From Algoriphagus machipongonensis (GTDB taxonomy: Bacteria > Bacteroidota > Bacteroidia > Cytophagales > Cyclobacteriaceae), in the NCBI RefSeq assembly GCF_000166275.1, contig NZ_CM001023.1, forward strand, positions 1,925,001-1,989,000: 64,000 nt of DNA. Reading direction: 5' to 3'. Under the pieces are notes generated by a model. It was not told the DNA's origin. It did no database searches and was given only the letters and a program-made list of their open reading frames with translations. Shown here one piece after another: positions 1 through 64,000 of the stretch (within the stretch, counting starts at the first letter, position 1; every line of letters starts with the position of its first letter). The translations under genes and the position numbers were made by a program.

Positions 1-1143
1 TGTGCATCTGTTGCCTTTTACCAACATCAGTTTATGACAAATTCTTCCATGGGTTTTGATTCTGATGGTTTGATATCAGTGAAAATGGGGAACCTGGCGA
101 AAGAAAAAGGAGATGTACTCAAACAAGAATTGAGCAATCTCCCTGGGGTAAGTTCAGTGAAGTTTACTAGTGATCGTCCTGGAATAGACTCAGGTTGGAA
201 TCCAACAGCAGATTACCCAGGGATCAAAGAAGGCGAAACTAAAAACATTAATGTTCAATATATCGATGCAGGGTATTTTGAAAGCTTGGGGATTCCTATG
301 GTTTCTGGTAGAGAATTCCTTGAAAATACTGCAGACGGTGGGATTTCTAAATTAATGCGTGACCGTTTTCCTGACCTGAATAATGTAGCGATGGTTGTAA
401 ATGAGGTAGCATTGGAGTGGATGAATGAAGATCAAAACTCAGTTCTAGGTGCTGATTTGAGGGTTTTTACGGAAGAAAATGGAGAGCTTTTCTCTAATTA
501 TAATGGCAATGTCGTCGGAGTGGTAAAGGATTACCATACACGTGATTTGAGATATGCTATTGCTCCAACCATCTATTTGCCGGTTAAAAATGCAGCCTTT
601 GATGGTAGTAATTATGTTTTGATCAAAGCCAATGAGGGAATAAACGCAGGTGTCCTAGAACAATTAAAAGCCACATGGCAAGAGGTGAACTCGGGTTTGC
701 CTTTCGATTTTAAGTTTTTAGATGAAGACATAGCGATGCAGTACGAGCAGCAAGCTAAGACCAGTTCGCTTTTAGGCTCTTTTGCTTTCTTGACATTGTT
801 AATCTCCTGTTTGGGACTTCTCGGCTTATCGATTTTCACTGCTGAATCCAGAAGAAAGGAAATTGGCATTCGACGGGTACTTGGAGCCTCAGCTGCTACT
901 ATTGTCAATAAACTAACATCCGAATTCCTGATTTTGGTTGGCTTTTCTTTATTGATTGCCTTGCCATTAGGGTATTACTTGATGCAGGAATGGCTTGATC
1001 AATTTGCCTTTAAAGTCCCTGTCTCCATATGGTTTTTCATAGTCTCAGCTGCTATATCCATTCTTCTGGCATATTCTACAGTTTCCATACAGTCTTTAAA
1101 AACAGCTTTTGCCAACCCAGTGGATTCTATTAAAAATGAGTGA
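1..1143 (+). CDS. FtsX/MacB-type ABC transporter permease, 5' end cut by window edge
   Basis: The frame is open to the first base of the window, so this is the C-terminal half of a permease of the roughly 800-residue size seen downstream; the ATG at 34 is internal. The visible part holds a periplasmic MacB_PCD-like domain and a C-terminal FtsX domain with three membrane segments. The hallmark cytoplasmic motif RRKEIGIRRVLGA follows the helix around position 830, and the protein ends in the family-typical NPVDSIKNE. In this family the permease couples an ATPase to mechanical movement of a periplasmic domain, rather than carrying substrate through a channel. The next paralogue starts 58 bases downstream in the same direction, so co-transcription is likely. 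Substrate unknown. Confidence 0.9.
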   Translation, partial: CASVAFYQHQFMTNSSMGFDSDGLISVKMGNLAKEKGDVLKQELSNLPGVSSVKFTSDRPGIDSGWNPTADYPGIKEGETKNINVQYIDAGYFESLGIPMVSGREFLENTADGGISKLMRDRFPDLNNVAMVVNEVALEWMNEDQNSVLGADLRVFTEENGELFSNYNGNVVGVVKDYHTRDLRYAIAPTIYLPVKNAAFDGSNYVLIKANEGINAGVLEQLKATWQEVNSGLPFDFKFLDEDIAMQYEQQAKTSSLLGSFAFLTLLISCLGLLGLSIFTAESRRKEIGIRRVLGASAATIVNKLTSEFLILVGFSLLIALPLGYYLMQEWLDQFAFKVPVSIWFFIVSAAISILLAYSTVSIQSLKTAFANPVDSIKNE

Positions 1144-1201
1144 AATCATTCGCTAAAGTCAACGAATAACCAAGCCGAAATTTGAATTAACTATTCCTGA
1201 T

Positions 1202-3646
1202 ATGTTAAAAAATTATTTTAAAATCGCCCTACGAAATTTATCAAAAAACAAACTCCATACTGGGATCAATTTGATTGGTCTATCTCTAGGTTTGGGTGTC
1301 AGTATTTTGATTTTCTTTTTCGTCCAATTCGAATTGAACTTTGATAAATTCCATTCCAATTCAGAGAATACTTTTAGGATAAAAAGGTTTGAGGTGTTTG
1401 AAGGGGAGTTAAGGAGCTCATTTTCTACACCTATTGTTTCCGCTCCAGTTTTTAAGGAGGAGTTTCCTCAAATACAAAAAATAACGCGATTTATAGGAGG
1501 GGTGGCTCAAGCTTATCTGGATGAAGAAAACACTCAAAGCCAGGAGTTTTTGACGGTTAGTCCTGACTTTTTGGAAATCTTTGATTTCAAATTATTGCAG
1601 GGAGACAAATCAAGTGTTCTCAACGATAAATATGGGATAGTAATCACGGAGGAAACGTCAAAAAGGTACTTTGGAGATTCGAATCCCATTGGTAAAAGCA
1701 TACGACTGCGTGTAGCTGAAACCTATGAAGAATATCAAGTTCAGGGAGTATTAGAAGATATCCCTACCAATTCCAGTATTCAGTTTGAAATGTTATTGAA
1801 TGATGAAAACTTGGACTTTTTGGTTGAAGAAAGAAGTAGAAATTCCTGGTACAATGTGTTTGGAGAAACCTATGTAACCTTAGCTAATGCCAGCCAAGAG
1901 CAGGATGTGGAGTCAGGAATGGAGGCTTTGATGAAGAAGGTTTTAGGAGAGGATTATGAGGAAGGAGAATATTATTTCACATTGGAACCTATAGCAGGAA
2001 TGCACCTTTCGGATGATCCTATCACAGGGATGGTAGAAACTACTCGTCCTAAATTACTTTGGATTTTATCTACAATAGCCATATTAATTCTGCTGATTGC
2101 CAGTATAAACTTTACTACGATGGCCATAGGTAGGGCTATGACTCGAGCAAAAGAAGTTGGGGTTAGAAAGACCATGGGAGCTGATTTTGGTCAGTTGGTT
2201 TTTCAATTTCTAACGGAAGCTTTTCTGACAACAATGGCCTCACTTGTGGTGGGCGTAATTTTGGCAGAAGTTTTATTACCTACATTCAATGAGCTTTTTG
2301 AGAAAAACCTGAATTTGGTTTATGGAATCAATCAGATTTTAATATTAATCGGATTAGTAATTTTTATTACACTTTTGGCGGGTGCTTACCCGGCATTTTT
2401 CCTTTCAGGTTTGAAACCTATCAAAGTATTGAAAGGAACCCTTTCAATTCATTTTGGTAAGCAAGGGCTTAGAAAAGGACTGGTAGCTTTTCAATTTTTC
2501 ATTTCTTTCCTTTTGGTGGCCTCTACATTAATTATGGTTCATCAGATGAATACGATTCGAAATTATGATTTGGGCTTTGATCAAAATATGGTGGTCATAG
2601 TAGATGTACCGGAAATTCCTTCCACCAGTTTTGTAAAGACTATTAATGATAGTTTCAAACAAGCGGAGTTATATAGACAATCGTTGAGTGCTAGATCGGA
2701 AGTGCAATCTGCAGGGATCACCATTGCTACCTATGGCGATGATGCATTTTGGGATGCTGGTTTTCCATTAGAGGAAGGAAAGCAATTTCAATTCAAAGTG
2801 AATTTCGTAGGAGGAGATTACGTCAAAACCTTAGGCTTTGACTTGGTGGAAGGACGTGATTTTAACCCAGACCAAGGAGCTGACAGCAGTGCTTTTGTCA
2901 TCAACGAAAAGTTTGCAGAAGCTATGGGCTGGGATGATCCTACCGCGGAAATGATGCCTAGTACTCGTTTCAATAGTCATGAAATTGTGGGGGTAGTAAA
3001 GGATTTTAATCACGCTTCCTTATACAGAGATATTGAACCGGTATTATTTGCCAAAAGTCCAGAGGCCGTATTCAGTGGGATTAATTCATTGAGTATAAAT
3101 TCGGCAACAAATCCTAAGGTGGTTGTAAAAGGTTCCGGGATGGATTTTGACTCATTTAGAGCTTTGTTGGAAAGCGAGTGGGAAAAGGTATTCCCTTCAG
3201 AGGCTTTCAGCTTCAGTTTCTTGGATGAGACGGTTGAGGCTCAATATAGAGCGGATGAAAGACTAGGTAAAATGGTCTTTTTTGCTGCAGGGATCGCGAT
3301 TCTAATTGCTGCAATGGGATTATTTGCTTTGGCGGCACTAAGTATTTCGGGTAGAACCAAAGAGATAGGAATACGAAAAGTCTTGGGGGCGTCTTCTTGG
3401 AGCATTTCCTGGATGTTTAATAAAGAATTCTTGGTAATCACAGTAATAGGAATTCTAATAGCATTGCCATTAAGCTTCTATGTCATGCAAAGTTGGATTG
3501 AGCAATTTGCTGTTAAAGAATGGCCTTCTTGGTTGAACTTCACTCTTTTGGCTATCTCAGGAATTGGTTTTACGCTGCTGATCGTCTCAGCTCAGTCCTA
3601 TTATGCTTCCCAGATGAATCCTGTTAAAACGTTGAAAGATGAATAA
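1202..3646 (+). CDS. FtsX/MacB-type ABC transporter permease (814 aa)
   Basis: Full-length double permease. The N-terminus MLKNYFKIALRNLSKNK is a cytoplasmic amphipathic stretch followed by a membrane helix at about residues 19-42, a periplasmic MacB_PCD domain to about 280, three helices with the motif RAKEVGVRKTMGA, a second helix and periplasmic domain, and a final FtsX domain with RTKEIGIRKVLGA. It ends NPVKTLKDE. This duplicated layout is normal for Bacteroidota permeases of this group. It has no ATP-binding site of its own and must pair with a separate ATPase; the only one in the window is at 16099-16782. It sits in a same-strand series of paralogues. Substrate unknown. Confidence 0.92.
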   Translation: MLKNYFKIALRNLSKNKLHTGINLIGLSLGLGVSILIFFFVQFELNFDKFHSNSENTFRIKRFEVFEGELRSSFSTPIVSAPVFKEEFPQIQKITRFIGGVAQAYLDEENTQSQEFLTVSPDFLEIFDFKLLQGDKSSVLNDKYGIVITEETSKRYFGDSNPIGKSIRLRVAETYEEYQVQGVLEDIPTNSSIQFEMLLNDENLDFLVEERSRNSWYNVFGETYVTLANASQEQDVESGMEALMKKVLGEDYEEGEYYFTLEPIAGMHLSDDPITGMVETTRPKLLWILSTIAILILLIASINFTTMAIGRAMTRAKEVGVRKTMGADFGQLVFQFLTEAFLTTMASLVVGVILAEVLLPTFNELFEKNLNLVYGINQILILIGLVIFITLLAGAYPAFFLSGLKPIKVLKGTLSIHFGKQGLRKGLVAFQFFISFLLVASTLIMVHQMNTIRNYDLGFDQNMVVIVDVPEIPSTSFVKTINDSFKQAELYRQSLSARSEVQSAGITIATYGDDAFWDAGFPLEEGKQFQFKVNFVGGDYVKTLGFDLVEGRDFNPDQGADSSAFVINEKFAEAMGWDDPTAEMMPSTRFNSHEIVGVVKDFNHASLYRDIEPVLFAKSPEAVFSGINSLSINSATNPKVVVKGSGMDFDSFRALLESEWEKVFPSEAFSFSFLDETVEAQYRADERLGKMVFFAAGIAILIAAMGLFALAALSISGRTKEIGIRKVLGASSWSISWMFNKEFLVITVIGILIALPLSFYVMQSWIEQFAVKEWPSWLNFTLLAISGIGFTLLIVSAQSYYASQMNPVKTLKDE

Positions 3647-3756
3647 TTAAAAAAAACCTGTAGTAGGTTCATGTCAAGCTGGAATGCGGAGGTAATAGAA
3701 GGGGATAAGCACTAGAAAATCATGAGTAAATAATTTAATTTTTAAATCATAGAAAG

Positions 3757-6168
3757 ATGCTAATAAACTATTTAAAGATTCTTTGGAGGCAGTTGTATGC
3801 TGATAAGACCAATTCTATTATCCACATAGGAGGATTGGCAATAGGAATTAGCACCGTGCTTGTGATTTTAATTTATGTTCGTTTTGAACAGAGTTTTGAT
3901 GCTGATTTAAAAAACGCCGACCAATTATACCGAATCAACTTAACTTCTTATGCAGAAGATGAATTGGTGGAAAAGGGAGCTCGAACATCCCCGGCGATGG
4001 GAGAAACATTTGCTAAGGAGGTAGCTTCAGTAGAAGATTTTAGCAGGGTAGTTATTTTAGGTGAGGTGATTGCTGGGCACGAAGAGCAATTTGTCAGAGA
4101 AGAAAAAATCTTAATTACCGATCAGCAGTATTTTGATTTTTTCGATACAGAGATTTTGGAAGGCGATCTTAATAAGATGGGGGAACCTCTTAAAGTGATG
4201 TTATCCCAAACTATACATGATAAGATTTTTGGGGAACAAAATGGAATCGGAAAAACCCTGGAGATCAATAGTACCAATTTTGACGGTACCGTTGATTTTG
4301 AGGTGGTAGGGGTATTTGATTCCCCAGCTGCCAACCGGCATTTAAGACCAGAAATATTGATTTCTTATGCCACTTTGCATCATTTTATAGGAAAGGGAAT
4401 AGATCAATCTTATGATTGGCTTAATCTCTATTCTTATTTGAAATTGGCGCCGGAGGCCTCTGTATCCGATACGGAAGATGCCATCAATGAAAGCTTTTTG
4501 AAACATTATGGAGAAAATCTAGAGTCCAGTAATTCAAAATGGGCTCTTGCACTTCAACCTATAAAAAGCATTCATACAACCCTAGATTATACAGGTGAAT
4601 TTGAAAAGGGAGTTGATGGGAAAAACTTGAATTACTTTCTGTGGATAGGTGTGTTTGTTTTGTTGATGGTTTATCTGAATTCAATCAATATCTCAAATGC
4701 AAAAGCCATGAGCAGAGCAAGGGAAATCGGAGTCAGAAAAGTATCCGGAGGAAATAAGTTTCAGCTCTTTTCTCAGTTTATGTTTGAAAGCCTGATAGTC
4801 AATTTATTTGCAACCATAATTGCTTCGGCTTTGATTTTTTCAGGAGGAAAATTGCTAAACAATCTATTGGATTTGGGTTTGCCTGAAGATGTTTTTGAGG
4901 CTAACATGATTTTAAATTATTTGATAGGTTTTTGGCTTTTAGGCACCTTTATTTCTGGGGTTTATCCAGCATTGATTCTTACCAGTTTCTCTCCTTCTGG
5001 TGCATTGAAAGGTACTTTGAAATTTAAATTGAAGTCTGCACTCGCAAGACCCTTATTAGTGAGCCAATTAGTCTTTTGTTTGGTGATCATTGCAGGAGTT
5101 TTGACTGTATACAAGCAGTTGGATTTTATGCGCGAACAGAAATTGGGATTAAACCTCGAAGATAAACTAGTCTTTCGTTCACCCATGTTGTTTATCGATG
5201 GCAGCGGCAACTATCAAGAGCAAATTCAAAATTCGATCGGTAATTTAAATTCGGTTAATTCCATTGCGGCAACAAACGAAATTCCAGGTAACGAAGTGTA
5301 TTGGAGGTCTGATGAGTTTCATGCAGAAGGAAAGGAGAAAAATGGAGCCATGTTTAATATGCTAAATGTTGGGGCTGGATATTTTGATGTTTTTGAAATT
5401 GAAATTCTAGCGGGAAAGAAATTTAATTTATCTCTCGAAACAGGTTCTGAAGCAATTATTAACAAAAAAGCTCTTTCAACTCTCGGCTTTTCAAGCCCCG
5501 AAGATGCGATAGGAAAAGCACTCGTAAATAGAAATTCTTCTGTTCCCATTACTGCCGTTGTCGATGATTATCGTCAGCAAGGTGTCAAAGTGGATGTGGA
5601 GCCTTTGGTCTTAAATTATTCATCAGGAGATTTAAAATACTATGTCGTGGATATCAACGGGTCAAATCCCACCCAGGCTCTAAGTGAAATTAAGAGTGTA
5701 TTTAATGAGAACTATAAAAGTTCTCCATTTGAATATTATTTCTTGGATGAGCATTTCGATAAGCAGTATAAAAGCGAGCAGCAGTTTGTTCAATTATTCG
5801 GTATGGCCTCTTTGGTTGCAATTATCATTGCAGTGATGGGAATCCTTGGGGTGACAAATCAATTGGTTTTACAGAAAAACAAAGAGCTGAGTATTCGGAA
5901 GATATTAGGTGCCACACCAGCACAACTATTAAATCTTATTTCAGGAGAATATTTCATTTGGCTTGGAGTCTGTTTTGCGGCAGGAATACCTCTCTCATAC
6001 TATATTTTATCAGGCTGGTTAGAAAACTTTCAGCTCCAGATCTCACTTGGCTTTTGGTTTTTTGTGCTACCGGCATTGACCATTTTCATGCTGTTTTTGA
6101 TGACGACTTGTTATCAAACTCTGAAACTGGTTTTTGTAAATCCTTCTGAAATTCTAAAAGATGAATAA
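3757..6168 (+). CDS. FtsX/MacB-type ABC transporter permease (803 aa)
   Basis: Same architecture as its neighbours: an N-terminal cytoplasmic stretch and helix, a periplasmic domain, a helix bundle with RAREIGVRKVSGG, a second periplasmic domain, and a C-terminal FtsX domain with KNKELSIRKILGA. It ends in NPSEILKDE. It is the most divergent member of the array: the start MLINYLKILWRQLYADK departs from the usual LKNYFKIAxRN, and the Gly-Gly after the first motif replaces Gly-Ala. The gene is 110 bases after the previous permease, a gap with only a short AACCT/AGGTT inverted repeat and no good terminator. Partner ATPase and substrate are unknown. Confidence 0.9.
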   Translation: MLINYLKILWRQLYADKTNSIIHIGGLAIGISTVLVILIYVRFEQSFDADLKNADQLYRINLTSYAEDELVEKGARTSPAMGETFAKEVASVEDFSRVVILGEVIAGHEEQFVREEKILITDQQYFDFFDTEILEGDLNKMGEPLKVMLSQTIHDKIFGEQNGIGKTLEINSTNFDGTVDFEVVGVFDSPAANRHLRPEILISYATLHHFIGKGIDQSYDWLNLYSYLKLAPEASVSDTEDAINESFLKHYGENLESSNSKWALALQPIKSIHTTLDYTGEFEKGVDGKNLNYFLWIGVFVLLMVYLNSINISNAKAMSRAREIGVRKVSGGNKFQLFSQFMFESLIVNLFATIIASALIFSGGKLLNNLLDLGLPEDVFEANMILNYLIGFWLLGTFISGVYPALILTSFSPSGALKGTLKFKLKSALARPLLVSQLVFCLVIIAGVLTVYKQLDFMREQKLGLNLEDKLVFRSPMLFIDGSGNYQEQIQNSIGNLNSVNSIAATNEIPGNEVYWRSDEFHAEGKEKNGAMFNMLNVGAGYFDVFEIEILAGKKFNLSLETGSEAIINKKALSTLGFSSPEDAIGKALVNRNSSVPITAVVDDYRQQGVKVDVEPLVLNYSSGDLKYYVVDINGSNPTQALSEIKSVFNENYKSSPFEYYFLDEHFDKQYKSEQQFVQLFGMASLVAIIIAVMGILGVTNQLVLQKNKELSIRKILGATPAQLLNLISGEYFIWLGVCFAAGIPLSYYILSGWLENFQLQISLGFWFFVLPALTIFMLFLMTTCYQTLKLVFVNPSEILKDE

Positions 6169-6232
6169 GTCGATGTTAGAAATTTGACTTGCTATGTAAA
6201 CAATAAATAATCCTTCAAGCTCCAACCTGCCA

Positions 6233-8641
6233 ATGCTTAAAAACTACTTTAAAATAGCCTTTAGAAACATCCTTCGGAATAAACTCCGTTCAGTGATTCA
6301 TGTATTGGGTTTATCTATTGGAATCTCAATCTGCTTCTTGATATTCAATGTTGTTTGGTTTGCAAATAGCTTTGATAATTTTCATACAGATGGGGATAGG
6401 ATTTTTAGGGTTACTACTACATCAATTTATAGAGGAAATGTTTATCCAAACCCCGGAGTGCCTTTTCCTTTAGGGGAGCAGATTGAGAATGAAGTGAATG
6501 GTATAGAAAACCGAACGCATATCTATACTCTAGGGGAAACATTGGTTGGAATTCCTTCAGCTAATAAAAACCTAGGTAGGCAAAGAGGTATTCTTTTGGC
6601 CTCTGAGGACTTTTTTAAACTGTTTCCGAGAGAATGGATTGCAGGCTCTGAAGATTTGGCTCTTTCTAAGCCTAATTCGGTGGTTCTTTCAGAAAAATCG
6701 GCAAACAGCTATTTCCCAGATCAAGCCCCAGATCAGATTTTAGGTCAGGAGGTTATTTATTTCAATCAAGATTCAATTCCAGCAGTGGTCACTGGAATTG
6801 TAAAAGCCTATGAAGAAAATTCAGATCTAGAATTTAGCAGCTTTGTTTCTTTGAGTTCTATTCAGACTATGAAGAACAAATCACGGTTCAATATAGATCG
6901 CTGGGATGCAATAACTTCAAGTTCTCAATTGTTTGTAAAGATTTCTGAAAATGTTGATCCTGAAGCCATTGAGAGTGAATTTCCAGAGATGATCGAGAAA
7001 TACATTGAATTGGATAATGGAGATTTACGATCGCATGCTTTACAACCTTTATCTGAAGTTCATTTTACAAGTGCGCTTGCCAATGAGACCGCAGATAGAT
7101 TATTGTTAAAAGGATTGATGATTTTAGGAGGTATAATTTTGATTTTGGCATGTCTGAATTTTGTCAATTTGGAAACAGCTCATGCGATTAATCGAGCAAA
7201 AGAAGTGGGGATCAGAAAGACTTTGGGAGGCAACCGGGCACAACTGACCAAGCAATTCTTATCAGAGACTTTCATCATAGTACTTATTGCCTGTATCATC
7301 GCATTTGCATTTGTTGAAATTCTGAAAACTTTAGCTTTAGGATATTTACCGGAAAATTTCTCAATTCAGTATTTTACTTGGGTAAACTTTGGCTTCTTAT
7401 CTCTGTTTGCAATTCTTCTTACTTTTATTGCCGGCATTTATCCTGCCTTGGTTTTGGGTAAATATGACCCTCAAAGAGCATTGAAAGGTGAGCGAGTAAG
7501 AATGGGAAGTTTTTCTTTTGGGGTCTTTTTACGGAAAAATCTTACGGTAATCCAGTTTACTTTTTCTATTGCCTTTGTAATTATGGTGTTTGTGCTAAAT
7601 AGCCAATTGCGCTACTTGAGCCAACAGGAAATGGGTTTTGATAAGGAGGCTGTTTTATACATTTCTACTCCCTTTCGAGATGAACTCAAGCGAACAGATA
7701 TTTTCAAGGAGCAAATCAAACAACAATCCTTTGTAAGTAATATTTCCATTAGTGATGATTTGGTTTCATCTAATAGCTATTCTACTTCAGAAGTGAAGTT
7801 GTTTGTTGATTCCACAGAGATGAATATGGAAGTTCAAAATAAATTAATTGATTCCTCTTTTGTTGCAGTAAACGGGTTAGAAATTATCGCAGGAAAAAAT
7901 ATTTCCAACCGGATCAATGAGGTTTTGGTCAATGAAGCTTTTGTGAAAAAGTATGGTTTTTCAAATCCCGAAGAAGTGATTGGAATGAATTTCTATTATG
8001 GAGACACCAGTAGGGTTATTCAAGGTGTGACGAATGATTTTCATGCGGTGAATCTAAGATCTGAAATCAAGCCATTACTAATGGTTTATGATCCTGAGTA
8101 TTCTTCGCTGGTTAATGTGAAACTTGAAAAAGGAGCAGATATCCGATTAGCAAAAGCAAAGATGGATCAAATTTTCAAAGAGTTATATCCATTAGAATCT
8201 TCAGAATTCCAGTTTTTGGATGAGGTAATTGCCCAATTTTATGAAGACGATCAAAAACTTAGAAATGTGATGGGGTTTGCCTCATTTTTGGCAATTCTAA
8301 TTTCATGTTTAGGGCTTTTTGGTTTATCGTCATTTACGATAGCGCAGCGAACAAAAGAGATCGGTATTAGGAAAGTACTGGGAGCTACAGTTTCTCAGGT
8401 GTTACTTTTAATAAGTAAAGAGTATGTGATACTTATTGGTTTTTCGTTTGCCTTTGCTTCAGCCATTGCATGGTACTTTGCCAGCAAGTTTCTAAATGAA
8501 TATGCTTTCAAAATAGAGATGCCATATGGACTTTTTGTCCTTTCAGGTATACTCATTCTTTCCATTTGTTTATTGATTGTGGGATTACATGCTCTCAATG
8601 CATCACAGACAAATCCAGCAAAAGTCCTAAAAGATGAATAG
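6233..8641 (+). CDS. FtsX/MacB-type ABC transporter permease (802 aa)
   Basis: Full-length double FtsX permease starting MLKNYFKIAFRNILRNK, with a first helix at about residues 20-43, motif RAKEVGIRKTLGG in the first helix bundle and RTKEIGIRKVLGA in the second, ending NPAKVLKDE. It is clearly closest to the next gene downstream: both share the LGLSIGI-ICFLIFNVV helix, the FPREW-AG segment, YDPQRALKGE after the first bundle, and SCLGLFGLSSFTIAQRTKE. That points to a duplication within the array. Conserved length and no internal stop suggest both copies are functional. Confidence 0.92.
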   Translation: MLKNYFKIAFRNILRNKLRSVIHVLGLSIGISICFLIFNVVWFANSFDNFHTDGDRIFRVTTTSIYRGNVYPNPGVPFPLGEQIENEVNGIENRTHIYTLGETLVGIPSANKNLGRQRGILLASEDFFKLFPREWIAGSEDLALSKPNSVVLSEKSANSYFPDQAPDQILGQEVIYFNQDSIPAVVTGIVKAYEENSDLEFSSFVSLSSIQTMKNKSRFNIDRWDAITSSSQLFVKISENVDPEAIESEFPEMIEKYIELDNGDLRSHALQPLSEVHFTSALANETADRLLLKGLMILGGIILILACLNFVNLETAHAINRAKEVGIRKTLGGNRAQLTKQFLSETFIIVLIACIIAFAFVEILKTLALGYLPENFSIQYFTWVNFGFLSLFAILLTFIAGIYPALVLGKYDPQRALKGERVRMGSFSFGVFLRKNLTVIQFTFSIAFVIMVFVLNSQLRYLSQQEMGFDKEAVLYISTPFRDELKRTDIFKEQIKQQSFVSNISISDDLVSSNSYSTSEVKLFVDSTEMNMEVQNKLIDSSFVAVNGLEIIAGKNISNRINEVLVNEAFVKKYGFSNPEEVIGMNFYYGDTSRVIQGVTNDFHAVNLRSEIKPLLMVYDPEYSSLVNVKLEKGADIRLAKAKMDQIFKELYPLESSEFQFLDEVIAQFYEDDQKLRNVMGFASFLAILISCLGLFGLSSFTIAQRTKEIGIRKVLGATVSQVLLLISKEYVILIGFSFAFASAIAWYFASKFLNEYAFKIEMPYGLFVLSGILILSICLLIVGLHALNASQTNPAKVLKDE

Positions 8642-8647
8642 AATAAA

Positions 8648-8678
8648 GTATCAAGTAACATGCACAAGGTATCAAGTA
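8648..8678. repeat. Direct repeat of gtatcaagta between permease genes
   Basis: The ten bases gtatcaagta occur at 8648-8657 and again at 8669-8678 in the spacer between two permease genes. Such short repeated words are common in Bacteroidota intergenic DNA. No function can be assigned. Confidence 0.5.
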
Positions 8679-8730
8679 TCGGGTGTCGAATACCAGAATC
8701 ACAGATTTCAGTAATTGAAATGATTTGAGT

Positions 8731-8766
8731 CAATTTTCAAATTTTTCAATTTTTCAATATTCAAAT
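8731..8766. repeat. AT-rich degenerate tandem caattttt repeat
   Basis: Four to five imperfect copies of a 7-9 base unit (caatttt, caaattttt, caattttt, caatatt) fill the stretch just before the permease start at 8776. Being in the leader, copy number could affect translation, but that is inference. Confidence 0.55.
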
Positions 8767-8775
8767 AAGAAAAAC

Positions 8776-11193
8776 ATGCTTAAAAATTATTTTAAAATCG
8801 CTTGGAGAAATCTTCTGAGAAACAAACTTAGGACAGGAATCCACATTCTAGGTTTGTCTATTGGAATAGCAATTTGCTTTTTGATTTTCAATGTGGTCAC
8901 CCATTCTTATAGCTTTGATAAATTTCACCCTGATGGTGATAGGATTTACCGTGTCAATACGCTAACAGATTGGGGAGATGGAGATAGTTATCCTAACTCA
9001 GGGACTCCAGGTCCCTTAAATGAGGTGATAAAAGATGAAATCTCAGGGATTGAAGAAAAGGGTAAACTTTATACCTTATACAATACATTGGTAGCCTTTC
9101 CAAACACCGATAAAGTTTTTGGAAGGTCAGATGATGTGACATTTTCAGATCCTGGATTCTTTAAGATTTTCCCTCGAGAATGGCTTGCGGGGAACCCTGA
9201 AACAGCCTTGCTTCAACCTGAATCACTGGTGATTTCGGAGTCAAGCTTGCATAAATATTTCCCGGGTTCGGAAGCTTCTGACGTTTTGGGACAGGAAATA
9301 ATGTTTGTGGACTCGGATTCTATCTATACAAAAATCACTGGGGTCGTAGCTGACTATGAGGAGAATACAGATTTTATCTTCAATAACTTTATTTCCTTAA
9401 GTACTATCAGAACAGAAGAGCAAATAAGTTGGTATGGTCTGCATGAATGGAGTTCAGTAAACTCCAGTAGCCAGCTTTTCATCAAACTTGATAAGGGGGT
9501 ATCTCCAGAATCTGTGGATGAGGCATTTGAGCCATTGATTGCAAAAAATATGGAGGCTCAAGAAAATGGAGAATACAGTACCAGTTTTTTTACTGAGCCT
9601 CTATCAGCTATGCATTTTGGTCAAACCTATGGAAGCAATAGTGTTTCCAAAACTTTCTTAAAAGGATTGGTTTTTATTGGCTTGATAATCTTGGTGCTTG
9701 CTACTTTAAATTTTGTCAATCTTGAAACTGCCCAAGCGATAAGCCGATCTAAAGAAGTGGGTATTAGGAAGACAATTGGAGGAACTCGATTTCAATTGAT
9801 ATTTCAGTTTTTGGCAGAGACATTTTTAATAATCTTGGTGAGTTCATTACTAGCATTAGGCCTGGTGGAGGCATTGAAAATATTGTTTAAGACCTATTTG
9901 CCACAGAATTTCACAATCGATTATTTTTCGTCTTTAAATCTTCTTTTTTACCTGGCTTTTCCGGTCCTATTGACACTGATTACTGGGATTTATCCAGCGT
10001 TGATCCTATCGAATTATGATCCTCAGCGGGCTTTAAAAGGAGAAAAGGTAAGAAATGGGAAGTTTTCTTTAGGGGTGTTTCTGCGAAAGAACCTTACCGT
10101 AGTCCAATTATCATCTTCCATCGCCTTTATTATACTTGTTTTGGTATTAAACTACCAACTTAAATATGTGACCAGTCAGCCTTTGGGCTTTGAGAAAGAA
10201 GCAGTGATGTATGCAAGTTTGCCATTTATGTCTGATCCGGATAAGATGGTACAGCTTCAGGACCGGTTTAATCAAGAGGGAATGGTAAAAGGAGCAAGTT
10301 TGAGTGGAACTCTGGTTTCCTCCACAAGTCTATGGACCTCAATAGTACGGGTGCCAGTAGATACGACATTTGAGGAGCTTTCGATTCAAGTCATGAATGT
10401 GGATTCGGCATTTGTTGGAGTGAATGGTATTCCATTGTTAGCAGGAAATGCTAAAATTGACCAAAAAGATGAAATTCTGGTGAATGCCAAATTTGTAAAA
10501 GAGGCTGGCTTTTCAAGCCCAGAGGAGGCCTTGGGAGCTGAAATCGGATATAGTCAAGAGCAAGTGAAAATCATAGGCGTGGTCGCAGATTTTCATTCCA
10601 GAACACTACGTGAGGAAATTCGACCTTTGCTATTTACTTATAATCCAGAATATTTCCGCTCTGTAAATGTTAAGTTAAATTCGGATCAAAATTTGGCTGC
10701 TGCAAAGGAGCGCTTGGAAGAAATCTATCTCTCAATTTACCCTTACGAAACTGCGGAATTCAATTTTTTGGATTCACAAATTGATCGGTTTTATCAGGAA
10801 GATGTGAAAATTAAGAATGTATTGGGCTTTGCTTGTGCCTTGGCAATATTGATCTCTTGCTTGGGTTTATTTGGCCTTTCCAGTTTCACAATCGCCCAAC
10901 GCACCAAAGAGATAAGTATCAGAAAAGTCTTAGGAGCAACCTTACAGCAGATTCTGTTTCTGATCTCCAAAGAATATATGATCTTAGTTGGGGTGTCATT
11001 TTTAATAGCTGTGTTCCCGGCATACTATTTCTTGAATGATTGGTTGAGTGGTTTCAATACAAGAGTAAGTATGCCTTATTTGATGTTTGTCTTAGCGGGA
11101 TTGGGTGTGATGGCAATTTGTTTACTGATAGTAGGGATTCATTCTTATGTGGCTTCTCAGACAAATCCGGCGAAAGTCCTCAAGAATGAATAA
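8776..11193 (+). CDS. FtsX/MacB-type ABC transporter permease (805 aa)
   Basis: Near paralogue of the permease just upstream. I chose the ATG at 8776 because it gives MLKNYFKIAWRNLLRNK, matching the start of every sibling. A longer reading from TTG 8725 would translate the AT-rich repeat in front of the gene. Motifs are RSKEVGIRKTIGG in the first bundle and RTKEISIRKVLGA in the second; the end is NPAKVLKNE. A perfect 14-bp terminator hairpin begins 48 bases after the stop, so this is probably the last gene of the first transcription unit of the permease array. Confidence 0.92.
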   Translation: MLKNYFKIAWRNLLRNKLRTGIHILGLSIGIAICFLIFNVVTHSYSFDKFHPDGDRIYRVNTLTDWGDGDSYPNSGTPGPLNEVIKDEISGIEEKGKLYTLYNTLVAFPNTDKVFGRSDDVTFSDPGFFKIFPREWLAGNPETALLQPESLVISESSLHKYFPGSEASDVLGQEIMFVDSDSIYTKITGVVADYEENTDFIFNNFISLSTIRTEEQISWYGLHEWSSVNSSSQLFIKLDKGVSPESVDEAFEPLIAKNMEAQENGEYSTSFFTEPLSAMHFGQTYGSNSVSKTFLKGLVFIGLIILVLATLNFVNLETAQAISRSKEVGIRKTIGGTRFQLIFQFLAETFLIILVSSLLALGLVEALKILFKTYLPQNFTIDYFSSLNLLFYLAFPVLLTLITGIYPALILSNYDPQRALKGEKVRNGKFSLGVFLRKNLTVVQLSSSIAFIILVLVLNYQLKYVTSQPLGFEKEAVMYASLPFMSDPDKMVQLQDRFNQEGMVKGASLSGTLVSSTSLWTSIVRVPVDTTFEELSIQVMNVDSAFVGVNGIPLLAGNAKIDQKDEILVNAKFVKEAGFSSPEEALGAEIGYSQEQVKIIGVVADFHSRTLREEIRPLLFTYNPEYFRSVNVKLNSDQNLAAAKERLEEIYLSIYPYETAEFNFLDSQIDRFYQEDVKIKNVLGFACALAILISCLGLFGLSSFTIAQRTKEISIRKVLGATLQQILFLISKEYMILVGVSFLIAVFPAYYFLNDWLSGFNTRVSMPYLMFVLAGLGVMAICLLIVGIHSYVASQTNPAKVLKNE

Positions 11194-11240
11194 TGGATTG
11201 CTGTTAGATTTAAAATAAGCCAAATTGTATAAATATTTTC

Positions 11241-11285
11241 GATCCAAGGGAGCCTAAAATTATTTTGGCTCCCTTGGATCTTTTT
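11241..11285 (+). terminator. Perfect 14-bp intrinsic terminator after the first permease group
   Basis: Arms 11241-11254 (gatccaagggagcc) and 11267-11280 are exact reverse complements, separated by a 12-base AT-rich loop and followed by TTTTT at 11281-11285. It separates the permease array from the sugar module that follows. Confidence 0.9.
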
Positions 11286-11382
11286 AAGTCCTTAAGAAAG
11301 CCGTGGAATGATCTTAATCGAAAAATTCAATGAATCCATCGGGAGGTAAATAAAATTTTTAAATAAGTTTTACATGGATATT

Positions 11383-11390
11383 TATATTTG
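11383..11390 (+). promoter_or_regulatory. Possible Bacteroidota -7 promoter element for the DUF1080 gene
   Basis: TATATTTG matches the Bacteroidota -7 consensus TAnnTTTG exactly. It lies 58 bases before the ATG of the DUF1080 gene and after a strong terminator, where a promoter is expected. A clear -33 TTTG is missing (only a T-run near 11356-11360), so support is partial. Confidence 0.35.
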
Positions 11391-11447
11391 TTCCCTTAAA
11401 TTGTCTTTTCAATAAAAACCGGAATAATATTAAACCTTAACTGCTAT

Positions 11448-12116
11448 ATGCAAAAGTCTACTTTTTTATCAGCATGGATTGTATCTGTTTTGTTCTTATC
11501 AATTAATTTTTCTCAGGCACAGTCTGTTTCTAAGGAAGATGGTTTTAAGCGACTATTCAATGGAGAGAATCTTGATGGATGGGTAGGAAATAAAGAGTCC
11601 TACCGAGCTGAAAATGGCATGATTGTTATCGATCCTCAAGGTGGTGGAGGTGGGAATTTATATACTGAAAAAGAATATGGGAATTTCATTCTCCATTTCG
11701 AATTTCAACTTACACCTGGCGCAAATAATGGGCTTGGGATTCATGCACCTCTTGAAGGTGATGCAGCATATGTTGGAAAAGAGCTGCAAATTTTGGATAA
11801 TCGAGCGAAGAAATATGCTGAATTGGAGGTTTATCAATATCATGGTTCGGTTTATGGAGTAATACCCGCAAGAAGGGGATTCCTTAATCCAGTTGGAGAG
11901 TGGAACAAACAAACCGTTATTGTAAACCATCCTAAAATCCAAGTGATTTTAAATGGTGAAACTATTCTTCAGGGAGATTATCTGGAGGCAAGTAAGGAAG
12001 GTACGCTAGACCATAAAGAACATCCTGGATTAGAAAGAAGCTCTGGCCATATTGGCTTTTTAGGACATGGAGATGTGGTCCATTTTAGAAATATTAGAAT
12101 CAAGGAATTAAAATAA
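11448..12116 (+). CDS. DUF1080 (3-keto-disaccharide hydrolase family) secreted protein
   Basis: 222 residues with an N-terminal signal peptide of about 25 residues ending ...INFSQAQS, then a single DUF1080 domain (Pfam 3-keto-disaccharide_hydrolase, a concanavalin-like beta-sandwich). Recognisable family features are LFNGENLDGWVG near residue 36, the YGNFILHFEF strand, the N-GLGIHAP stretch and the closing GHIGFLGHGDVVHFRNIRIKEL. Some members cleave 3-keto-glycosides made by a partner oxidoreductase, and exactly such an oxidoreductase gene follows. It has its own candidate promoter and a terminator upstream, so it starts a new transcription unit. The periplasmic location is inferred from the signal peptide; the substrate is unknown. 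Confidence 0.88.
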   Translation: MQKSTFLSAWIVSVLFLSINFSQAQSVSKEDGFKRLFNGENLDGWVGNKESYRAENGMIVIDPQGGGGGNLYTEKEYGNFILHFEFQLTPGANNGLGIHAPLEGDAAYVGKELQILDNRAKKYAELEVYQYHGSVYGVIPARRGFLNPVGEWNKQTVIVNHPKIQVILNGETILQGDYLEASKEGTLDHKEHPGLERSSGHIGFLGHGDVVHFRNIRIKELK

Positions 12117-12137
12117 CATAGTATAATCTTATAAAGC

Positions 12138-12211
12138 ATGAGTAAAAAATAAAAAGTTTAGACCGCAGGGATTTTGTCAAGAAGAGTGGTCTTGGGATTT
12201 TAGGTGCTGCT
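12138..12211 (+). other. Frameshifted start and Tat signal of the Gfo/Idh/MocA oxidoreductase
   Basis: The ATG at 12138 reads ATG AGT AAA AAA TAA and stops at once. In the frame of the oxidoreductase, the bases from 12149 encode a classic Tat signal (SLDRRDFVKKSGLGILGAALAP), but that frame has a stop at 12143-12145 and no ATG, GTG or TTG before the twin arginines. One extra A in the A6 tract at 12144-12149, or a -1 slip on it, would join the ATG to the Tat frame and give MSKKIKSLDRRDFVKK. Either the sequence lacks an A, the gene is a fresh frameshift mutant, or slippage is used. Confidence 0.8.
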
Positions 12212-13486
12212 TTGGCTCCTTCTTTTCTAAATCATTTAAATGCGGAAGGTAGATTAAGAACTGCCCATATTGGACTTGGAGGAATGGGAATGGCTGATTT
12301 AGATGCTATTTCATCCCATGACTTGGTTGATGTGGTTGCACTTTGTGATGTGGATAGTGAAGCTGTAGCAAAAGCAAAAGCTTTGCATCCAAATGCCAAA
12401 GTCTATTCTGATTATAGAATTTTGTTAAAAGAGATGGAAGATGAAATCGATGCTGTTGTGGTTTCTACTCCGGATCATACCCATGCACCGGCTTCTTTGA
12501 TGGCTATGGATATGGATAAGCCTGTATACTGTCAAAAGCCATTGACACACCATGTTTCAGAGGCTAGAGAAATGAAAAAAATAGCTGAAAAGAAGAACTT
12601 GGTTACCCAAATGGGAATCCAGGTCCACTCTTTTTATGACTATAAATTAGCGACTTTGTTAATTCAGTCTGGAATTATTGGTAAGGTTCATACGGTTCGT
12701 GCTTGGTCACCAAAAAACTGGGGCTTCGATGGTCCAGAACCCATGGGGTCTGACCCTGTTCCTTCTACTTTGGATTGGAACTTATGGCAAGGAACAGCCG
12801 AAGAGAGACCGTATAAAGAAGGCTATTATCACCCAGGCAACTGGAGAAAAATCGTTGATTATGGCTGTGGTACACTAGGGGATATGGGAGTCCATATTTT
12901 TGATACCCCTTACAATGCCTTGGAATTAGATGTTCCAGAAACGATCATCAATGAGTGTCGTCAACCTACTGGTTTTGGGTTTCCTGAGCACAATACAGTA
13001 ACCTATGAATTCCCTGGTACAGCCCAAACTGCAGAAAAATTGAAATGGGTATGGTATGATGGAACTGGAGCTCCTGCAGACCATGAAGATTTAGTTTTAC
13101 CAAATGGAGATGAACTTCCAGATCAAGGAGCCATGTTTATCGGGGAAAATGGAAGATTGTTGTTGCCACACTTCCAGCAGCTTCCTAGAAAAATTGTGGA
13201 TGGGAAATATGTAGAAATGGACATTGAATCATTCAACTTAGGGAAACCTGTAAAAGATTATGATTCAGAGAGTAAGAAGCATTACCATCAGTTTGTTGAT
13301 GCCTGTTTGGGTAAGGATGAATGTAGTGCTCCCTTCTCTTATGCAGCTAAATTAACTGAGACTATTTTGCTAGGTACCATTGCTGGTAGATTCCCAAATC
13401 AGACACTTCACTGGGATAGTAAAAAGGCGAGGTTTACTGAGAAAGAAGCCAACAAATATTTAAAAGGAAAATACAGAAAATTCTAA
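12212..13486 (+). CDS. Gfo/Idh/MocA family oxidoreductase, Tat-exported in origin
   Basis: NAD(P)-dependent sugar oxidoreductase. The Rossmann motif GLGGMG lies just after the signal region, followed by the ALCDVD strand end, the STPDHTHAP loop and CQKPLTHH, which is the family EKP-like motif with the catalytic lysine. The C-terminal half is the usual alpha/beta dimerisation domain. The coordinates begin at the only in-frame standard start (TTG 12212), but this would lose the Tat signal. The natural start is very likely ATG 12138 with one base missing (see the separate entry). It follows the DUF1080 gene by 95 bases; such pairs oxidise a glycoside at C3 and then cleave the keto product. Whether it is active depends on the frameshift. 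Confidence 0.85.
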   Translation: MAPSFLNHLNAEGRLRTAHIGLGGMGMADLDAISSHDLVDVVALCDVDSEAVAKAKALHPNAKVYSDYRILLKEMEDEIDAVVVSTPDHTHAPASLMAMDMDKPVYCQKPLTHHVSEAREMKKIAEKKNLVTQMGIQVHSFYDYKLATLLIQSGIIGKVHTVRAWSPKNWGFDGPEPMGSDPVPSTLDWNLWQGTAEERPYKEGYYHPGNWRKIVDYGCGTLGDMGVHIFDTPYNALELDVPETIINECRQPTGFGFPEHNTVTYEFPGTAQTAEKLKWVWYDGTGAPADHEDLVLPNGDELPDQGAMFIGENGRLLLPHFQQLPRKIVDGKYVEMDIESFNLGKPVKDYDSESKKHYHQFVDACLGKDECSAPFSYAAKLTETILLGTIAGRFPNQTLHWDSKKARFTEKEANKYLKGKYRKF

Positions 13487-13508
13487 AATGACGTTAACCT
13501 TCTAGATT

Positions 13509-13556
13509 ATCTTCCGAATGATTCGTCCGCAGGCGAACAAAAATGTTCGAGAAGAT
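13509..13556 (+). other. Three-way-junction-like structured segment in the 3' region of the oxidoreductase
   Basis: Outer arms atcttc (13509-13514) and gaagat (13551-13556) enclose two hairpins: cgaa/ttcg at 13515-13525, and cgaaca/tgttcg at 13534-13549 with an AAAA loop. It lies between the stop codon and the terminator at 13580. It could be a 3'-UTR structure, part of a small RNA, or a dispersed repeat; the sequence alone cannot decide. Confidence 0.4.
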
Positions 13557-13579
13557 GATAGGGTTGAACGTGAAAAAAT

Positions 13580-13610
13580 GCCTCTAGAGCTATTCTAGGG
13601 GCTTTTTTTT
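13580..13610 (+). terminator. Intrinsic terminator after the sugar module
   Basis: Arms gcctctaga (13580-13588) and tctaggggc (13594-13602) form nine pairs, one of them G-U, around a 5-base loop, followed directly by eight T at 13603-13610. It closes the DUF1080/oxidoreductase unit. Confidence 0.9.
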
Positions 13611-13665
13611 GTGGCACAAAACTGGAAAACAAAAGCCTGTTGGAAAGCCACCAAAAAGAACAATT

Positions 13666-16068
13666 ATGTGGAAGAACTATTTGAAAGTATCCTTTAGGAA
13701 TCTTCAGAAAAGGAAGCTGTATACTGGAATCAATTTATTAGGATTGACCATTGCTATATTTAGTTTTTTAGCAATCTGTCTATACATCAATCATGAGTGG
13801 AGTTATGATAAAATGTATACCGACTACAATCGGATTTATAGATTGAATCAGGAGTTTCGCTCTCAAGGTGATGGACAATTGGTATCTTCTACTCCCTCTA
13901 GTCTTGTTCCAACATTGATAGAGGAAGTACCTGAGGTGGAAAATGGTACTTTAGTATTTGATGTAGGTATTTTTTCGACTGTAATGATTGATGCGGGTGA
14001 TGGAAATCAAGAAGAAAATTCTTTTGCTTATGCAGATGAAAATTTTTACAAAATCTTTGATTTTGAATTACTTTCCGGCGATGTGGATAGGGTTTTGGCT
14101 GAACCTAATCAAATTGTATTAACCAAAAGCACTGCTGAAAAATATTTTGGAACTGCCTCTGCAGCACAAGGGAGTCCTTTAAAAGTAAATAACACTGATT
14201 TTGTAGTTTCTGGGGTTATGGAAGATTTTCCTTCCAACAGCCATTTGGAATTTGATTTTATTGGCTCATTTAAAACTCATAGGCATGGGATCAATCCTGA
14301 GTGGTCTCCAAGTAATTATTATTCCTATATAAAACTTAAGCCTGAAACAGATACGCAGGTTTTTGAAGGGAAACTTTCTCAATTAGTTGATAAGTACCTA
14401 GGGGAAGAATTGGCTGAATATGGTTATGAAACAGCTTTTTTTGTTCAGCCTGTAAGTCAAATTCACTTGGGAGATCAAGCACTTGGTTCTATAAAACCTG
14501 GAACAGATATCCGATATCTGTACATTTTTGGGATAGTAGCTTTATTATTGATTGCTATTGGTGTGATCAATTACGTCAACCTCGCTACCGCTGAGGCAAC
14601 AGAAAGAAATAAGGAAGTTGGCTTGAGGAAAGTCATGGGGGCAGGAAGAGCACAATTATTCGGTCAGTTTGTTTCAGAGTCTTTTATATTGACTTTAGGG
14701 GCGGCCGTTTTAAGTGTTTTAGCTCTTTATCTTTTTGCACCAAAATTCTCCTCTCTCAGTGGAGTCCCTTTGGATTTAAACTTAGTGATTTCTCCAGTAG
14801 GATTGCTTCTTTTGGCTGGCTTCGTAGCAGTCATTGGTGTCTTGGCAGGCTTGTATCCATCTATGATTCTTTCTGGGATGGAACCCATTAAAGCTTTGGC
14901 AAATAAGGCCAAAATTGGTGGAGGAGCCTGGGTTAGGAAATCACTGGTGGTTTTCCAATTTTTCGTTTCCATTGGTTTGCTGATTTCCACTTTTGTGGTC
15001 AAAAGTCAGTTGAATTACATGCAGGAAGTCAATCTTGGCTATGAAAAAGAACACTTGGTTTCTCTAAGCTATCACTATAATATGAGAGATGGTATAGAGA
15101 CTATCAAAAATGAGATGCTTCGCTCAGGAGCAGCAGTTTCTATTTCCAGAGCTGCAGATATGCCAGTACATATCAAAGCAGGATATAAAGTCTTTCCTGG
15201 GGGAGATAACCCCAAAGAGTTTATGATCACAGGATATTCTGTAGACAGAGATATTATTAATACGATAGACTTGGAATTAATAGCAGGAGATAATTTTACT
15301 GAAAGTGATCCAAGTAGAAGTGATCTTGAGGAAGGAACAGAAAGGTTTCCTGTGATCCTTAACGAATCCGCTATCAAGGAAATGGGATGGACTCCAGAAG
15401 AAGCCATTGGTAAAACCATTAACTTTGGTTTTAATGGAAATTCCATCATTAAGGGAGTGGTAAGGGACTTCTATTTTAATTCATTGCATCATCAAGTAGG
15501 TCCTTTAGTGATTTTTAAAGATCCTGATCAATCCAATGTTCTTCTAGTGAAGTTAGCCTCTGGAAATCCATCAGCACATTTGGCAACGTTAGAAGGAGTT
15601 TGGAAGGATTTGGTAGCTGAAAGACCATTCAATCCTGTCTTTGTAGATCAAGCTTATGACCAAATGTATAGCTCTGAGCAGAAGGCAGGGATGATCTTTG
15701 GATTGTTTTCTGGGATTGCCATATTTATTGCTTGCATGGGCTTATTTGGCCTAGTGAGTTATGTGGCACTTCGAAGAACAAGAGAGATCAGTATCAGAAA
15801 AGTTTTGGGGGCAACCCAGCAAAATGTGGTTATAGTATTAGCATCAGATTTCCTTAAACTATTGGGGATTTCAGCCATTTTGGCGATTGGATTTGGGTTT
15901 TGGTTCTCGAAGCAATGGCTTCAGGATTTTGCCAATAAAACAGACCCTACATTCTGGCCTTATGTAATTGCAATTGGGATTGTCTTTACCTTAGCCATGC
16001 TGACAATAGCCTATAGAAGCTGGAAAGTTTATTCATTGAACCCAGCAAAAACATTAAAAAGCGAATAA
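13666..16068 (+). CDS. FtsX/MacB-type ABC transporter permease (800 aa)
   Basis: Full double permease starting MWKNYLKVSFRNLQKRK. I chose the ATG at 13666 because it aligns with the sibling permeases; the longer reading from 13609 would begin inside the T-tract of the preceding terminator. Motifs are RNKEVGLRKVMGA after the first bundle and RTREISIRKVLGA in the last, with the end NPAKTLKSE. An ABC ATPase gene starts 30 bases after the stop and a TolC-like gene overlaps that, so these three form the most complete exporter unit of the region. Substrate is unknown; the MacB family exports lipoproteins, peptides or drugs. Confidence 0.93.
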   Translation: MWKNYLKVSFRNLQKRKLYTGINLLGLTIAIFSFLAICLYINHEWSYDKMYTDYNRIYRLNQEFRSQGDGQLVSSTPSSLVPTLIEEVPEVENGTLVFDVGIFSTVMIDAGDGNQEENSFAYADENFYKIFDFELLSGDVDRVLAEPNQIVLTKSTAEKYFGTASAAQGSPLKVNNTDFVVSGVMEDFPSNSHLEFDFIGSFKTHRHGINPEWSPSNYYSYIKLKPETDTQVFEGKLSQLVDKYLGEELAEYGYETAFFVQPVSQIHLGDQALGSIKPGTDIRYLYIFGIVALLLIAIGVINYVNLATAEATERNKEVGLRKVMGAGRAQLFGQFVSESFILTLGAAVLSVLALYLFAPKFSSLSGVPLDLNLVISPVGLLLLAGFVAVIGVLAGLYPSMILSGMEPIKALANKAKIGGGAWVRKSLVVFQFFVSIGLLISTFVVKSQLNYMQEVNLGYEKEHLVSLSYHYNMRDGIETIKNEMLRSGAAVSISRAADMPVHIKAGYKVFPGGDNPKEFMITGYSVDRDIINTIDLELIAGDNFTESDPSRSDLEEGTERFPVILNESAIKEMGWTPEEAIGKTINFGFNGNSIIKGVVRDFYFNSLHHQVGPLVIFKDPDQSNVLLVKLASGNPSAHLATLEGVWKDLVAERPFNPVFVDQAYDQMYSSEQKAGMIFGLFSGIAIFIACMGLFGLVSYVALRRTREISIRKVLGATQQNVVIVLASDFLKLLGISAILAIGFGFWFSKQWLQDFANKTDPTFWPYVIAIGIVFTLAMLTIAYRSWKVYSLNPAKTLKSE

Positions 16069-16098
16069 CAACACACAAATATTATTTAAAACAATCAA

Positions 16099-16782
16099 AT
16101 GATTCAACTGAAGGAAATTGATAAATTTATTGAGTCACGGTTTCATCGTGTATTTATTTTAAAAGGAATAAATCTGACCATCAATGAAGGTGAGTTTGTC
16201 ACTTTGATGGGCCCCAGTGGAGCCGGAAAATCGACCCTACTCAATATTTTAGGATTATTAGATGAGGATTACGAAGGCGAATATTGGTTTGGTGAGCGCA
16301 ATGTCACTAAAATGAGAGATCGTGACCGATCCAATCTTCATAAGTCTGAGTTTGGGTATATTTTTCAGGCCTACCATCTGATCGATGAGTTGACTGTTTA
16401 TGAAAACATCGAGACTCCCTTACTTTATAGAAAAGTGCCTTCAGGAGAGAGGAAAAGTATCATCGCTAATTTATTGGACCGCTTTAATATGGTGGCCAAA
16501 AAAGATTTGTTTCCTGCACAGCTATCAGGAGGACAGCAACAGCTTGTAGGGATTGCCAGAGCAATTGCAGGTCGCCCCAAGATCTTGTTGGCAGATGAGC
16601 CTACTGGGAACCTTCATTCTGCTCAGGCCCAAGAGATCATGGAAGTTTTTCAAGAACTTCATAAAGAAGGAACCACAATTATACAAGCAACCCATGCCCG
16701 AGAAAATGCCGATTTCGGTACCAGATTGATCCAAATGCTGGATGGAAAAATTGATCAAGATGAAGTTATTACCCATGTATAA
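16099..16782 (+). CDS. ABC transporter ATP-binding protein, MacB/LolD class
   Basis: 227 residues, a single nucleotide-binding domain. Walker A is GPSGAGKST (Lys44), the signature is LSGGQQQ, and Walker B with the catalytic Glu is ILLADEPTGNL (Asp166, Glu167); a switch His lies in QATHARE. The Q-loop sequence FGYIFQAYHLIDELT is typical of the LolD/MacB/FtsE class that drives FtsX-type permeases. It lies between a permease gene and a TolC-like gene with tight spacing, so it powers at least that permease. It is the only ATPase in the region and may also serve the five upstream permeases, though distant ATPases cannot be excluded. Confidence 0.95.
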   Translation: MIQLKEIDKFIESRFHRVFILKGINLTINEGEFVTLMGPSGAGKSTLLNILGLLDEDYEGEYWFGERNVTKMRDRDRSNLHKSEFGYIFQAYHLIDELTVYENIETPLLYRKVPSGERKSIIANLLDRFNMVAKKDLFPAQLSGGQQQLVGIARAIAGRPKILLADEPTGNLHSAQAQEIMEVFQELHKEGTTIIQATHARENADFGTRLIQMLDGKIDQDEVITHV

Positions 16783-18109
16783 ATTAGTTCTATTAGCAGG
16801 GATTGTTCTTATTTCTGCAAGTCAGGTTGTCGCACAGGATACGCTGAAATTAACCTTTAGTGAGGCAGTGGATATTGCTTTGTCCAAAAATTTGGATTTT
16901 CAGACGCAGTCCAATCAGATGGAGGTCTTGAAAAGGCAAAAACAGGCGGCTTTTGCCTCCCACTTTCCAAGCGCCAATATAGGTACGACTTTCCAACAGC
17001 AAAGCGGTCAGCAGTATCAGCAAGTGGAAGGTGAAATCGTGGTAACCAACGTTACCAATGAGATAGTATCGGCAGGACTTAATATGAACTTGCCATTATT
17101 TAATTCGGGGAGACGAATATTGGATACTCAATCCGCGAGGCTTGCTTATATGGCAGGAGAAAAAGGCTTGGAAAGAGCCGCTCAGCAAGTGATTTTTGAT
17201 GTTTCTCGAAGGTATTTGCAAGTATTATTGGATAGTGAGCTTTTGAGAATTTCACTTGAAAATCTTGAAAATCAAAAGAAACAGCTAGAGCAAATCACAG
17301 GTTTTGTTGATGCGGGTCTACGTACTGTTTCCGATCAATACAATCAGGAATCTGAAGTGGCAAGATTAGAGTCTGTAGCCATTACGGCTGAAGTTCAACT
17401 GGAAAATGACCTTTGGGACCTTTCTGAATATCTTCAGTTAGAACCTACCGTAATTCCTGAATTGGAAGCGGTGGACCCAACTGCCACGGTAGTGTCTTTC
17501 GAAGGGTTAAGTGTTCTTGAATTGTATGAATTGGCAAAAGAGAATAGGTCTGATTTGGAACAACAATCCATGTTGGTGGAATCGACCAAAAAGAGTGTCA
17601 AGGCGATGAAAGCCATGTACTATCCTAGATTGAATGCCTTTTATAACTATAATACTTTCTTCACCTCATTGGATGATAGGAACCTTAGAGAGCAATTGCT
17701 GAAAGTATATCCTCAAAACACTATTGGGATCAACCTTTCGATTCCTATTTTCAATAATTTCCAGACAAGACTGGATGTAGGTAGAAGGAATTTAGCCTAC
17801 AAAAACCAAATAATACAAAAGCAATCTATTGATAGGAGAGTCTTTCAAGAGGTGAAGCTGGCTTACCAGAATTATAGAGCTGCTGTTTCAAAAGAAGAAA
17901 ATACTCAAGTTCAGGTTCTGGCAGCTGAGGAAGCTTTAAATGCGGTAAGAGAACGTTTTAGATTGGGGCTATCTAATTTTGTGGACCTATCTACAGCGAA
18001 CCAACAATTGGTAGCTGCACAAGCTGATCAGGCTCAAGCATTATTTACTCTTTATTTCCAGGAAGTTCAAATGAAACATGCATTAGGAACCCTAGATGTA
18101 GGGTTTTAA
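16775..18109 (+). CDS. TolC-family outer membrane efflux protein
   Basis: 444 residues from this start: a signal peptide (MYKLVLLAGIVLISASQVVAQ), then two repeats of the outer-membrane efflux domain, each with long helices (for instance LENLENQKKQLEQITGFVDA and RVFQEVKLAYQNYRAAVSKE) and the family signature near the end, VRERFRLGLSNFVDLSTANQQL. TolC-type proteins form trimeric outer-membrane and periplasmic tunnels. The ATG overlaps the stop of the ATPase gene by eight bases; ATG 16760, five codons earlier, is an equally readable start. The context says it completes the permease-ATPase exporter, but no HlyD/MacA-type adaptor gene is present between them or nearby. Confidence 0.93.
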   Translation: MYKLVLLAGIVLISASQVVAQDTLKLTFSEAVDIALSKNLDFQTQSNQMEVLKRQKQAAFASHFPSANIGTTFQQQSGQQYQQVEGEIVVTNVTNEIVSAGLNMNLPLFNSGRRILDTQSARLAYMAGEKGLERAAQQVIFDVSRRYLQVLLDSELLRISLENLENQKKQLEQITGFVDAGLRTVSDQYNQESEVARLESVAITAEVQLENDLWDLSEYLQLEPTVIPELEAVDPTATVVSFEGLSVLELYELAKENRSDLEQQSMLVESTKKSVKAMKAMYYPRLNAFYNYNTFFTSLDDRNLREQLLKVYPQNTIGINLSIPIFNNFQTRLDVGRRNLAYKNQIIQKQSIDRRVFQEVKLAYQNYRAAVSKEENTQVQVLAAEEALNAVRERFRLGLSNFVDLSTANQQLVAAQADQAQALFTLYFQEVQMKHALGTLDVGF

Positions 18110-18143
18110 AAATTCTCTTTTTGGAAAAAGGTTTTATGAAATC

Positions 18144-18180
18144 AAAAAAAAGAAGGCTGATCCATATGGACCAGCCTTCT
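18144..18180 (-). terminator. Terminator of the OmpA-like lipoprotein gene
   Basis: Arms agaaggctgatcc (18151-18163) and ggaccagccttct (18168-18180) pair over 13 positions with one mismatch and a 4-base loop. On the minus strand the hairpin is followed by seven T (18150-18144). On the plus strand the T-tract is poor, so it mainly serves the minus-strand gene. Confidence 0.85.
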
Positions 18181-18206
18181 TTGGTTGGTAGTGGTTTTAT
18201 TGTGTA

Positions 18207-19055
18207 TTAAAGCATTGCAAAGAACATGTCTAGATCTGGGATCAATACGATTCTTGTTCTTCTATTGATAGCCATATTCTCTGGGGTATCATTTTCTACT
18301 AAAGGCATGTAGCTAGATCTACCTGCAGCGATCATTTTTTCTGGAGCTACAGAATAGTTTTCTTGAAGTTTTCTCACAATACTGGTAGCTCTTTTTACAG
18401 AAAGATCCCAGTTATCTTGAAGTACTCCAGTAGAAATAGATCTTGGATCTGTGTGTCCTTCAATCATTACTTGAAGAGAAGGCTCAGCATTGATAACCTC
18501 TGCTAGTTTTTGTAATAAAGGATCTGCCTTTTTATTGATTCTATAACTTCCGGTATTGAACAATAATTTATCAGAAACAGAAATCATCACTACGGTTTGA
18601 TCGATGTCGATTTGAACGTCATCTTCTTCTCCATCAACAGTAGTTTCAGTGATGTTTTGTTTTAGATTGTATTCAACAGCCAAGTTGACTGAATCTTCCA
18701 GCGTTTGTGCCTCAGCTAATTTTGCTTGGTCTACTTTCGCCAAAGTTTCATTCATTTTTTCTTTGGAGTTCTTAGACATAATTGTTGAGCCCTGGATGTC
18801 ATACAGACTAGCATTTTCTCCGCTTAGCTCATCATTTACTGCTCTCAAAGAATTAATTCTATTATTGTACTCTGCTACTCTGGCTTCAATGATTGCCATT
18901 TTTTCTTCTAATTCAGCTTTTTCCTGATTAGTGTTAGCTAGTTCCGTTTGGGTTTTAAAAAGATTGCTCTCAAGTTCAGTGTATTTCTTTTTAGAAACAC
19001 AAGAGACCATCATAGACGCTCCCAAAATTCCAGTGATAATAAATGATTTTTTCAT
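18207..19055 (-). CDS. OmpA-family lipoprotein with coiled coil
   Basis: 282 residues. The N-terminus MKKSFIITGILGASMMVSC is a lipoprotein signal with the acceptor Cys19. Residues of about 27-75 are a heptad-rich coiled coil. The C-terminal OmpA domain (about 150-275) carries the peptidoglycan-binding motif region LQVMIEGHTDPRS, then NWDLSVKRATSIVRKL and the closing NRRTRIVLIPD. Such proteins tether the outer membrane to peptidoglycan. The gene stands alone, convergent with the TolC gene, with a strong terminator just past its stop. Confidence 0.92.
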   Translation of the reverse strand: MKKSFIITGILGASMMVSCVSKKKYTELESNLFKTQTELANTNQEKAELEEKMAIIEARVAEYNNRINSLRAVNDELSGENASLYDIQGSTIMSKNSKEKMNETLAKVDQAKLAEAQTLEDSVNLAVEYNLKQNITETTVDGEEDDVQIDIDQTVVMISVSDKLLFNTGSYRINKKADPLLQKLAEVINAEPSLQVMIEGHTDPRSISTGVLQDNWDLSVKRATSIVRKLQENYSVAPEKMIAAGRSSYMPLVENDTPENMAINRRTRIVLIPDLDMFFAML

Positions 19056-19201
19056 TGTTTAGTGTTCTTGGTTTTCTCTATTAATTCCAAACCAACTGCC
19101 ACAACCTGAATCAAGAACTTTTAAAAAAGCATTTCACGGTAAAAACCTTTAAATAATGGGTGTTTGAGCACTTTTTGTACAAAAACTCCCTGCTTTTACA
19201 C

Positions 19202-19234
19202 AAAAAAAATATCCTGCTAGATGACAGGATATTT
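19202..19234 (-). terminator. Terminator-like hairpin downstream of the DUF4136 gene
   Basis: Arms aaatatcctg (19207-19216) and caggatattt (19225-19234) are exact complements with an 8-base loop, and on the minus strand a T8 tract follows (19209-19202). A second small hairpin gtggag/ctccac lies at 19244-19258 between it and the gene end. Both belong to the minus-strand transcript. Confidence 0.8.
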
Positions 19235-19296
19235 GAATTATTTGTGGAGGGCCTCCACACTTTGGCTAAGAAAATTCCCTCTTAAAAGGGTAAGTA

Positions 19297-19881
19297 TTAT
19301 TGCATAAACCTATTGACGACCTTGAATTCATTCATCACTCGGTAGGCAGCTCTCGTTATATCAGAACGGAAATTGGGGGATTCTAAATCAAAGTTAGCCG
19401 CTGTATAGCCCTGCCATATTGTATTGCCTCTCTTACTATCAATCACATAAATAACGAGCATCCCCTGATTTTCTTGATATTTTACCTGATTGTAAGTTTC
19501 ATCTTTTTCCTGCTCTTTTTCTTCCTCTCCTTCCTCATTTTTTGTCGTTACGCCTCTTCTATTTAACCAGTAATTAAACTCGGGTTGTACATATCCTCTG
19601 TAACGGATGGAATCAACGAAAATTTTATAACTCACCAACATGTCAGGTTTTGGTTCGTATTCTCTAAAGCCCTGAGATCCCAATCTTGCACCAATTGTTG
19701 CATTTAATATTGGTGATATAGTGGTGGAGTCAATCTCTTCAGGGACTACAAAAGCAAAAGTTTTATATTTCTTAAAAGAACCCTGATAATTATAATCGTA
19801 TTCTGTGACGTAATCTTTTTGAGAAAAGCAGCTAACGCAGATAATTAATAGAAGGGTCAAGATGAGGTAGGAGTTTTTCAT
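19297..19881 (-). CDS. DUF4136 family lipoprotein
   Basis: 194 residues. The signal MKNSYLILTLLLIICVSC gives an acceptor Cys at residue 18. The remainder matches the DUF4136 pattern: YDYNYQGSFKKYKTFAF near the mature N-terminus, an N-terminal IGARLGSQGF helix, DMLVSYKIF, and the end WQGYTAANFD...ITRAAYRVMNEF. An acidic, Glu/Lys-rich insert at about residues 132-147 is unusual for the family. Function of DUF4136 lipoproteins is unknown. It is a single gene followed by its own terminator. Confidence 0.85.
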   Translation of the reverse strand: MKNSYLILTLLLIICVSCFSQKDYVTEYDYNYQGSFKKYKTFAFVVPEEIDSTTISPILNATIGARLGSQGFREYEPKPDMLVSYKIFVDSIRYRGYVQPEFNYWLNRRGVTTKNEEGEEEKEQEKDETYNQVKYQENQGMLVIYVIDSKRGNTIWQGYTAANFDLESPNFRSDITRAAYRVMNEFKVVNRFMQ

Positions 19882-20107
19882 AAGGTCAAATTCTATATTG
19901 TATGTGATTTACTAGAATTACGAACAATTCTTATACTTTGGATTAACTTCTCTACAGTCAGTATTGTTTTCAAATACTTGTAAATGAGAAGACTACCTAT
20001 TTAAGGTATTGAAAAAATATTAATAATGCATCCTGCATCCTGCTTATTTAGGAGAATGTTTGTTGGAAGACATATATAATTTGGTTTTTTTGATGAAAAA
20101 ATAACAA

Positions 20108-20692
20108 ATGGATAAACTTTATTTGCTTAGTTCACAAGCAAGGGCTTGTTTAATCTGTGCAGGTAAAATTCCTTTTGAACCAAAGCCAGTTTTTAGGATT
20201 CATCCCAAAAGCAAGATATTGGTTGTAGGGCAAGCTCCAGGAACAAAAGTTCAAAATACTGGAATTCCTTGGAATGATCCTTCAGGGGAGGAATTGAGAA
20301 GGTGGTTAGATGTAGGAAGAGAGGAGTTTTACAATGAAGAGATTTTCGGGATTTTACCCATGGGATTCTGCTACCCAGGCAAAGGTAATAGTGGCGATTT
20401 GCCCCCAAGACCTGAATGCGCACCTACTTGGCACCCGCAGTTTTTAAAAGAATTGCCTGATTTAAAATTAATACTACTAATAGGTCAATATGCTCAGCGT
20501 TATTATTTAAATGGGGAAAGGAAATCAAACCTCACTGAGACCGTGAAAGCATTTAAAGATTACTTGCCTCAATATTTCCCTTTGGTTCATCCATCCCCTA
20601 GAAACAGGCTATGGCAGAGAAAAAATCCCTGGTTTGAAAAGCAAGTCATCCCTGAATTGAGGCAACATGTTTTTGAAGTAATGAATGCTTAA
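20108..20692 (+). CDS. Uracil-DNA glycosylase family protein
   Basis: 194 residues of the COG1573 branch of the UDG superfamily, which removes deaminated bases from DNA. Visible motifs are VVGQAPGTKVQNTGIPWNDPSG (motif 1, water-activating region) and LVHPSPRNRLW (motif 2, minor-groove loop). Four cysteines in the pattern C-x2-C near the N-terminus (RACLICAG) and C-x15-C (GFCYPG to PECAP) would fit the 4Fe-4S cluster of family 4/5 enzymes. Base specificity cannot be read from the sequence. Its stop codon overlaps that of the convergent CDF gene by two bases inside a shared TTAA. Confidence 0.88.
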   Translation: MDKLYLLSSQARACLICAGKIPFEPKPVFRIHPKSKILVVGQAPGTKVQNTGIPWNDPSGEELRRWLDVGREEFYNEEIFGILPMGFCYPGKGNSGDLPPRPECAPTWHPQFLKELPDLKLILLIGQYAQRYYLNGERKSNLTETVKAFKDYLPQYFPLVHPSPRNRLWQRKNPWFEKQVIPELRQHVFEVMNA

Positions 20693-21594
20693 TGTTGATG
20701 AGGTTCTGTTAATTCACAAAGTTCTTCCTCGAGCTCGACTTCTACCGTGTAATGGCTAAAAGGATAAGCTTTTAAAACCTCTTTGATTGCAGTTTTTGCA
20801 TCAAGAACCTCTTTTAAATTATCAACTTTTTTGATTCTGACATGGGTAGTAAAGACATGATGCGCACCCTCCAAAGACCATAAATGAGTGTGATGAACTG
20901 ATTCGACCTGATCAATATCACAAATTTTCTTTTTTATCTCTTCTAGAGAAAGTTCTGCAGGAACTGCCTGTAAAAATATATAAAGCGTCTCCTTAAGATT
21001 TTTGAATACATTCCAAAGGATAAATATGGAAATAGCTAAGGATAGTCCTGGGTCTAGCCAAGGGATGTAAACGAAATATAGAATAGTACCTGCAATCAAA
21101 ACGGCTACCCAACCCAAAACATCTTCTATCAAATGCCAGCTTACCACTTTCTCATTTTGAGTTGATCCATGGCTAACTTTCCAAGCGGCATATCCATTCA
21201 CGGCTACCCCGATCAGTGCAAAAATGATCATTCCCTGAGCGTTTGAAACCTCTGGATTTAGAATTCTTGTTACAGCTTCGGTAATGACGAATATGGATCC
21301 TATGATCAAAATCAAGGCATTGATTAAAGCACCTAGTAAAGAAAAACGGGTATAGCCAAAGGAGAATTGATGGTTTGCAGATTTTTTGGACTTTTTATCC
21401 AAGTACCAAGCGAGTCCTAATGATACCGAATCACCTAAATCATGAACAGCATCGGAGATGATAGCCACAGAATTGATCCATATACCGCCAATAATCTCAA
21501 GAATCGTAAAGCTCAAATTCATGAAGAAAGCGAGCTTTAGATTTGAGTTAGGGGCATGATGGTGATGATGTCCTGGAGTATGATGATGCGCCAT
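20689..21594 (-). CDS. Cation diffusion facilitator (zinc-type) exporter
   Basis: 301 residues, six predicted membrane helices and a cytoplasmic C-terminal domain. The N-terminus is His-rich (MAHHHTPGHHHHH), typical of zinc-binding CDF members. Helix II carries ISDAVHDLGDS and helix V carries HLIEDVLGW, the HD/HD type metal sites of the CzcD/ZitB group. The C-terminal domain (IDQVESVHHTHLWSLEGAHHV) has the usual metal-sensing histidines. It probably exports Zn(II), and perhaps Co or Cd, from the cytoplasm by proton antiport. Confidence 0.93.
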   Translation of the reverse strand: MAHHHTPGHHHHHAPNSNLKLAFFMNLSFTILEIIGGIWINSVAIISDAVHDLGDSVSLGLAWYLDKKSKKSANHQFSFGYTRFSLLGALINALILIIGSIFVITEAVTRILNPEVSNAQGMIIFALIGVAVNGYAAWKVSHGSTQNEKVVSWHLIEDVLGWVAVLIAGTILYFVYIPWLDPGLSLAISIFILWNVFKNLKETLYIFLQAVPAELSLEEIKKKICDIDQVESVHHTHLWSLEGAHHVFTTHVRIKKVDNLKEVLDAKTAIKEVLKAYPFSHYTVEVELEEELCELTEPHQH

Positions 21595-21750
21595 GTCAAT
21601 GATTTAAAACTCTAAGTTAAGAAAAGGGCAGTGCAAGGGTATTGCAGAAAGGATTTCTATTAATTCACTTATTTTAATAGTTAATTTTTGTGGTTTTAAC
21701 TATTCTTTTCTAAAATGATCTTTTCAATTAATTAAGCTAAAATCCATAAG

Positions 21751-22905
21751 ATGAAATCAGGTTATCATTTTTGTCTTTTATCAGTTTTTGGAATGTTGAT
21801 TTTTTCTTGTTCTCCGAATGACCAGGAAGAAGAAAAAGAAAAGACTTACTCACTAGAAATTATTGACTCGGTTCAAGTAGATTATTTAGGCGAGATGATG
21901 CTTTTGGATTACGATCAAAATTCCGAAAAGTATCTTTTGGCCACTAATTCATACTATGAATACCTAGAAGTCAATGATAATGGGGAAATCCTTTTACATA
22001 ATAAATTCAGTGAAGAGGGGACTTCTCCGGTAAATCAAGCGCTTGGATTGGGTTATTTCAATGGAAACGTGACGGTATTTAATCCTCCCAAAGGATATTA
22101 CTATTTCAAAGATTCTTCAAAAGTGGGTGAACTGAGTATTCCATATCCACATATGTCTTTAATGATGTACCCTAAGCTTGGGATGTTTGAATCAGGAAAT
22201 AAAATCTACTATCCAAAGCCATGGCCAGAATCAATGAATGTCAATTTTGAAGAAGGTGAGTTTTATCAAGCTTTGCTCAAAATGCCGATTATTGAATCGC
22301 AGGATAAAACTACAGGGGATACCTTGGGCATTGTGAGACTTCCAGAGACCTCAGAATTATTGAGCGATGAGGTACATGGTTTTCCTATCCCGGTATATAC
22401 CATGAATGGAGATAGACTTTTGTTGAGTATGTGGTTTGAACCGGAAATTTATATTTATAAAAAAGTGGGGGATGAATTTCAATATGAGAAAACTATAGAA
22501 GTTGATATTCCTGATTGGGTACCAACTACTTCAGTTCCATTAGATAATGCAGATCAGTTTTTCATAGAAAACCAGAAAAAAAGACCAGGGAATTTGACTA
22601 ATATTCTGGTGGTAGGAGATTATTATTTGGCTATTTATAATAGAGGATTAACTGAAGACCAAATGAAAGGTCTTGATCCTCAGGTAGACGGTGGACTTTC
22701 GGTTCGAAGGAAGGACCCTAATTTTGCGGCGGTTTTCGATAAGGATTTTAATCAGGTAGCGACCAATGTGCCCTTTCCCATCGCTAGTAATTTCCCTATG
22801 GTGGTGAATAATAAAGGTGAAATTGTGGTGTCCAAAGTAGCCGGTTTATCCGAAACTGAAGATGATGGGATTGTCTTGTATAAATTGAAATTGATGAAGA
22901 ATTAA
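21751..22905 (+). CDS. Lipoprotein, DUF4221-like (first of a tandem pair)
   Basis: 384 residues with a lipoprotein signal (MKSGYHFCLLSVFGMLIFSC, acceptor Cys20) and an acidic stretch right after the Cys (NDQEEEKEK), a pattern linked to surface display in Bacteroidota. The body is rich in repeating beta-strand segments, such as LLDYDQNSEKYLLAT and VNDNGEILLHNKF, consistent with a beta-propeller. It resembles DUF4221-type lipoproteins, but I am not certain of the family. The next gene is a full-length paralogue of the same length with an identical closing segment, GLSETEDDGIVLY. Function unknown. Confidence 0.75.
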   Translation: MKSGYHFCLLSVFGMLIFSCSPNDQEEEKEKTYSLEIIDSVQVDYLGEMMLLDYDQNSEKYLLATNSYYEYLEVNDNGEILLHNKFSEEGTSPVNQALGLGYFNGNVTVFNPPKGYYYFKDSSKVGELSIPYPHMSLMMYPKLGMFESGNKIYYPKPWPESMNVNFEEGEFYQALLKMPIIESQDKTTGDTLGIVRLPETSELLSDEVHGFPIPVYTMNGDRLLLSMWFEPEIYIYKKVGDEFQYEKTIEVDIPDWVPTTSVPLDNADQFFIENQKKRPGNLTNILVVGDYYLAIYNRGLTEDQMKGLDPQVDGGLSVRRKDPNFAAVFDKDFNQVATNVPFPIASNFPMVVNNKGEIVVSKVAGLSETEDDGIVLYKLKLMKN

Positions 22906-22970
22906 TCTGGAGTTTTATGCTCTATTATATGTTTTTAAGATTTGGACTTTTAATTAACCTTGATTTTTCT

Positions 22971-24125
22971 ATGAAAAACTACTTTCAAAAACTTGTAATT
23001 TTTGCCCTCACACTAAGTGTTTATTCTTGTGGGGAAAAGACTCAGACAGATAATAAACCAAAGGTTTTTTCCATTGAATTAGCGGACTCTTTAGAGGTTG
23101 ACTTTCTCAAAGAAATGAGGCTTTTGGATTATGATCCAAATTCTAAAAAGTTCTTGCTAGCTACTGAGGAGCCCAGAGAGTATTTAGAAGTGGATCAAAA
23201 AGGCGAAATTCTAACACATAATCAATTTAATAGAGATGGGATAGACGTGGTGGGGCATGCAGTCAGTCTTGGTTATTTCAACGGAGATGTAACAGTGTTC
23301 GACTTTCAAAATGGGTACATGATGTTTGATGATTCCACCAAAGTTGGAGAGATTACTTTGCCCTATTCTTATGATGTCTTTATTCCAAATCCAAAATTGG
23401 GGTTATTTGAGCATGAAAATAAGGTCTATTATCCCAAGCCTGCCCAGCATTCCTTAATGGCGAATCATGAAGATCAAAATATGTTTCAGGCAATGTATTC
23501 CCTGCCCATCATTGAATCACAGGATAAAGCCACAAAGGATATCTCCGATGCAATTGATTTGCCAGAGAGTTCACCAATTTTAAACGGTCAGGTACATGGG
23601 TTTACAGTCCCTATCTACACTTTTGATGAAGATCAGCTGGTTTTGAGTTTGGGGATTGAGCCCAGATTATATGTGTACCAAATGCAGGGAGGTCAGTTTA
23701 TTTTTGAGAAAACAATTGATGTGAATATACCCGATTGGATAGGCTATAAGCCTGTTCCTATGGAAACGCCAGAAAAGTTTTTTGAGGAAATCAGAAAGAT
23801 TAGGCCTGCCAACCTGAATAATATATTTGTCTTGGAAGACTATTACTTGGTGACATATCATAGGGGGATCTCGGAGGAAGGGATGCAGGAACTTGAATTT
23901 TCAGAGAGATATGGTTTGGGAGCTCTTCGCGAAGACCCATATTTTGTGGCAGTTTTTGATAAGGATTTCAATCAATTAGCGACCAATGTCCCTTTCCCAG
24001 TTCCAGTACATGCACCAATGGTGGTCAATGAAAATGGTGAAATAGTAGTTTCAAAGATAGCTGGGCTTTCCGAAACCGAAGACGATGGGATTGTTTTATA
24101 CTTTCTTCAGCTAGCTGAGGATTAA
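22971..24125 (+). CDS. Lipoprotein, DUF4221-like (second of a tandem pair)
   Basis: 384 residues from ATG 22971, chosen because it gives a clean lipoprotein signal (MKNYFQKLVIFALTLSVYSC, acceptor Cys20) at exactly the position seen in the upstream paralogue; a longer ORF from 22917 would bury the signal. It matches the neighbour along its whole length, including LLDYDPNSKKFLLAT, LPIIESQDKAT, VFDKDFNQLATNVPFP and GLSETEDDGIVLY. The pair arose by tandem duplication and has since diverged. The gap between them is only 65 bases, so they are likely co-transcribed. Role unknown. Confidence 0.78.
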   Translation: MKNYFQKLVIFALTLSVYSCGEKTQTDNKPKVFSIELADSLEVDFLKEMRLLDYDPNSKKFLLATEEPREYLEVDQKGEILTHNQFNRDGIDVVGHAVSLGYFNGDVTVFDFQNGYMMFDDSTKVGEITLPYSYDVFIPNPKLGLFEHENKVYYPKPAQHSLMANHEDQNMFQAMYSLPIIESQDKATKDISDAIDLPESSPILNGQVHGFTVPIYTFDEDQLVLSLGIEPRLYVYQMQGGQFIFEKTIDVNIPDWIGYKPVPMETPEKFFEEIRKIRPANLNNIFVLEDYYLVTYHRGISEEGMQELEFSERYGLGALREDPYFVAVFDKDFNQLATNVPFPVPVHAPMVVNENGEIVVSKIAGLSETEDDGIVLYFLQLAED

Positions 24126-25045
24126 GATTTGATACACTTTTTTAGTCCATTTCTAAATGGTGTAGGTTTCAATCCATAGTGTTTTTCAATTTTAGATGAA
24201 TCGAAACAGTAATCTTGAGCATTTTGATATTTCAATTCATGAATTTCCTTCATGATGGACATGAATAAGCCTAGGAAATTCACTAACCAGGAGGGCATGA
24301 TTTTTATTTTGAACTGAGTTCCTAGTTCTTGATTTGCCATGTCTACGATTTCCTGAATGCTGGGGTAGGAAGGGTCAGTAGGTAGGTGCCAAGATTGATT
24401 CCAGGAATCCTCCTGCAAAGCCAAAAATACGGTAGCTTTTCCAGCGTCAGGGATATAGGTAAAGGAATGCTTCTTTTCTTTGGAGTAAAGCCATTGAGGT
24501 GCTTTTCCAGATTTCATTCGCTTGATGATCATTTCATGCAAAACACTATTTGATGCCTCAGGTCCATAAAAATCCGCTGCTCTCGCTACCAAGGCGACCA
24601 GCTTTTTATCGTCTACAGCTTTCCATAAAATATCTAGTATTTCTTTTCTGACTTTTCCTTTCCGACTTTTTGGATGCATGCTACTTTCCTCAGTCAAATG
24701 ACCTACCTCCTCTGGTGAATAAGAATACATGTTATCAAAGAAAACCAGTTTAGCCCCATGAGTAATGCATGCTTCCACGGTATTTCTCATGATGATAGGC
24801 CATTCTTCTTCCCAGATTTTACTGACGTATTTTATTCCTGCCAATAAGTATACTACCTCGGATCCTGATATGGCATTGGATACAGCTAAACTGTCCAATA
24901 GGTCGCCTGAAGCGAGATCATCTGTGTCATTTACTTTCCTCGGGTGTCTACTAAATTGCCTTACTTTGATGCCATTTTTGAAGAGTTCCTGTGAAACAAT
25001 TTGAGCAATGTTTCCATTGGCTCCCAAGATGGTGTGAAGTCTCAT
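24122..25045 (-). CDS. NAD(P)-dependent epimerase/dehydratase-like protein
   Basis: 307 residues of the atypical/extended short-chain dehydrogenase group. The nucleotide-binding loop at the N-terminus is ILGANGNIAQ, with Ala in place of the third Gly, followed by a QFSRHPRK strand end that would suit NADP. A middle segment DNMYSYSPEE carries candidate active-site residues, and FYGPEASNSVLH resembles the substrate-side loop of epimerases. No sugar partner gene lies nearby, so the substrate cannot be inferred. Its stop overlaps that of the convergent lipoprotein gene in a shared TTAA. Confidence 0.8.
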   Translation of the reverse strand: MRLHTILGANGNIAQIVSQELFKNGIKVRQFSRHPRKVNDTDDLASGDLLDSLAVSNAISGSEVVYLLAGIKYVSKIWEEEWPIIMRNTVEACITHGAKLVFFDNMYSYSPEEVGHLTEESSMHPKSRKGKVRKEILDILWKAVDDKKLVALVARAADFYGPEASNSVLHEMIIKRMKSGKAPQWLYSKEKKHSFTYIPDAGKATVFLALQEDSWNQSWHLPTDPSYPSIQEIVDMANQELGTQFKIKIMPSWLVNFLGLFMSIMKEIHELKYQNAQDYCFDSSKIEKHYGLKPTPFRNGLKKCIKS

Positions 25046-25413
25046 GCGTCAGTTTTTAAAAGTTTTTCAAAAAGTAAGAATTCTTAACTTAAAAAGTTAG
25101 GATTGAGCCAATGAAATTTAAACACATCTTTTTTTGAATTGATTTGATAGTTGGGGTTTAAATGCGGAACTGAAAGCATGGAATTTTAAAATTCTCATTA
25201 ATTCTCGTTTAAAAATCCTGCTTTTTGGGCTCATTTTTATTCAAATTCTTAAAAGTAGGGTGAATCATACCATTAAAATGGGGGGATAAACGGAGATTTT
25301 ACCGCGGTTGTATAATTTAATTGGGTTACCATTCAGATAGTGTTATTTTTAGAAAGATTACCCTTATTAAACCAAACACTACACTAACACCTAACATTTA
25401 AACAAAAGGTACA
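25046..25413. other. Intergenic region upstream of tldD
   Basis: 368 bases between two divergent genes. It holds an inverted repeat TAACTT/AAGTTA at 25085-25099 and a perfect 14-base palindrome GAATTTTAAAATTC at 25181-25194. No ORF with convincing coding features and no clear TAnnTTTG promoter was found. The promoters of the epimerase gene and of the tldD operon should lie here. Confidence 0.5.
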
Positions 25414-27057
25414 TTGAAAAGAAGAGATTTTATCCACCTTTCCGGAATGGGCTTGGGTGCCCTGATGACACCTGGAATGCTGGCGATGGGAAATCCTGTA
25501 ACAGCAGATCGACTATTGGAACCTGGAATGGATCCAGCGGCAAAGAAAGTTTTGGCAGATATCGCGTTAAATGCAGCGAAAGCCAAAGGGGCCACCTATA
25601 CGGATGTTCGAATTGGAAGATACCTAAACCAATTCGTGATCACCCGTGAAAAAAATGTTCAGAATATCACAAATGCCGAATCCTTTGGAGTAGGTATCCG
25701 CGTCATTGCTGAAGGAACATGGGGTTTTTCTGCTACATCGGATGTAACTCCTGATGGGATTAAAGCATGTGCTGAAACAGCCGTAGCAATAGCGAAAGCC
25801 AACTCAAAGCTTCAAAAGGAACCAGTCGAATTAGCCCCTGTTGTAGGAGCTGGCGAGGTAGTTTGGCAGACTCCTATAGAGAAAAATGCGTTTGAGGTTC
25901 CAGTAAAAGATAAAATAGACCTTTTGCTAAATGCTAATGATGCAGCTATTCAAAATGGAGCAGCATTTGTCAATTCAGCATTATTTATGGTGAACGAGCA
26001 AAAATATTTTGCCTCCACTGACGGTTCTTACATCGATCAGGACGTTCATAGAATTTGGCCAACATTTACCGTGACAGCGATCAACCAATCTGAGGGGAAC
26101 TTTAGATCTCGCCAAGCTTTAAGTGCACCCATGGGAATGGGTTTTGAATACATGGATGGCCTTCAATCTGAAAAAATCGCCGGTCCAGCAGGATTAATAG
26201 GTTATAGAAATTCATATGATATCGTGGAAGATGCTACAGCTGCAGCTAAACAAGCCGTAGAAAAGCTTTCTGCAAAGTCAGTTGAGCCAGGTAAATATGA
26301 TCTTGTACTTGATCCTGACCATTTAGGATTAACAATACATGAGTCTGTAGGTCACCCATTAGAACTTGATAGAGTTTTGGGATATGAAGCAAATTATGCA
26401 GGAACAAGCTTTGCAACATTAGACAAGTGGAAGTCTGGAGATTTTAAATATGGCTCTGATAAAGTGAATATTTTCGCTGATAAGATCCAGCCTCATTCTC
26501 TAGGGAATGTGGCCTATGATGATGAAGGAGTAAAAACCAAAGAATGGGACTTGATTAAAGATGGAGTGCTGGTAAACTATCAGGCGATTCGTGATCAAGC
26601 AGCCATCATCGGTGAAGAAGAGTCTCAAGGTTGCTGCTACGCAGACAGCTGGGAATCTGTTCAGTTTCAGAGAATGGCCAATATTTCATTGAGACCTGGA
26701 ACTGAAAAGTTGAGTGCTATAGATATGATCAAGGATGTTGAAAAAGGAGTTTATATCGTAGGTAGAGGTTCCTATTCGATTGATCAGCAGAGATATAACT
26801 TCCAGTTTGGAGGTCAGCTGTTTTATGAGATTAAAAATGGAGAGATTGCCGGAATGCTTGAAGATGTGGCTTACCAGTCCAATACTCAGGAGTTCTGGAA
26901 TTCTTGTTCACAAATTTGTGATAAAGACGATTATAAGCTTTTCGGGTCTTTCTTTGATGGAAAAGGTCAGCCTTCTCAGGTTTCGGCAGTTTCTCACGGA
27001 AGTTCAACCACCCGTTTTGACGGAGTCAATGTAATTAACACCGGAAGAAAGATTTAA
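25414..27057 (+). CDS. tldD: TldD metalloprotease subunit with Tat-type signal
   Basis: 547 residues, starting at TTG. TldD forms a heterodimeric zinc protease with TldE that digests small unfolded peptides and matures some modified peptides. The metal site is HESVGH (His309, Glu310, His314), the family HExxxH, and the C-terminal NSCSQICDKDDY region holds the likely third ligand. TldD hallmarks such as ITNAESFGVGIRVI and the terminal RFDGVNVINTG are present. The first residues MKRRDFIHLSGMGLGALM form a twin-arginine signal, so it is predicted to be exported, unlike E. coli TldD. The tldE gene follows after 17 bases. Confidence 0.93.
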   Translation: MKRRDFIHLSGMGLGALMTPGMLAMGNPVTADRLLEPGMDPAAKKVLADIALNAAKAKGATYTDVRIGRYLNQFVITREKNVQNITNAESFGVGIRVIAEGTWGFSATSDVTPDGIKACAETAVAIAKANSKLQKEPVELAPVVGAGEVVWQTPIEKNAFEVPVKDKIDLLLNANDAAIQNGAAFVNSALFMVNEQKYFASTDGSYIDQDVHRIWPTFTVTAINQSEGNFRSRQALSAPMGMGFEYMDGLQSEKIAGPAGLIGYRNSYDIVEDATAAAKQAVEKLSAKSVEPGKYDLVLDPDHLGLTIHESVGHPLELDRVLGYEANYAGTSFATLDKWKSGDFKYGSDKVNIFADKIQPHSLGNVAYDDEGVKTKEWDLIKDGVLVNYQAIRDQAAIIGEEESQGCCYADSWESVQFQRMANISLRPGTEKLSAIDMIKDVEKGVYIVGRGSYSIDQQRYNFQFGGQLFYEIKNGEIAGMLEDVAYQSNTQEFWNSCSQICDKDDYKLFGSFFDGKGQPSQVSAVSHGSSTTRFDGVNVINTGRKI

Positions 27058-27074
27058 CTCTTAACATCAACGAA

Positions 27075-28391
27075 ATGGCTATTTTAACTAAAGAAGAAGC
27101 AAAACAAATAATAGATAAAACCCTCTCCTTTGCAAAAGCAGATGAAACAGAGGTAAGTATTTCAGGTGGTAAAACTGGTAATATCAGATATGCTAGGAAT
27201 ACAGTCAATACCAGTGGGGAGACCAATAGCATTAGCTTAAACATCACTTCAGTGTTTGGGAAGCAATCAGGTTCCACAAGTATCAATGAGTTAGACGACG
27301 AGTCTCTAAAAAAGGCAGTTGCAAGGGCAGAGGAGATTGCCAAGTTGGCACCTGAAAACCCAGAATACATGCCTATGTTGGGACCTCAGGAATATAAAGA
27401 GACAAAAACATTCTTTGATTCTACGGATCAGATTGATCCTGACTATCGTGCCCAGTTGGCAATTGATAGTATCAAACCTTGTGTTGACAATAACCTGACA
27501 GCTGCTGGTTATTTAGAGGATTTCTCAGGCTTTACTGCGATGGGAAATAGCAAGGGAATGTTTGGGTACAATAAAGGAACATCTGTAGACTTCACGGTGA
27601 CGGTGAGGACCAATGATGGAACAGGTTCAGGATATTCTGGTGCAGACTTTAATGATGTCAATCTGTTGAAGTCAGGTTCTGTAACCAATCTTGCTGTTCA
27701 GAAAGCGATGGCTTCACAAAATGCCCAAGCAATTGAGCCTGGTAAGTATACCGTGATTTTAGAGCCTAGAGCAGCTTCAGATTTATTGGGTAGACTCACT
27801 TTTGGATTAGATGCAAGGAGTGCGGATGAAGGAAGAAGCTTCATGAGTAAAAAAGGAGGGGGAACCAGAATTGGTGAAAAAATATTTGATGAAAGAGTAA
27901 ATATTTATTCCGACCCGGCGAATACTGAGATTCCTGTAGCACCTTGGAGTGGTGATGGCTTGCCATTGGAAAAAACTCAGTGGGTAGAAAATGGAGTGGT
28001 GAAAAACCTGTTTTATTCTCGCTATTGGGCAGACAAACAAGGAGTGGAGCCAGTTCCTAGGCCTAGAGGAGTGATTTTCGAAGGGGGTGATGAAAGTCTT
28101 GCAGATATGGTGAGAAGTACTGAAAGAGGAGTCTTGGTGACAAGATTTTGGTATATCAGATCCGTAGATCCTCAAACCTTATTATTTACAGGTTTGACTA
28201 GGGATGGTACTTTTTACATTGAGGATGGACAGATCAAGTTCCCGGTAAAAAACTTCCGATTCAATGAAAGCCCAATTATCATGTTGAATAACATTGAATC
28301 GATGGGTAAACCACAACGAGTTGATGGAAGTCTGGTCCCTGCAATGAAAATCAGAGACTTTACCTTCTCGAGTTTATCTGACGCCGTATAA
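27075..28391 (+). CDS. tldE: TldE/PmbA subunit of the TldD/E protease
   Basis: 438 residues. This is the non-metal subunit: it has the overall TldD/PmbA fold, with segments such as NIRYARNTVNTSGE near residue 37, FGLDARSADEGRSF and LLFTGLTRDGTFYIEDG, but no HExxxH motif. It pairs with TldD, encoded 17 bases upstream. No signal peptide or twin arginine is visible (MAILTKEEAKQIIDK), which contrasts with TldD; a complex in the periplasm would need co-export of a folded pair through the Tat channel. A long imperfect hairpin follows the stop. Confidence 0.9.
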   Translation: MAILTKEEAKQIIDKTLSFAKADETEVSISGGKTGNIRYARNTVNTSGETNSISLNITSVFGKQSGSTSINELDDESLKKAVARAEEIAKLAPENPEYMPMLGPQEYKETKTFFDSTDQIDPDYRAQLAIDSIKPCVDNNLTAAGYLEDFSGFTAMGNSKGMFGYNKGTSVDFTVTVRTNDGTGSGYSGADFNDVNLLKSGSVTNLAVQKAMASQNAQAIEPGKYTVILEPRAASDLLGRLTFGLDARSADEGRSFMSKKGGGTRIGEKIFDERVNIYSDPANTEIPVAPWSGDGLPLEKTQWVENGVVKNLFYSRYWADKQGVEPVPRPRGVIFEGGDESLADMVRSTERGVLVTRFWYIRSVDPQTLLFTGLTRDGTFYIEDGQIKFPVKNFRFNESPIIMLNNIESMGKPQRVDGSLVPAMKIRDFTFSSLSDAV

Positions 28392-28399
28392 AAAGGATA

Positions 28400-28460
28400 C
28401 AGAAAGCAGGCAGGGAAATTTTGTTCGATGAGAATGAATTTCACTGCCTGCATATTTCTG
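28400..28460 (+). other. Long imperfect hairpin between tldE and the DUF4159 gene
   Basis: The inner arms gcaggcagggaaatt (28406-28420) and aatttcactgcctgc (28437-28451) pair over 15 positions with one mismatch around a 16-base loop. The outer arms cagaaa (28400-28405) and tttctg (28455-28460) extend it past a 3-base bulge. No T-tract follows, so it is not a typical terminator; it may stabilise the tldDE mRNA or be a processing site. Confidence 0.6.
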
Positions 28461-28481
28461 TCAATTTGAAATAAACCAACC

Positions 28482-29096
28482 ATGCGCCCTTTCTTCTTCA
28501 CCAGAATTAAGTACAATTCGGGAAACTGGGATACAGATCAAAGGATGCCTTCCAACTTGATTAATTCCCTGGTGGAATACACTACCATTCCGGTTGATGA
28601 AACCGAGAAAATTGTGGAGTTGAGCAGTCCGGAAATTTTCAAAAGTCCCTTTTGCTACATCAGTGGACATAAACTGGTGGATTTCTCTACTCAAGAGAGA
28701 AATAACTTTAAAACTTATGTTGAAAATGGAGGCTTTGTCTTTGCAGATGATTGCAACCATGATATTGATGGCTTATTTGCTAAGTCATTTGAAGCTGAAA
28801 TGGCCGAGATATTCGGTTCGGATGCTTTACAGAAAATCCCAAATGACCACTACCTATACAATTGCTTCTTCAAGTTTGAAGATGGCCCACCGGCAACCTC
28901 TTTTGAGTTAAATGGTTGGGGAGATGATTTAGTCCATGATTACCTCAAGGCCATTATCATCAATGGAAGAATAGGAGTCTTGTATAGCAATAAAGATTAT
29001 GGATGCGAATGGGACTATGACTTTAGAAATAAACGCTTTTTGAAAGTGGATAACACCAAATTTGGCGTCAACATAGTGGTCTACGCTTTAACCTAA
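28482..29096 (+). CDS. DUF4159 domain protein
   Basis: 204 residues, almost all DUF4159: starts MRPFFFTRIKYNSGNWD, then YISGHKLVDFSTQERNNFKTYVENGG, FADDCNHDIDGLF and the conserved IGVLYSNKDYGCEWDY. DUF4159 is related to glutamine-amidotransferase-like folds and is regularly encoded beside MoxR ATPases and DUF58 proteins. No signal peptide is seen here, whereas many homologues are exported. The MoxR gene begins seven bases after the stop, so the two are co-transcribed. Precise role unknown. Confidence 0.88.
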   Translation: MRPFFFTRIKYNSGNWDTDQRMPSNLINSLVEYTTIPVDETEKIVELSSPEIFKSPFCYISGHKLVDFSTQERNNFKTYVENGGFVFADDCNHDIDGLFAKSFEAEMAEIFGSDALQKIPNDHYLYNCFFKFEDGPPATSFELNGWGDDLVHDYLKAIIINGRIGVLYSNKDYGCEWDYDFRNKRFLKVDNTKFGVNIVVYALT

Positions 29097-29103
29097 TATT
29101 CAA

Positions 29104-30102
29104 TTGGAAAACAAAGAATTAGCAGAGTACAAGGAATTGGTAGCCAAAATTCCACTGCTGAAAAAAGAAATAGCAAAAATAATTGTCGGGCAGGAAGATG
29201 TGCTTGATGAAATCATTATTACCTTATTGGCAGGAGGACATTGTCTTTTGGAGGGAGTGCCCGGCTTGGCGAAAACATTGATGGTAAAGACGATTTCTGA
29301 GGTCATGGAGCTTCAGTTTAAAAGAATCCAATTTACTCCTGATTTAATGCCAGGTGATATTTTAGGAACCGAGATCTTGGAAGAAGATCATGAGACCGGA
29401 AAGAAGTTTTTTCAATTTAATAAAGGACCCATTTTTGCCAATATGGTTTTGGCTGATGAGATCAACAGAACTCCTCCCAAAACACAGGCAGCTCTTTTGG
29501 AAGCGATGCAAGAGAAAATGGTTACCTATGGAGGTCAAATTCACCCTTTGCCCAGTCCATTTCTAATCATTGCAACGCAAAACCCTATCGAGCAATCAGG
29601 AACTTATCCATTGCCCGAGGCTCAGTTAGATCGATTTTTATTGTACATCAAGCTCTCTTATCCTACTGAGCAAGAAGAATTAGAAGTACTGGAGAAAACG
29701 ACCGGAGTTTATTCAGGGAAACCTGAAATGGTTTTATCAGGAGAAGAAGTTAAAAAGCTTCAAAATTTGACTAGACAGGTACATATTGATTCTAATTTAT
29801 TACTTCATATCAATCGATTAATCAGAAGTACCAGACCGGCAGACTCTCAGGTGGAAGCAGTCCAACAGTTTGTTGAATGGGGTGCAGGAACCCGAGCTGG
29901 TCAAGCTTTGATTCTTTGTGCCAAAGCAAGAGCGTTGGTCAAGGGTCGATTTGCCGTAACTCCTGATGATATTCGAGTATTGGCATTTCCAGTATTGAGG
30001 CATCGCCTTTCGCTGCATTTTAGAGCTGAAGCCGAGAATGTAGAAGCAGATCATGTCATCACTCAGATTGTAGATTCACTTCCCGTCCATGCAAGCAAGT
30101 AA
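29104..30102 (+). CDS. MoxR-family AAA+ ATPase
   Basis: 332 residues starting at TTG. Walker A is GVPGLAKT (Lys57) and Walker B is VLADEINR (Asp118, Glu119); the sensor region IIATQNPIEQSGTYPLPEAQLDRFLLYI is diagnostic for MoxR, and the lid domain ends the protein. MoxR proteins act as chaperone-like ATPases that insert cofactors or assemble complexes together with VWA-domain partners. The downstream DUF58 gene overlaps by 14 bases, giving the canonical MoxR-DUF58-BatA order. Confidence 0.95.
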   Translation: MENKELAEYKELVAKIPLLKKEIAKIIVGQEDVLDEIIITLLAGGHCLLEGVPGLAKTLMVKTISEVMELQFKRIQFTPDLMPGDILGTEILEEDHETGKKFFQFNKGPIFANMVLADEINRTPPKTQAALLEAMQEKMVTYGGQIHPLPSPFLIIATQNPIEQSGTYPLPEAQLDRFLLYIKLSYPTEQEELEVLEKTTGVYSGKPEMVLSGEEVKKLQNLTRQVHIDSNLLLHINRLIRSTRPADSQVEAVQQFVEWGAGTRAGQALILCAKARALVKGRFAVTPDDIRVLAFPVLRHRLSLHFRAEAENVEADHVITQIVDSLPVHASK

Positions 30103-30958
30103 TCTGGAAATTGTCAAACTCAATAATTTGAAGTTGTCCGCGAAAATTATCAGCGAGCAACTCAAGCAAGGAATTCATCTCGGTATGCGAGTGGGTGCTG
30201 GAAGTGAGTTTGAGCAATACCGGTATTATGAACCAGGAGATGATCCGAAGCGAATAGACTGGAAATATTTTTCCAGGTCGGGGAAATATATGATAAAGGA
30301 ATCCCAAGCTGAAAGTCATTTACATATCACTCTGATGTTGGACTTAACGGGTTCAATGAATTATAAGGAGGGAGATATAAGCAGACTTGATTATGCAAAA
30401 AACTTATTGGCAACAATAGCCTATTTGGCGCATTTACAAGGAGATTCCCTTTCCTTTTTCACCTTTCAAAATGGAGAGTTGATAAAAAAAGTAGCTCCCT
30501 CTCCAAAAAGCTTTCAACGGATATTATATCATTTAGAGTCAGATAAAGCTTCGGGTACTTGGCCGGTTTCCAAGCAATTTTTTCCCTTATTGAAAAATAA
30601 GCAGCGAGAGTTGATTGTGTTGGTTTCCGACTTTTTACAAAAGGATAATGAGTGGGTTGAAATTGTGGAGGAAATGAAGCATCCCCAAAAGGAAATCGTC
30701 TTGTTTCAGCTCTTAGGGAAGCAAGAGGTGGAATTTGACCTGAAAGGAAGTTTTATTTTTAAGGATTTGGAAAGTGATCGAGAGATTACTCTAGATGGTG
30801 CAGCCGTCAAAAAAGGGTACAATGCTGCAATCGGTAATTATTTAAAAACCTTAAAAGAGGCACTTCATCAACCCAAAATACATCTGATTCAAGAAACGAT
30901 CGATGAACCCATTGTCAGTGTAGTTTCAAAGTTTTTAGCAAATAGGTCCTTTATTTAA
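30089..30958 (+). CDS. DUF58 (VWA-like) protein
   Basis: 289 residues, soluble. The DUF58 core motif DDPKRIDWKYFSRSGKYMIKE lies around residues 51-71, followed by a VWA-like fold with a MIDAS-type metal site DLTGSM (Asp85, Thr87, Ser89). DUF58 proteins work with MoxR ATPases. Starts inside the MoxR coding region and ends with a stop that overlaps the next ATG by one base (TAATG), so translation of the three genes is coupled. Confidence 0.93.
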   Translation: MQASNLEIVKLNNLKLSAKIISEQLKQGIHLGMRVGAGSEFEQYRYYEPGDDPKRIDWKYFSRSGKYMIKESQAESHLHITLMLDLTGSMNYKEGDISRLDYAKNLLATIAYLAHLQGDSLSFFTFQNGELIKKVAPSPKSFQRILYHLESDKASGTWPVSKQFFPLLKNKQRELIVLVSDFLQKDNEWVEIVEEMKHPQKEIVLFQLLGKQEVEFDLKGSFIFKDLESDREITLDGAAVKKGYNAAIGNYLKTLKEALHQPKIHLIQETIDEPIVSVVSKFLANRSFI

Positions 30959-32127
30959 TGGAATTTCTCCAACCGATATTGTTATGGGGTTTGTTGGGAT
31001 TGTCCATCCCAGTAGCTATACACCTTTGGAATGGCAAGAAAGGGAGCCAGATTTCTTGGGCTGCAATGGCTTGGCTTGTAGAGAAGGAAAATCAATCCTC
31101 TAAATCCATTCGACTAGATCAGTTATTCTTGCTTTTTCTTCGTCTCCTGATGCTAGTTTTGCTTGTGTTGATGCTCGCAAAGTTAATTTGGAAGGACTGG
31201 CCTATGAAGCAGGATTATCAAACAATTCATTTGGTTGCCCCGGAAAAACAAATCTTTGAAGAATTTAGATTTGAACTGGAAGAAGCACAGAAATTTGGAG
31301 AAAACGTTTATTGGCTGCTTCCGGGAAAGCAAGAACTTACTGAGGATCCCATAGATTCAGATGTCTCCTTCCTTAATATTCAAAAAGCTCTGAATGAAAT
31401 AGAAGGGCCAATTGAAGTACTTCATATTTATCTCCCCAATTCTCAGAATTATGTTTCCGATCAGAAGATTGTAAGTCCTGTTGAGCCTATCATTCATCTT
31501 GGTGCCTCTTCAAATAAGTCTTCAAAAGAATTTTTGGTAAGCTTGGATTCAGGCTATGTTTTAAAGAAAAGTGAGAATGGTAGACTCGCAGCATTTGCAT
31601 CGGAAGAAATTAAAGATGAAAAAAGTATCAGTGCCAAATCAAGTCTTTTAACTCATTTTATTGACCTTAAAGAAAGTGATCAGCAGGCTATTAAAGCGGC
31701 ATTGGCTTCTATCTCGGAAGTAATGAAAATTACTATAGTTGAGGTGGCAAATGCTGACTCTGCGAATTTGATTTTTTCCAATGCCTTGATTAAAGAAAAT
31801 GATCCGGACAAGCTTGCTTTTGTTTTAAACCAACAAGAGTTTGAGCAGGTTAATCAAGTGAAAGTTATTCCTGAAAACTTGAATTTTGAAAATTCGGAAC
31901 AAGTTAAAAAAGGGCAGTTGCCTGAATATTTTATGAGAGAAATCGCGATGTTTTTTGGTTTTGAACCGAATGATGCCAAAATTTCTCTTGCTCAATTGGA
32001 GCAGCATTTTATAGTGAACCCTAAAAAGGGTGATGGTGAAAAGTCCCAATTGGTAATATTATTAATGGGATTGTTTTTACTGACTTTCTCAGTTGAAAGG
32101 TATTGGTCTAATAAAAAAGGTCTATGA
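30958..32127 (+). CDS. BatA-like membrane protein with N-terminal double-transmembrane domain
   Basis: 389 residues. The first 80 residues match the aerotolerance-regulator N-terminal domain (PF07584): MEFLQPILLWGLLGLSIPVAIHLW, then a second helix LFLLFLRLLMLVLLVLMLAKL. A periplasmic-sized middle region without a recognisable VWA metal site follows, and a third helix (VILLMGLFLLTFSVERYW) closes the protein. It is probably the membrane anchor of the MoxR/DUF58 system. The start codon overlaps the DUF58 stop by one base and the stop overlaps the next start (ATGA). Confidence 0.85.
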   Translation: MEFLQPILLWGLLGLSIPVAIHLWNGKKGSQISWAAMAWLVEKENQSSKSIRLDQLFLLFLRLLMLVLLVLMLAKLIWKDWPMKQDYQTIHLVAPEKQIFEEFRFELEEAQKFGENVYWLLPGKQELTEDPIDSDVSFLNIQKALNEIEGPIEVLHIYLPNSQNYVSDQKIVSPVEPIIHLGASSNKSSKEFLVSLDSGYVLKKSENGRLAAFASEEIKDEKSISAKSSLLTHFIDLKESDQQAIKAALASISEVMKITIVEVANADSANLIFSNALIKENDPDKLAFVLNQQEFEQVNQVKVIPENLNFENSEQVKKGQLPEYFMREIAMFFGFEPNDAKISLAQLEQHFIVNPKKGDGEKSQLVILLMGLFLLTFSVERYWSNKKGL

Positions 32128-34304
32128 GCTTGTTAGAAAAATATATCGTTCAAACCCAGCAGCAAATTTGGATAAACATCTTTCTGAAATCCTTTTTGGT
32201 TGGAGCTGGAACAGGTTTGTTATTTTATACATTCCAATCTTCCTGGGTTCTTGGGTTATCTGTTTTTTTCATAGCCTTCTTGATTTCAGCATTCTTTCAT
32301 GGTTTGTTTAAAAATCATAAAAAAGATGCCATCAAGATCTTACATCAGCAATTTCCAGGGCTTGAGTTTAGCTTAGAATTGATGGGTAAAAAAGAAAGAA
32401 ACCTTGCAGAATCCCTTCAATGGGAGCGGGTTAATAGCCATATTCCTAATGAGAAACCACGGGTTTATCAAAGGGGGCTTAAGTTGTTTTTAATTTTTGG
32501 CTTGCTCTCAATCATTGCTTTTGGAATGAGCTTTATCCCCCTGGATTTTGGACAAGAGGAGCAAAAACTTTCTTCTGTTCCTGTAAATACAATTTCTCAA
32601 GAAGCAGAGATTCCTCCAGTAGAATTGGCTGGGCTTACTGTAAAAATAACTCCGCCTTCTTATACAGGTATGGCCAGTGAGGAGCAAAGTGATCTGGAAA
32701 TTAAAACAATCAAAGGGGCGAGTATAACTTGGCAAATTGATTTTTCAGAAAAAGACCTGGATGTCAAAATGGTAAATTCTGAAAACCAGGAATTATCATT
32801 TGAAAACCAAGCTGGAAAACACCTATTTTCTGATTGGGCTGAAGGCTCTGGGATCTATGCGATTCGAGCCTATAGAGATGAGGAAAAGGTTTTTGAATCT
32901 GCCTATTTTCCTTTTGAAGTTTATGAAGATATTCCGCCGGTCATTGTTCCAGAGGAAAAAGAGGTCTACAAATTTCATTTTCAAAAAGATGCTCAAAAGG
33001 CGACTATAAAAGCTAAAATTTCGGATGATTTTAAAGTCAATGAAGTTTATCTCGTAGCCACTTTGGCTCGAGGTTCTGGAGAGAATGTCAAATTTAGAGA
33101 AAGCCGGATTGATATAATTAACAGGAGTTTTCAGTCTGAAAATGTAGCGACGGAACTAGATTTCGAAGCTTTGGCCTTTCAGCAGGGAGATGAATTGTAT
33201 TACTATTGGGCAGCCATTGACAATAAATACCCTGAACCAAATTTTTCCAGGTCTGACACCTATTTCATCAAGTATGTGGACGCAAATGGATTAGGAGAAA
33301 CGGAATTGGCGGGAATGGCAATTACTGTTTTGCCAGATTATTTTAGGAGCCAAAGGCAAATTATCATAGACACTGAAAAGCTGATTGCAGAGCGCAAGAG
33401 CATGCCCAAGCAAACTTTTAATGAGACGTCAAATACTATTGGTTACGATCAGAAATTACTTCGTCTGAGGTATGGCCAATATTTGGGTGAGGAATTTGAA
33501 AACTCTACAGGTGGAGGAGAAATTGCTGCCGAAGGTGGAGATATTTTGGCTTCCTATAGTCATGCCCATGATTCTGAAGGTGAGCATGAACCTGCAGATT
33601 TACCAGCAGTGGAATTGCCTGAAAGTTCGCATGAAAACCATAGCAATGAGGTGGAAGAAGATGAGTCTGGTTTAGGAGGATTGCTCAATGCTTTCATGCA
33701 TTCACATGACTCTGCCGAAGAGAATACGTTTTTTGAAGAGTCGACTAAAGGAGCTTTAAAAATGGCTTTGGAGCAAATGTGGCAGTCTGAGCTTCATTTG
33801 AGATTATATGAGCCTGAGAAAGCACTGCCTTACGAAAAGAAAGCCTTAGAATATTTGAAATCTGTGCAGCAAAAATCAAGAGTATATGTAAAACGAACAG
33901 GCTTTGACCCACCTCCGATAAAAGAAGAAGAAAAGCGGCTTAGCGGAGATCTTGAAGATCTGGATAACCAGATATCAAAAGAACTTAAGAATATGAATGC
34001 TGGCTTAAAACCACTAGCAGCTCAAATTCTAGGGAAGTTGTCCAAAAATCAATTAACTGAGATGGATAAGGCAACGATTAATGAATTTGGAAGGATTTGG
34101 ACGGCTAGAATGCAATATACTGGATTGGAAGATTGGTCGGTTTTATTGGAATTACAGCAGTTTTCTGCAGGAGATTTATCTTCTGAAAGCCGTGCCAATT
34201 TACAGAAGTTATTATATCCAATTGCAAGAACAGGACAGTCTCTAGAGGCTTCTTATTTACAAGAGGAAGAATTACAAAAAGCTTTTTGGAAAAACATTAA
34301 ATGA
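32124..34304 (+). CDS. DUF4175-like large membrane protein with His/Asp/Glu-rich segment
   Basis: 726 residues. Two N-terminal helices (about residues 19-60) and one more near 116-135 (LKLFLIFGLLSIIAFGMSF) are followed by a large periplasmic region with beta-rich repeats and long helices. This layout and its place after MoxR-DUF58-BatA fit the DUF4175 group. Residues of about 478-535 form an acidic, His-rich low-complexity segment (SHAHDSEGEHEP, SSHENHSNEVEEDE, MHSHDSAEEN) that may bind metal. Family identity comes from length, topology and context and is less certain than for its neighbours. Confidence 0.75.
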   Translation: MSLLEKYIVQTQQQIWINIFLKSFLVGAGTGLLFYTFQSSWVLGLSVFFIAFLISAFFHGLFKNHKKDAIKILHQQFPGLEFSLELMGKKERNLAESLQWERVNSHIPNEKPRVYQRGLKLFLIFGLLSIIAFGMSFIPLDFGQEEQKLSSVPVNTISQEAEIPPVELAGLTVKITPPSYTGMASEEQSDLEIKTIKGASITWQIDFSEKDLDVKMVNSENQELSFENQAGKHLFSDWAEGSGIYAIRAYRDEEKVFESAYFPFEVYEDIPPVIVPEEKEVYKFHFQKDAQKATIKAKISDDFKVNEVYLVATLARGSGENVKFRESRIDIINRSFQSENVATELDFEALAFQQGDELYYYWAAIDNKYPEPNFSRSDTYFIKYVDANGLGETELAGMAITVLPDYFRSQRQIIIDTEKLIAERKSMPKQTFNETSNTIGYDQKLLRLRYGQYLGEEFENSTGGGEIAAEGGDILASYSHAHDSEGEHEPADLPAVELPESSHENHSNEVEEDESGLGGLLNAFMHSHDSAEENTFFEESTKGALKMALEQMWQSELHLRLYEPEKALPYEKKALEYLKSVQQKSRVYVKRTGFDPPPIKEEEKRLSGDLEDLDNQISKELKNMNAGLKPLAAQILGKLSKNQLTEMDKATINEFGRIWTARMQYTGLEDWSVLLELQQFSAGDLSSESRANLQKLLYPIARTGQSLEASYLQEEELQKAFWKNIK

Positions 34305-35923
34305 TAAAATTCGATCCCTCTTTTCCGATCCTTTGGCTAATAGTTTTTGTGATATTCCTCACTGCGATTTTGGGGGCTCAAATGGTTTTTACTTTTAAGT
34401 CAAAAATCACCAAACAGCAAAAAATAATACGTGGGGCTATTTATGGATTTATTTATTTATCGCTATTGGGTTTTATTTTTCAGCCCACATGGCAAACAGA
34501 ACTGACTTCAGAACCTGTTTTAGTTTATTCCGACGATGTGACTTCAGAAGAACTTAAATACCTTAGGGATAGCTTAGACCTTAGGAAATCACTTTCAATC
34601 GAAAAGTATTCAGGGGAAGGGAATCCAGTGTACTTGGTAGGAAGTAGATTCTCAGACGTAGAGCTAAATCTACTTTCTGGAAAAGAGATTCAATTACTGT
34701 CAAATCGCTCTTCAGTTGGGTTAGAGTTCATTATTTGGAAAGGTTTTGTGAGGCAAGGTGAACTTCAGAAAATTATTGGGAAAACCGGTAGTGATAGCGC
34801 TGCAAGTGTAATATTAAAAGCAGGGGAGTTGATTATTGCAGAAGATTCTATTCATGCTGGGCAAAGAAATTTTGAACTTCAGTTTACATCGGAAATCATA
34901 GGTAGAAATGAATTTGAACTTGTATTAAATAATGAGAGCTTAGGGCAGGTTCGGTTTTTTTCATCTCCTTCCAGTCCAAAAAGTTATGACTTAAGGTTTT
35001 CCTATCCAGGACCAGAATCTCGTTTTTTAGGTCAGTTTTTAGCTGGAAAATCAGAATATGTGAAAGAGAATATTCAAATTTCCAGAAGTAGTGAAATCCG
35101 ATCAGTTTCTAAAGACTTGGATTCCGTACGAATCATTATTGCTGACGTTGATCAACTTAAATCGAAGAAGACCTTAAACGATTTTGAAAATACTGCCATG
35201 GCGGCTTTTTTAATTGATTCTTATGAGCCCAAAAAGGAAGCAGCTGACTTAAATAAATTGTATCAGACTGATTTTGAAGTACAGAAAATTTCTGAAGAAG
35301 AATCCAGAGTTTTAGAGTCTGGCCTGGAAGCTTTACCATTTCAATTTGTTCCTAAAGCAGGACAGAAGTTATTAATGGAAAATGCTGTTGCAATTCAAAA
35401 TGTCGGCGGCAAGAAGATAGGTATGAGCCTTATCAACCAATCTTTCCCCATGTACCTCAGTGGTGATACCTTAACTTATCAATTGATTTGGAGTGAAATT
35501 TTAGGGGAGCTCTATCCCGATGAAGATGAAAATTGGAAAATGGATGCCCCGGTTTTTGAAGGCCTATCAAGTATTTTGACTTTTAATTCCAGAAACAATA
35601 CAGATGAATTTACTTTGATAGGAGGGGATACACTCTTTTTTCATCAAGATATAATCAACCCTTTTTCTCAATTCACACAAGTCACGCTATCAGATTCTGG
35701 TTGGATAAACCTCTCAGATACTTTAGAGATTCCAGTTTACGGTGAAAAAGAATTTGGAGATGTAAGTGCAAGAATGAGATTGGCCAATTTCTTAAAAAAT
35801 CAATCCATGAAAGCTGAAACAGTGCTTCCAAATGCAGTTGAGGTTAGAGTTTCAGATTGGGTATGGTTAGTACTTTTCTTGATTGGCTTCGGGGTTTTAT
35901 GGTTTGAGCCACGAATTCGATAG
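34301..35923 (+). CDS. Membrane protein of the MoxR/DUF58 operon (BatA/glutamine-amidotransferase-like)
   Basis: 540 residues. Two helices near the N-terminus (about 10-30 and 43-61) and one at the C-terminus (WVWLVLFLIGFGVLWFEPRIR) flank a long periplasmic part. The topology matches proteins annotated as glutamine-amidotransferase-like or VWA-like that end MoxR clusters in Bacteroidota, but I see no catalytic Cys nucleophile and no MIDAS motif. The start overlaps the upstream stop (ATGA). A T7 run follows the stop without a hairpin. Probable structural partner of the BatA-like protein. Confidence 0.72.
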   Translation: MIKFDPSFPILWLIVFVIFLTAILGAQMVFTFKSKITKQQKIIRGAIYGFIYLSLLGFIFQPTWQTELTSEPVLVYSDDVTSEELKYLRDSLDLRKSLSIEKYSGEGNPVYLVGSRFSDVELNLLSGKEIQLLSNRSSVGLEFIIWKGFVRQGELQKIIGKTGSDSAASVILKAGELIIAEDSIHAGQRNFELQFTSEIIGRNEFELVLNNESLGQVRFFSSPSSPKSYDLRFSYPGPESRFLGQFLAGKSEYVKENIQISRSSEIRSVSKDLDSVRIIIADVDQLKSKKTLNDFENTAMAAFLIDSYEPKKEAADLNKLYQTDFEVQKISEEESRVLESGLEALPFQFVPKAGQKLLMENAVAIQNVGGKKIGMSLINQSFPMYLSGDTLTYQLIWSEILGELYPDEDENWKMDAPVFEGLSSILTFNSRNNTDEFTLIGGDTLFFHQDIINPFSQFTQVTLSDSGWINLSDTLEIPVYGEKEFGDVSARMRLANFLKNQSMKAETVLPNAVEVRVSDWVWLVLFLIGFGVLWFEPRIR

Positions 35924-35984
35924 TGTTTTTTTAAATGTCTGTTGCATTTATTCATCCTATCCCGTTAGGGTATAAAAAACCAGC

Positions 35985-36143
35985 ATGAAGACATTTCTCA
36001 GACTGACTTTACTATTGTTCTTTTTCGGCCTTACGCTGAATCAAGAATCTGTAGAAAGAAGGAAAGAAAAATGTCAGGTAATCGAAAATGGGTTGGCAAT
36101 AAGTGAGAAATCTAAAATGTATCATTTATCAAAATTTCACTAG
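35985..36143 (+). CDS. Small ORF with signal peptide, 52 aa hypothetical
   Basis: In the 313-base gap before the sigma factor gene, ATG 35985 opens a 52-residue frame. Its N-terminus MKTFLRLTLLLFFFGLTLNQ is a convincing signal peptide, followed by a charged stretch (ESVERRKEKCQVIE) with one cysteine. No family is recognised. It could be a genuine secreted peptide or the remnant of a larger gene. Expression is not shown by anything in the sequence; the rest of the gap has no clear feature. Confidence 0.35.
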   Translation: MKTFLRLTLLLFFFGLTLNQESVERRKEKCQVIENGLAISEKSKMYHLSKFH

Positions 36144-36236
36144 ATAGATTAATCGGTTGTATAAAATAGCGGGCGAGGAATGAAAATTAATGAGAAATTG
36201 CGGCCAAATTAGTTGATTTAGAAATAGCGTATTGAA

Positions 36237-36785
36237 TTGAACTATACGGATGAGGAACTGGTCTCCGGTTGCAAACGGGGATCCTCCAAACACGAGGAAT
36301 TATTCTATAAAAAATATTATGGCTATGTCATGGGGATAAGTCTGTCCTATTCGAAGGACAGGGATTTGGCTCTGGAAATAGCGAATGATTCTTTTTTGAA
36401 ATTTTTTAGCTCTATCAAAAAAGTAGAAAGTTTCCAGACGGTAAAAGCATTTCTCCGACGTATTACAGTCAATACCGCTATAGATTATTATAGAAAGAAT
36501 AAAAAGTATCAAAGTCATTCAGACTTAGAAATAGAAATACCTAATCAAAACGAAGTGAATGCTTTGTCGAGTTTAGGGTTTGAAGATATTATCAAATTAA
36601 TAAACCAATTGCAGGAGGATTTAAAACTCGTTTTTAACCTCTATGAAGTGGAAGGTTATAGCCATAAAGAAATAGCTGGAAGGTTGGGAATAACTGAAGG
36701 TTCATCTCGTGTTTATCTCACCCGAGCTAAAGCCAAACTTCGTCAACTGGTTCATTTACATTTACAAGAATATGAAGGAAGATAA
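36237..36785 (+). CDS. ECF-type RNA polymerase sigma factor
   Basis: 182 residues from a TTG start. Region 2 contains the core-binding helix ALEIANDSFLKFFSSIKKVE and the -10-binding helix VKAFLRRITVNTAIDYYRKNKK; region 4 contains the helix-turn-helix YSHKEIAGRLGITEGSSRVYLTRAKAKLRQL. It directs polymerase to a small regulon, usually under control of the protein encoded next. The following gene starts 14 bases inside it, so the two are translationally coupled. The target promoters are not identifiable here. Confidence 0.93.
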   Translation: MNYTDEELVSGCKRGSSKHEELFYKKYYGYVMGISLSYSKDRDLALEIANDSFLKFFSSIKKVESFQTVKAFLRRITVNTAIDYYRKNKKYQSHSDLEIEIPNQNEVNALSSLGFEDIIKLINQLQEDLKLVFNLYEVEGYSHKEIAGRLGITEGSSRVYLTRAKAKLRQLVHLHLQEYEGR

Positions 36786-38229
36786 GACCGATAAATGGAT
36801 TGCTTCTTCATTGAAAAAACATCAAGAAGAAGGAAACTTGCCTTACGAGGCAGGGGCGTGGGAAAGCTTCCAGAAACATAGGAATGCAAAGAAAACACGA
36901 AAATTATACTATTGGAGTGGTGCAGTAGCGGCGACTTTATTGGCTGTGGTTGCGGTCTATCAGGTGCTAAATACAGAAGTGAGTCTTGATGATTCTACAA
37001 GCTCAGATACCAAAGAGATTCTAGCAGACCAATCAACCCAACAACAAAGCACAATTCCAGATATGCCTACAATGAGTGATTCGAATCAGTTCAATCAGGG
37101 AGGAGTAGAGCGAATTCAGGATAAATCAATTAATCCAGAAGAGAATCTGGGTTCTAAACCAACGCAAGTTCCAACTCTCAATATGGGTACTGAATTATTG
37201 GCAGAAGCCAAAACTACGGAAACATCTGATCCAGAGGTAGAGAACAATGCTGTAGAGAAGCCCAAGCAGGTAGAAAATAAGGTTTCATCTGAATCTAACA
37301 AAGTTGAAAACAAAGCTTTAGCTCAAACTAATAAAGAGGAAGAGTCTAATGAACTGAATTCAAAAGCAATGGAGAAAAAGCCATTGACTACTTCTAGTCA
37401 ACTGGCAGAATTGACTCAAAGCAATGAGGAAGCAACTACTATTCTTAAGGAAGAAGTTGTTATTGCTCAAGGAAAGCAAAACAGGACAGAAGAAAAATCT
37501 CCAGAAAAGCTTGTTGCAGAATCTGCAGTTATCGACGAGAAAGATTTTCCTGAAATACCAAAGGAACAAACGAAAGTTCTATTGGCGATGGGTGTAACTC
37601 CTGGATTTGGCTCATCCCAACAAAATGACATGATGATGACGGCATCTAGCATTGGTTTGGGGATGCAAGTAGATATTGAGCTTCCAGGTAAGATGACTTT
37701 AGGCTCTGGAGTGGGAGTGAACTATCTCAACCAGAAAAATGAAACTCAGAGTGATTTGATCCTACAAGGATACAAAACTAGCCGGGTGGAAAAGCAAGAT
37801 ATTCAGCAGGTGCAGATAGAGATGCCCGTATATATCAAATACCCCATCACAAGGAATAATTCTGTCTCAGTACAGGCAGGTTTTTCTAACCTGTATGCGA
37901 TTAATCAAAATGGTGAGCAACTAACGACAGTAAATGAGCAGTTTGCTGTGAATAATTCGGATAATATGCTGAGTTCTTCAAGTAGTGCCTTTGCTTTAGC
38001 CACTCGACCTGTTTCACAACAGCAGGATTTACCAAGTCCGGAAGGAAAGTTCTATCCTTTTGCGACGTTAAATTTAGGAGTGAACTTTAAGGTATTCGAA
38101 TCAAAGAAAATAAACTACATGGTTATGCCATTTTATAACCATCAACTTAAATCTATTTCAGGTTTTGGATCAAACTACGGAATGTTTGGTGCAAGTTTAA
38201 AATTGAAGTTTGGTGGGGGAGAAAAGTAA
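36772..38229 (+). CDS. Putative sigma-factor partner with inner-membrane anchor and outer-membrane beta-barrel-like C-terminus
   Basis: 485 residues from ATG 36772, the start that follows the sigma factor with a 14-base overlap. Layout: a 45-residue cytoplasmic part (MKEDKTDKWIASSLKKHQEE) of the size of a short anti-sigma domain, one membrane helix (about 46-65, WSGAVAATLLAVVAVYQVL), a long Glu/Thr/Ser/Lys-rich linker (about 70-260), then strands typical of the PorT/OMP_b-brl group (MGVTPGFGSS, LGSGVGVNYLNQKN, VQIEMPVYIKYPI, end SLKLKFGG). Joining an inner-membrane anchor and a barrel-like domain suggests an envelope sensor controlling the sigma factor. The barrel assignment is by pattern. 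Confidence 0.72.
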   Translation: MKEDKTDKWIASSLKKHQEEGNLPYEAGAWESFQKHRNAKKTRKLYYWSGAVAATLLAVVAVYQVLNTEVSLDDSTSSDTKEILADQSTQQQSTIPDMPTMSDSNQFNQGGVERIQDKSINPEENLGSKPTQVPTLNMGTELLAEAKTTETSDPEVENNAVEKPKQVENKVSSESNKVENKALAQTNKEEESNELNSKAMEKKPLTTSSQLAELTQSNEEATTILKEEVVIAQGKQNRTEEKSPEKLVAESAVIDEKDFPEIPKEQTKVLLAMGVTPGFGSSQQNDMMMTASSIGLGMQVDIELPGKMTLGSGVGVNYLNQKNETQSDLILQGYKTSRVEKQDIQQVQIEMPVYIKYPITRNNSVSVQAGFSNLYAINQNGEQLTTVNEQFAVNNSDNMLSSSSSAFALATRPVSQQQDLPSPEGKFYPFATLNLGVNFKVFESKKINYMVMPFYNHQLKSISGFGSNYGMFGASLKLKFGGGEK

Positions 38230-38254
38230 AAAATGAAGAAAATTTAGGTTGATC

Positions 38255-38277
38255 TGGGAATTTTATCCCGTTTTTTT
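38255..38277 (+). terminator. Short terminator after the sigma-partner gene
   Basis: ggga (38256-38259) and tccc (38266-38269) form a short hairpin followed by seven T (38271-38277), 26 bases after the stop. The stem is only four pairs, so the call is moderate. Confidence 0.45.
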
Positions 38278-38363
38278 ACAAATGAGTAATATTTTTTTTG
38301 CTATTTAGAAAGTTGTAATAAAACTGAATTGTTTTATCAATTAATCTATAAACCTATTTTACC

Positions 38364-38747
38364 ATGTTTACTCATACCAAAGCCTTTGGCGGATTCTCCG
38401 TCGATGACCTTCAGGAAGCTCGAGAGTTTTATGATCAAGTCTTGGGGGTTGAAGTGAAAAAATTACCAATGGGATTACTTTCCCTTAAATTTCAAGAGGA
38501 CAATCAAGTACTTGTTTATTCCAAAGGCAATCACGAACCTGCAAACTTTACCATACTTAATTTTTGCGTTGAAGATATTGAGGAGGCAGTCCAAAGTTTA
38601 AGTGAAAAAGGGGTTGTCTTTGAAGCTTATGATGGGAATATCCAGACTGACGCCAACGGGATTTGTAGGAAAGACGAGCATTTAATCGCATGGTTTAAAG
38701 ACCCTGCGGGAAATATCCTTTCCTTAGTTCAGGAGGATAAATCCTAA
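38364..38747 (+). CDS. VOC (glyoxalase/bleomycin-resistance fold) family protein
   Basis: 127 residues, one VOC domain with two beta-alpha-beta3 halves: FTHTKAFGGFSVDDLQEAREFYDQVLGVEV in the first and FCVEDIEEAVQSLSEKGV in the second, ending AWFKDPAGNILSLVQED, the usual family tail. The first half's position usually held by a His metal ligand and the terminal Glu (VQED) are present in part. Members are metal-dependent lyases, dioxygenases or binding proteins; the activity of this one cannot be read off. Single gene with a bidirectional terminator downstream. Confidence 0.9.
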   Translation: MFTHTKAFGGFSVDDLQEAREFYDQVLGVEVKKLPMGLLSLKFQEDNQVLVYSKGNHEPANFTILNFCVEDIEEAVQSLSEKGVVFEAYDGNIQTDANGICRKDEHLIAWFKDPAGNILSLVQEDKS

Positions 38748-38853
38748 GCCTTAAAGTTCAAACACTCGTCTTAATAGGCTCATTTTACTTTGAGAAAAAT
38801 TCTCTTGTTAATTGATCTCTTTGTCAAGTGACAATACTACACCCTGTAAAAGC

Positions 38854-38892
38854 AAAAAAAAATCCCCGCGGATATTCTCCACGGGGATTTTT
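38854..38892. terminator. Bidirectional terminator between VOC and DUF4397 genes
   Basis: Arms 38858-38868 (aaaaatccccg) and 38882-38892 (cggggattttt) pair perfectly over 11 positions with a 13-base loop. The A-run before and the T-run after give U-tracts in both directions, as expected between convergent genes. Confidence 0.88.
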
Positions 38893-38910
38893 AAGTTTTT
38901 GACCTACCTA

Positions 38911-39639
38911 TTAAAAGTTGGTGTAGTTTGTTACTAGTTGCAAATCTAGTTTTGTTTTTTCATCAGTTGCAGAAACCAAGCCTCTAAGAATTAGGGTGTA
39001 AATTCTATTTCCTCTCAACTCAATGTCTGTAGCAGAAACCAAAGTCTCACCGCTCGTAGTTGATTTTACGACGAAGTCATAAACTCCGCTTTCCATTTCC
39101 TGGAAATCACTAGATTCTAAAGAAGCTAGGTCTGTCACGATATCAGTGTTCTCCCCCGTGATTTCTAAAGAGACACTTCCTGCATCAGGAGAAATATTCA
39201 CTAATCTAAATTGAGAAGTTTCATTCGTTGTTTCACCCCAATTGTCAGGAATCATGATTGCATCCACATTATCAAAATTGTTTACCAGAAATAAGGAGTA
39301 AACACTGTCTGCTTTGACCATGAAATCTTTCTGGAGGAAAGAGCTCAAAGAATTCACATTGGTAAATTTAAATGTACGCTCGCCAATATAAAATGGGCTA
39401 TAACTTAACCCTTGCGTATAGCTGATTGGGAAATTATTGACTTTGTTTTGATCTGCATAAATGTCCGTATCTGGAGCATCTGGAGAACCATGATAAATCA
39501 ATACATATCCTGCCGGAGGTAATGGGGTGTTGTTGTCATCATCAAGACAACTTGTTAAAGTAAAAGTAGCTCCAATTACTGCCAAGGAAAGTAGTACTTT
39601 AAAGCGATTTTTTGACCAGTTTTTTACTTTGTTAAACAT
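38911..39639 (-). CDS. DUF4397 domain lipoprotein
   Basis: 242 residues. A cytoplasmic-side start (MFNKVKNWSKNRFK) precedes the hydrophobic stretch and lipobox TLTSC (Cys31), followed by DDDNN, an acidic pattern associated with surface lipoproteins in this phylum. The body begins with the DUF4397 signature GYVLIYHGSPDAPDTDIYAD and has two beta-sandwich-like halves, the second starting FRLVNISPDAGSVSLEI. DUF4397 proteins are cell-surface proteins of unknown function. Divergent from the susC gene across a 371-base spacer. Confidence 0.88.
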   Translation of the reverse strand: MFNKVKNWSKNRFKVLLSLAVIGATFTLTSCLDDDNNTPLPPAGYVLIYHGSPDAPDTDIYADQNKVNNFPISYTQGLSYSPFYIGERTFKFTNVNSLSSFLQKDFMVKADSVYSLFLVNNFDNVDAIMIPDNWGETTNETSQFRLVNISPDAGSVSLEITGENTDIVTDLASLESSDFQEMESGVYDFVVKSTTSGETLVSATDIELRGNRIYTLILRGLVSATDEKTKLDLQLVTNYTNF

Positions 39640-40010
39640 ATTAGATGGTTTAATTTTTTTACTCTACCGAGACGCAGGCAAAATTCAAAACGCTTCAAGA
39701 GATGAAGGTTTTTTTTAAAAAAAACACGGTTCCGGTTTTAATGAAAGTATAAACTGCTGGGACTCTATTTGATTTTGAAATTATCATAGGTGATTAAGCT
39801 TTTTCTTATGATAAAAGTTTTAAATCACCTCTAAAAACCAAATAAAGCCATTCAAAAACAAGAATACCTTCCTTTTTTGATCAATTGTTCACTGTTCCGG
39901 GCCTAATAAAACTCCAAAATTTACATTGAAATCGTTTTAGTCATCGCTATTAACTAGTGATTGGGTTTGATTTCAGTAGTTATTTTAACCAGTAAATCAT
40001 AAAACAACGT
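39640..40010. other. Intergenic region between DUF4397 gene and susC, with nested inverted repeats
   Basis: 371 bases without an ORF of note. It contains an 18-base palindrome of T8A8 bounded by G and C (39708-39725), and two interlocking inverted repeats: TTATCATA (39781-39788) with TATGATAA (39807-39814), and AGGTGATT (39788-39795) with AATCACCT (39823-39830). These could serve as a regulator site or a pseudoknot. The susC promoter should lie between here and 40010, but no exact TAnnTTTG is seen. Confidence 0.5.
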
Positions 40011-43000
40011 ATGAAAAATTTTACTAGAAAGTATTATTTGTTGTTGATCCTGTTCTTGTGTGTTGGACATGTATACGCACAGGATATTCAAGTTTCGGGA
40101 ACGGTAATAGATGGTGCTTCAGGATTAAGTTTGCCTGGAGTAAACGTGATTGAAGCATCAAGTAAGGAAAGTGGTGCTATCAATGGAGTGGCAACCGACG
40201 CTAATGGGAAGTATAGTATTACAGTTCCCAGTGATGCGGTATTGGTGTTTAGTTTTTTGGGTTATGAATCCCAAGAAATCTCTGTAAATGGAAGGACTAG
40301 TATTGAGGTGACTTTGGGAGAGGATGAATCTCAACTTGACGAAGTCGTAGTAGTAGGGTACGGTACCCAAGAGAAATCTGAAGTTACCGGTGCAGTATCC
40401 GTTGTCAAGATGGACGAAAATGTACAGATTCCGGCAACTAATGTGAAGAACCTTTTGGCAGGGAATGCCTCTGGTTTATTAACCAATCAAAACCCAGGCT
40501 TGCCAGGTGCAGATAATTCAGATTTGAGTATCAGAGGATTTGGATCACCACTAGTAATAGTCGATGGTATAGAGTCTTATCTAGATCGATTGGATCCCAA
40601 TGATATTGAGACAATCACAGTTTTAAAAGATGCATCTGCTGCTATTTATGGAGCCCGAGCTGGAAATGGGGTAATACTTGTGACTACTAAGCGAGGAAAA
40701 GCTGGGGTAACAGATGTGAATTACCATGGATATATTGGATTCCAACAGGCAACTGTATTTCCTGAGCAATCCAACGCTGCAGAATATTTGGAGATGTCCC
40801 GTGCAGGGGCTTTCAACAGGCAATATGATCCTACAGATCCCTCGAAAGAAATAAATTATGGAGAATTTACAGAGGAATTTCTTGAGGAATATAGAAACGG
40901 AACGCGCCAAAGTTATGATTGGGTGAAGGATCTGATCCGAACTGGTGGCTCTAAAATCGCCTCACATAATGTCAGTGCTAGAGGAGGATCTGAAAAAGTA
41001 AGATACTATGTATCTGCAGGGGTTTTAAATCAAGATGGGATTTTCAATGGTGATTACGATTACAAAAAATTTAATATCACCAATAACCTAGATGCAGATA
41101 TTTCTAAAGACTTAGTCTTAAGTATTACTACTTCTTATATCAACGAAACCCGTGATTATGCTGCAGATGGAACAGGTGCCATCTGGACAGCGCTTAGAAC
41201 TGCACAACCATTTTTTCAAACAGAATTACCAGACCCAGATAGAGTTCCTTACAGTGGATTTACAGAAAGATCTCCAAGAGCAGGAACCCAAAAGAAATTT
41301 TCAGGATATAACCTAACCAAATTAGAGACTATAGCAGCAGCTTTCGAATTGAAGTACAATGTCCCATTCGTACCTGGATTGACTTTGGGAGGTAAAGTTA
41401 ATGCAAGATTTAGGAAGCTATACAACGAGCGATTGAATAAGCCTTACGATGTGTTTCAATATGTTCCTGAAACAGATGAATATATCTTCAGAGGAAATGT
41501 CAGTGACAATAATTTCAGAAAGGAATATTATGGAGATCCTCAAAGAAGGATTTTATCCAGAGTCTATTTAGATTACCAGAAAATTTTCAATGAAAAGCAT
41601 AAAATAGGATTTTTAGCATTTGCCGAAAAAGAGCAAAATGAGGACAATACCCTTTTTGCACAACGTAGAAATTTACTTTCTCCAAATATTCCTCAAATCT
41701 CTGCAGGAGATGATGCATTGACTACTACTGGAGGAAATGGTGTCCCTGTAGAATATTCACGAATCAGTTTTGCTGGTAGGTTAAACTACGCTTTTGATGA
41801 GAAATATTTGCTTCAGGCTACTTTAAGAGCTGATGCTAGTTCCAAATTCTCTCCCGAAGTGAGATGGGGTTATTTCCCTTCTATTTCTGCAGGATGGAAC
41901 ATGCATCAGGAAAATTTCTTGATGAATAACAGTTTTATTGATCAGTTGAAATGGAGAGTGAGCTATTCTCAAACAGGGATTGATAGCAATGTCGGAAATA
42001 CTGCATTTGAATATTTAAGTGGATTTTCGGAGTTGAATACCGTGTATTATTTCGCACAGGGAATTCCGACTACTCCTATTCAAACTGTTGGTCTACCTAA
42101 TGAACTGATTACTTGGGAAGAAACAACATTATACAATACAGGCATTGATTTTGCCTTTTTGAGAGGACAGGTTTATGGTAGCTTCGAAGGGTTTTATAGA
42201 AAAAGAGAAGGATTGCTAAGGATTCCTTTGGAAGGTCTTCCTTCTACTTTTGGAGCCAATCTTCCTCAACAAAATCTTGATTCCAGATCAGATCGTGGAT
42301 TTGAGTTCAATCTTGGATATAAAACTCAGGTTGGAAAGGTCAAATTTGATATTGCAGGTAATTTCACCTATGCCAGACAGAAGTATGAGAAGTACCAAGA
42401 GGATATCGATGTAACTGATCCCAATCAGGTAAGAATAGATCAGAATTCAGGCAATTTTGTCAATAGGACTTTTGGTTACGTTACTGACGGATTGATTAAT
42501 TCCCAGCAGGAATTAGAAACTTATATTTCCTCCCATTCATTTGAAACACTCAATGGTAGCCCACAGGTAGGTGATATTCGTTATGTGGACGTCAGCGGAC
42601 CAGATGGTAATCCTGATGGAGTTATCAACCGATTTGATATTCAGCAAATTGGATATGGGGCACTTCCGGAAATTAATTTCGGATTAAATCTTAGCGTTGC
42701 TTACGAAGGGTTTTCACTAAGGACCTTATGGCAAGGTGGTTCAAGATTCAACGTGAATGTTAATGGTTTCTATAGAAATCCATTCGATAACCAGGCGGTT
42801 TCATTAAAAATTCATAACCAATATAGCTGGGTTCAGGATCCATCCAACCCTGGGATAGGGTCAAACCCTAACGCTGAATTACCTGCGTTTAACGATAATG
42901 GTTCCAGACCTTGGAACAACTATCTATCGGATTTTTGGTATAAAGATGCTACCTATATCAGGTTGAAATCTGCTGTCTTGAACTACAGTTTCAACAAAGC

Positions 43001-43181
43001 GCTACTCAATAAAATCAAAGTTAAAAGCCTTGATTTATACGTGTCCGGAGATAACCTTTTGTCATTTAACAAATTGGGTATTTACAAGAAAATCATTGAT
43101 CCTGAGCAATCTGATTCTTTGGGAAGTTTCACCTTGCCTGTATTACGAACATATACTTTCGGTGTACGGATAGGTATCTAA
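40011..43181 (+). CDS. susC-like: SusC/RagA-family TonB-linked outer membrane transporter
   Basis: 1056 residues. Signal peptide (MKNFTRKYYLLLILFLCVGHVYAQD), an N-terminal carboxypeptidase-regulatory-like domain (about 28-110; ISVNGRTSIEVTLGED), the SusC linker VVVVGYGTQEKSEVTGAVSVV at about 112-132, the plug domain with LSIRGFGSPLVIVDGIE, and the long 22-strand barrel ending in TYTFGVRIGI. It imports oligosaccharides across the outer membrane using TonB energy, together with the SusD lid encoded next. Co-located sulfatases suggest a sulfated substrate. The gene name is by family, not by orthology to Bacteroides thetaiotaomicron SusC. Confidence 0.95.
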   Translation: MKNFTRKYYLLLILFLCVGHVYAQDIQVSGTVIDGASGLSLPGVNVIEASSKESGAINGVATDANGKYSITVPSDAVLVFSFLGYESQEISVNGRTSIEVTLGEDESQLDEVVVVGYGTQEKSEVTGAVSVVKMDENVQIPATNVKNLLAGNASGLLTNQNPGLPGADNSDLSIRGFGSPLVIVDGIESYLDRLDPNDIETITVLKDASAAIYGARAGNGVILVTTKRGKAGVTDVNYHGYIGFQQATVFPEQSNAAEYLEMSRAGAFNRQYDPTDPSKEINYGEFTEEFLEEYRNGTRQSYDWVKDLIRTGGSKIASHNVSARGGSEKVRYYVSAGVLNQDGIFNGDYDYKKFNITNNLDADISKDLVLSITTSYINETRDYAADGTGAIWTALRTAQPFFQTELPDPDRVPYSGFTERSPRAGTQKKFSGYNLTKLETIAAAFELKYNVPFVPGLTLGGKVNARFRKLYNERLNKPYDVFQYVPETDEYIFRGNVSDNNFRKEYYGDPQRRILSRVYLDYQKIFNEKHKIGFLAFAEKEQNEDNTLFAQRRNLLSPNIPQISAGDDALTTTGGNGVPVEYSRISFAGRLNYAFDEKYLLQATLRADASSKFSPEVRWGYFPSISAGWNMHQENFLMNNSFIDQLKWRVSYSQTGIDSNVGNTAFEYLSGFSELNTVYYFAQGIPTTPIQTVGLPNELITWEETTLYNTGIDFAFLRGQVYGSFEGFYRKREGLLRIPLEGLPSTFGANLPQQNLDSRSDRGFEFNLGYKTQVGKVKFDIAGNFTYARQKYEKYQEDIDVTDPNQVRIDQNSGNFVNRTFGYVTDGLINSQQELETYISSHSFETLNGSPQVGDIRYVDVSGPDGNPDGVINRFDIQQIGYGALPEINFGLNLSVAYEGFSLRTLWQGGSRFNVNVNGFYRNPFDNQAVSLKIHNQYSWVQDPSNPGIGSNPNAELPAFNDNGSRPWNNYLSDFWYKDATYIRLKSAVLNYSFNKALLNKIKVKSLDLYVSGDNLLSFNKLGIYKKIIDPEQSDSLGSFTLPVLRTYTFGVRIGI

Positions 43182-43226
43182 CAGGAAGAAATGATTGGAT
43201 TTGTTAAACAAATCACTCTAAAAGAA

Positions 43227-44984
43227 ATGAAAATGAAAAAAATATCAATACTATCAGTTTTTGCAATTTTGACCTTCGCTACATCTTGCGTGGAAGAATT
43301 GACTAAACAGCCGGATTTTATTTCAGAAAATCAGGTCTTTGAAGATCCTAATCTGACTAATTCTTATGTGGCAAATTTATACCAGAGAATTGGGTTTCAG
43401 CGAGGGGTAAATGTATCAATGGCTACCAAAAATGCCGTAGGAGGGGAAAACATTGGTTTTGCACCTTGGCAGGAGCCAAATGGGACATCTACACGACAGT
43501 TTACAGAAGTGACAGGGCCGGGAGCCTTAGACGAATGGGACTATAACGTGGTCAGAGATATGAATTATCTCCTTGAAAATATCACCGAAAGCGAAACTTT
43601 GGACGAGCAATTTGTCGAAGAAAAAATCTCAGAAGTAAAGTTTTTAAGAGCATTTGAATACTTCGAAATGGTTAAAAGATTCGGGGGAGTTCCTTTAGTA
43701 TTAGAGGTGCAGTCAGCCGATCAACCAGAAGAAGAACTGTATGTAAGCAGAAATTCAGAAGAGGAAGTTTATGATTTTATCTACTCTGAGACTCAGGAGA
43801 TCTTAGCGAATTTTGACGATTCCAAAACTGGTGCAGGAGGAAAAGTGGATAAATATACGGTCTTGATGCTACAAAGCCGAGCGATGCTTTATGCTGCAAG
43901 TATTGCCAAGTATGGAGATGGAAGTTCAAATGGTGTTGTGGGGATTCCCTCTGGAAGAGCAGCAGAGTTTTTTCAAAAAAGCTACGATGCTTCCAAGCAA
44001 ATTATCGACTCTGGAATGTTTAGATTGATCAATGACGGAGAGGATAAAGTAGCGAATTATGCTTCCATTTTCGTTAACGACGGGAATGATGAAACGATTT
44101 TTGCAGAGGTATTCGAGCCATTTTTGAAAGGTCATGATTGGGATCACTTGGCTATCCCAGCTGGATTTAATGCTACATGGAATTCCAATTTCCCTGTACT
44201 TTATGAAATGGTGGAGCTTTTTGACTTCACAGATGGAAGAAGTGGGATGATCGATAGAAGTTTATTTACTAATTCCACCGAATGGGATATAAATGACTTT
44301 TTTGGAAATCGAGACCCCAGATTCAGAGCGGCAGTATTTTATCAAGGAACTCCATTTCAAGGGAAAAAAGTGTATTTCCATTCGGCAACAATTTATGATG
44401 ACAATGGAACCATGAAAGAGTCAACGTCTGAAGGCCAGACATTCACCACGATCGATGGGGAAAGTTTCCCTGGAGCCGCTCCCAGAAGAAATCGTGTTAA
44501 CACAGGTTTATTGTTGAGAAAGAGAGTAGACGATAACGCATTGACTCCTCAGTACGGAAGTTCTGGGCAGGATTTTATTGTCTACCGATATGCGGAAACA
44601 TTATTGAACTACGCTGAGGCCGCAATGGAATTGGCCAAAGCATCGGAGGCGATGGATGCGATCAATCAAATTAGAGACAGGGTTTCTATGCCATTATTCG
44701 AAAGTATCACTTTGGAGGATATTCGTCATGAACGCCAAGTGGAGTTATGTTTCGAAGAACATAGATATTTTGATTTGGTGAGATGGAGATTGGCAGAGGA
44801 GAAGTTAAGTCTCAGAACTCAAGGGATCATTTTGAAATACAATTTGGAGACAGATAAGTATGTGATCACTTTGAAAAATGCAGAAAATCAGATCCGTGTA
44901 TTCGAACCTAATCGATACTATTTGCCCTTTGGGATCAACCGATTGGCAGATAATTCCAACCTGGTACAGAATCCTGGGTATTAA
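43227..44984 (+). CDS. susD-like: SusD/RagB-family glycan-binding lipoprotein
   Basis: 585 residues from ATG 43227, which gives a lipoprotein signal (MKMKKISILSVFAILTFATSC, acceptor Cys21); ATG 43233 would also work, while the ORF start at 43191 adds a stretch unlike a signal. Helical TPR-like parts and the C-terminal SusD signature DFIVYRYAETLLNYAEAA plus IRHERQVELCFEEHRYFDLVRW are clear. It is the surface lid that binds the glycan and hands it to the SusC partner upstream. The two genes are 45 bases apart. Confidence 0.95.
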   Translation: MKMKKISILSVFAILTFATSCVEELTKQPDFISENQVFEDPNLTNSYVANLYQRIGFQRGVNVSMATKNAVGGENIGFAPWQEPNGTSTRQFTEVTGPGALDEWDYNVVRDMNYLLENITESETLDEQFVEEKISEVKFLRAFEYFEMVKRFGGVPLVLEVQSADQPEEELYVSRNSEEEVYDFIYSETQEILANFDDSKTGAGGKVDKYTVLMLQSRAMLYAASIAKYGDGSSNGVVGIPSGRAAEFFQKSYDASKQIIDSGMFRLINDGEDKVANYASIFVNDGNDETIFAEVFEPFLKGHDWDHLAIPAGFNATWNSNFPVLYEMVELFDFTDGRSGMIDRSLFTNSTEWDINDFFGNRDPRFRAAVFYQGTPFQGKKVYFHSATIYDDNGTMKESTSEGQTFTTIDGESFPGAAPRRNRVNTGLLLRKRVDDNALTPQYGSSGQDFIVYRYAETLLNYAEAAMELAKASEAMDAINQIRDRVSMPLFESITLEDIRHERQVELCFEEHRYFDLVRWRLAEEKLSLRTQGIILKYNLETDKYVITLKNAENQIRVFEPNRYYLPFGINRLADNSNLVQNPGY

Positions 44985-45020
44985 ATAGAAAATTGTTTAT
45001 AGGATAGATAATTTTGGGTT

Positions 45021-45053
45021 AAAATCCTGAGAGGCTCTCTCAGGATTTTTTTT
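45021..45053. terminator. Bidirectional terminator between susD and the hybrid regulator
   Basis: Arms aaaatcctgagag (45021-45033) and ctctcaggatttt (45037-45049) pair perfectly over 13 positions around a 3-base loop, with a T8 run to 45053. It ends susC-susD transcription and overlaps the end of the minus-strand regulator gene. Confidence 0.9.
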
Positions 45054-48000
45054 ATAACTTGGTGAGTTCCTCAAGGATTTTTTCAGGATCTCCCGATTTA
45101 GCTTCTCTTTTAAATTGTGCAGGGGTTTTGCCAAACTCTTCCTTAAAGCATTTTGAAAAATATTTAGAATCATTGTATCCCACCATATAGGCTGCTTCCG
45201 ATATTCTATACCCATTTTTTATGATCAAGGAAGCCGCTCTTTTTAATTTGAGAATCCTATAAAACTCCAAAAGATTTTTACCTGTGATCTCCTGGCATTT
45301 TCTGAATATCACAGAATAACTCATGTGCATAGTTTGAGTTAAATCCTCTAATTTGAAATTTGTATTTTCAATCTGATCGTTGAGTTCCGACACCAACTTG
45401 TCAATAAAAATATCATTCTTTGATTTCATTTTATCCATTTCCGGTTCGGTTACTACGGAGGTTTTTACCCTAGCAAAAGTCTTCCTTTTATGCTCCAACA
45501 GATTGGCTACTCGAATTGATAATTCCAATGGGTTGAATGGTTTTTGGATATAATAAATCGCACCACTACTTAGTCCAAGCATTCTGGATTCAGTGTTGTT
45601 TTTGGCGGTCAAAAGTATGATGGGTATATGGGAGGTCAAATTGTTTTTGATCAATACTTTACTCATTTCAATCCCATTCATAATGGGCATCATTAAGTCA
45701 CTAATAATTATTTCAGGCATAAAATCATTGACAATTTCTAAAGCAACTTTACCATTATCCGCCAAAGCAATCTGGTATTGGTCTTGAAAATACTCTTGTA
45801 AGAATATCTGCATTTCCACATTGTCTTCCACAATCAGGATTTTTGGTAGATCTTCTTTGGCTTTTTTAGTGTGTTTTTTTTCTGAAAACCCTGGGTCAGG
45901 TTCTTGTATTTCAAGATTGTCTGCAGGAACAATGTCTGCTTCAACCATCTTTTCGTCTTGAGAATAGGCGCTTTCATTTGTTGGGATTGTGACCACAAAA
46001 GTGGTCCCAACGTTTTCTTCAGACTCCAAAGAAATAGTACCATGATGCAATTCGACCAGTTCTTTGGTCAATGCCAAACCTATCCCCATTCCATTTTTAC
46101 TTTTACCAGAGGCGGTTTGATAGTAGATTTCAAAAATCTGACTTTTATCATTTTCAGAAATGCCGACACCGGAATCGCTCACTGAGATTTTCAATAAATC
46201 TTCTTTGGGACTGAACTCAGCTAAAAATGAAATCTCCCCGCCTCTTTTTGTAAACTTAAAAGCATTGGATAAGAGATTGTAAAATATGTGCTCGATCTTC
46301 TTGTAATCGTACCAAACGATAACTTCCTGATCCGGAATCTCCAGATGAAATTGAATGTCCTTAAATTCTGCTTGATCAGTGAATGAGAAACCGATTTTTT
46401 TTAGCTCCTGAAAAATATCTTTCTTCTCTACCTGCAGTTTCAGTTTCTTCAATTCCTTATCCCGAACAGTCATCAAATCGTTGGAAATCCTCGAAAGCCT
46501 TTCCGCGTTATTTTGAATAATTTTTAAACGTTGTTCTAAAAGTTTATTTCCATTTTGGGTAGCTCTATTGACCATGTCCTTCAAAGGAGCCAGAATTAAA
46601 GTCAAAGGAGTTTGGATCTCATGTGACATTTTAGCAAAAAAGTTCATTTTGAGTGCATAGAGCTCTTTTTCCTGATTGTAAACTAATTCTTCACGGATAA
46701 TTTTATTCTTGAAGTTTATCCAATAATAAAGTCCGATGATTGAAAGTATGAATAGCAAAAAGTAGAAAGCATAGGCCAGGTTTGATTTCCACCAGTACGG
46801 AGCAATTGACACTTCAACCTGTTTGACAGGGATATTCCAAACTCCAGCTTTGGAACCAGCCCTCACCTCAAAAGTGTAATTACCAGCTGGAATATTAGTG
46901 TAAATCGCTTGATGGGAACTTGTGGGAGTTATCCACTCATCGTTAAATCCAACTAATCTATATTCATATCTAAAGTCAGAATTCAATGTGTTTCCAATGG
47001 CACTGAATTCAAAACTAAAGGAGGACTGATTTGCTTTTAAATCCAGTTTATTAAAATTTTCCAATCCATCTTTCAGTTGCTCAGGAATGATAGACTGTGC
47101 TGGTTTATTCAGAACTTCAACTCGTTTGATAAATAGCTGTGCTTGATTTTCACTTTTTTGTAGCGAGCTAGGATAAAAAGCTGTAACACCTAAAGAACCC
47201 ATGAAATAAAATTTACCCGATTCATCTACATAGATGCTTCTTCTAGGGTATCGCATTTGTCTAACCCCATCAGATTGGTCAAATGCAGTAAGATTTTCCT
47301 TGATAGGATCAAATGAATAAATCCCATCCAAGGTGCTCAGCCAAAGTAAGCCTGTTTCTTGATCTACTTTTACCTCAGAAATAATTAAGTTTTTTAGACT
47401 TTTGTGATTAGCATAAGATTGAAAAGTTAAATTCTTAGTGTCCAGTTTGATGATAAATCCGGATAGAGTTCGGATCCAGATGTTGTCACCCACTGTACTA
47501 AAGGAACTGATGGAATAATCGTAATTATCATCTTCCGTTTGGTCAAAATAAGGAATCAACTGGAAGGTTGACTGCGTTAAATCGTCTTTATTTTCATGGA
47601 ATTTAAAAAGGCCACCATGGTAGGTTGCGACCCAAATTTCACCGTTTGGGGATTCAGCTATGTAATCTGAAATCGATCCAACTAATCCGGATGGGCCACT
47701 GAAAGCAAAAAATGCCATTTTTTCACCATTTGGGGAGAAGACATGGATGCCTAAATTGGAGGCAGCCCAAATCCTGTTTTGTTTGTCCCTGTACAGTTTT
47801 CGAACATCATAAGTGGCCAATCCTTGATTGTCAGATATTTCTTTTTTCGTGAATTGGTTGTTTTTAGGGTTATAGATAAACAAACCATTTTGATAGGTGC
47901 CAATCCAGATATTGGAATCCACATCTTCGATCATCGTTTGGGCATACCTTCCCTGAAAAAAGTAGGGTGGTTTTTTCTCGAAATCATATGAAATACTTTC

Positions 48001-49191
48001 TCCTTTTGGAGATACTTTGGTCATTCCATTTCCGTCATTTCCAAAATAGAGGGTTCCATCTTTGGCCTTGAGAACAGAAATGACTGCAGTAGGAGTTTCA
48101 TCATCTGAACCGATATAATACTCTAGACTTTTTCTATAATTTGGGAGAATATCGATTAGGCCCCACTTCTGGACGGTCCAGATATTTCCATACATGTCTT
48201 CTTTAATCTCCAAAACGGTATTGGTGGCTAAAGAAAATTGATTATTGATCGAATGTGAGAAATTGGTAAATGTTTCATTTTCAGGGTTAAATAAATAAAG
48301 CCCATCTCCATCTGATCCTAACCAAATTTTCCCTGACATATCAGCATAAATAGACCTAAACATGGGGTACTGAAGCCCGTTGTTGACCTTATAGTCAAAA
48401 TGCTTGAACTCTTGACTTGCTATATTGTACTTAAAAAAGCCTTGGTTTTCACTGGAAATCCACAAATTTCCTTTTTGATCATGGGTAAGTAACGGTAAAT
48501 CCACCAAGGATTGATTTAGTGGAGTTTGTAATTCCAGAAGCTCATCGCTTGTAAAAGAGTAACCAAAGATTTTAGAACTTCTGGTACTTATCCAAAGTTG
48601 GTTTTCATCAGAAAAATCCAGTAAGTGAATTGATTTATAGGCCTCATTATATTGAGGTAGAACTGCTATTTGCTTTAGCTCATCAGTCTTATAATCATAG
48701 GCAAAAATATATCCCGAGTTAGTAGCGATCGCTACACGGTCACCTTTTGTGGCAATGGCAGTAATGTTGGGACTATTAAATGAAGTAAGGAAATCGGAAA
48801 ATACTTTAACATCTCCTGAAGAAGAAACTTTTGCCAATTCACCTCCTAAAGTGCCAATCCAAAGAGAGCCTCTGGAATCGATGTTAAATTTGACTTTTGA
48901 GCGATTGATAAAGGATTCCCCAAAAAAATTGCTCAGCGGAATATTTTGAAAATCATAGCCGTCGTATTTGTTTAACCCATCGCTATCTGTGATCCAGATA
49001 TAGCCATAGGGGTCCGTTTCTATAAGGGAATTTGAGCTGAATGATTTCTCTAAATGGATGAAGTTAGAAGCAGTTTGGCCGTACGAAAACTTCAAAGGAA
49101 GCAGCCAAAAGAGCGTCCCTATAAACAATGCAAAGGTGCAGCGAAGTCCTTTCTTTTCCACAAGTTGAAATTTAATGATGAAAATCGACAA
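45052..49191 (-). CDS. Hybrid two-component system sensor-regulator (HTCS)
   Basis: 1379 residues combining a whole signalling path. Order: signal peptide (to about 39), many two-component propeller repeats (WISTRSSKIFGY, GKIWLGSDGDGLYLF and others) forming a periplasmic sensor, a Y_Y_Y domain, one helix at 804-825, a HisKA domain with FFAKMSHEIQTPLTLI (His857), an ATPase domain (LLSNAFKFTKRGG and DSGVGIS), a receiver domain with phospho-acceptor Asp1165 in IIISDLMMP, and an AraC-type DNA-binding domain (ISEAAYMVGYNDSKYFSKCFKEEFGKTP). HTCS proteins sense oligosaccharides and turn on the adjacent utilisation locus, here susC-susD and the sulfatases. Confidence 0.96.
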   Translation of the reverse strand: MSIFIIKFQLVEKKGLRCTFALFIGTLFWLLPLKFSYGQTASNFIHLEKSFSSNSLIETDPYGYIWITDSDGLNKYDGYDFQNIPLSNFFGESFINRSKVKFNIDSRGSLWIGTLGGELAKVSSSGDVKVFSDFLTSFNSPNITAIATKGDRVAIATNSGYIFAYDYKTDELKQIAVLPQYNEAYKSIHLLDFSDENQLWISTRSSKIFGYSFTSDELLELQTPLNQSLVDLPLLTHDQKGNLWISSENQGFFKYNIASQEFKHFDYKVNNGLQYPMFRSIYADMSGKIWLGSDGDGLYLFNPENETFTNFSHSINNQFSLATNTVLEIKEDMYGNIWTVQKWGLIDILPNYRKSLEYYIGSDDETPTAVISVLKAKDGTLYFGNDGNGMTKVSPKGESISYDFEKKPPYFFQGRYAQTMIEDVDSNIWIGTYQNGLFIYNPKNNQFTKKEISDNQGLATYDVRKLYRDKQNRIWAASNLGIHVFSPNGEKMAFFAFSGPSGLVGSISDYIAESPNGEIWVATYHGGLFKFHENKDDLTQSTFQLIPYFDQTEDDNYDYSISSFSTVGDNIWIRTLSGFIIKLDTKNLTFQSYANHKSLKNLIISEVKVDQETGLLWLSTLDGIYSFDPIKENLTAFDQSDGVRQMRYPRRSIYVDESGKFYFMGSLGVTAFYPSSLQKSENQAQLFIKRVEVLNKPAQSIIPEQLKDGLENFNKLDLKANQSSFSFEFSAIGNTLNSDFRYEYRLVGFNDEWITPTSSHQAIYTNIPAGNYTFEVRAGSKAGVWNIPVKQVEVSIAPYWWKSNLAYAFYFLLFILSIIGLYYWINFKNKIIREELVYNQEKELYALKMNFFAKMSHEIQTPLTLILAPLKDMVNRATQNGNKLLEQRLKIIQNNAERLSRISNDLMTVRDKELKKLKLQVEKKDIFQELKKIGFSFTDQAEFKDIQFHLEIPDQEVIVWYDYKKIEHIFYNLLSNAFKFTKRGGEISFLAEFSPKEDLLKISVSDSGVGISENDKSQIFEIYYQTASGKSKNGMGIGLALTKELVELHHGTISLESEENVGTTFVVTIPTNESAYSQDEKMVEADIVPADNLEIQEPDPGFSEKKHTKKAKEDLPKILIVEDNVEMQIFLQEYFQDQYQIALADNGKVALEIVNDFMPEIIISDLMMPIMNGIEMSKVLIKNNLTSHIPIILLTAKNNTESRMLGLSSGAIYYIQKPFNPLELSIRVANLLEHKRKTFARVKTSVVTEPEMDKMKSKNDIFIDKLVSELNDQIENTNFKLEDLTQTMHMSYSVIFRKCQEITGKNLLEFYRILKLKRAASLIIKNGYRISEAAYMVGYNDSKYFSKCFKEEFGKTPAQFKREAKSGDPEKILEELTKL

Positions 49192-49527
49192 ATGCTTTGA
49201 CGCTTGAAAGCGAAATCAAATTAGTAGGAGGAATAGGTGTAGATTAGCGAATGTCTTTTCCTCAAATTAAAGAAATATTAACCAAATGCGGATAAACTAA
49301 TTTTTTTAAAAGGTAGAGAAATTGATCATTATTAGTAGAATGGCTTGTTTGATGCTTTTAAAAGGCATTTTTAATTCAGAATTTTAGCTAAATAAGCATT
49401 GGGATACCAATTGAGCATTTTGACATTTCACTCAAGTTTTTCTTGCAGTGAAAATTTAAAGGTGTTAGTTCATAGGGTATTTTATATTTTAAAAATTGAT
49501 TGTATTCAAGGAATCTATTCATAAAGA
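49192..49527. other. Divergent regulatory region between HTCS and the first sulfatase gene
   Basis: 336 bases between divergent starts, with no ORF of note. An imperfect palindrome ATGCTTTTAAAAGGCAT lies at 49352-49368 and a short hairpin GCTT/AAGC at 49203-49212. Promoters for both genes and a regulator site for the HTCS AraC domain are expected here; I cannot identify them from one copy. Confidence 0.45.
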
Positions 49528-51093
49528 ATGAAAAAGCAACTACTTCAAACAGCCCTCTTAATTACAGTTTTTGCATGCAGCAAACCAGAGGTAGAGGAGC
49601 AGAAGTCGGCCCAGAGTAAACCCAATATTATTTACATTTTGGCAGACGATTTAGGATATGCTGATATTGGAGCTTATGGTTCGCAAAAAATAGAAACTCC
49701 TAATATTGATGCACTTGCCAAGGAAGGAATGATGTTTACACAACATTATACCGGTGCTCCTGTTTGTGCTCCTGCCAGGTATATGTTGATGACAGGAAGA
49801 CATGCTGGTCACTCCTATATTCGTGGGAATGACCCTTGGAGGGAAAGAGGAGAAGGAGATGTTTGGGATTTTGAGCAAATGGAGAATGATTCCACTTTAG
49901 AAGGCCAAAGACCATTGCCAGAGGGAACAAAGTTGTTTCCATCACAATTACAGAAAGCAGGTTATAAAACGGGAATGATAGGCAAATGGGGGTTGGGTGC
50001 TCCCCAGACCAATTCTATCCCAACAAAAATGGGTTTTGACTTCTTTTATGGCTATAACTGTCAACGACAGGCCCATACCTATTACCCTGTTCACCTTTAC
50101 CGAAATGAAAACCGGGAATATTTAGATAATGAGTTAGTTGTTCCTGGGACGAAAATTCCAAAAGGGGCGGATCCAAACGATCCGTCTAGCTATAAAGAAT
50201 TCACTCAGCAAGATTATGCACCTGACTTGATGTATGAGGAAATGAGCAAATTCATTTCTGCGAATAAAGAAAATCCATTTTTCTTTTACTGGGCATCACC
50301 GATTCCGCATATGGCTCTCCAAGCACCTCAGAGGTGGGTGGATTATTATGTAGATAAGTTTGGAGAAGAAGAGCCCTATTTGGGTCAAGCTGGATATTTT
50401 CCACATAAGAATCCTAGAGCAGCATATGCTGCTATGGTATCCTATTTAGATGAAAACGTCGGAAAATTAGTCCAGCAACTGAAAGATGAGGGGATCTACG
50501 ATAATACCTTGATCATTTTCACATCTGATAATGGTCCGACTTACAATGGAGGAACAGATACTAAATGGTTTGAAAGTGCAAATCCTTTTCCAAATGAAAG
50601 TGGAAGAATTAAGGGACATGTTTATGAAGGAGGAATTAGAATTCCCATGATAGCCAGTTGGCCTGGGAAAATAAAAGCTGGTTCTAAATCAGAATTGATT
50701 TCTTCCCATATTGATATGGCTCAGACCTTTGCTGATCTATTAGGGTATCAAGCAATAGAAAATGATGGGATCAGTATCTTGCCAACTTTATTGGGAGAGG
50801 GTGAGCAACAAGAACATGATTTCTTGTACTGGGAATTTCCGGAAAGCGGAGGTCAATTAGCAATAAGAATGGGAGATTGGAAAGTAGTTAGACAGCATTT
50901 GAAAGATAAGAAAGAACCGACATTGGAATTGTATAATCTAAAAAATGACATCAGAGAAGAAAACAATGTGGCGGAGTTAAATCCTGAAATAATAGCAAAA
51001 GCGGATTCCATTTTTAGAATAGCCCATCAAGAATCTGAACTTCCCATGTTTAGAATTCCTCTTTTAGAAAATGGATTTACAGCTGAAAAGTAA
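49528..51093 (+). CDS. Lipoprotein sulfatase, formylglycine type (first of three)
   Basis: 521 residues of family S1. The signal MKKQLLQTALLITVFAC gives an acceptor Cys17. Metal-binding residues start with LADDLGYADIGAYGS, and the catalytic motif CAPARYMLMTGR (Cys80, CxPxR) is the site converted to formylglycine. Later motifs IGKWGLG and IIFTSDNGPTYNGG complete the active site. The enzyme removes sulfate esters from sugars at the cell surface or periplasm. The maturation enzyme (FGE or anSME) is not in the window. Within the locus it is divergent from the HTCS and presumably induced by it. Confidence 0.93.
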   Translation: MKKQLLQTALLITVFACSKPEVEEQKSAQSKPNIIYILADDLGYADIGAYGSQKIETPNIDALAKEGMMFTQHYTGAPVCAPARYMLMTGRHAGHSYIRGNDPWRERGEGDVWDFEQMENDSTLEGQRPLPEGTKLFPSQLQKAGYKTGMIGKWGLGAPQTNSIPTKMGFDFFYGYNCQRQAHTYYPVHLYRNENREYLDNELVVPGTKIPKGADPNDPSSYKEFTQQDYAPDLMYEEMSKFISANKENPFFFYWASPIPHMALQAPQRWVDYYVDKFGEEEPYLGQAGYFPHKNPRAAYAAMVSYLDENVGKLVQQLKDEGIYDNTLIIFTSDNGPTYNGGTDTKWFESANPFPNESGRIKGHVYEGGIRIPMIASWPGKIKAGSKSELISSHIDMAQTFADLLGYQAIENDGISILPTLLGEGEQQEHDFLYWEFPESGGQLAIRMGDWKVVRQHLKDKKEPTLELYNLKNDIREENNVAELNPEIIAKADSIFRIAHQESELPMFRIPLLENGFTAEK

Positions 51094-51200
51094 TTAGGAA
51101 AATGGGCAAAGAATTACTCCTAAAAACTACTTATCAACCCCAAATCTATTTGGTCAATGTTGAGAGGTGTGGCGTGATTTTGAAAAGAAAGTAAAAGTTT

Positions 51201-52850
51201 ATGAACCAGAAAAGAATAGCTTATTCGATTGTTGGATTCCTTTTGATATGCATGTTTGCATGCCAGAAGGAGGAAGTTGCTTATCCCCAAAAACCCAATA
51301 TTTTATTCGCAATCATGGATGATGTGACCTATATGCATATGGGCGCCTATGGTTGCGAATGGGTTAACACTCCTAATTTTGATCGGATTGCCAAAGAAGG
51401 AATACTTTTTCAAAATGCTTATACACCTAATGCTAAGTGTGGGCCCTCGAGATCAAATATTCTAACAGGAAGGAACTCATGGCAACTGGAAGAAGGGGCG
51501 AATCATTGGTCTTATTTTCCCTCTAAATTTAAATCATTTGCAGAATCACTTTCTGAACATGGATATCATGTAGGGTATACTGGTAAAGGATGGGCTCCGG
51601 GCGTGGCTAAAAATGAAGACGGTAGCGCAAGAGATCTCCTAGTTAATAGGTACAGTGAAATTAAATTGACTGCACCCACTGCCAATATCAGTAATGTTGA
51701 TTATGCAGCAAACTTTGATGTGTTCTTAAAGGATAGAAATGAAGACGAACCTTTTTTCTTTTGGTATGGTGGATTGGAGCCCCATCGTGGATATGAATAT
51801 GGTTCTGGAATTGCCAAAGGAGGCAAAGAAGTCAGTCAGATTAAAGATGAGGACATTTATTCCTTTTGGCCAAAAGTAGATTCCGTTAGAACAGATTTAT
51901 TGGACTATGCCTTTGAGATAGAGCATTTTGATAAGCAACTGGGGAAAATGCTCGATCAATTGGAAGCAGCAGGGGAGTTGGAAAACACACTTATCGTGGT
52001 GACCTCTGATAATGGAATGCCATTTCCGAGGGTTAAAGGACAGGAGTACGAATATTCAAACCATCTTCCATTGGCAGTGATGTGGCCAGCCGGAATTAAA
52101 TCCATTGGAAGAACGGTGGAAGATTTTGTGAGTTTTATAGATTTTGCACCTACATTTTTGGAATTGGCAGGAGTTTCTGAGGAACAATCCGGAATGGAAA
52201 TGATCACTGGCAAAAGCTTAACGGACTTATTTTTCGCAGAAAAGGGTGGTAAAATTACTGAGGATAGAAATCAGGTGTTTATTGGAAAGGAAAGACATGA
52301 TGTAGGAAGGCCTGAAGATCAGGGGTATCCCATCAGAGGAATTGTAAAAGATGGAATGTTGTATTTAAAGAATTTCAAGCCTGATCGCTGGCCAGCAGGA
52401 AATCCTGAGACCGGGTATCTAAATACAGATGGGAGCCCTACCAAAACTGTTGTTTTAAACAGCATTTATCAACCCAATACATTTAAATTCTGGAAAGAGT
52501 CTTTTGGAAAAAGAGAAGAAGAAGAGTTTTATGATATTGCGAATGATCCGGAATGCTTGAATAATCTTGCTTCAGACGAAAAATACCAGGAAAAGCTAAA
52601 GGAAATGCGTCTGGAATTAATAGCTACTTTGACTGAGCAGGGAGATCCAAGAATGAAAGGAGATGGGAATTTGCTAGAATCTTATCTTTATTCGGATAAG
52701 AGTGGAGTTAATTTTTATGAGCGATATATGAGCGGTGAAAAAGTAAATTTTGGTTGGGTAAATGCCTCGGATTTTCAGGACCTATCCAAAATAGAAACCT
52801 ATCAGCAAATGAAAGATGGAGGAAATGCCATCACAATAGAGAAAAAGTAA
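51201..52850 (+). CDS. Lipoprotein sulfatase, heparan-N-sulfatase-like (second of three)
   Basis: 549 residues. The lipobox CMFAC places the lipid Cys at residue 21, followed by QKEE, a pattern that matches lipoprotein surface-export signals in Bacteroidota. Metal site AIMDDVTYMHMGAYGC and catalytic CGPSRSNILTGR (Cys80, CxPSR) are intact; the NSWQLEEGANHW continuation resembles the heparan N-sulfatase group of S1. VVTSDNGMPFPRVKG is the second metal segment. Target is likely a different sulfate position than the neighbours. The next gene begins on the last base of its stop (TAATG). Confidence 0.92.
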   Translation: MNQKRIAYSIVGFLLICMFACQKEEVAYPQKPNILFAIMDDVTYMHMGAYGCEWVNTPNFDRIAKEGILFQNAYTPNAKCGPSRSNILTGRNSWQLEEGANHWSYFPSKFKSFAESLSEHGYHVGYTGKGWAPGVAKNEDGSARDLLVNRYSEIKLTAPTANISNVDYAANFDVFLKDRNEDEPFFFWYGGLEPHRGYEYGSGIAKGGKEVSQIKDEDIYSFWPKVDSVRTDLLDYAFEIEHFDKQLGKMLDQLEAAGELENTLIVVTSDNGMPFPRVKGQEYEYSNHLPLAVMWPAGIKSIGRTVEDFVSFIDFAPTFLELAGVSEEQSGMEMITGKSLTDLFFAEKGGKITEDRNQVFIGKERHDVGRPEDQGYPIRGIVKDGMLYLKNFKPDRWPAGNPETGYLNTDGSPTKTVVLNSIYQPNTFKFWKESFGKREEEEFYDIANDPECLNNLASDEKYQEKLKEMRLELIATLTEQGDPRMKGDGNLLESYLYSDKSGVNFYERYMSGEKVNFGWVNASDFQDLSKIETYQQMKDGGNAITIEKK

Positions 52851-54412
52851 TGAAACATTTAAGAATCAAGGAGATGATAAAAATCCAAAGCATAATTTTT
52901 ATAGGGCTTATTTCAGTATTTTTTAGTTGCTCCTCCAAACAAGGAGAAGAAAAAATTGCGGAAAGCTCCAAGCCGAACATTGTGATCATTTACATGGATG
53001 ATTTGGGTTATGGAGACATGGGAGCCTATGGAGCCACTGAGATAAAAACTCCAAACATGGACGCCTTGGCAACGGGAGGGATGAAGTTTACCAATGGCTA
53101 TGCTTCTTCAGCTACATGTACACCTAGCAGATATGCGATTTTGACGGGGACCTATCCGTGGAGAAATAAAGATGCTAAGATCCTTCCAGGTACCGCTCCT
53201 TTGATAATTGATACGGCTCAAATGACTTTACCTAAATTACTGCAAGAGCAAGGGTACTATACAGGTATTGTTGGAAAGTGGCATTTAGGATTAGGAAGGG
53301 GAAATGTTGATTGGAACAAGCACATCTCTCCTGGTCCAAATGAGGTGGGATTTGACTACAGCTATATTTTAGCAGCCACACAAGACCGAGTACCCACAGT
53401 TTATATTCAGGATGGTAAGGTAGATGGTTTAGATCCGAACGACCCAATTTTGGTGGATTACTCAAAAAATTTTGAAGGAGAACCAACCGGCAAAGAAAAC
53501 CCAGAATTATTGACAATGAAATGGCACCATGGCCATAATAATAGCATTGTAAATGGGATACCAAGAATTGGGTTTATGAAAGGTGGAGAGTCTGCAAAGT
53601 GGAGTGATGTAGATATGGCAGATCACTTTTTAGAGAAAGCTCAGGCCTATGTCAAAGAACATAAGGAAGACCCTTTCTTTTTATATTATGCCTTGCAGCA
53701 ACCTCATGTGCCAAGAACTCCAAATCCAAGGTTTGTGGGTAGTTCTGGACTTGGCCCGAGAGGAGATGTGATAGTAGAGGCAGATTGGATGATAGGTGAG
53801 TTTATCAAAACTCTGGAAAATGAAGGCTTATTAGAGAATACATTGATTATTTTCTCTAGTGATAATGGTCCAGTTCTGAATGATGGTTATTATGATAATG
53901 CTGTTGAAATGAATGGGAATCATACACCTGCGGGCCCATTGAGAGGAGGGAAATACAGTCTTTTTGAAGCAGGCACAAGAGTTCCTTTTATTACTTATTG
54001 GAAGGGGAAAATTCAGCCAGGTGTTTCTGATGCCATGGTTTCTCAAATTGACCTGATGAATTCTATTGGTGCCATGTTAAATAGTGATCAAAAAGGAGAA
54101 GATAGTGAGAACCTATTGGAGACATTTTTGGGGAAATCAAATCAGGGCAGAGAAGAATTAGTTTTGGAAGCCACCGGAAGATTAGCCCTTCGTAAAGGAG
54201 ATTATGTGATGATTCCTCCGCATAAGGGAGCGGCCAAAATAAGTACCGTAAACATCGAAATAGGTAATGATCCTGAAATTCAATTGTATGATTTAAAATC
54301 TGATATCGGGCAGCAAAACAATATTGCAAAGGATAATCCAGAAGTTCTTAATGAAATGATCCAAGACTATGAGAGGATAATAGGGACCCCAGTTTCCCTG
54401 ACAGTCAAGTAA
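52850..54412 (+). CDS. Lipoprotein sulfatase, formylglycine type (third of three)
   Basis: 520 residues from ATG 52850, which overlaps the previous stop by one base; a longer ORF from 52754 would run inside the upstream gene, and ATG 52874 would remove eight residues ahead of the signal. The lipobox SVFFSC gives Cys27. The metal site is YMDDLGYGDMGAYGA and the catalytic motif CTPSRYAILTGTYPWR (Cys90, CxPSR); IVGKWHLG and FSSDNGPVLNDG are the other conserved parts. Closer in sequence to the first sulfatase than to the second. Translationally coupled to the second. Confidence 0.93.
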   Translation: MKHLRIKEMIKIQSIIFIGLISVFFSCSSKQGEEKIAESSKPNIVIIYMDDLGYGDMGAYGATEIKTPNMDALATGGMKFTNGYASSATCTPSRYAILTGTYPWRNKDAKILPGTAPLIIDTAQMTLPKLLQEQGYYTGIVGKWHLGLGRGNVDWNKHISPGPNEVGFDYSYILAATQDRVPTVYIQDGKVDGLDPNDPILVDYSKNFEGEPTGKENPELLTMKWHHGHNNSIVNGIPRIGFMKGGESAKWSDVDMADHFLEKAQAYVKEHKEDPFFLYYALQQPHVPRTPNPRFVGSSGLGPRGDVIVEADWMIGEFIKTLENEGLLENTLIIFSSDNGPVLNDGYYDNAVEMNGNHTPAGPLRGGKYSLFEAGTRVPFITYWKGKIQPGVSDAMVSQIDLMNSIGAMLNSDQKGEDSENLLETFLGKSNQGREELVLEATGRLALRKGDYVMIPPHKGAAKISTVNIEIGNDPEIQLYDLKSDIGQQNNIAKDNPEVLNEMIQDYERIIGTPVSLTVK

Positions 54413-54554
54413 GTTGGTTAATTCACTCGAGTAGAAAGCATTTGATGAAGTGTAAATCACTTTGTTGAATGCTTTTTTAATTTACGAAGGGTAGGGAATT
54501 ATTTTACTTTTAAATTGATTGTTGAAAGACTAATCAAAATGCAGTAGGTAGAAT

Positions 54555-55943
54555 ATGGAGAAAAGTAAAGGGTTGCTTGAGGGAAGTATACTGAGGTCGC
54601 TGACAACGCTTGCTTGGCCTATTATCATGGCTAATATTTTGCAAACTGCCTACCAGCTAATTGATACGTTTTGGCTTGGTAGGTTAGGTGCCAATGCTGT
54701 AGCAGCAGTAAGTATCAGCTTTCCTATTTTATTTTTAGTCTTATCCTTAGGGGCAGGATTGACCTTGGCCGGGACAGTAATCGTATCCCAATTCAAGGGT
54801 GCAGAAAATCAAAAGATGATTGATTTTACTGCCTCTCAGACTGTTATTCTGGTGCTCTTAGTCTCGATTTTATTGGCGATAACAGGCTATTTTTCTGCAA
54901 GGCCCTTAATGACATTAATTGGAGCTGGTCCTGAGATTATTGAGGATTCAGTTTCCTATTTCCAAGTTTCTTCTTGGGGTTTTGTTTTCCTCTTCATGTA
55001 CTTTGTTTTTCAGTCATTAATGAGAGGTATAGGGAATGTTATGCTGCCCATGTACATTGTATTGGGTACGGTTTTTCTCAACTTAATTTTAGACCCACTA
55101 TTTATTTTTGGCTTCGGTTCATTCCAAGGATATGGAGTAGCTGGTGCAGCTGTGGCAAGTGTCATCACACAAGGTCTTTCGGCATTTGTGGGATTAGGGA
55201 TATTATTCAGAGGGAAGAGAGGTATCAGAATCAAGTTAAAAGAAATGTTACTTCAATGGGAATGGGTAAAGCGTCTTTTTTCACTGGGAATTCCTTCAAG
55301 CCTCGAACAATCATCCCGAGCTGCAGCCATGACCGTGATGGTTATGTTGGTCACAAGTTTTGGTAGTAGTGTGGTAGCTGCCTATGGGATAGGCGCAAGA
55401 ATTTTAAGTCTGGTTATTGTTCCAGCCTTGGGTTTTGCTATTGCCACTACCACATTAGTGGGGCAAAATATTGGTGCTGCTAAAATCAAGAGAGCGGAGA
55501 AAATAGGAGATTTAAGTACTAAGATTGCTTTTTTTGGATTGACAGCGATCGGGATTTTGCTATTTATTTTTGCAGAACCTCTAACAAGGTTTTTTGTCCC
55601 AAATGATCCTCAGGTTATAAAGGATGGCTCCAAGTTTATCAAGATTATGGCTCCTAGCTTTGGACTTTTGGGAGTGCAACAGGTCTTAAACGGTGTGTTT
55701 AATGGAGCAAGATTTACTCAGGCTTCTATGTTGATTTCTGTTTTCAACATGTGGATCGTCAGATTTCCTTTAGGTTTCATTCTCTCTTATAAAACGACAT
55801 TAGGCTTTGAGGGGATCTGGTGGGCTTTTCCAATTTCAAACCTGGTGGCAGCGATCATTGCATTTGTGTATTACAAAACCGGTCATTGGAAAAAAAGGAC
55901 AATGAAAAACCGACATCTTTGGCTGCGGGAAGGTTTTGGGTAA
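54555..55943 (+). CDS. MATE-family efflux transporter
   Basis: 462 residues, twelve hydrophobic helices in two similar halves, the MATE fold: LAWPIIMANILQTAYQLIDTFWLGRLGANAVAAVS in the first half and LGIPSSLEQSSRAAAMTVMVMLV in the second. These proteins export cationic or aromatic compounds in exchange for Na+ or H+. It follows the sulfatases on the same strand, but a 142-base gap makes it uncertain that it belongs to the glycan locus. Substrate unknown. Confidence 0.94.
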   Translation: MEKSKGLLEGSILRSLTTLAWPIIMANILQTAYQLIDTFWLGRLGANAVAAVSISFPILFLVLSLGAGLTLAGTVIVSQFKGAENQKMIDFTASQTVILVLLVSILLAITGYFSARPLMTLIGAGPEIIEDSVSYFQVSSWGFVFLFMYFVFQSLMRGIGNVMLPMYIVLGTVFLNLILDPLFIFGFGSFQGYGVAGAAVASVITQGLSAFVGLGILFRGKRGIRIKLKEMLLQWEWVKRLFSLGIPSSLEQSSRAAAMTVMVMLVTSFGSSVVAAYGIGARILSLVIVPALGFAIATTTLVGQNIGAAKIKRAEKIGDLSTKIAFFGLTAIGILLFIFAEPLTRFFVPNDPQVIKDGSKFIKIMAPSFGLLGVQQVLNGVFNGARFTQASMLISVFNMWIVRFPLGFILSYKTTLGFEGIWWAFPISNLVAAIIAFVYYKTGHWKKRTMKNRHLWLREGFG

Positions 55944-55974
55944 AAAAGCCCTTGATATTTCACAAGGGCCTTTT
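55942..55974. terminator. Bidirectional terminator between MATE and DinB genes
   Basis: gcccttg (55948-55954) and caagggc (55963-55969) form a 7-bp stem with an 8-base loop. A-run on the left (55942-55947) and TTTT on the right (55971-55974) provide U-tracts for both convergent genes. Confidence 0.8.
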
Positions 55975-55978
55975 AATC

Positions 55979-56464
55979 TTAATCTCTTTCCCAGAAAAAA
56001 GGTGGTTCAATACCTAAAGCTCGAAGATAGACATAGCCTTGCCCACGATGATGAACTTCATTTTCGATTGCGTAGGCCACTAGTTGATATCCAGAAGATT
56101 CATATTGACCAAAGGCTACCACCTGTTTTTGAAATACCTCTTCAGGGATATTAGCCCAGGATTTGTTGATTAATTCTGTAGCATCATCCCAGGCTTTAAG
56201 TAGTCCTTCTTTGGTCTTTAGCTCTTTTTTTTCTTCCTCCAAAGGTTCCCACTCTCCGGTTTCGAGACCTTTTGCTGAGGGTGCTGCGATGGCAAGCATC
56301 TCTTTTACCAGGTCCGCGTAGGTCCGCATTCCACCAATGTTAAATTCAAACAATTCTTTCTCAGGGAATTTTTCCAATGTCCTTCTAGACAAGGATCTAT
56401 GACCTTGCCAATGACTTAAAAGTTGGTCTTTAGAAATGATGGGATTCATAATTTGAGTTTCCAT
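55979..56464 (-). CDS. DinB-family protein
   Basis: 161 residues, a four-helix bundle of the DinB/YfiT type. The hallmark near the C-terminus is IENEVHHRGQGYVYLRALG, with the metal-binding histidines; an earlier His-rich start (LLSHWQGHRS) supplies others. Such proteins bind Zn or Ni and include thiol-dependent transferases, but the activity of this one is unknown. It is divergent from the WYL regulator gene across 131 bases, a pairing common for DinB genes, so the regulator may control it. Confidence 0.88.
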   Translation of the reverse strand: METQIMNPIISKDQLLSHWQGHRSLSRRTLEKFPEKELFEFNIGGMRTYADLVKEMLAIAAPSAKGLETGEWEPLEEEKKELKTKEGLLKAWDDATELINKSWANIPEEVFQKQVVAFGQYESSGYQLVAYAIENEVHHRGQGYVYLRALGIEPPFFWERD

Positions 56465-56595
56465 AATGTAGTGTTTTTGTTGTTCGGGAGTAAAATTAAT
56501 TGGCAGTAGTGTCAGCCTTATGTCAGTAGGATTTTCAAAAATTGATTTTTTTTTACCTCATTTGAAACATGAATTTTTGGAAAGACTAAAACAGG

Positions 56596-57555
56596 ATGAA
56601 CCGGATTGATAGATTGACCGCTATTTTGACTCATTTGCAGTCTAAAAGGACAATTAGAGCTATAGAATTAGCCAATAGATTTGGGGTAAGTCTAAGGACT
56701 ATTTACCGGGATGTCCGAGCTTTGGAGGAGACGGGCGTGCCCATAATTGGTGAGGCTGGGCAAGGTTATTCTTTGGTGGAGGGGTATAGGTTACCTCCAG
56801 TAATGTTTACCAAACAAGAAGCTTTGGCCTTTATCGTTGCGGAAAAATTACTCGAGAAGTCCATGGATGAGGAGAGCAATAGGTTTTTTAAAGAGGCTTT
56901 ATACAAAGTGAAAGCCATTTTGAAGTCTGAAGAGAAGGATTTGTTGGGCAGAGTGGATGATAAGATACAGGTATTCAAAAGAGAAAATCATCAGTCGCAG
57001 TTTAAACGAAGCAAGAATTTTCAATTGGTATTGGAGGCTATATCTGAAAGAAGAGTTTTGCAAGGTCACTATACCACCTTTGAACCTAAAAAGACAACAG
57101 AGAGGATTTTAGAACCAATCGGGATCTATTACTCTTATTCCAATTGGTACTTAATCGCCTATTGTCGGTTGAGAAAGGATTATAGAACTTTTCGGATTGA
57201 TCGATTTGACAAAATCCATGTTTTAGATGGATCGTTTGTTTTGGGGAAACACCCTAAATTTCAAGAGTTTCTCGATAAAATTTCTTCCGAGCATCAACTA
57301 CACCAAATTGTAATTCGAGTGGATAATTCTGGTTTGAAATACCTGCAAAATGCGAAATATGACTTGGGTTTTGTTTCTGAGCAAAAAGGTGAAGAAGCAA
57401 CAGACATGACTTTTATGAACTCCTCTTTGGAGGGTTTTTTGAGAGGAATTTTATATATGACTGATATGGTGCAAATCGTCTCTCCAATAGAACTGAGAAA
57501 AAGATTAACTGTTCTTTTAGCAGATATTAAGGGAAAGCAATTGAGTGAAAAGTAA
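56596..57555 (+). CDS. YafY-type transcriptional regulator (HTH_11 plus WYL)
   Basis: 319 residues. Residues 1-60 form a winged helix (LTAILTHLQSKRTIRAIELANRFGVSLRTIYRDVRAL), residues of about 140-215 the WYL ligand-binding domain with SNWYLIAYCRLRKDYRTFRIDRF, and a C-terminal extension follows. WYL regulators bind nucleotide-like or other ligands and usually repress nearby genes. Neighbours are the divergent DinB gene and, 238 bases downstream on the same strand, the giant CHAT protein. The DinB gene is the more likely target by analogy; control of the CHAT gene is possible but unproven. Confidence 0.92.
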   Translation: MNRIDRLTAILTHLQSKRTIRAIELANRFGVSLRTIYRDVRALEETGVPIIGEAGQGYSLVEGYRLPPVMFTKQEALAFIVAEKLLEKSMDEESNRFFKEALYKVKAILKSEEKDLLGRVDDKIQVFKRENHQSQFKRSKNFQLVLEAISERRVLQGHYTTFEPKKTTERILEPIGIYYSYSNWYLIAYCRLRKDYRTFRIDRFDKIHVLDGSFVLGKHPKFQEFLDKISSEHQLHQIVIRVDNSGLKYLQNAKYDLGFVSEQKGEEATDMTFMNSSLEGFLRGILYMTDMVQIVSPIELRKRLTVLLADIKGKQLSEK

Positions 57556-57793
57556 ATTTTTATTTGGGATTAACCTTTACTAAAGTGAGAGCTACCTTTC
57601 AGATAATTTGGTGTTTATGGGTATTTCTGAGCAATAAATTTTAATTTGTATCGGGTTTTTGAATAGGTTTATCCTATTGGTCTTCTGAATCTTCAGTTTT
57701 TACAGACCCCGGTTTTTTTTCTGGCTTTTTGCCCGCTATTATTTCCCCCAATTCTTCGGGGCTTTTTACGAATAAATAACCTGATTTTTAATT

Positions 57794-60700
57794 ATGGCAA
57801 ATCTCAAAATTAAACTCAAAGGACAAGATCATTCTCAATTTCTAACTGGAGAGGATCAAGGTTTTGAATTATACAATTTAGATCAAGCTTTTTCTGTTTT
57901 GAACCCTACTCGAGGAGATGTTCCAGAGCACTCTATTGATATCGATGATGATAAGATCATTGAATTTGAGTTTGATGACGATACGGTTTGGATTGGGGAT
58001 CAGGAGTCTCTGAGAGAAATTTTTCCTTCACAGTTTAAAAGATCTGGAGATGGTGAAGAGCTTTATTTGCCTGATGAAATAAGTTCCGATGAGTCTGACA
58101 GAGGCATAATCAAGAAAATAGGGATAAAGCTCTTGAAAGTTTTTGTAAAGAAGAAAGTCATCCGTCCAAAAATGCGGGATTTGGCCTTCAACTTGGAAAA
58201 CAAGCAATTAGCTTTTTCCGGTCATGATTTTGAAAAGGTTAAATATGGGGTTCTTTGTCATTGTGATAAGGAATTTGAACTTACGGTAGCCAAGGGATTA
58301 GATCCAAAAAAGCGGCACTTACTTTTTTTACATGGAACGGGATCTTCTACCAAAAGCTCATTCGGAGATTTAAAAGACTCTGAAGGCTATAATAACTTGG
58401 TGACGGATTATGGGACCGAGCAAATTATAGCTTTTCAACACCGTACTTTGACTACAAGTCCTTTGGAAAATGTGCTGGAATTAGTAGGCCAACTTCCATC
58501 TGGAATAGAACTGGATTTATTAAGTCAGTCTCGAGGAGGTCTTGTAGCAGATGTTTTAGCCAGATTCTGTGCAGATGGAAATGGTTTTGGACCAGAAGAA
58601 AAAGGAGTTTTAATCGATAATGATCGAGAGCGCGATCTTGAAGTTATTGAGGAACTCAAGTCCTTAATGGCAAATAAAAATATTAAAATCAGAAAGATGG
58701 TTCGAGTTGCCAGTCCTGCAAACGGGACCACTCTTGCCTCTAAGAGATTGAATATCTTTTTAAATGTCACCTTTAACCTAGTTGGCTTGGCAACTGGACA
58801 GGCAGGCAATCCGGTTTTTATTGCTTTTAAAGAGATGATCCTTGAAGCCGTTTCCTGCAAAGATGATGTAGATGTATTGCCAGGATTGGAAGCGATGAAC
58901 CCAAAATCACCATTTATCAAGGTGTTGAATTACCAAGGTTCAGAAATCGTTATTTCGGCACCATTGTTTGTGGTAGGAGGAAGTAGTGAGCTTAGCCTTC
59001 GATTTAAAAGTTTGGTAGTATTAGTAGGTAAGTTTTTCTTCCTGGACAAAAATGATTTGGTAGTGAATACCGAAAGCATGAAATGGGGTGCCATTAGGGA
59101 GCCGGGCAATGTTTCTATTTATATAGAGAAGAGTGGAGCCATAGACCATTTTAAATATTTCTGTACTGACAACACCCTTAAGGCAGTCATTGATGCATTG
59201 GATGTAGAGGTAGGGAAAGTGCCAGACCAATTCTTGATCCAAGAGAAATCAAGCAGTCTTGAGCGGGGAGCTCTTGGCCTGGAAGGGGGAGATTATAAGC
59301 GAGAAAAAATCACTGGAGATAAGCCAATTGTAATCATGCTACCAGGAATCATGGGGTCTAATCTTCGTGATGATAAAATGCTTTGGATAAATTATTTCAG
59401 ATTTTTGAAAGGAGATCTTTCCAAACTACAATACCAAGGAGGAAAACCGGAGAAATTGAGTGCTGATTCTTTGATCTCAACATCCTATAAAGATTTAGGA
59501 GAAAATCTGGAGAAGACTTATGATGTATTGACTTTTCAATTTGATTGGAGATTGCCCCTTCAGCAAAGTGCCAGCATTCTAAATGAAAAGGTAAAGGACC
59601 TTCTCAAATTTGAACAGCCGATTAAGATTGTTGCTCATAGTATGGGGGGAGTTCTGGTTAGGGACTTTATTCTTTACTATCCAGAGACTTGGAAGGCATT
59701 AAATTCTTCTATTGGCTTTAAGGCAGTTTTTCTAGGATCCCCTCTTGGAGGTTCATACCGAATCCCGTACGTATTATTTGGCAAAGACAGCATCATTCGT
59801 CTTTTAGGCAAAATAGATATCAGGCATTCTACCAAAGATCTATTGAAAGTATTCTCAGATTTCCCTGGAATTTTGAATTTGTTGCCGATCGGTAAAAACA
59901 ACAAGCATGATTTTTCAGACAGGAATTTCTGGGAGAAACTTCGGGCAGCATCTGGAGATGAGTCTTGGCCTATTCCTTCTAAAAAGGTATTAGATGAGTT
60001 TGCCAAACATCAAGAACTGGTGTTGAAAGAAGCTGAATCGATTGATTATAAAAATATATGCTACATCGCAGGACAAAGCAGTAAAAAGAATTTTACCGTT
60101 TGTGATTTGGATATTGTGGAGGGTGAGTTGACCTTTTATGCGACCAATGCAGGAGATGAAAGCGTGACCTGGGCTTCAGGAATTCCCGAAGGTATCAGAA
60201 AGTTGGGGCAGTACTATTATGCGAATGTCACCCATGGTGGGCTTTCCAAAGACAGTAAGCTGTTTGCAGCTATTGAGGATTTATTGATTTATGGTAGTAC
60301 ATCGAAAATTCAAAATAGCCTACCGAGCGTAAGGGGAGAAGAAAAGGATTTTGTGGCTGTAGAGACGGAACCATTCGACATCAGTGAAGAAAATGTGATC
60401 AATACCCTACTTGGAGTTGATTATGGAGAAGATAAATGGAAAGTAGAAACTCCGATTAGAGTAAGCGTCAGCCATGGTGATTTGAAATATGCTAAATACC
60501 CTGTGCTTGCCGGTCATTTTGAATACGATGCTATTCTTACCACAGAAAGATCCATCGACCGACAATTGAATGGCGAATTAAATAGATTGCTTCAAATGGG
60601 GCTTTACCCTGGGCCTATTGGAACCAATCAAATCGTACTTTCTGACCCTAATTCAAACTCAACTTTTAAAGGTGGAATCATTGTGGGATTGGGGGTGCCA

Positions 60701-63103
60701 GGAGAACTATCTGCTTATCAATTGATGACTTCTATTGAAAAAGGAGTCGCCAGGTATTTGACGATAAGGAATCAAAATAAGCACAAAAAAAATGTAGACC
60801 CTAATAAGGATACAGTTGGAATATCAGTGATTGCTATTGCCAATAGTTATGGTGGCTTATCTACAGATTCATCTATTCGAGCCGTCATTCAGGGAATTCA
60901 AAATGCCAATAGGAGTATTTTGAACTTCTACGAGGGGAAAATAAATGGTATAGAGGAAATTGAAATTATTGAGATTTTCAATGATAAGGCACTTTCTATA
61001 TTGAAAACCGTGCAGCGTCTTCAGACCAGTGATGGCAGAGAGTTTAATATTGTGTTTCAAGGAAAAGGTCTCCAATCTAAAATCGGAAGAAGGTGGAGAA
61101 TTCCTTATGATAATTCATCTGATTGGTGGACAAGAATTACCGTTTGTGAGGATGAAGATGACGGGGTAGAAAAATTTAAGATGTCTGTTGCTACGAGTGG
61201 GGCCAGTGAAAAAGTAGAGGAAGTCTATTCAAATAACAAGACCTTAAATATTCTGCTGAATGATATGACGATGAATAATCAATATTCTCCAGAGATCGCC
61301 AAAACGATGTTTGAGCTGTTGATTCCATTAAGTTTTAAAGAGGAGTTGAAGCGTCAGAATAATATTTCATGGGTTTTGGATGTAGCTTCTGCAGCTTACC
61401 CTTGGGAGATGATTCAAGAAAATGTAGACTCAGTTCCTATCTGTATTCATTCTGGGATGGTGAGACAATTGTCCACTGGGAATTTCAGAGAAAGAACTTC
61501 CAGAGTTAAAGAGAAGACTGCCTTGGTGGTGGGAGATCCTGTTTTGGATAAGTTTATGTCGCAGCTTCCAGGGGCAAAAAGAGAAGCGGAGTTAGTTTCT
61601 GGCTTATTAAAACAAGAAGGTTTTGTTACTCAAAGTTTGATTAACAGTTCTGCTTCGGCAATATTTTTAAAACTCTTCTCTAAAAATCATAAAGTAATCC
61701 ATCTTGCTGGGCATGGTGTATTTGAATATGGACCTAAGAAATCCACAGGTATGGTAATTGGGAATGATTCATTTTTAACTCCAGGGCAAATTGCAGGGAT
61801 GAGTGAAACAGCAGAAATGGTATTTGTTAACTGTTGCTATTTAGGCCAAATGGATCAGGAATCAGAGTTAAAAAGTCAACAGCGAAATAAATTTGCGGCG
61901 AACATAGGAACTCAATTGATCAATAACGGAGCTAGAGCGGTGATTGTAGCAGGTTGGGCTGTTGATGACACTGCAGCACTGGATTTTGCGAAGTTATTTT
62001 ACCAAAATATGTTTGAAGGGATAGGTTTTGGGGAGTCTGTTAAAAGGGCAAGAAAGAAGATCTATGAAGATCATGGCAAACGAACAAACACTTGGGGAGC
62101 ATTTCAATGTTATGGAGATCCTTTTTACAAATTAATCGATGGAAGAGGAGGTCAATCAGATGACTCGGGTATCGTTGTCTTAGAAGAGGTAGAAATAGAA
62201 CTGAAAAACCTATTCCAACAAATGGAAGCCAATGATTACGATCATCAATATATTTTGAATAGAATGATCAAGTTGGAAGATTCAGTAGAAAAGATTGGGC
62301 TTAAAAGTGATAAAATTTTAGAATTAGGAGCAGGTATTTACAGTGGTCTAAATGAATATGAAAGAGCGGTCAACTGCTATCAAAAATTGCTTTCTTTCAA
62401 TAATTCGAATTATACTGTTAAGTCTTTAGAGCAGTATGGGAATGTTAGGGCTAAGCTAGCAGTGAAAAATTTCTTTGAGGGTGAAGTAAAAGGTACTGAA
62501 ACTATCAAGCTACTTGATGAAGTGGTTTCTGATTTGAACGTGTTAATACAAATTGGAGAATCTACAGAAAGGTTAAGTCTTTTGGGTAGTACTCTGAAAA
62601 GGAAGATGTTCGTGTTGAGTCAAATAGGTTCAAAAGATAGCCTTAAGACTTTAGAGGAATCCATGAAAGCCTATGAAAGGGCATCAGTTCTCAGTGGATT
62701 CAGAAACCCTTATCCACTAAATAATTGGCTTTCACTATTTAGGATTGCTTTGCTAAATGAGGGGCAAACGAGTATAAGCAAAATTCCTTTGAAGGCTAGA
62801 AAGGCATTGGATGAGATTTTGGCAAATTATTCAAAAGAGTCTAGGGATTTTTGGACCCTGAGCAATATTGCCACTATCAAACTGACACAATTGCTCATGG
62901 GAAGCCCAAAGGTAACCTTAGAGGAACTTCAAAAAGCTTATGAGGGAATTTGGTCTATGGCGGGAAATAAGGGGCAAAAGTCAGCTGAAATTGAGCACTT
63001 GTCTATTATCATTGCTTCTTTGGGATTACTTAAATCGGATAAAGTAGCGGGATTGAAGAAAGAAATTGAGGAGTTAAAAACTCAGTTAGAAAAAAAGTTA
63101 TGA
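57794..63103 (+). CDS. Giant fusion: two alpha/beta-hydrolase domains, CHAT caspase-like protease, helical tail
   Basis: 1769 residues, no signal peptide or membrane helix, so cytoplasmic. Residues 1-160: acidic, unassigned. Hydrolase 1: HGTG (180-183) and nucleophile Ser246 in SQSRGG, with DUF7379-like surroundings. Hydrolase 2, LCAT/lipase-like: LPGIMGS (516-522), nucleophile Ser616 in AHSMGG, likely acid Asp788 (AGDESVTWASG) and His814 (VTHGGLS). Residues 880-1200: unassigned beta/alpha region. CHAT domain, about 1210-1470: His1307 in HLAGHG and Cys1348 in FVNCCYLGQ form the caspase-type dyad; it ends WGAFQCYGDPFYKL. From about 1490 a helical TPR-like region. CHAT domains act as regulated proteases in conflict and cell-death systems; the combined role is inference. 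Confidence 0.88.
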   Translation: MANLKIKLKGQDHSQFLTGEDQGFELYNLDQAFSVLNPTRGDVPEHSIDIDDDKIIEFEFDDDTVWIGDQESLREIFPSQFKRSGDGEELYLPDEISSDESDRGIIKKIGIKLLKVFVKKKVIRPKMRDLAFNLENKQLAFSGHDFEKVKYGVLCHCDKEFELTVAKGLDPKKRHLLFLHGTGSSTKSSFGDLKDSEGYNNLVTDYGTEQIIAFQHRTLTTSPLENVLELVGQLPSGIELDLLSQSRGGLVADVLARFCADGNGFGPEEKGVLIDNDRERDLEVIEELKSLMANKNIKIRKMVRVASPANGTTLASKRLNIFLNVTFNLVGLATGQAGNPVFIAFKEMILEAVSCKDDVDVLPGLEAMNPKSPFIKVLNYQGSEIVISAPLFVVGGSSELSLRFKSLVVLVGKFFFLDKNDLVVNTESMKWGAIREPGNVSIYIEKSGAIDHFKYFCTDNTLKAVIDALDVEVGKVPDQFLIQEKSSSLERGALGLEGGDYKREKITGDKPIVIMLPGIMGSNLRDDKMLWINYFRFLKGDLSKLQYQGGKPEKLSADSLISTSYKDLGENLEKTYDVLTFQFDWRLPLQQSASILNEKVKDLLKFEQPIKIVAHSMGGVLVRDFILYYPETWKALNSSIGFKAVFLGSPLGGSYRIPYVLFGKDSIIRLLGKIDIRHSTKDLLKVFSDFPGILNLLPIGKNNKHDFSDRNFWEKLRAASGDESWPIPSKKVLDEFAKHQELVLKEAESIDYKNICYIAGQSSKKNFTVCDLDIVEGELTFYATNAGDESVTWASGIPEGIRKLGQYYYANVTHGGLSKDSKLFAAIEDLLIYGSTSKIQNSLPSVRGEEKDFVAVETEPFDISEENVINTLLGVDYGEDKWKVETPIRVSVSHGDLKYAKYPVLAGHFEYDAILTTERSIDRQLNGELNRLLQMGLYPGPIGTNQIVLSDPNSNSTFKGGIIVGLGVPGELSAYQLMTSIEKGVARYLTIRNQNKHKKNVDPNKDTVGISVIAIANSYGGLSTDSSIRAVIQGIQNANRSILNFYEGKINGIEEIEIIEIFNDKALSILKTVQRLQTSDGREFNIVFQGKGLQSKIGRRWRIPYDNSSDWWTRITVCEDEDDGVEKFKMSVATSGASEKVEEVYSNNKTLNILLNDMTMNNQYSPEIAKTMFELLIPLSFKEELKRQNNISWVLDVASAAYPWEMIQENVDSVPICIHSGMVRQLSTGNFRERTSRVKEKTALVVGDPVLDKFMSQLPGAKREAELVSGLLKQEGFVTQSLINSSASAIFLKLFSKNHKVIHLAGHGVFEYGPKKSTGMVIGNDSFLTPGQIAGMSETAEMVFVNCCYLGQMDQESELKSQQRNKFAANIGTQLINNGARAVIVAGWAVDDTAALDFAKLFYQNMFEGIGFGESVKRARKKIYEDHGKRTNTWGAFQCYGDPFYKLIDGRGGQSDDSGIVVLEEVEIELKNLFQQMEANDYDHQYILNRMIKLEDSVEKIGLKSDKILELGAGIYSGLNEYERAVNCYQKLLSFNNSNYTVKSLEQYGNVRAKLAVKNFFEGEVKGTETIKLLDEVVSDLNVLIQIGESTERLSLLGSTLKRKMFVLSQIGSKDSLKTLEESMKAYERASVLSGFRNPYPLNNWLSLFRIALLNEGQTSISKIPLKARKALDEILANYSKESRDFWTLSNIATIKLTQLLMGSPKVTLEELQKAYEGIWSMAGNKGQKSAEIEHLSIIIASLGLLKSDKVAGLKKEIEELKTQLEKKL

Positions 63104-63194
63104 GGTGAATCATTAAAAACAAAAGCTGGCTCTTTTTGATCAAAGAAAAGCAAAACAAGAAATTTGGAATTAACCGGCTTCAAATCAGAATAGC

Positions 63195-64000
63195 CTATTG
63201 AATTTGGAGCTTCCTTTTCATGCAAGATTCCCTTATGACCAATTTTGCTTCCAGATTTTTAAATTCCAACTCAATTTCAGGGTTATTGATTTTGTTAAGT
63301 AAATACTGAGCACCAGTGACTCCCATTTCAAATGGTTGCTGATTGACAGTACTCAAAGTGGGACTTAGGTAAGTTGAAATAGGTTCATCAGCATATCCAA
63401 TAACAGACAATTGATTTGGGATTGAAATATTTAAATCATTAGCCACTTTATAAATTTCAAAGGCTAAGTAGTCGCTATAAGTAAAAGCTCCGTCAATTTG
63501 GAAATCTTTTAGGCAGGATCTGATATTTTCTATCAGATTTGGGTCACTACTTTCTAAAATCAAATCTTCATTTAATTCGATTTTATGTTTTCGGAGTGCT
63601 TCCTTAAAGCCCATAAAACGATTGAAGGTGGTAGATAAGTTTTCTGGCCCCTTAATATGAAGGATATTCCTACATCCATTTTGGCACAAGAAATCCACCG
63701 CAGTAAAAGCCCCATTAAAGTCGTCAGAAATAACATAAGGCGTTTCAATTTCTTCTGAAAATCTATCTACTAAAACTAAGGGAGTTCCACTGTCCATTAC
63801 TTCTTGAAGATGCTCAAATTTATCATTCATTTTAGAGATAGTGGCAATTATTCCATCTACCCTTGCATCCAAAAGTGCATGGGTGGATTTGATCTCCTGT
63901 TTTTGCTTTTCATTGGAGGTGCAAATCAGTAATTGGTAACCCGCTTTAGAAGTAACACTTTCTATTCCCGCAAGCATACGGCTATAGAAATGGTGAGTAA
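63195..64000 (-). CDS. LacI-family transcriptional regulator, N-terminus beyond window edge
   Basis: The frame is open to the right edge, so the ATG at 63977 is internal; upstream codons give HFYSRMLAGIESV, the usual link from the helix-turn-helix into the sugar-binding core. Visible are TSKAGYQLLICTSN, DARVDGIIATISK, GTPLVLVDRF, ISDDFNGAFTAVDFL, DGAFTYSDYLAFEIYKV and LSVIGYADEPISTYLSPTLSTVNQQPFEMG, all typical of LacI ligand-binding domains. The DNA-binding part lies outside. It is convergent with the CHAT gene, with no clear terminator in the 91-base gap. It probably controls a sugar locus to the right of the window. Confidence 0.92.
   Translation of the reverse strand, partial: THHFYSRMLAGIESVTSKAGYQLLICTSNEKQKQEIKSTHALLDARVDGIIATISKMNDKFEHLQEVMDSGTPLVLVDRFSEEIETPYVISDDFNGAFTAVDFLCQNGCRNILHIKGPENLSTTFNRFMGFKEALRKHKIELNEDLILESSDPNLIENIRSCLKDFQIDGAFTYSDYLAFEIYKVANDLNISIPNQLSVIGYADEPISTYLSPTLSTVNQQPFEMGVTGAQYLLNKINNPEIELEFKNLEAKLVIRESCMKRKLQIQ

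Follow-up and report, generated by a model that had tools for sequence, protein, structure and literature searches.

A single open reading frame, beginning at an ATG and occupying positions 57794-63103 on the plus strand, lies near one end of the 64-kb stretch of Algoriphagus DNA analysed here (the window). It encodes a giant protein of 1769 amino acids, and its domains, all given below with plus-strand positions, were delimited from the ORF, Pfam matches, structure models and fold matches. From the N to the C terminus they are a beta-rich domain, hydrolase 1, the phospholipase-type hydrolase 2, a macro/M17_N domain, a CHAT protease and a TPR-S tail. The N-terminal domain (residues 1-145; 57794-58228) has strands in the model and no Pfam match, and is followed by an alpha/beta-hydrolase, DUF7379 (residues 146-475; 58229-59218), with the triad Ser246/Asp421/His452. 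A linker with pLDDT below 50 (residues 485-497; 59246-59284) separates it from an LCAT/LPLA2-type phospholipase fold (residues 509-838; 59318-60307) with the triad Ser616/Asp788/His814, for which both the Pfam match (PF02450) and the predicted fold are present, and which resembles lysosomal phospholipase A2 in model-based fold comparison. A second linker, of low model confidence (residues 860-882; 60371-60439), in which pLDDT is below 50 at residues 860-863 and 873-882 near the end of one model and at residues 860-870 at the end of the other, precedes a macro-type domain related to the N-terminal domain of leucine aminopeptidase (M17_N; residues 885-1085; 60446-61048). The CHAT protease with the strands before it (residues 1109-1451; 61118-62146) carries the dyad His1307/Cys1348, and the loop directly after the catalytic cysteine (residues 1349-1367; 61838-61894) again has pLDDT below 50. 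The chain ends in a TPR-S helical repeat (residues 1462-1769; 62177-63100), which resembles the TPR region of ASK1.

The Pfam matches of the window protein were DUF7379 (E = 3.7e-33), CHAT (PF12770; E = 1e-29, 104.4 bits against a cut-off of 24), TPR-S (PF20308; E = 5.8e-12, 46.5 bits against a cut-off of 27.6) and LCAT (E = 3.5e-8), and all four exceed the curated cut-offs; neither a kinase domain nor an NTPase domain was found by Pfam. These results confirm the protease plus two-hydrolase protein described in the initial annotation. The residues and the motif that it named are in place (Ser246 in LSQSRGG, Ser616 in AHSMGG, LPGIMGS at 516, His1307 in AGHG and Cys1348 in NCC), both serine-hydrolase triads are complete, and the helical tail is identified by Pfam as TPR-S, a sensor-type domain. 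The cytoplasmic location that it assigned to the protein is likely, since the highest 19-residue mean hydropathy is 1.36 and a transmembrane-like stretch is therefore absent; no signal-like N terminus was seen by eye.

Among the ten annotated neighbours in the window, only one of them downstream, there was neither a gasdermin gene nor a type III-E CRISPR gene. Elsewhere in the window, positions 40011-54412 encode a TonB-type outer-membrane protein with its SusD partner, a hybrid two-component regulator and three consecutive sulfatases, and look like a sulfated-polysaccharide utilisation cluster. Positions 1202-16068 contain five same-strand ORFs of 802-822 aa, possibly tandem paralogues judging from their lengths only.

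The full Pfam set of four domains was found in 112 of the 120 listed homologues, which are the best 120 of 865 and include the window protein itself (seven are without LCAT and one is without the TPR-S mark). Chance assembly, a frameshift, an annotation artefact or a misassembly is ruled out by this sharing. The nearest named homologues, among the matches listed, belong to Algoriphagus. The window genome, a single contig of 4.79 Mb, holds one copy of the gene. Across the genus, matches were obtained in 34 of 72 genomes (by our reading of the rows, 32 full length, one partial and one distant CHAT match only) and in 31 of 50 high-quality genomes, the other 19 being without a match. An order-level search at E 1e-30 matched 12 of 292 genomes (nine of the same genus, two other long forms and one short form), and a phylum sample at the same threshold matched 8 of 392 (two of the same genus, three long and three short forms). 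In two other families, a related core was found at E 1e-60 in 13 of 249 genomes (12 of 202 genera) and in 23 of 248 genomes (19 of 100 genera). The absence from 19/50 genomes of the genus and from most sampled genera of the two families indicated that the gene is not essential.

The recurrence of the domain order, which the initial annotation had raised, was borne out: the full-length order is present in Bacteroidota, Proteobacteria and Acidobacteriota. Four plasmid records (Ensifer and three of Paracoccus yeei) each have a single stretch that covers 80% or more of the protein, at 28-29% identity, and an Azotobacter plasmid record with a gene of 5388 bases reaches about 80% coverage. Phage records gave no match to the protein; among viral contigs, a pattern search with the window protein gave no match and a family-alignment search gave 16 pattern matches, none confirmed, and a phage-borne or viral origin was rejected on this basis. 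None of the PADLOC families matched the window protein at E up to 1.

A search with one genome per species returned 550 relatives of the macro-CHAT core, and 80 loci were kept. The full-length architecture was observed in Bacteroidota, Thiothrix, tubeworm endosymbionts, a Litoreibacter bin and an Acidobacteriota bin, and a shorter lipase-macro-CHAT architecture of about 1050 aa was spread over many phyla (records titled Nitrospira, Acidobacteria, Hymenobacter, Verrucomicrobia, Thermomicrobiales and others). Four loci encode macro-CHAT alone (605-629 aa), and one protein (L130) is hydrolase-1-CHAT. With our own profiles, 20 of 120 relatives combined hydrolase 1 with macro-CHAT-TPR-S in the absence of lipase 2, and 48 of 120 were hydrolase-less macro-CHAT-TPR-S proteins, with six more in which part of the N-terminal domain was still recognised; these counts are upper bounds, because many variants end at contig edges or are marked partial. 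A quickly built tree of 87 rows, picked by eye for completeness and including several long branches, sets the TPR-S-bearing clade (62 rows) apart from the short forms, and its well-supported branches require at least seven changes of the hydrolase-less label and at least four of the hydrolase-1-only label. By this tree, the hydrolases were lost repeatedly with macro-CHAT-TPR-S retained, and the macro-CHAT core is the constant part to which effectors are added and from which they are lost. The repeated appearance of hydrolase-less forms indicates that the core does not depend on lipases in the same chain.

The 880-1200 region, singled out for structure prediction in the initial annotation, yielded the macro-type domain. 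In the models, residues 880-1160 contain a predicted macro/M17_N-type domain with the fold of the leucine-aminopeptidase N-domain, and the identification of residues 885-1085 as macro-type follows from this fold match together with M17_N matches in relatives. Pfam gave no M17_N match in the window protein at E up to 1, and an assignment from Pfam on that protein alone was dropped. The relative P0267 scored 23.7 bits with M17_N (cut-off 23.4), and three short-form relatives matched at 30.7, 32.8 and 33.0 bits; P0275 and the other relatives tested with P0267 were below the cut-off or without a match. Our own M17N profile missed part of the short forms, including the four macro-CHAT-only loci, in which the macro assignment rests on similarity to P0202. 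The domain may serve as a receptor for an ADP-ribose-type messenger.

The initial annotation had made its effector proposal depend on an intact dyad and intact triads. Ser246, Asp421, His452, Ser616, Asp788, His814, His1307 and Cys1348 are invariant in 120/120 listed proteins, and all eight are also kept in 17/17 more distant long forms. The CHAT histidine and cysteine were kept in 97/97 aligned rows across five further groups (17 long, 41 short, 17 hydrolase-less, 18 single-hydrolase and 4 macro-CHAT-only). In the 41 short forms, Asp788 and His814 are present throughout and Ser616 in 38, glycine replacing it in the three other aligned rows; a motif search found four Hymenobacter short forms without the lipase nucleophile motif. 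His452 is substituted in 1 of the 18 single-hydrolase forms. TPR-S is the least identical domain among homologues, with a mean identity of 34%, compared with 56-65% for the macro domain, the hydrolases and CHAT. A dN/dS analysis was set aside, as synonymous sites were saturated where it was computable.

The linkers at residues 485-497 and about 860-882 are places where CHAT could cut. Together with the loop after Cys1348, these low-confidence stretches could be cut sites or moving hinges, although low confidence alone is no proof of either. Linker 1 (residues 471-508) is weakly conserved and linker 2 has conserved stretches; the use of conserved linker letters as cut sites was dropped and no site is claimed.

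To describe inheritance within Algoriphagus, we compared gene position and neighbours at 32 loci. The gene was found at several genomic sites with no fixed partner, and its recurring neighbours look metabolic (by eye, rather than by family search); caspase or TIR matches were seen at 0/32 loci and a patatin match at 1/32, eight genes away. A WYL regulator is encoded upstream of the gene both in the window and in two of the three closest relatives but not in the closest, and was dropped as a dedicated partner. One site, flanked by an amylase-like gene and pfkA (both named by eye), holds the gene in seven genomes (G053, G002, G008, G020, G004, G032 and G052), with a flank gap of about 5.9-9.1 kb. 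The gap at the same site is about 33-96 bp in two genomes without the gene (G009 and G005) and in four that carry it elsewhere (G030, G051, G025 and G016); these gaps are differences of match ends in clear cases that were chosen, and other genomes show intermediate gaps or other inserts. On a pfkA tree that took in the 30 of 49 genomes with fetched loci (15 with and 15 without the gene), presence costs 3 changes, against 10.4 in shuffles. Inheritance in the genus is mostly clade-wise with slow turnover, below the expectation for a typical defence gene; at the species level, this clade-wise presence argues against a defence-island gene that moves fast, and the genus-level evidence speaks against a typical mobile defence gene.

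In the wider family, a same-strand caspase gene was located directly upstream at 16 of 52 short-type loci, with two more nearby, and at 0 of 20 long-type loci. This count used 72 of the 80 loci (52 short-type and 20 long-type, two of these hydrolase-less), with L102, L112, L117, L125, L126, L127, L133 and L153 left out for an unrecognised or truncated core gene, and a caspase model grown from one seed, by which other caspases may be missed; a wider caspase seed set gave 19 of the 58 loci L074-L131. Pfam on 88 immediate neighbours, with no control set, returned caspase 16 times, ECF sigma 4 times, and nSTAND1, SIR2, TIR and patatin twice each. At five Hymenobacter loci (L092, L094, L096, L097 and L099), a gene for an Amidase_2-caspase fusion of 932-988 aa lies directly upstream of the lipase-macro-CHAT gene, and the short form of L066 also adjoins an amidase-caspase fusion. 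At L121, the macro-CHAT gene is followed on the opposite strand by a gene with a STAND-ATPase-like start (by eye), a SIR2-domain gene and a caspase gene.

We also compared 25 long-form loci from other families with 20 control stretches, taken from the same contigs as 20 case genes at a distance of 60 kb (one at 40 kb), five case genomes being without a control. A gene for a 411-aa protein with a peptidoglycan-binding domain was next door in 7 case loci, a FAD-domain gene in 5, patatin in 3, caspase in 2 and TIR in 1, with 0 in the controls for all of them, a comparison that favours the cases because the partner families were picked after viewing the case loci. The seven loci with the peptidoglycan-binding gene are probably related loci and not seven independent events. 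None of the six partner families tried was found at any of the 22 loci L132-L153, which are nearly all long-type. PADLOC matches on 67 neighbours of long-type loci were mostly weak, with strong SNF2-helicase matches in one member, and were excluded from the evidence.

Several distant full-length genes sit in operon-like runs. At L291-L294, the long gene is followed, in an operon-like arrangement, by genes for a peptidoglycan-binding-domain protein, a small lipoprotein-like protein and a FAD-domain protein, and the run at L293 extends to patatin. TIR, patatin and LRR-Roc-TIR genes are near L302, where a nucleoside-deoxyribosyltransferase match was below the cut-off. L287 has a caspase gene next door and, beyond it (L287:3783-6044), a gene for a 754-aa protein joining a caspase, a serine esterase (DUF676) and TPR-S, which follows the same plan in a different construction, using a classical caspase. 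A hydrolase-less macro-CHAT-TPR-S gene carried by a conjugative Rhizobium plasmid (L246:6959-10417) is followed after 33 bp by a GH108 muramidase gene and is flanked on both sides by TIR-nSTAND1-WD40 genes. The Azotobacter plasmid gene (L245) is beside recombinase, DNA methyltransferase, restriction subunit S and Fic genes, and the Paracoccus yeei plasmid copy is surrounded by transport and sugar genes. The question of defence genes nearby, posed by the initial annotation, thus has a divided answer: caspase, TIR, SIR2, patatin and restriction genes accompany some relatives, but the genus offers only the one distant patatin. Likewise, its view that no partner gene is needed holds for the window and the genus, but is qualified in the wider family by the caspase genes adjacent to 16/52 short relatives and by the operon-like runs of distant full-length genes.

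The domains, the intact active sites, their conservation, the recurring order and the conflict-type neighbours of some relatives were established by computation. The reading that we prefer, with a probability of about 0.5, is that the protein is a self-contained cytoplasmic protease-switched lipase that would be unleashed on the cell's own membrane upon infection or damage. The steps that follow, from trigger and inhibition through the switch to the lipid target, are inferred, and so is a role in defence. At rest, both serine hydrolases would be kept inactive within the large chain. TPR-S, perhaps together with the macro domain, would sense an infection- or damage-linked signal, by which the CHAT protease would be switched on. 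CHAT would then cut the flexible linkers or shift the domains, freeing the LPLA2-type lipase and its partner hydrolase, and the freed lipases would attack the cell's own phospholipids, with cell arrest or death as the outcome. Such a sensor-protease switch over same-chain lipases would explain why three active sites are conserved, why the order is fixed and why TPR-S is weakly conserved, and also why some relatives are accompanied by caspases, TIR and other enzymes that attack the envelope. Weighing against it are the silence of PADLOC, the scarcity of conflict-type neighbours in the genus and at L132-L153, the slow turnover within the genus, the repeated loss of the hydrolases and the lack of a confirmed match among phage records and viral contigs. 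The cis-activation and abortive-infection interpretation of the initial annotation is plausible and partly supported, with more in its favour than the sequence alone could offer, release in cis and the defence role being its putative elements.

Other readings of the same observations were weighed. The sensor and protease might tune the lipase for membrane remodelling or repair, making this a non-defence protein of envelope or stress maintenance that involves no suicide; a genus without conflict-type neighbours apart from the distant patatin, clade-wise inheritance, the single copy in the window genome, the silence of PADLOC on the window protein and the occurrence of macro and M17_N folds in metabolic enzymes too are all in keeping with it. 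The gene is, however, without a match in 19/50 high-quality genomes of the genus and in most sampled genera of two other families, and some relatives have conflict-type neighbours, so we consider such a role somewhat unlikely. It is unlikely, in our estimate, that CHAT acts in trans on other cell proteins with the hydrolases as separately regulated passengers or second effectors and no release in cis. Lipase, macro and CHAT stand in one chain and in one order in most listed members and over several phyla, and the lipase serine is retained in 38/41 short forms; against this must be set the repeated origin of hydrolase-less macro-CHAT-TPR-S forms with His1307 and Cys1348 kept in 17/17, the four Hymenobacter short forms without the nucleophile motif that neighbour an amidase-caspase fusion, and the muramidase gene adjoining one hydrolase-less form. 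Tle4, a secreted phospholipase effector, is among the fold matches and would fit a secreted or injected antibacterial lipase instead of an internal device, but the lack of a signal-like N terminus (by eye) and of a transmembrane-like stretch, and the presence of protease and sensor in the same chain, make this highly improbable.

The protease-switched lipase that we prefer can be extended, in a version we hold to be doubtful, to a one-protein counterpart of the inflammasome. The macro domain would read an ADP-ribose-like messenger, made perhaps by TIR enzymes such as those encoded beside some relatives; the ASK1-like TPR tail would set or gate the response, CHAT would fire, and the same-chain phospholipases would dissolve the cell's own membrane. 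Other lineages may replace or join the lipase with peptidoglycan-cutting partners (amidase-caspase, muramidase), which would make the family a general protease-gated envelope-destruction module. To our knowledge, where a protease arms membrane attack, as in gasdermin systems, its target is a separate protein. The chain described here unites sensor, protease and lipases and occurs over several phyla and on plasmids, so that activation would be testable with one gene. If the proposal is true, lipid hydrolysis would join the CHAT-controlled effectors, the macro and TPR-S domains would gain a readable output, and the split and hydrolase-less natural variants would offer a family for studying the exchange of caspase-clan switches and effectors.

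Several known systems share parts of this design. Hydrolase 2 shares its fold with lysosomal phospholipase A2 and LCAT, which are secreted or lysosomal single enzymes. The tail resembles the central regulatory TPR region of ASK1, but no kinase domain was found in the window protein. The TPR-S domain is said to go back to a 2020 paper in J. Bacteriol., and another paper, by its title, reportedly deals with TIR signalling that activates caspase-like immunity. In the SAVED-CHAT filament the sensor is SAVED, whereas the window protein has macro and TPR-S. Csx29 of Craspase (type III-E CRISPR) is a TPR-CHAT protease that works with a guide-RNA complex and reportedly cleaves a separate protein; the window protein differs in its lipases in cis, in a TPR placed after CHAT and in the presence of a macro domain. 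PMC7159879 describes the pairing of caspases with alpha/beta-hydrolases and proposes auto-proteolytic effector deployment, and PMC12881547 describes a TPR-bearing CHAT that activates gasdermin in a fungus. In the VMAP, EACC1 and gasdermin-CHAT pairs of these two papers, a caspase-clan protease likewise works with an effector that is a hydrolase or attacks membranes. That effector is encoded next door or belongs to another domain type, whereas the window protein has an LPLA2-type lipase, macro and CHAT in one polypeptide and, unlike VMAP/EACC1-type conflict systems, no NTPase domain was found in it. For phage defence, PMC12799240 describes nucleases unmasked by a protease, with Hachiman, AVAST and caspase-nuclease pairs as cases of a proenzyme effector; that effector is a separately encoded nuclease, and in the window protein the lipases are in cis and their unmasking is only proposed. 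In titles and abstract openings, with subscription journals mostly outside the search, we found no lipase-CHAT fusion and no paper combining a CHAT domain with lecithin cholesterol acyltransferase. Judged from its sequence, the protein appears to be a variant of the already known protease-switched conflict effectors, in which the one-chain arrangement with lipases would be new.
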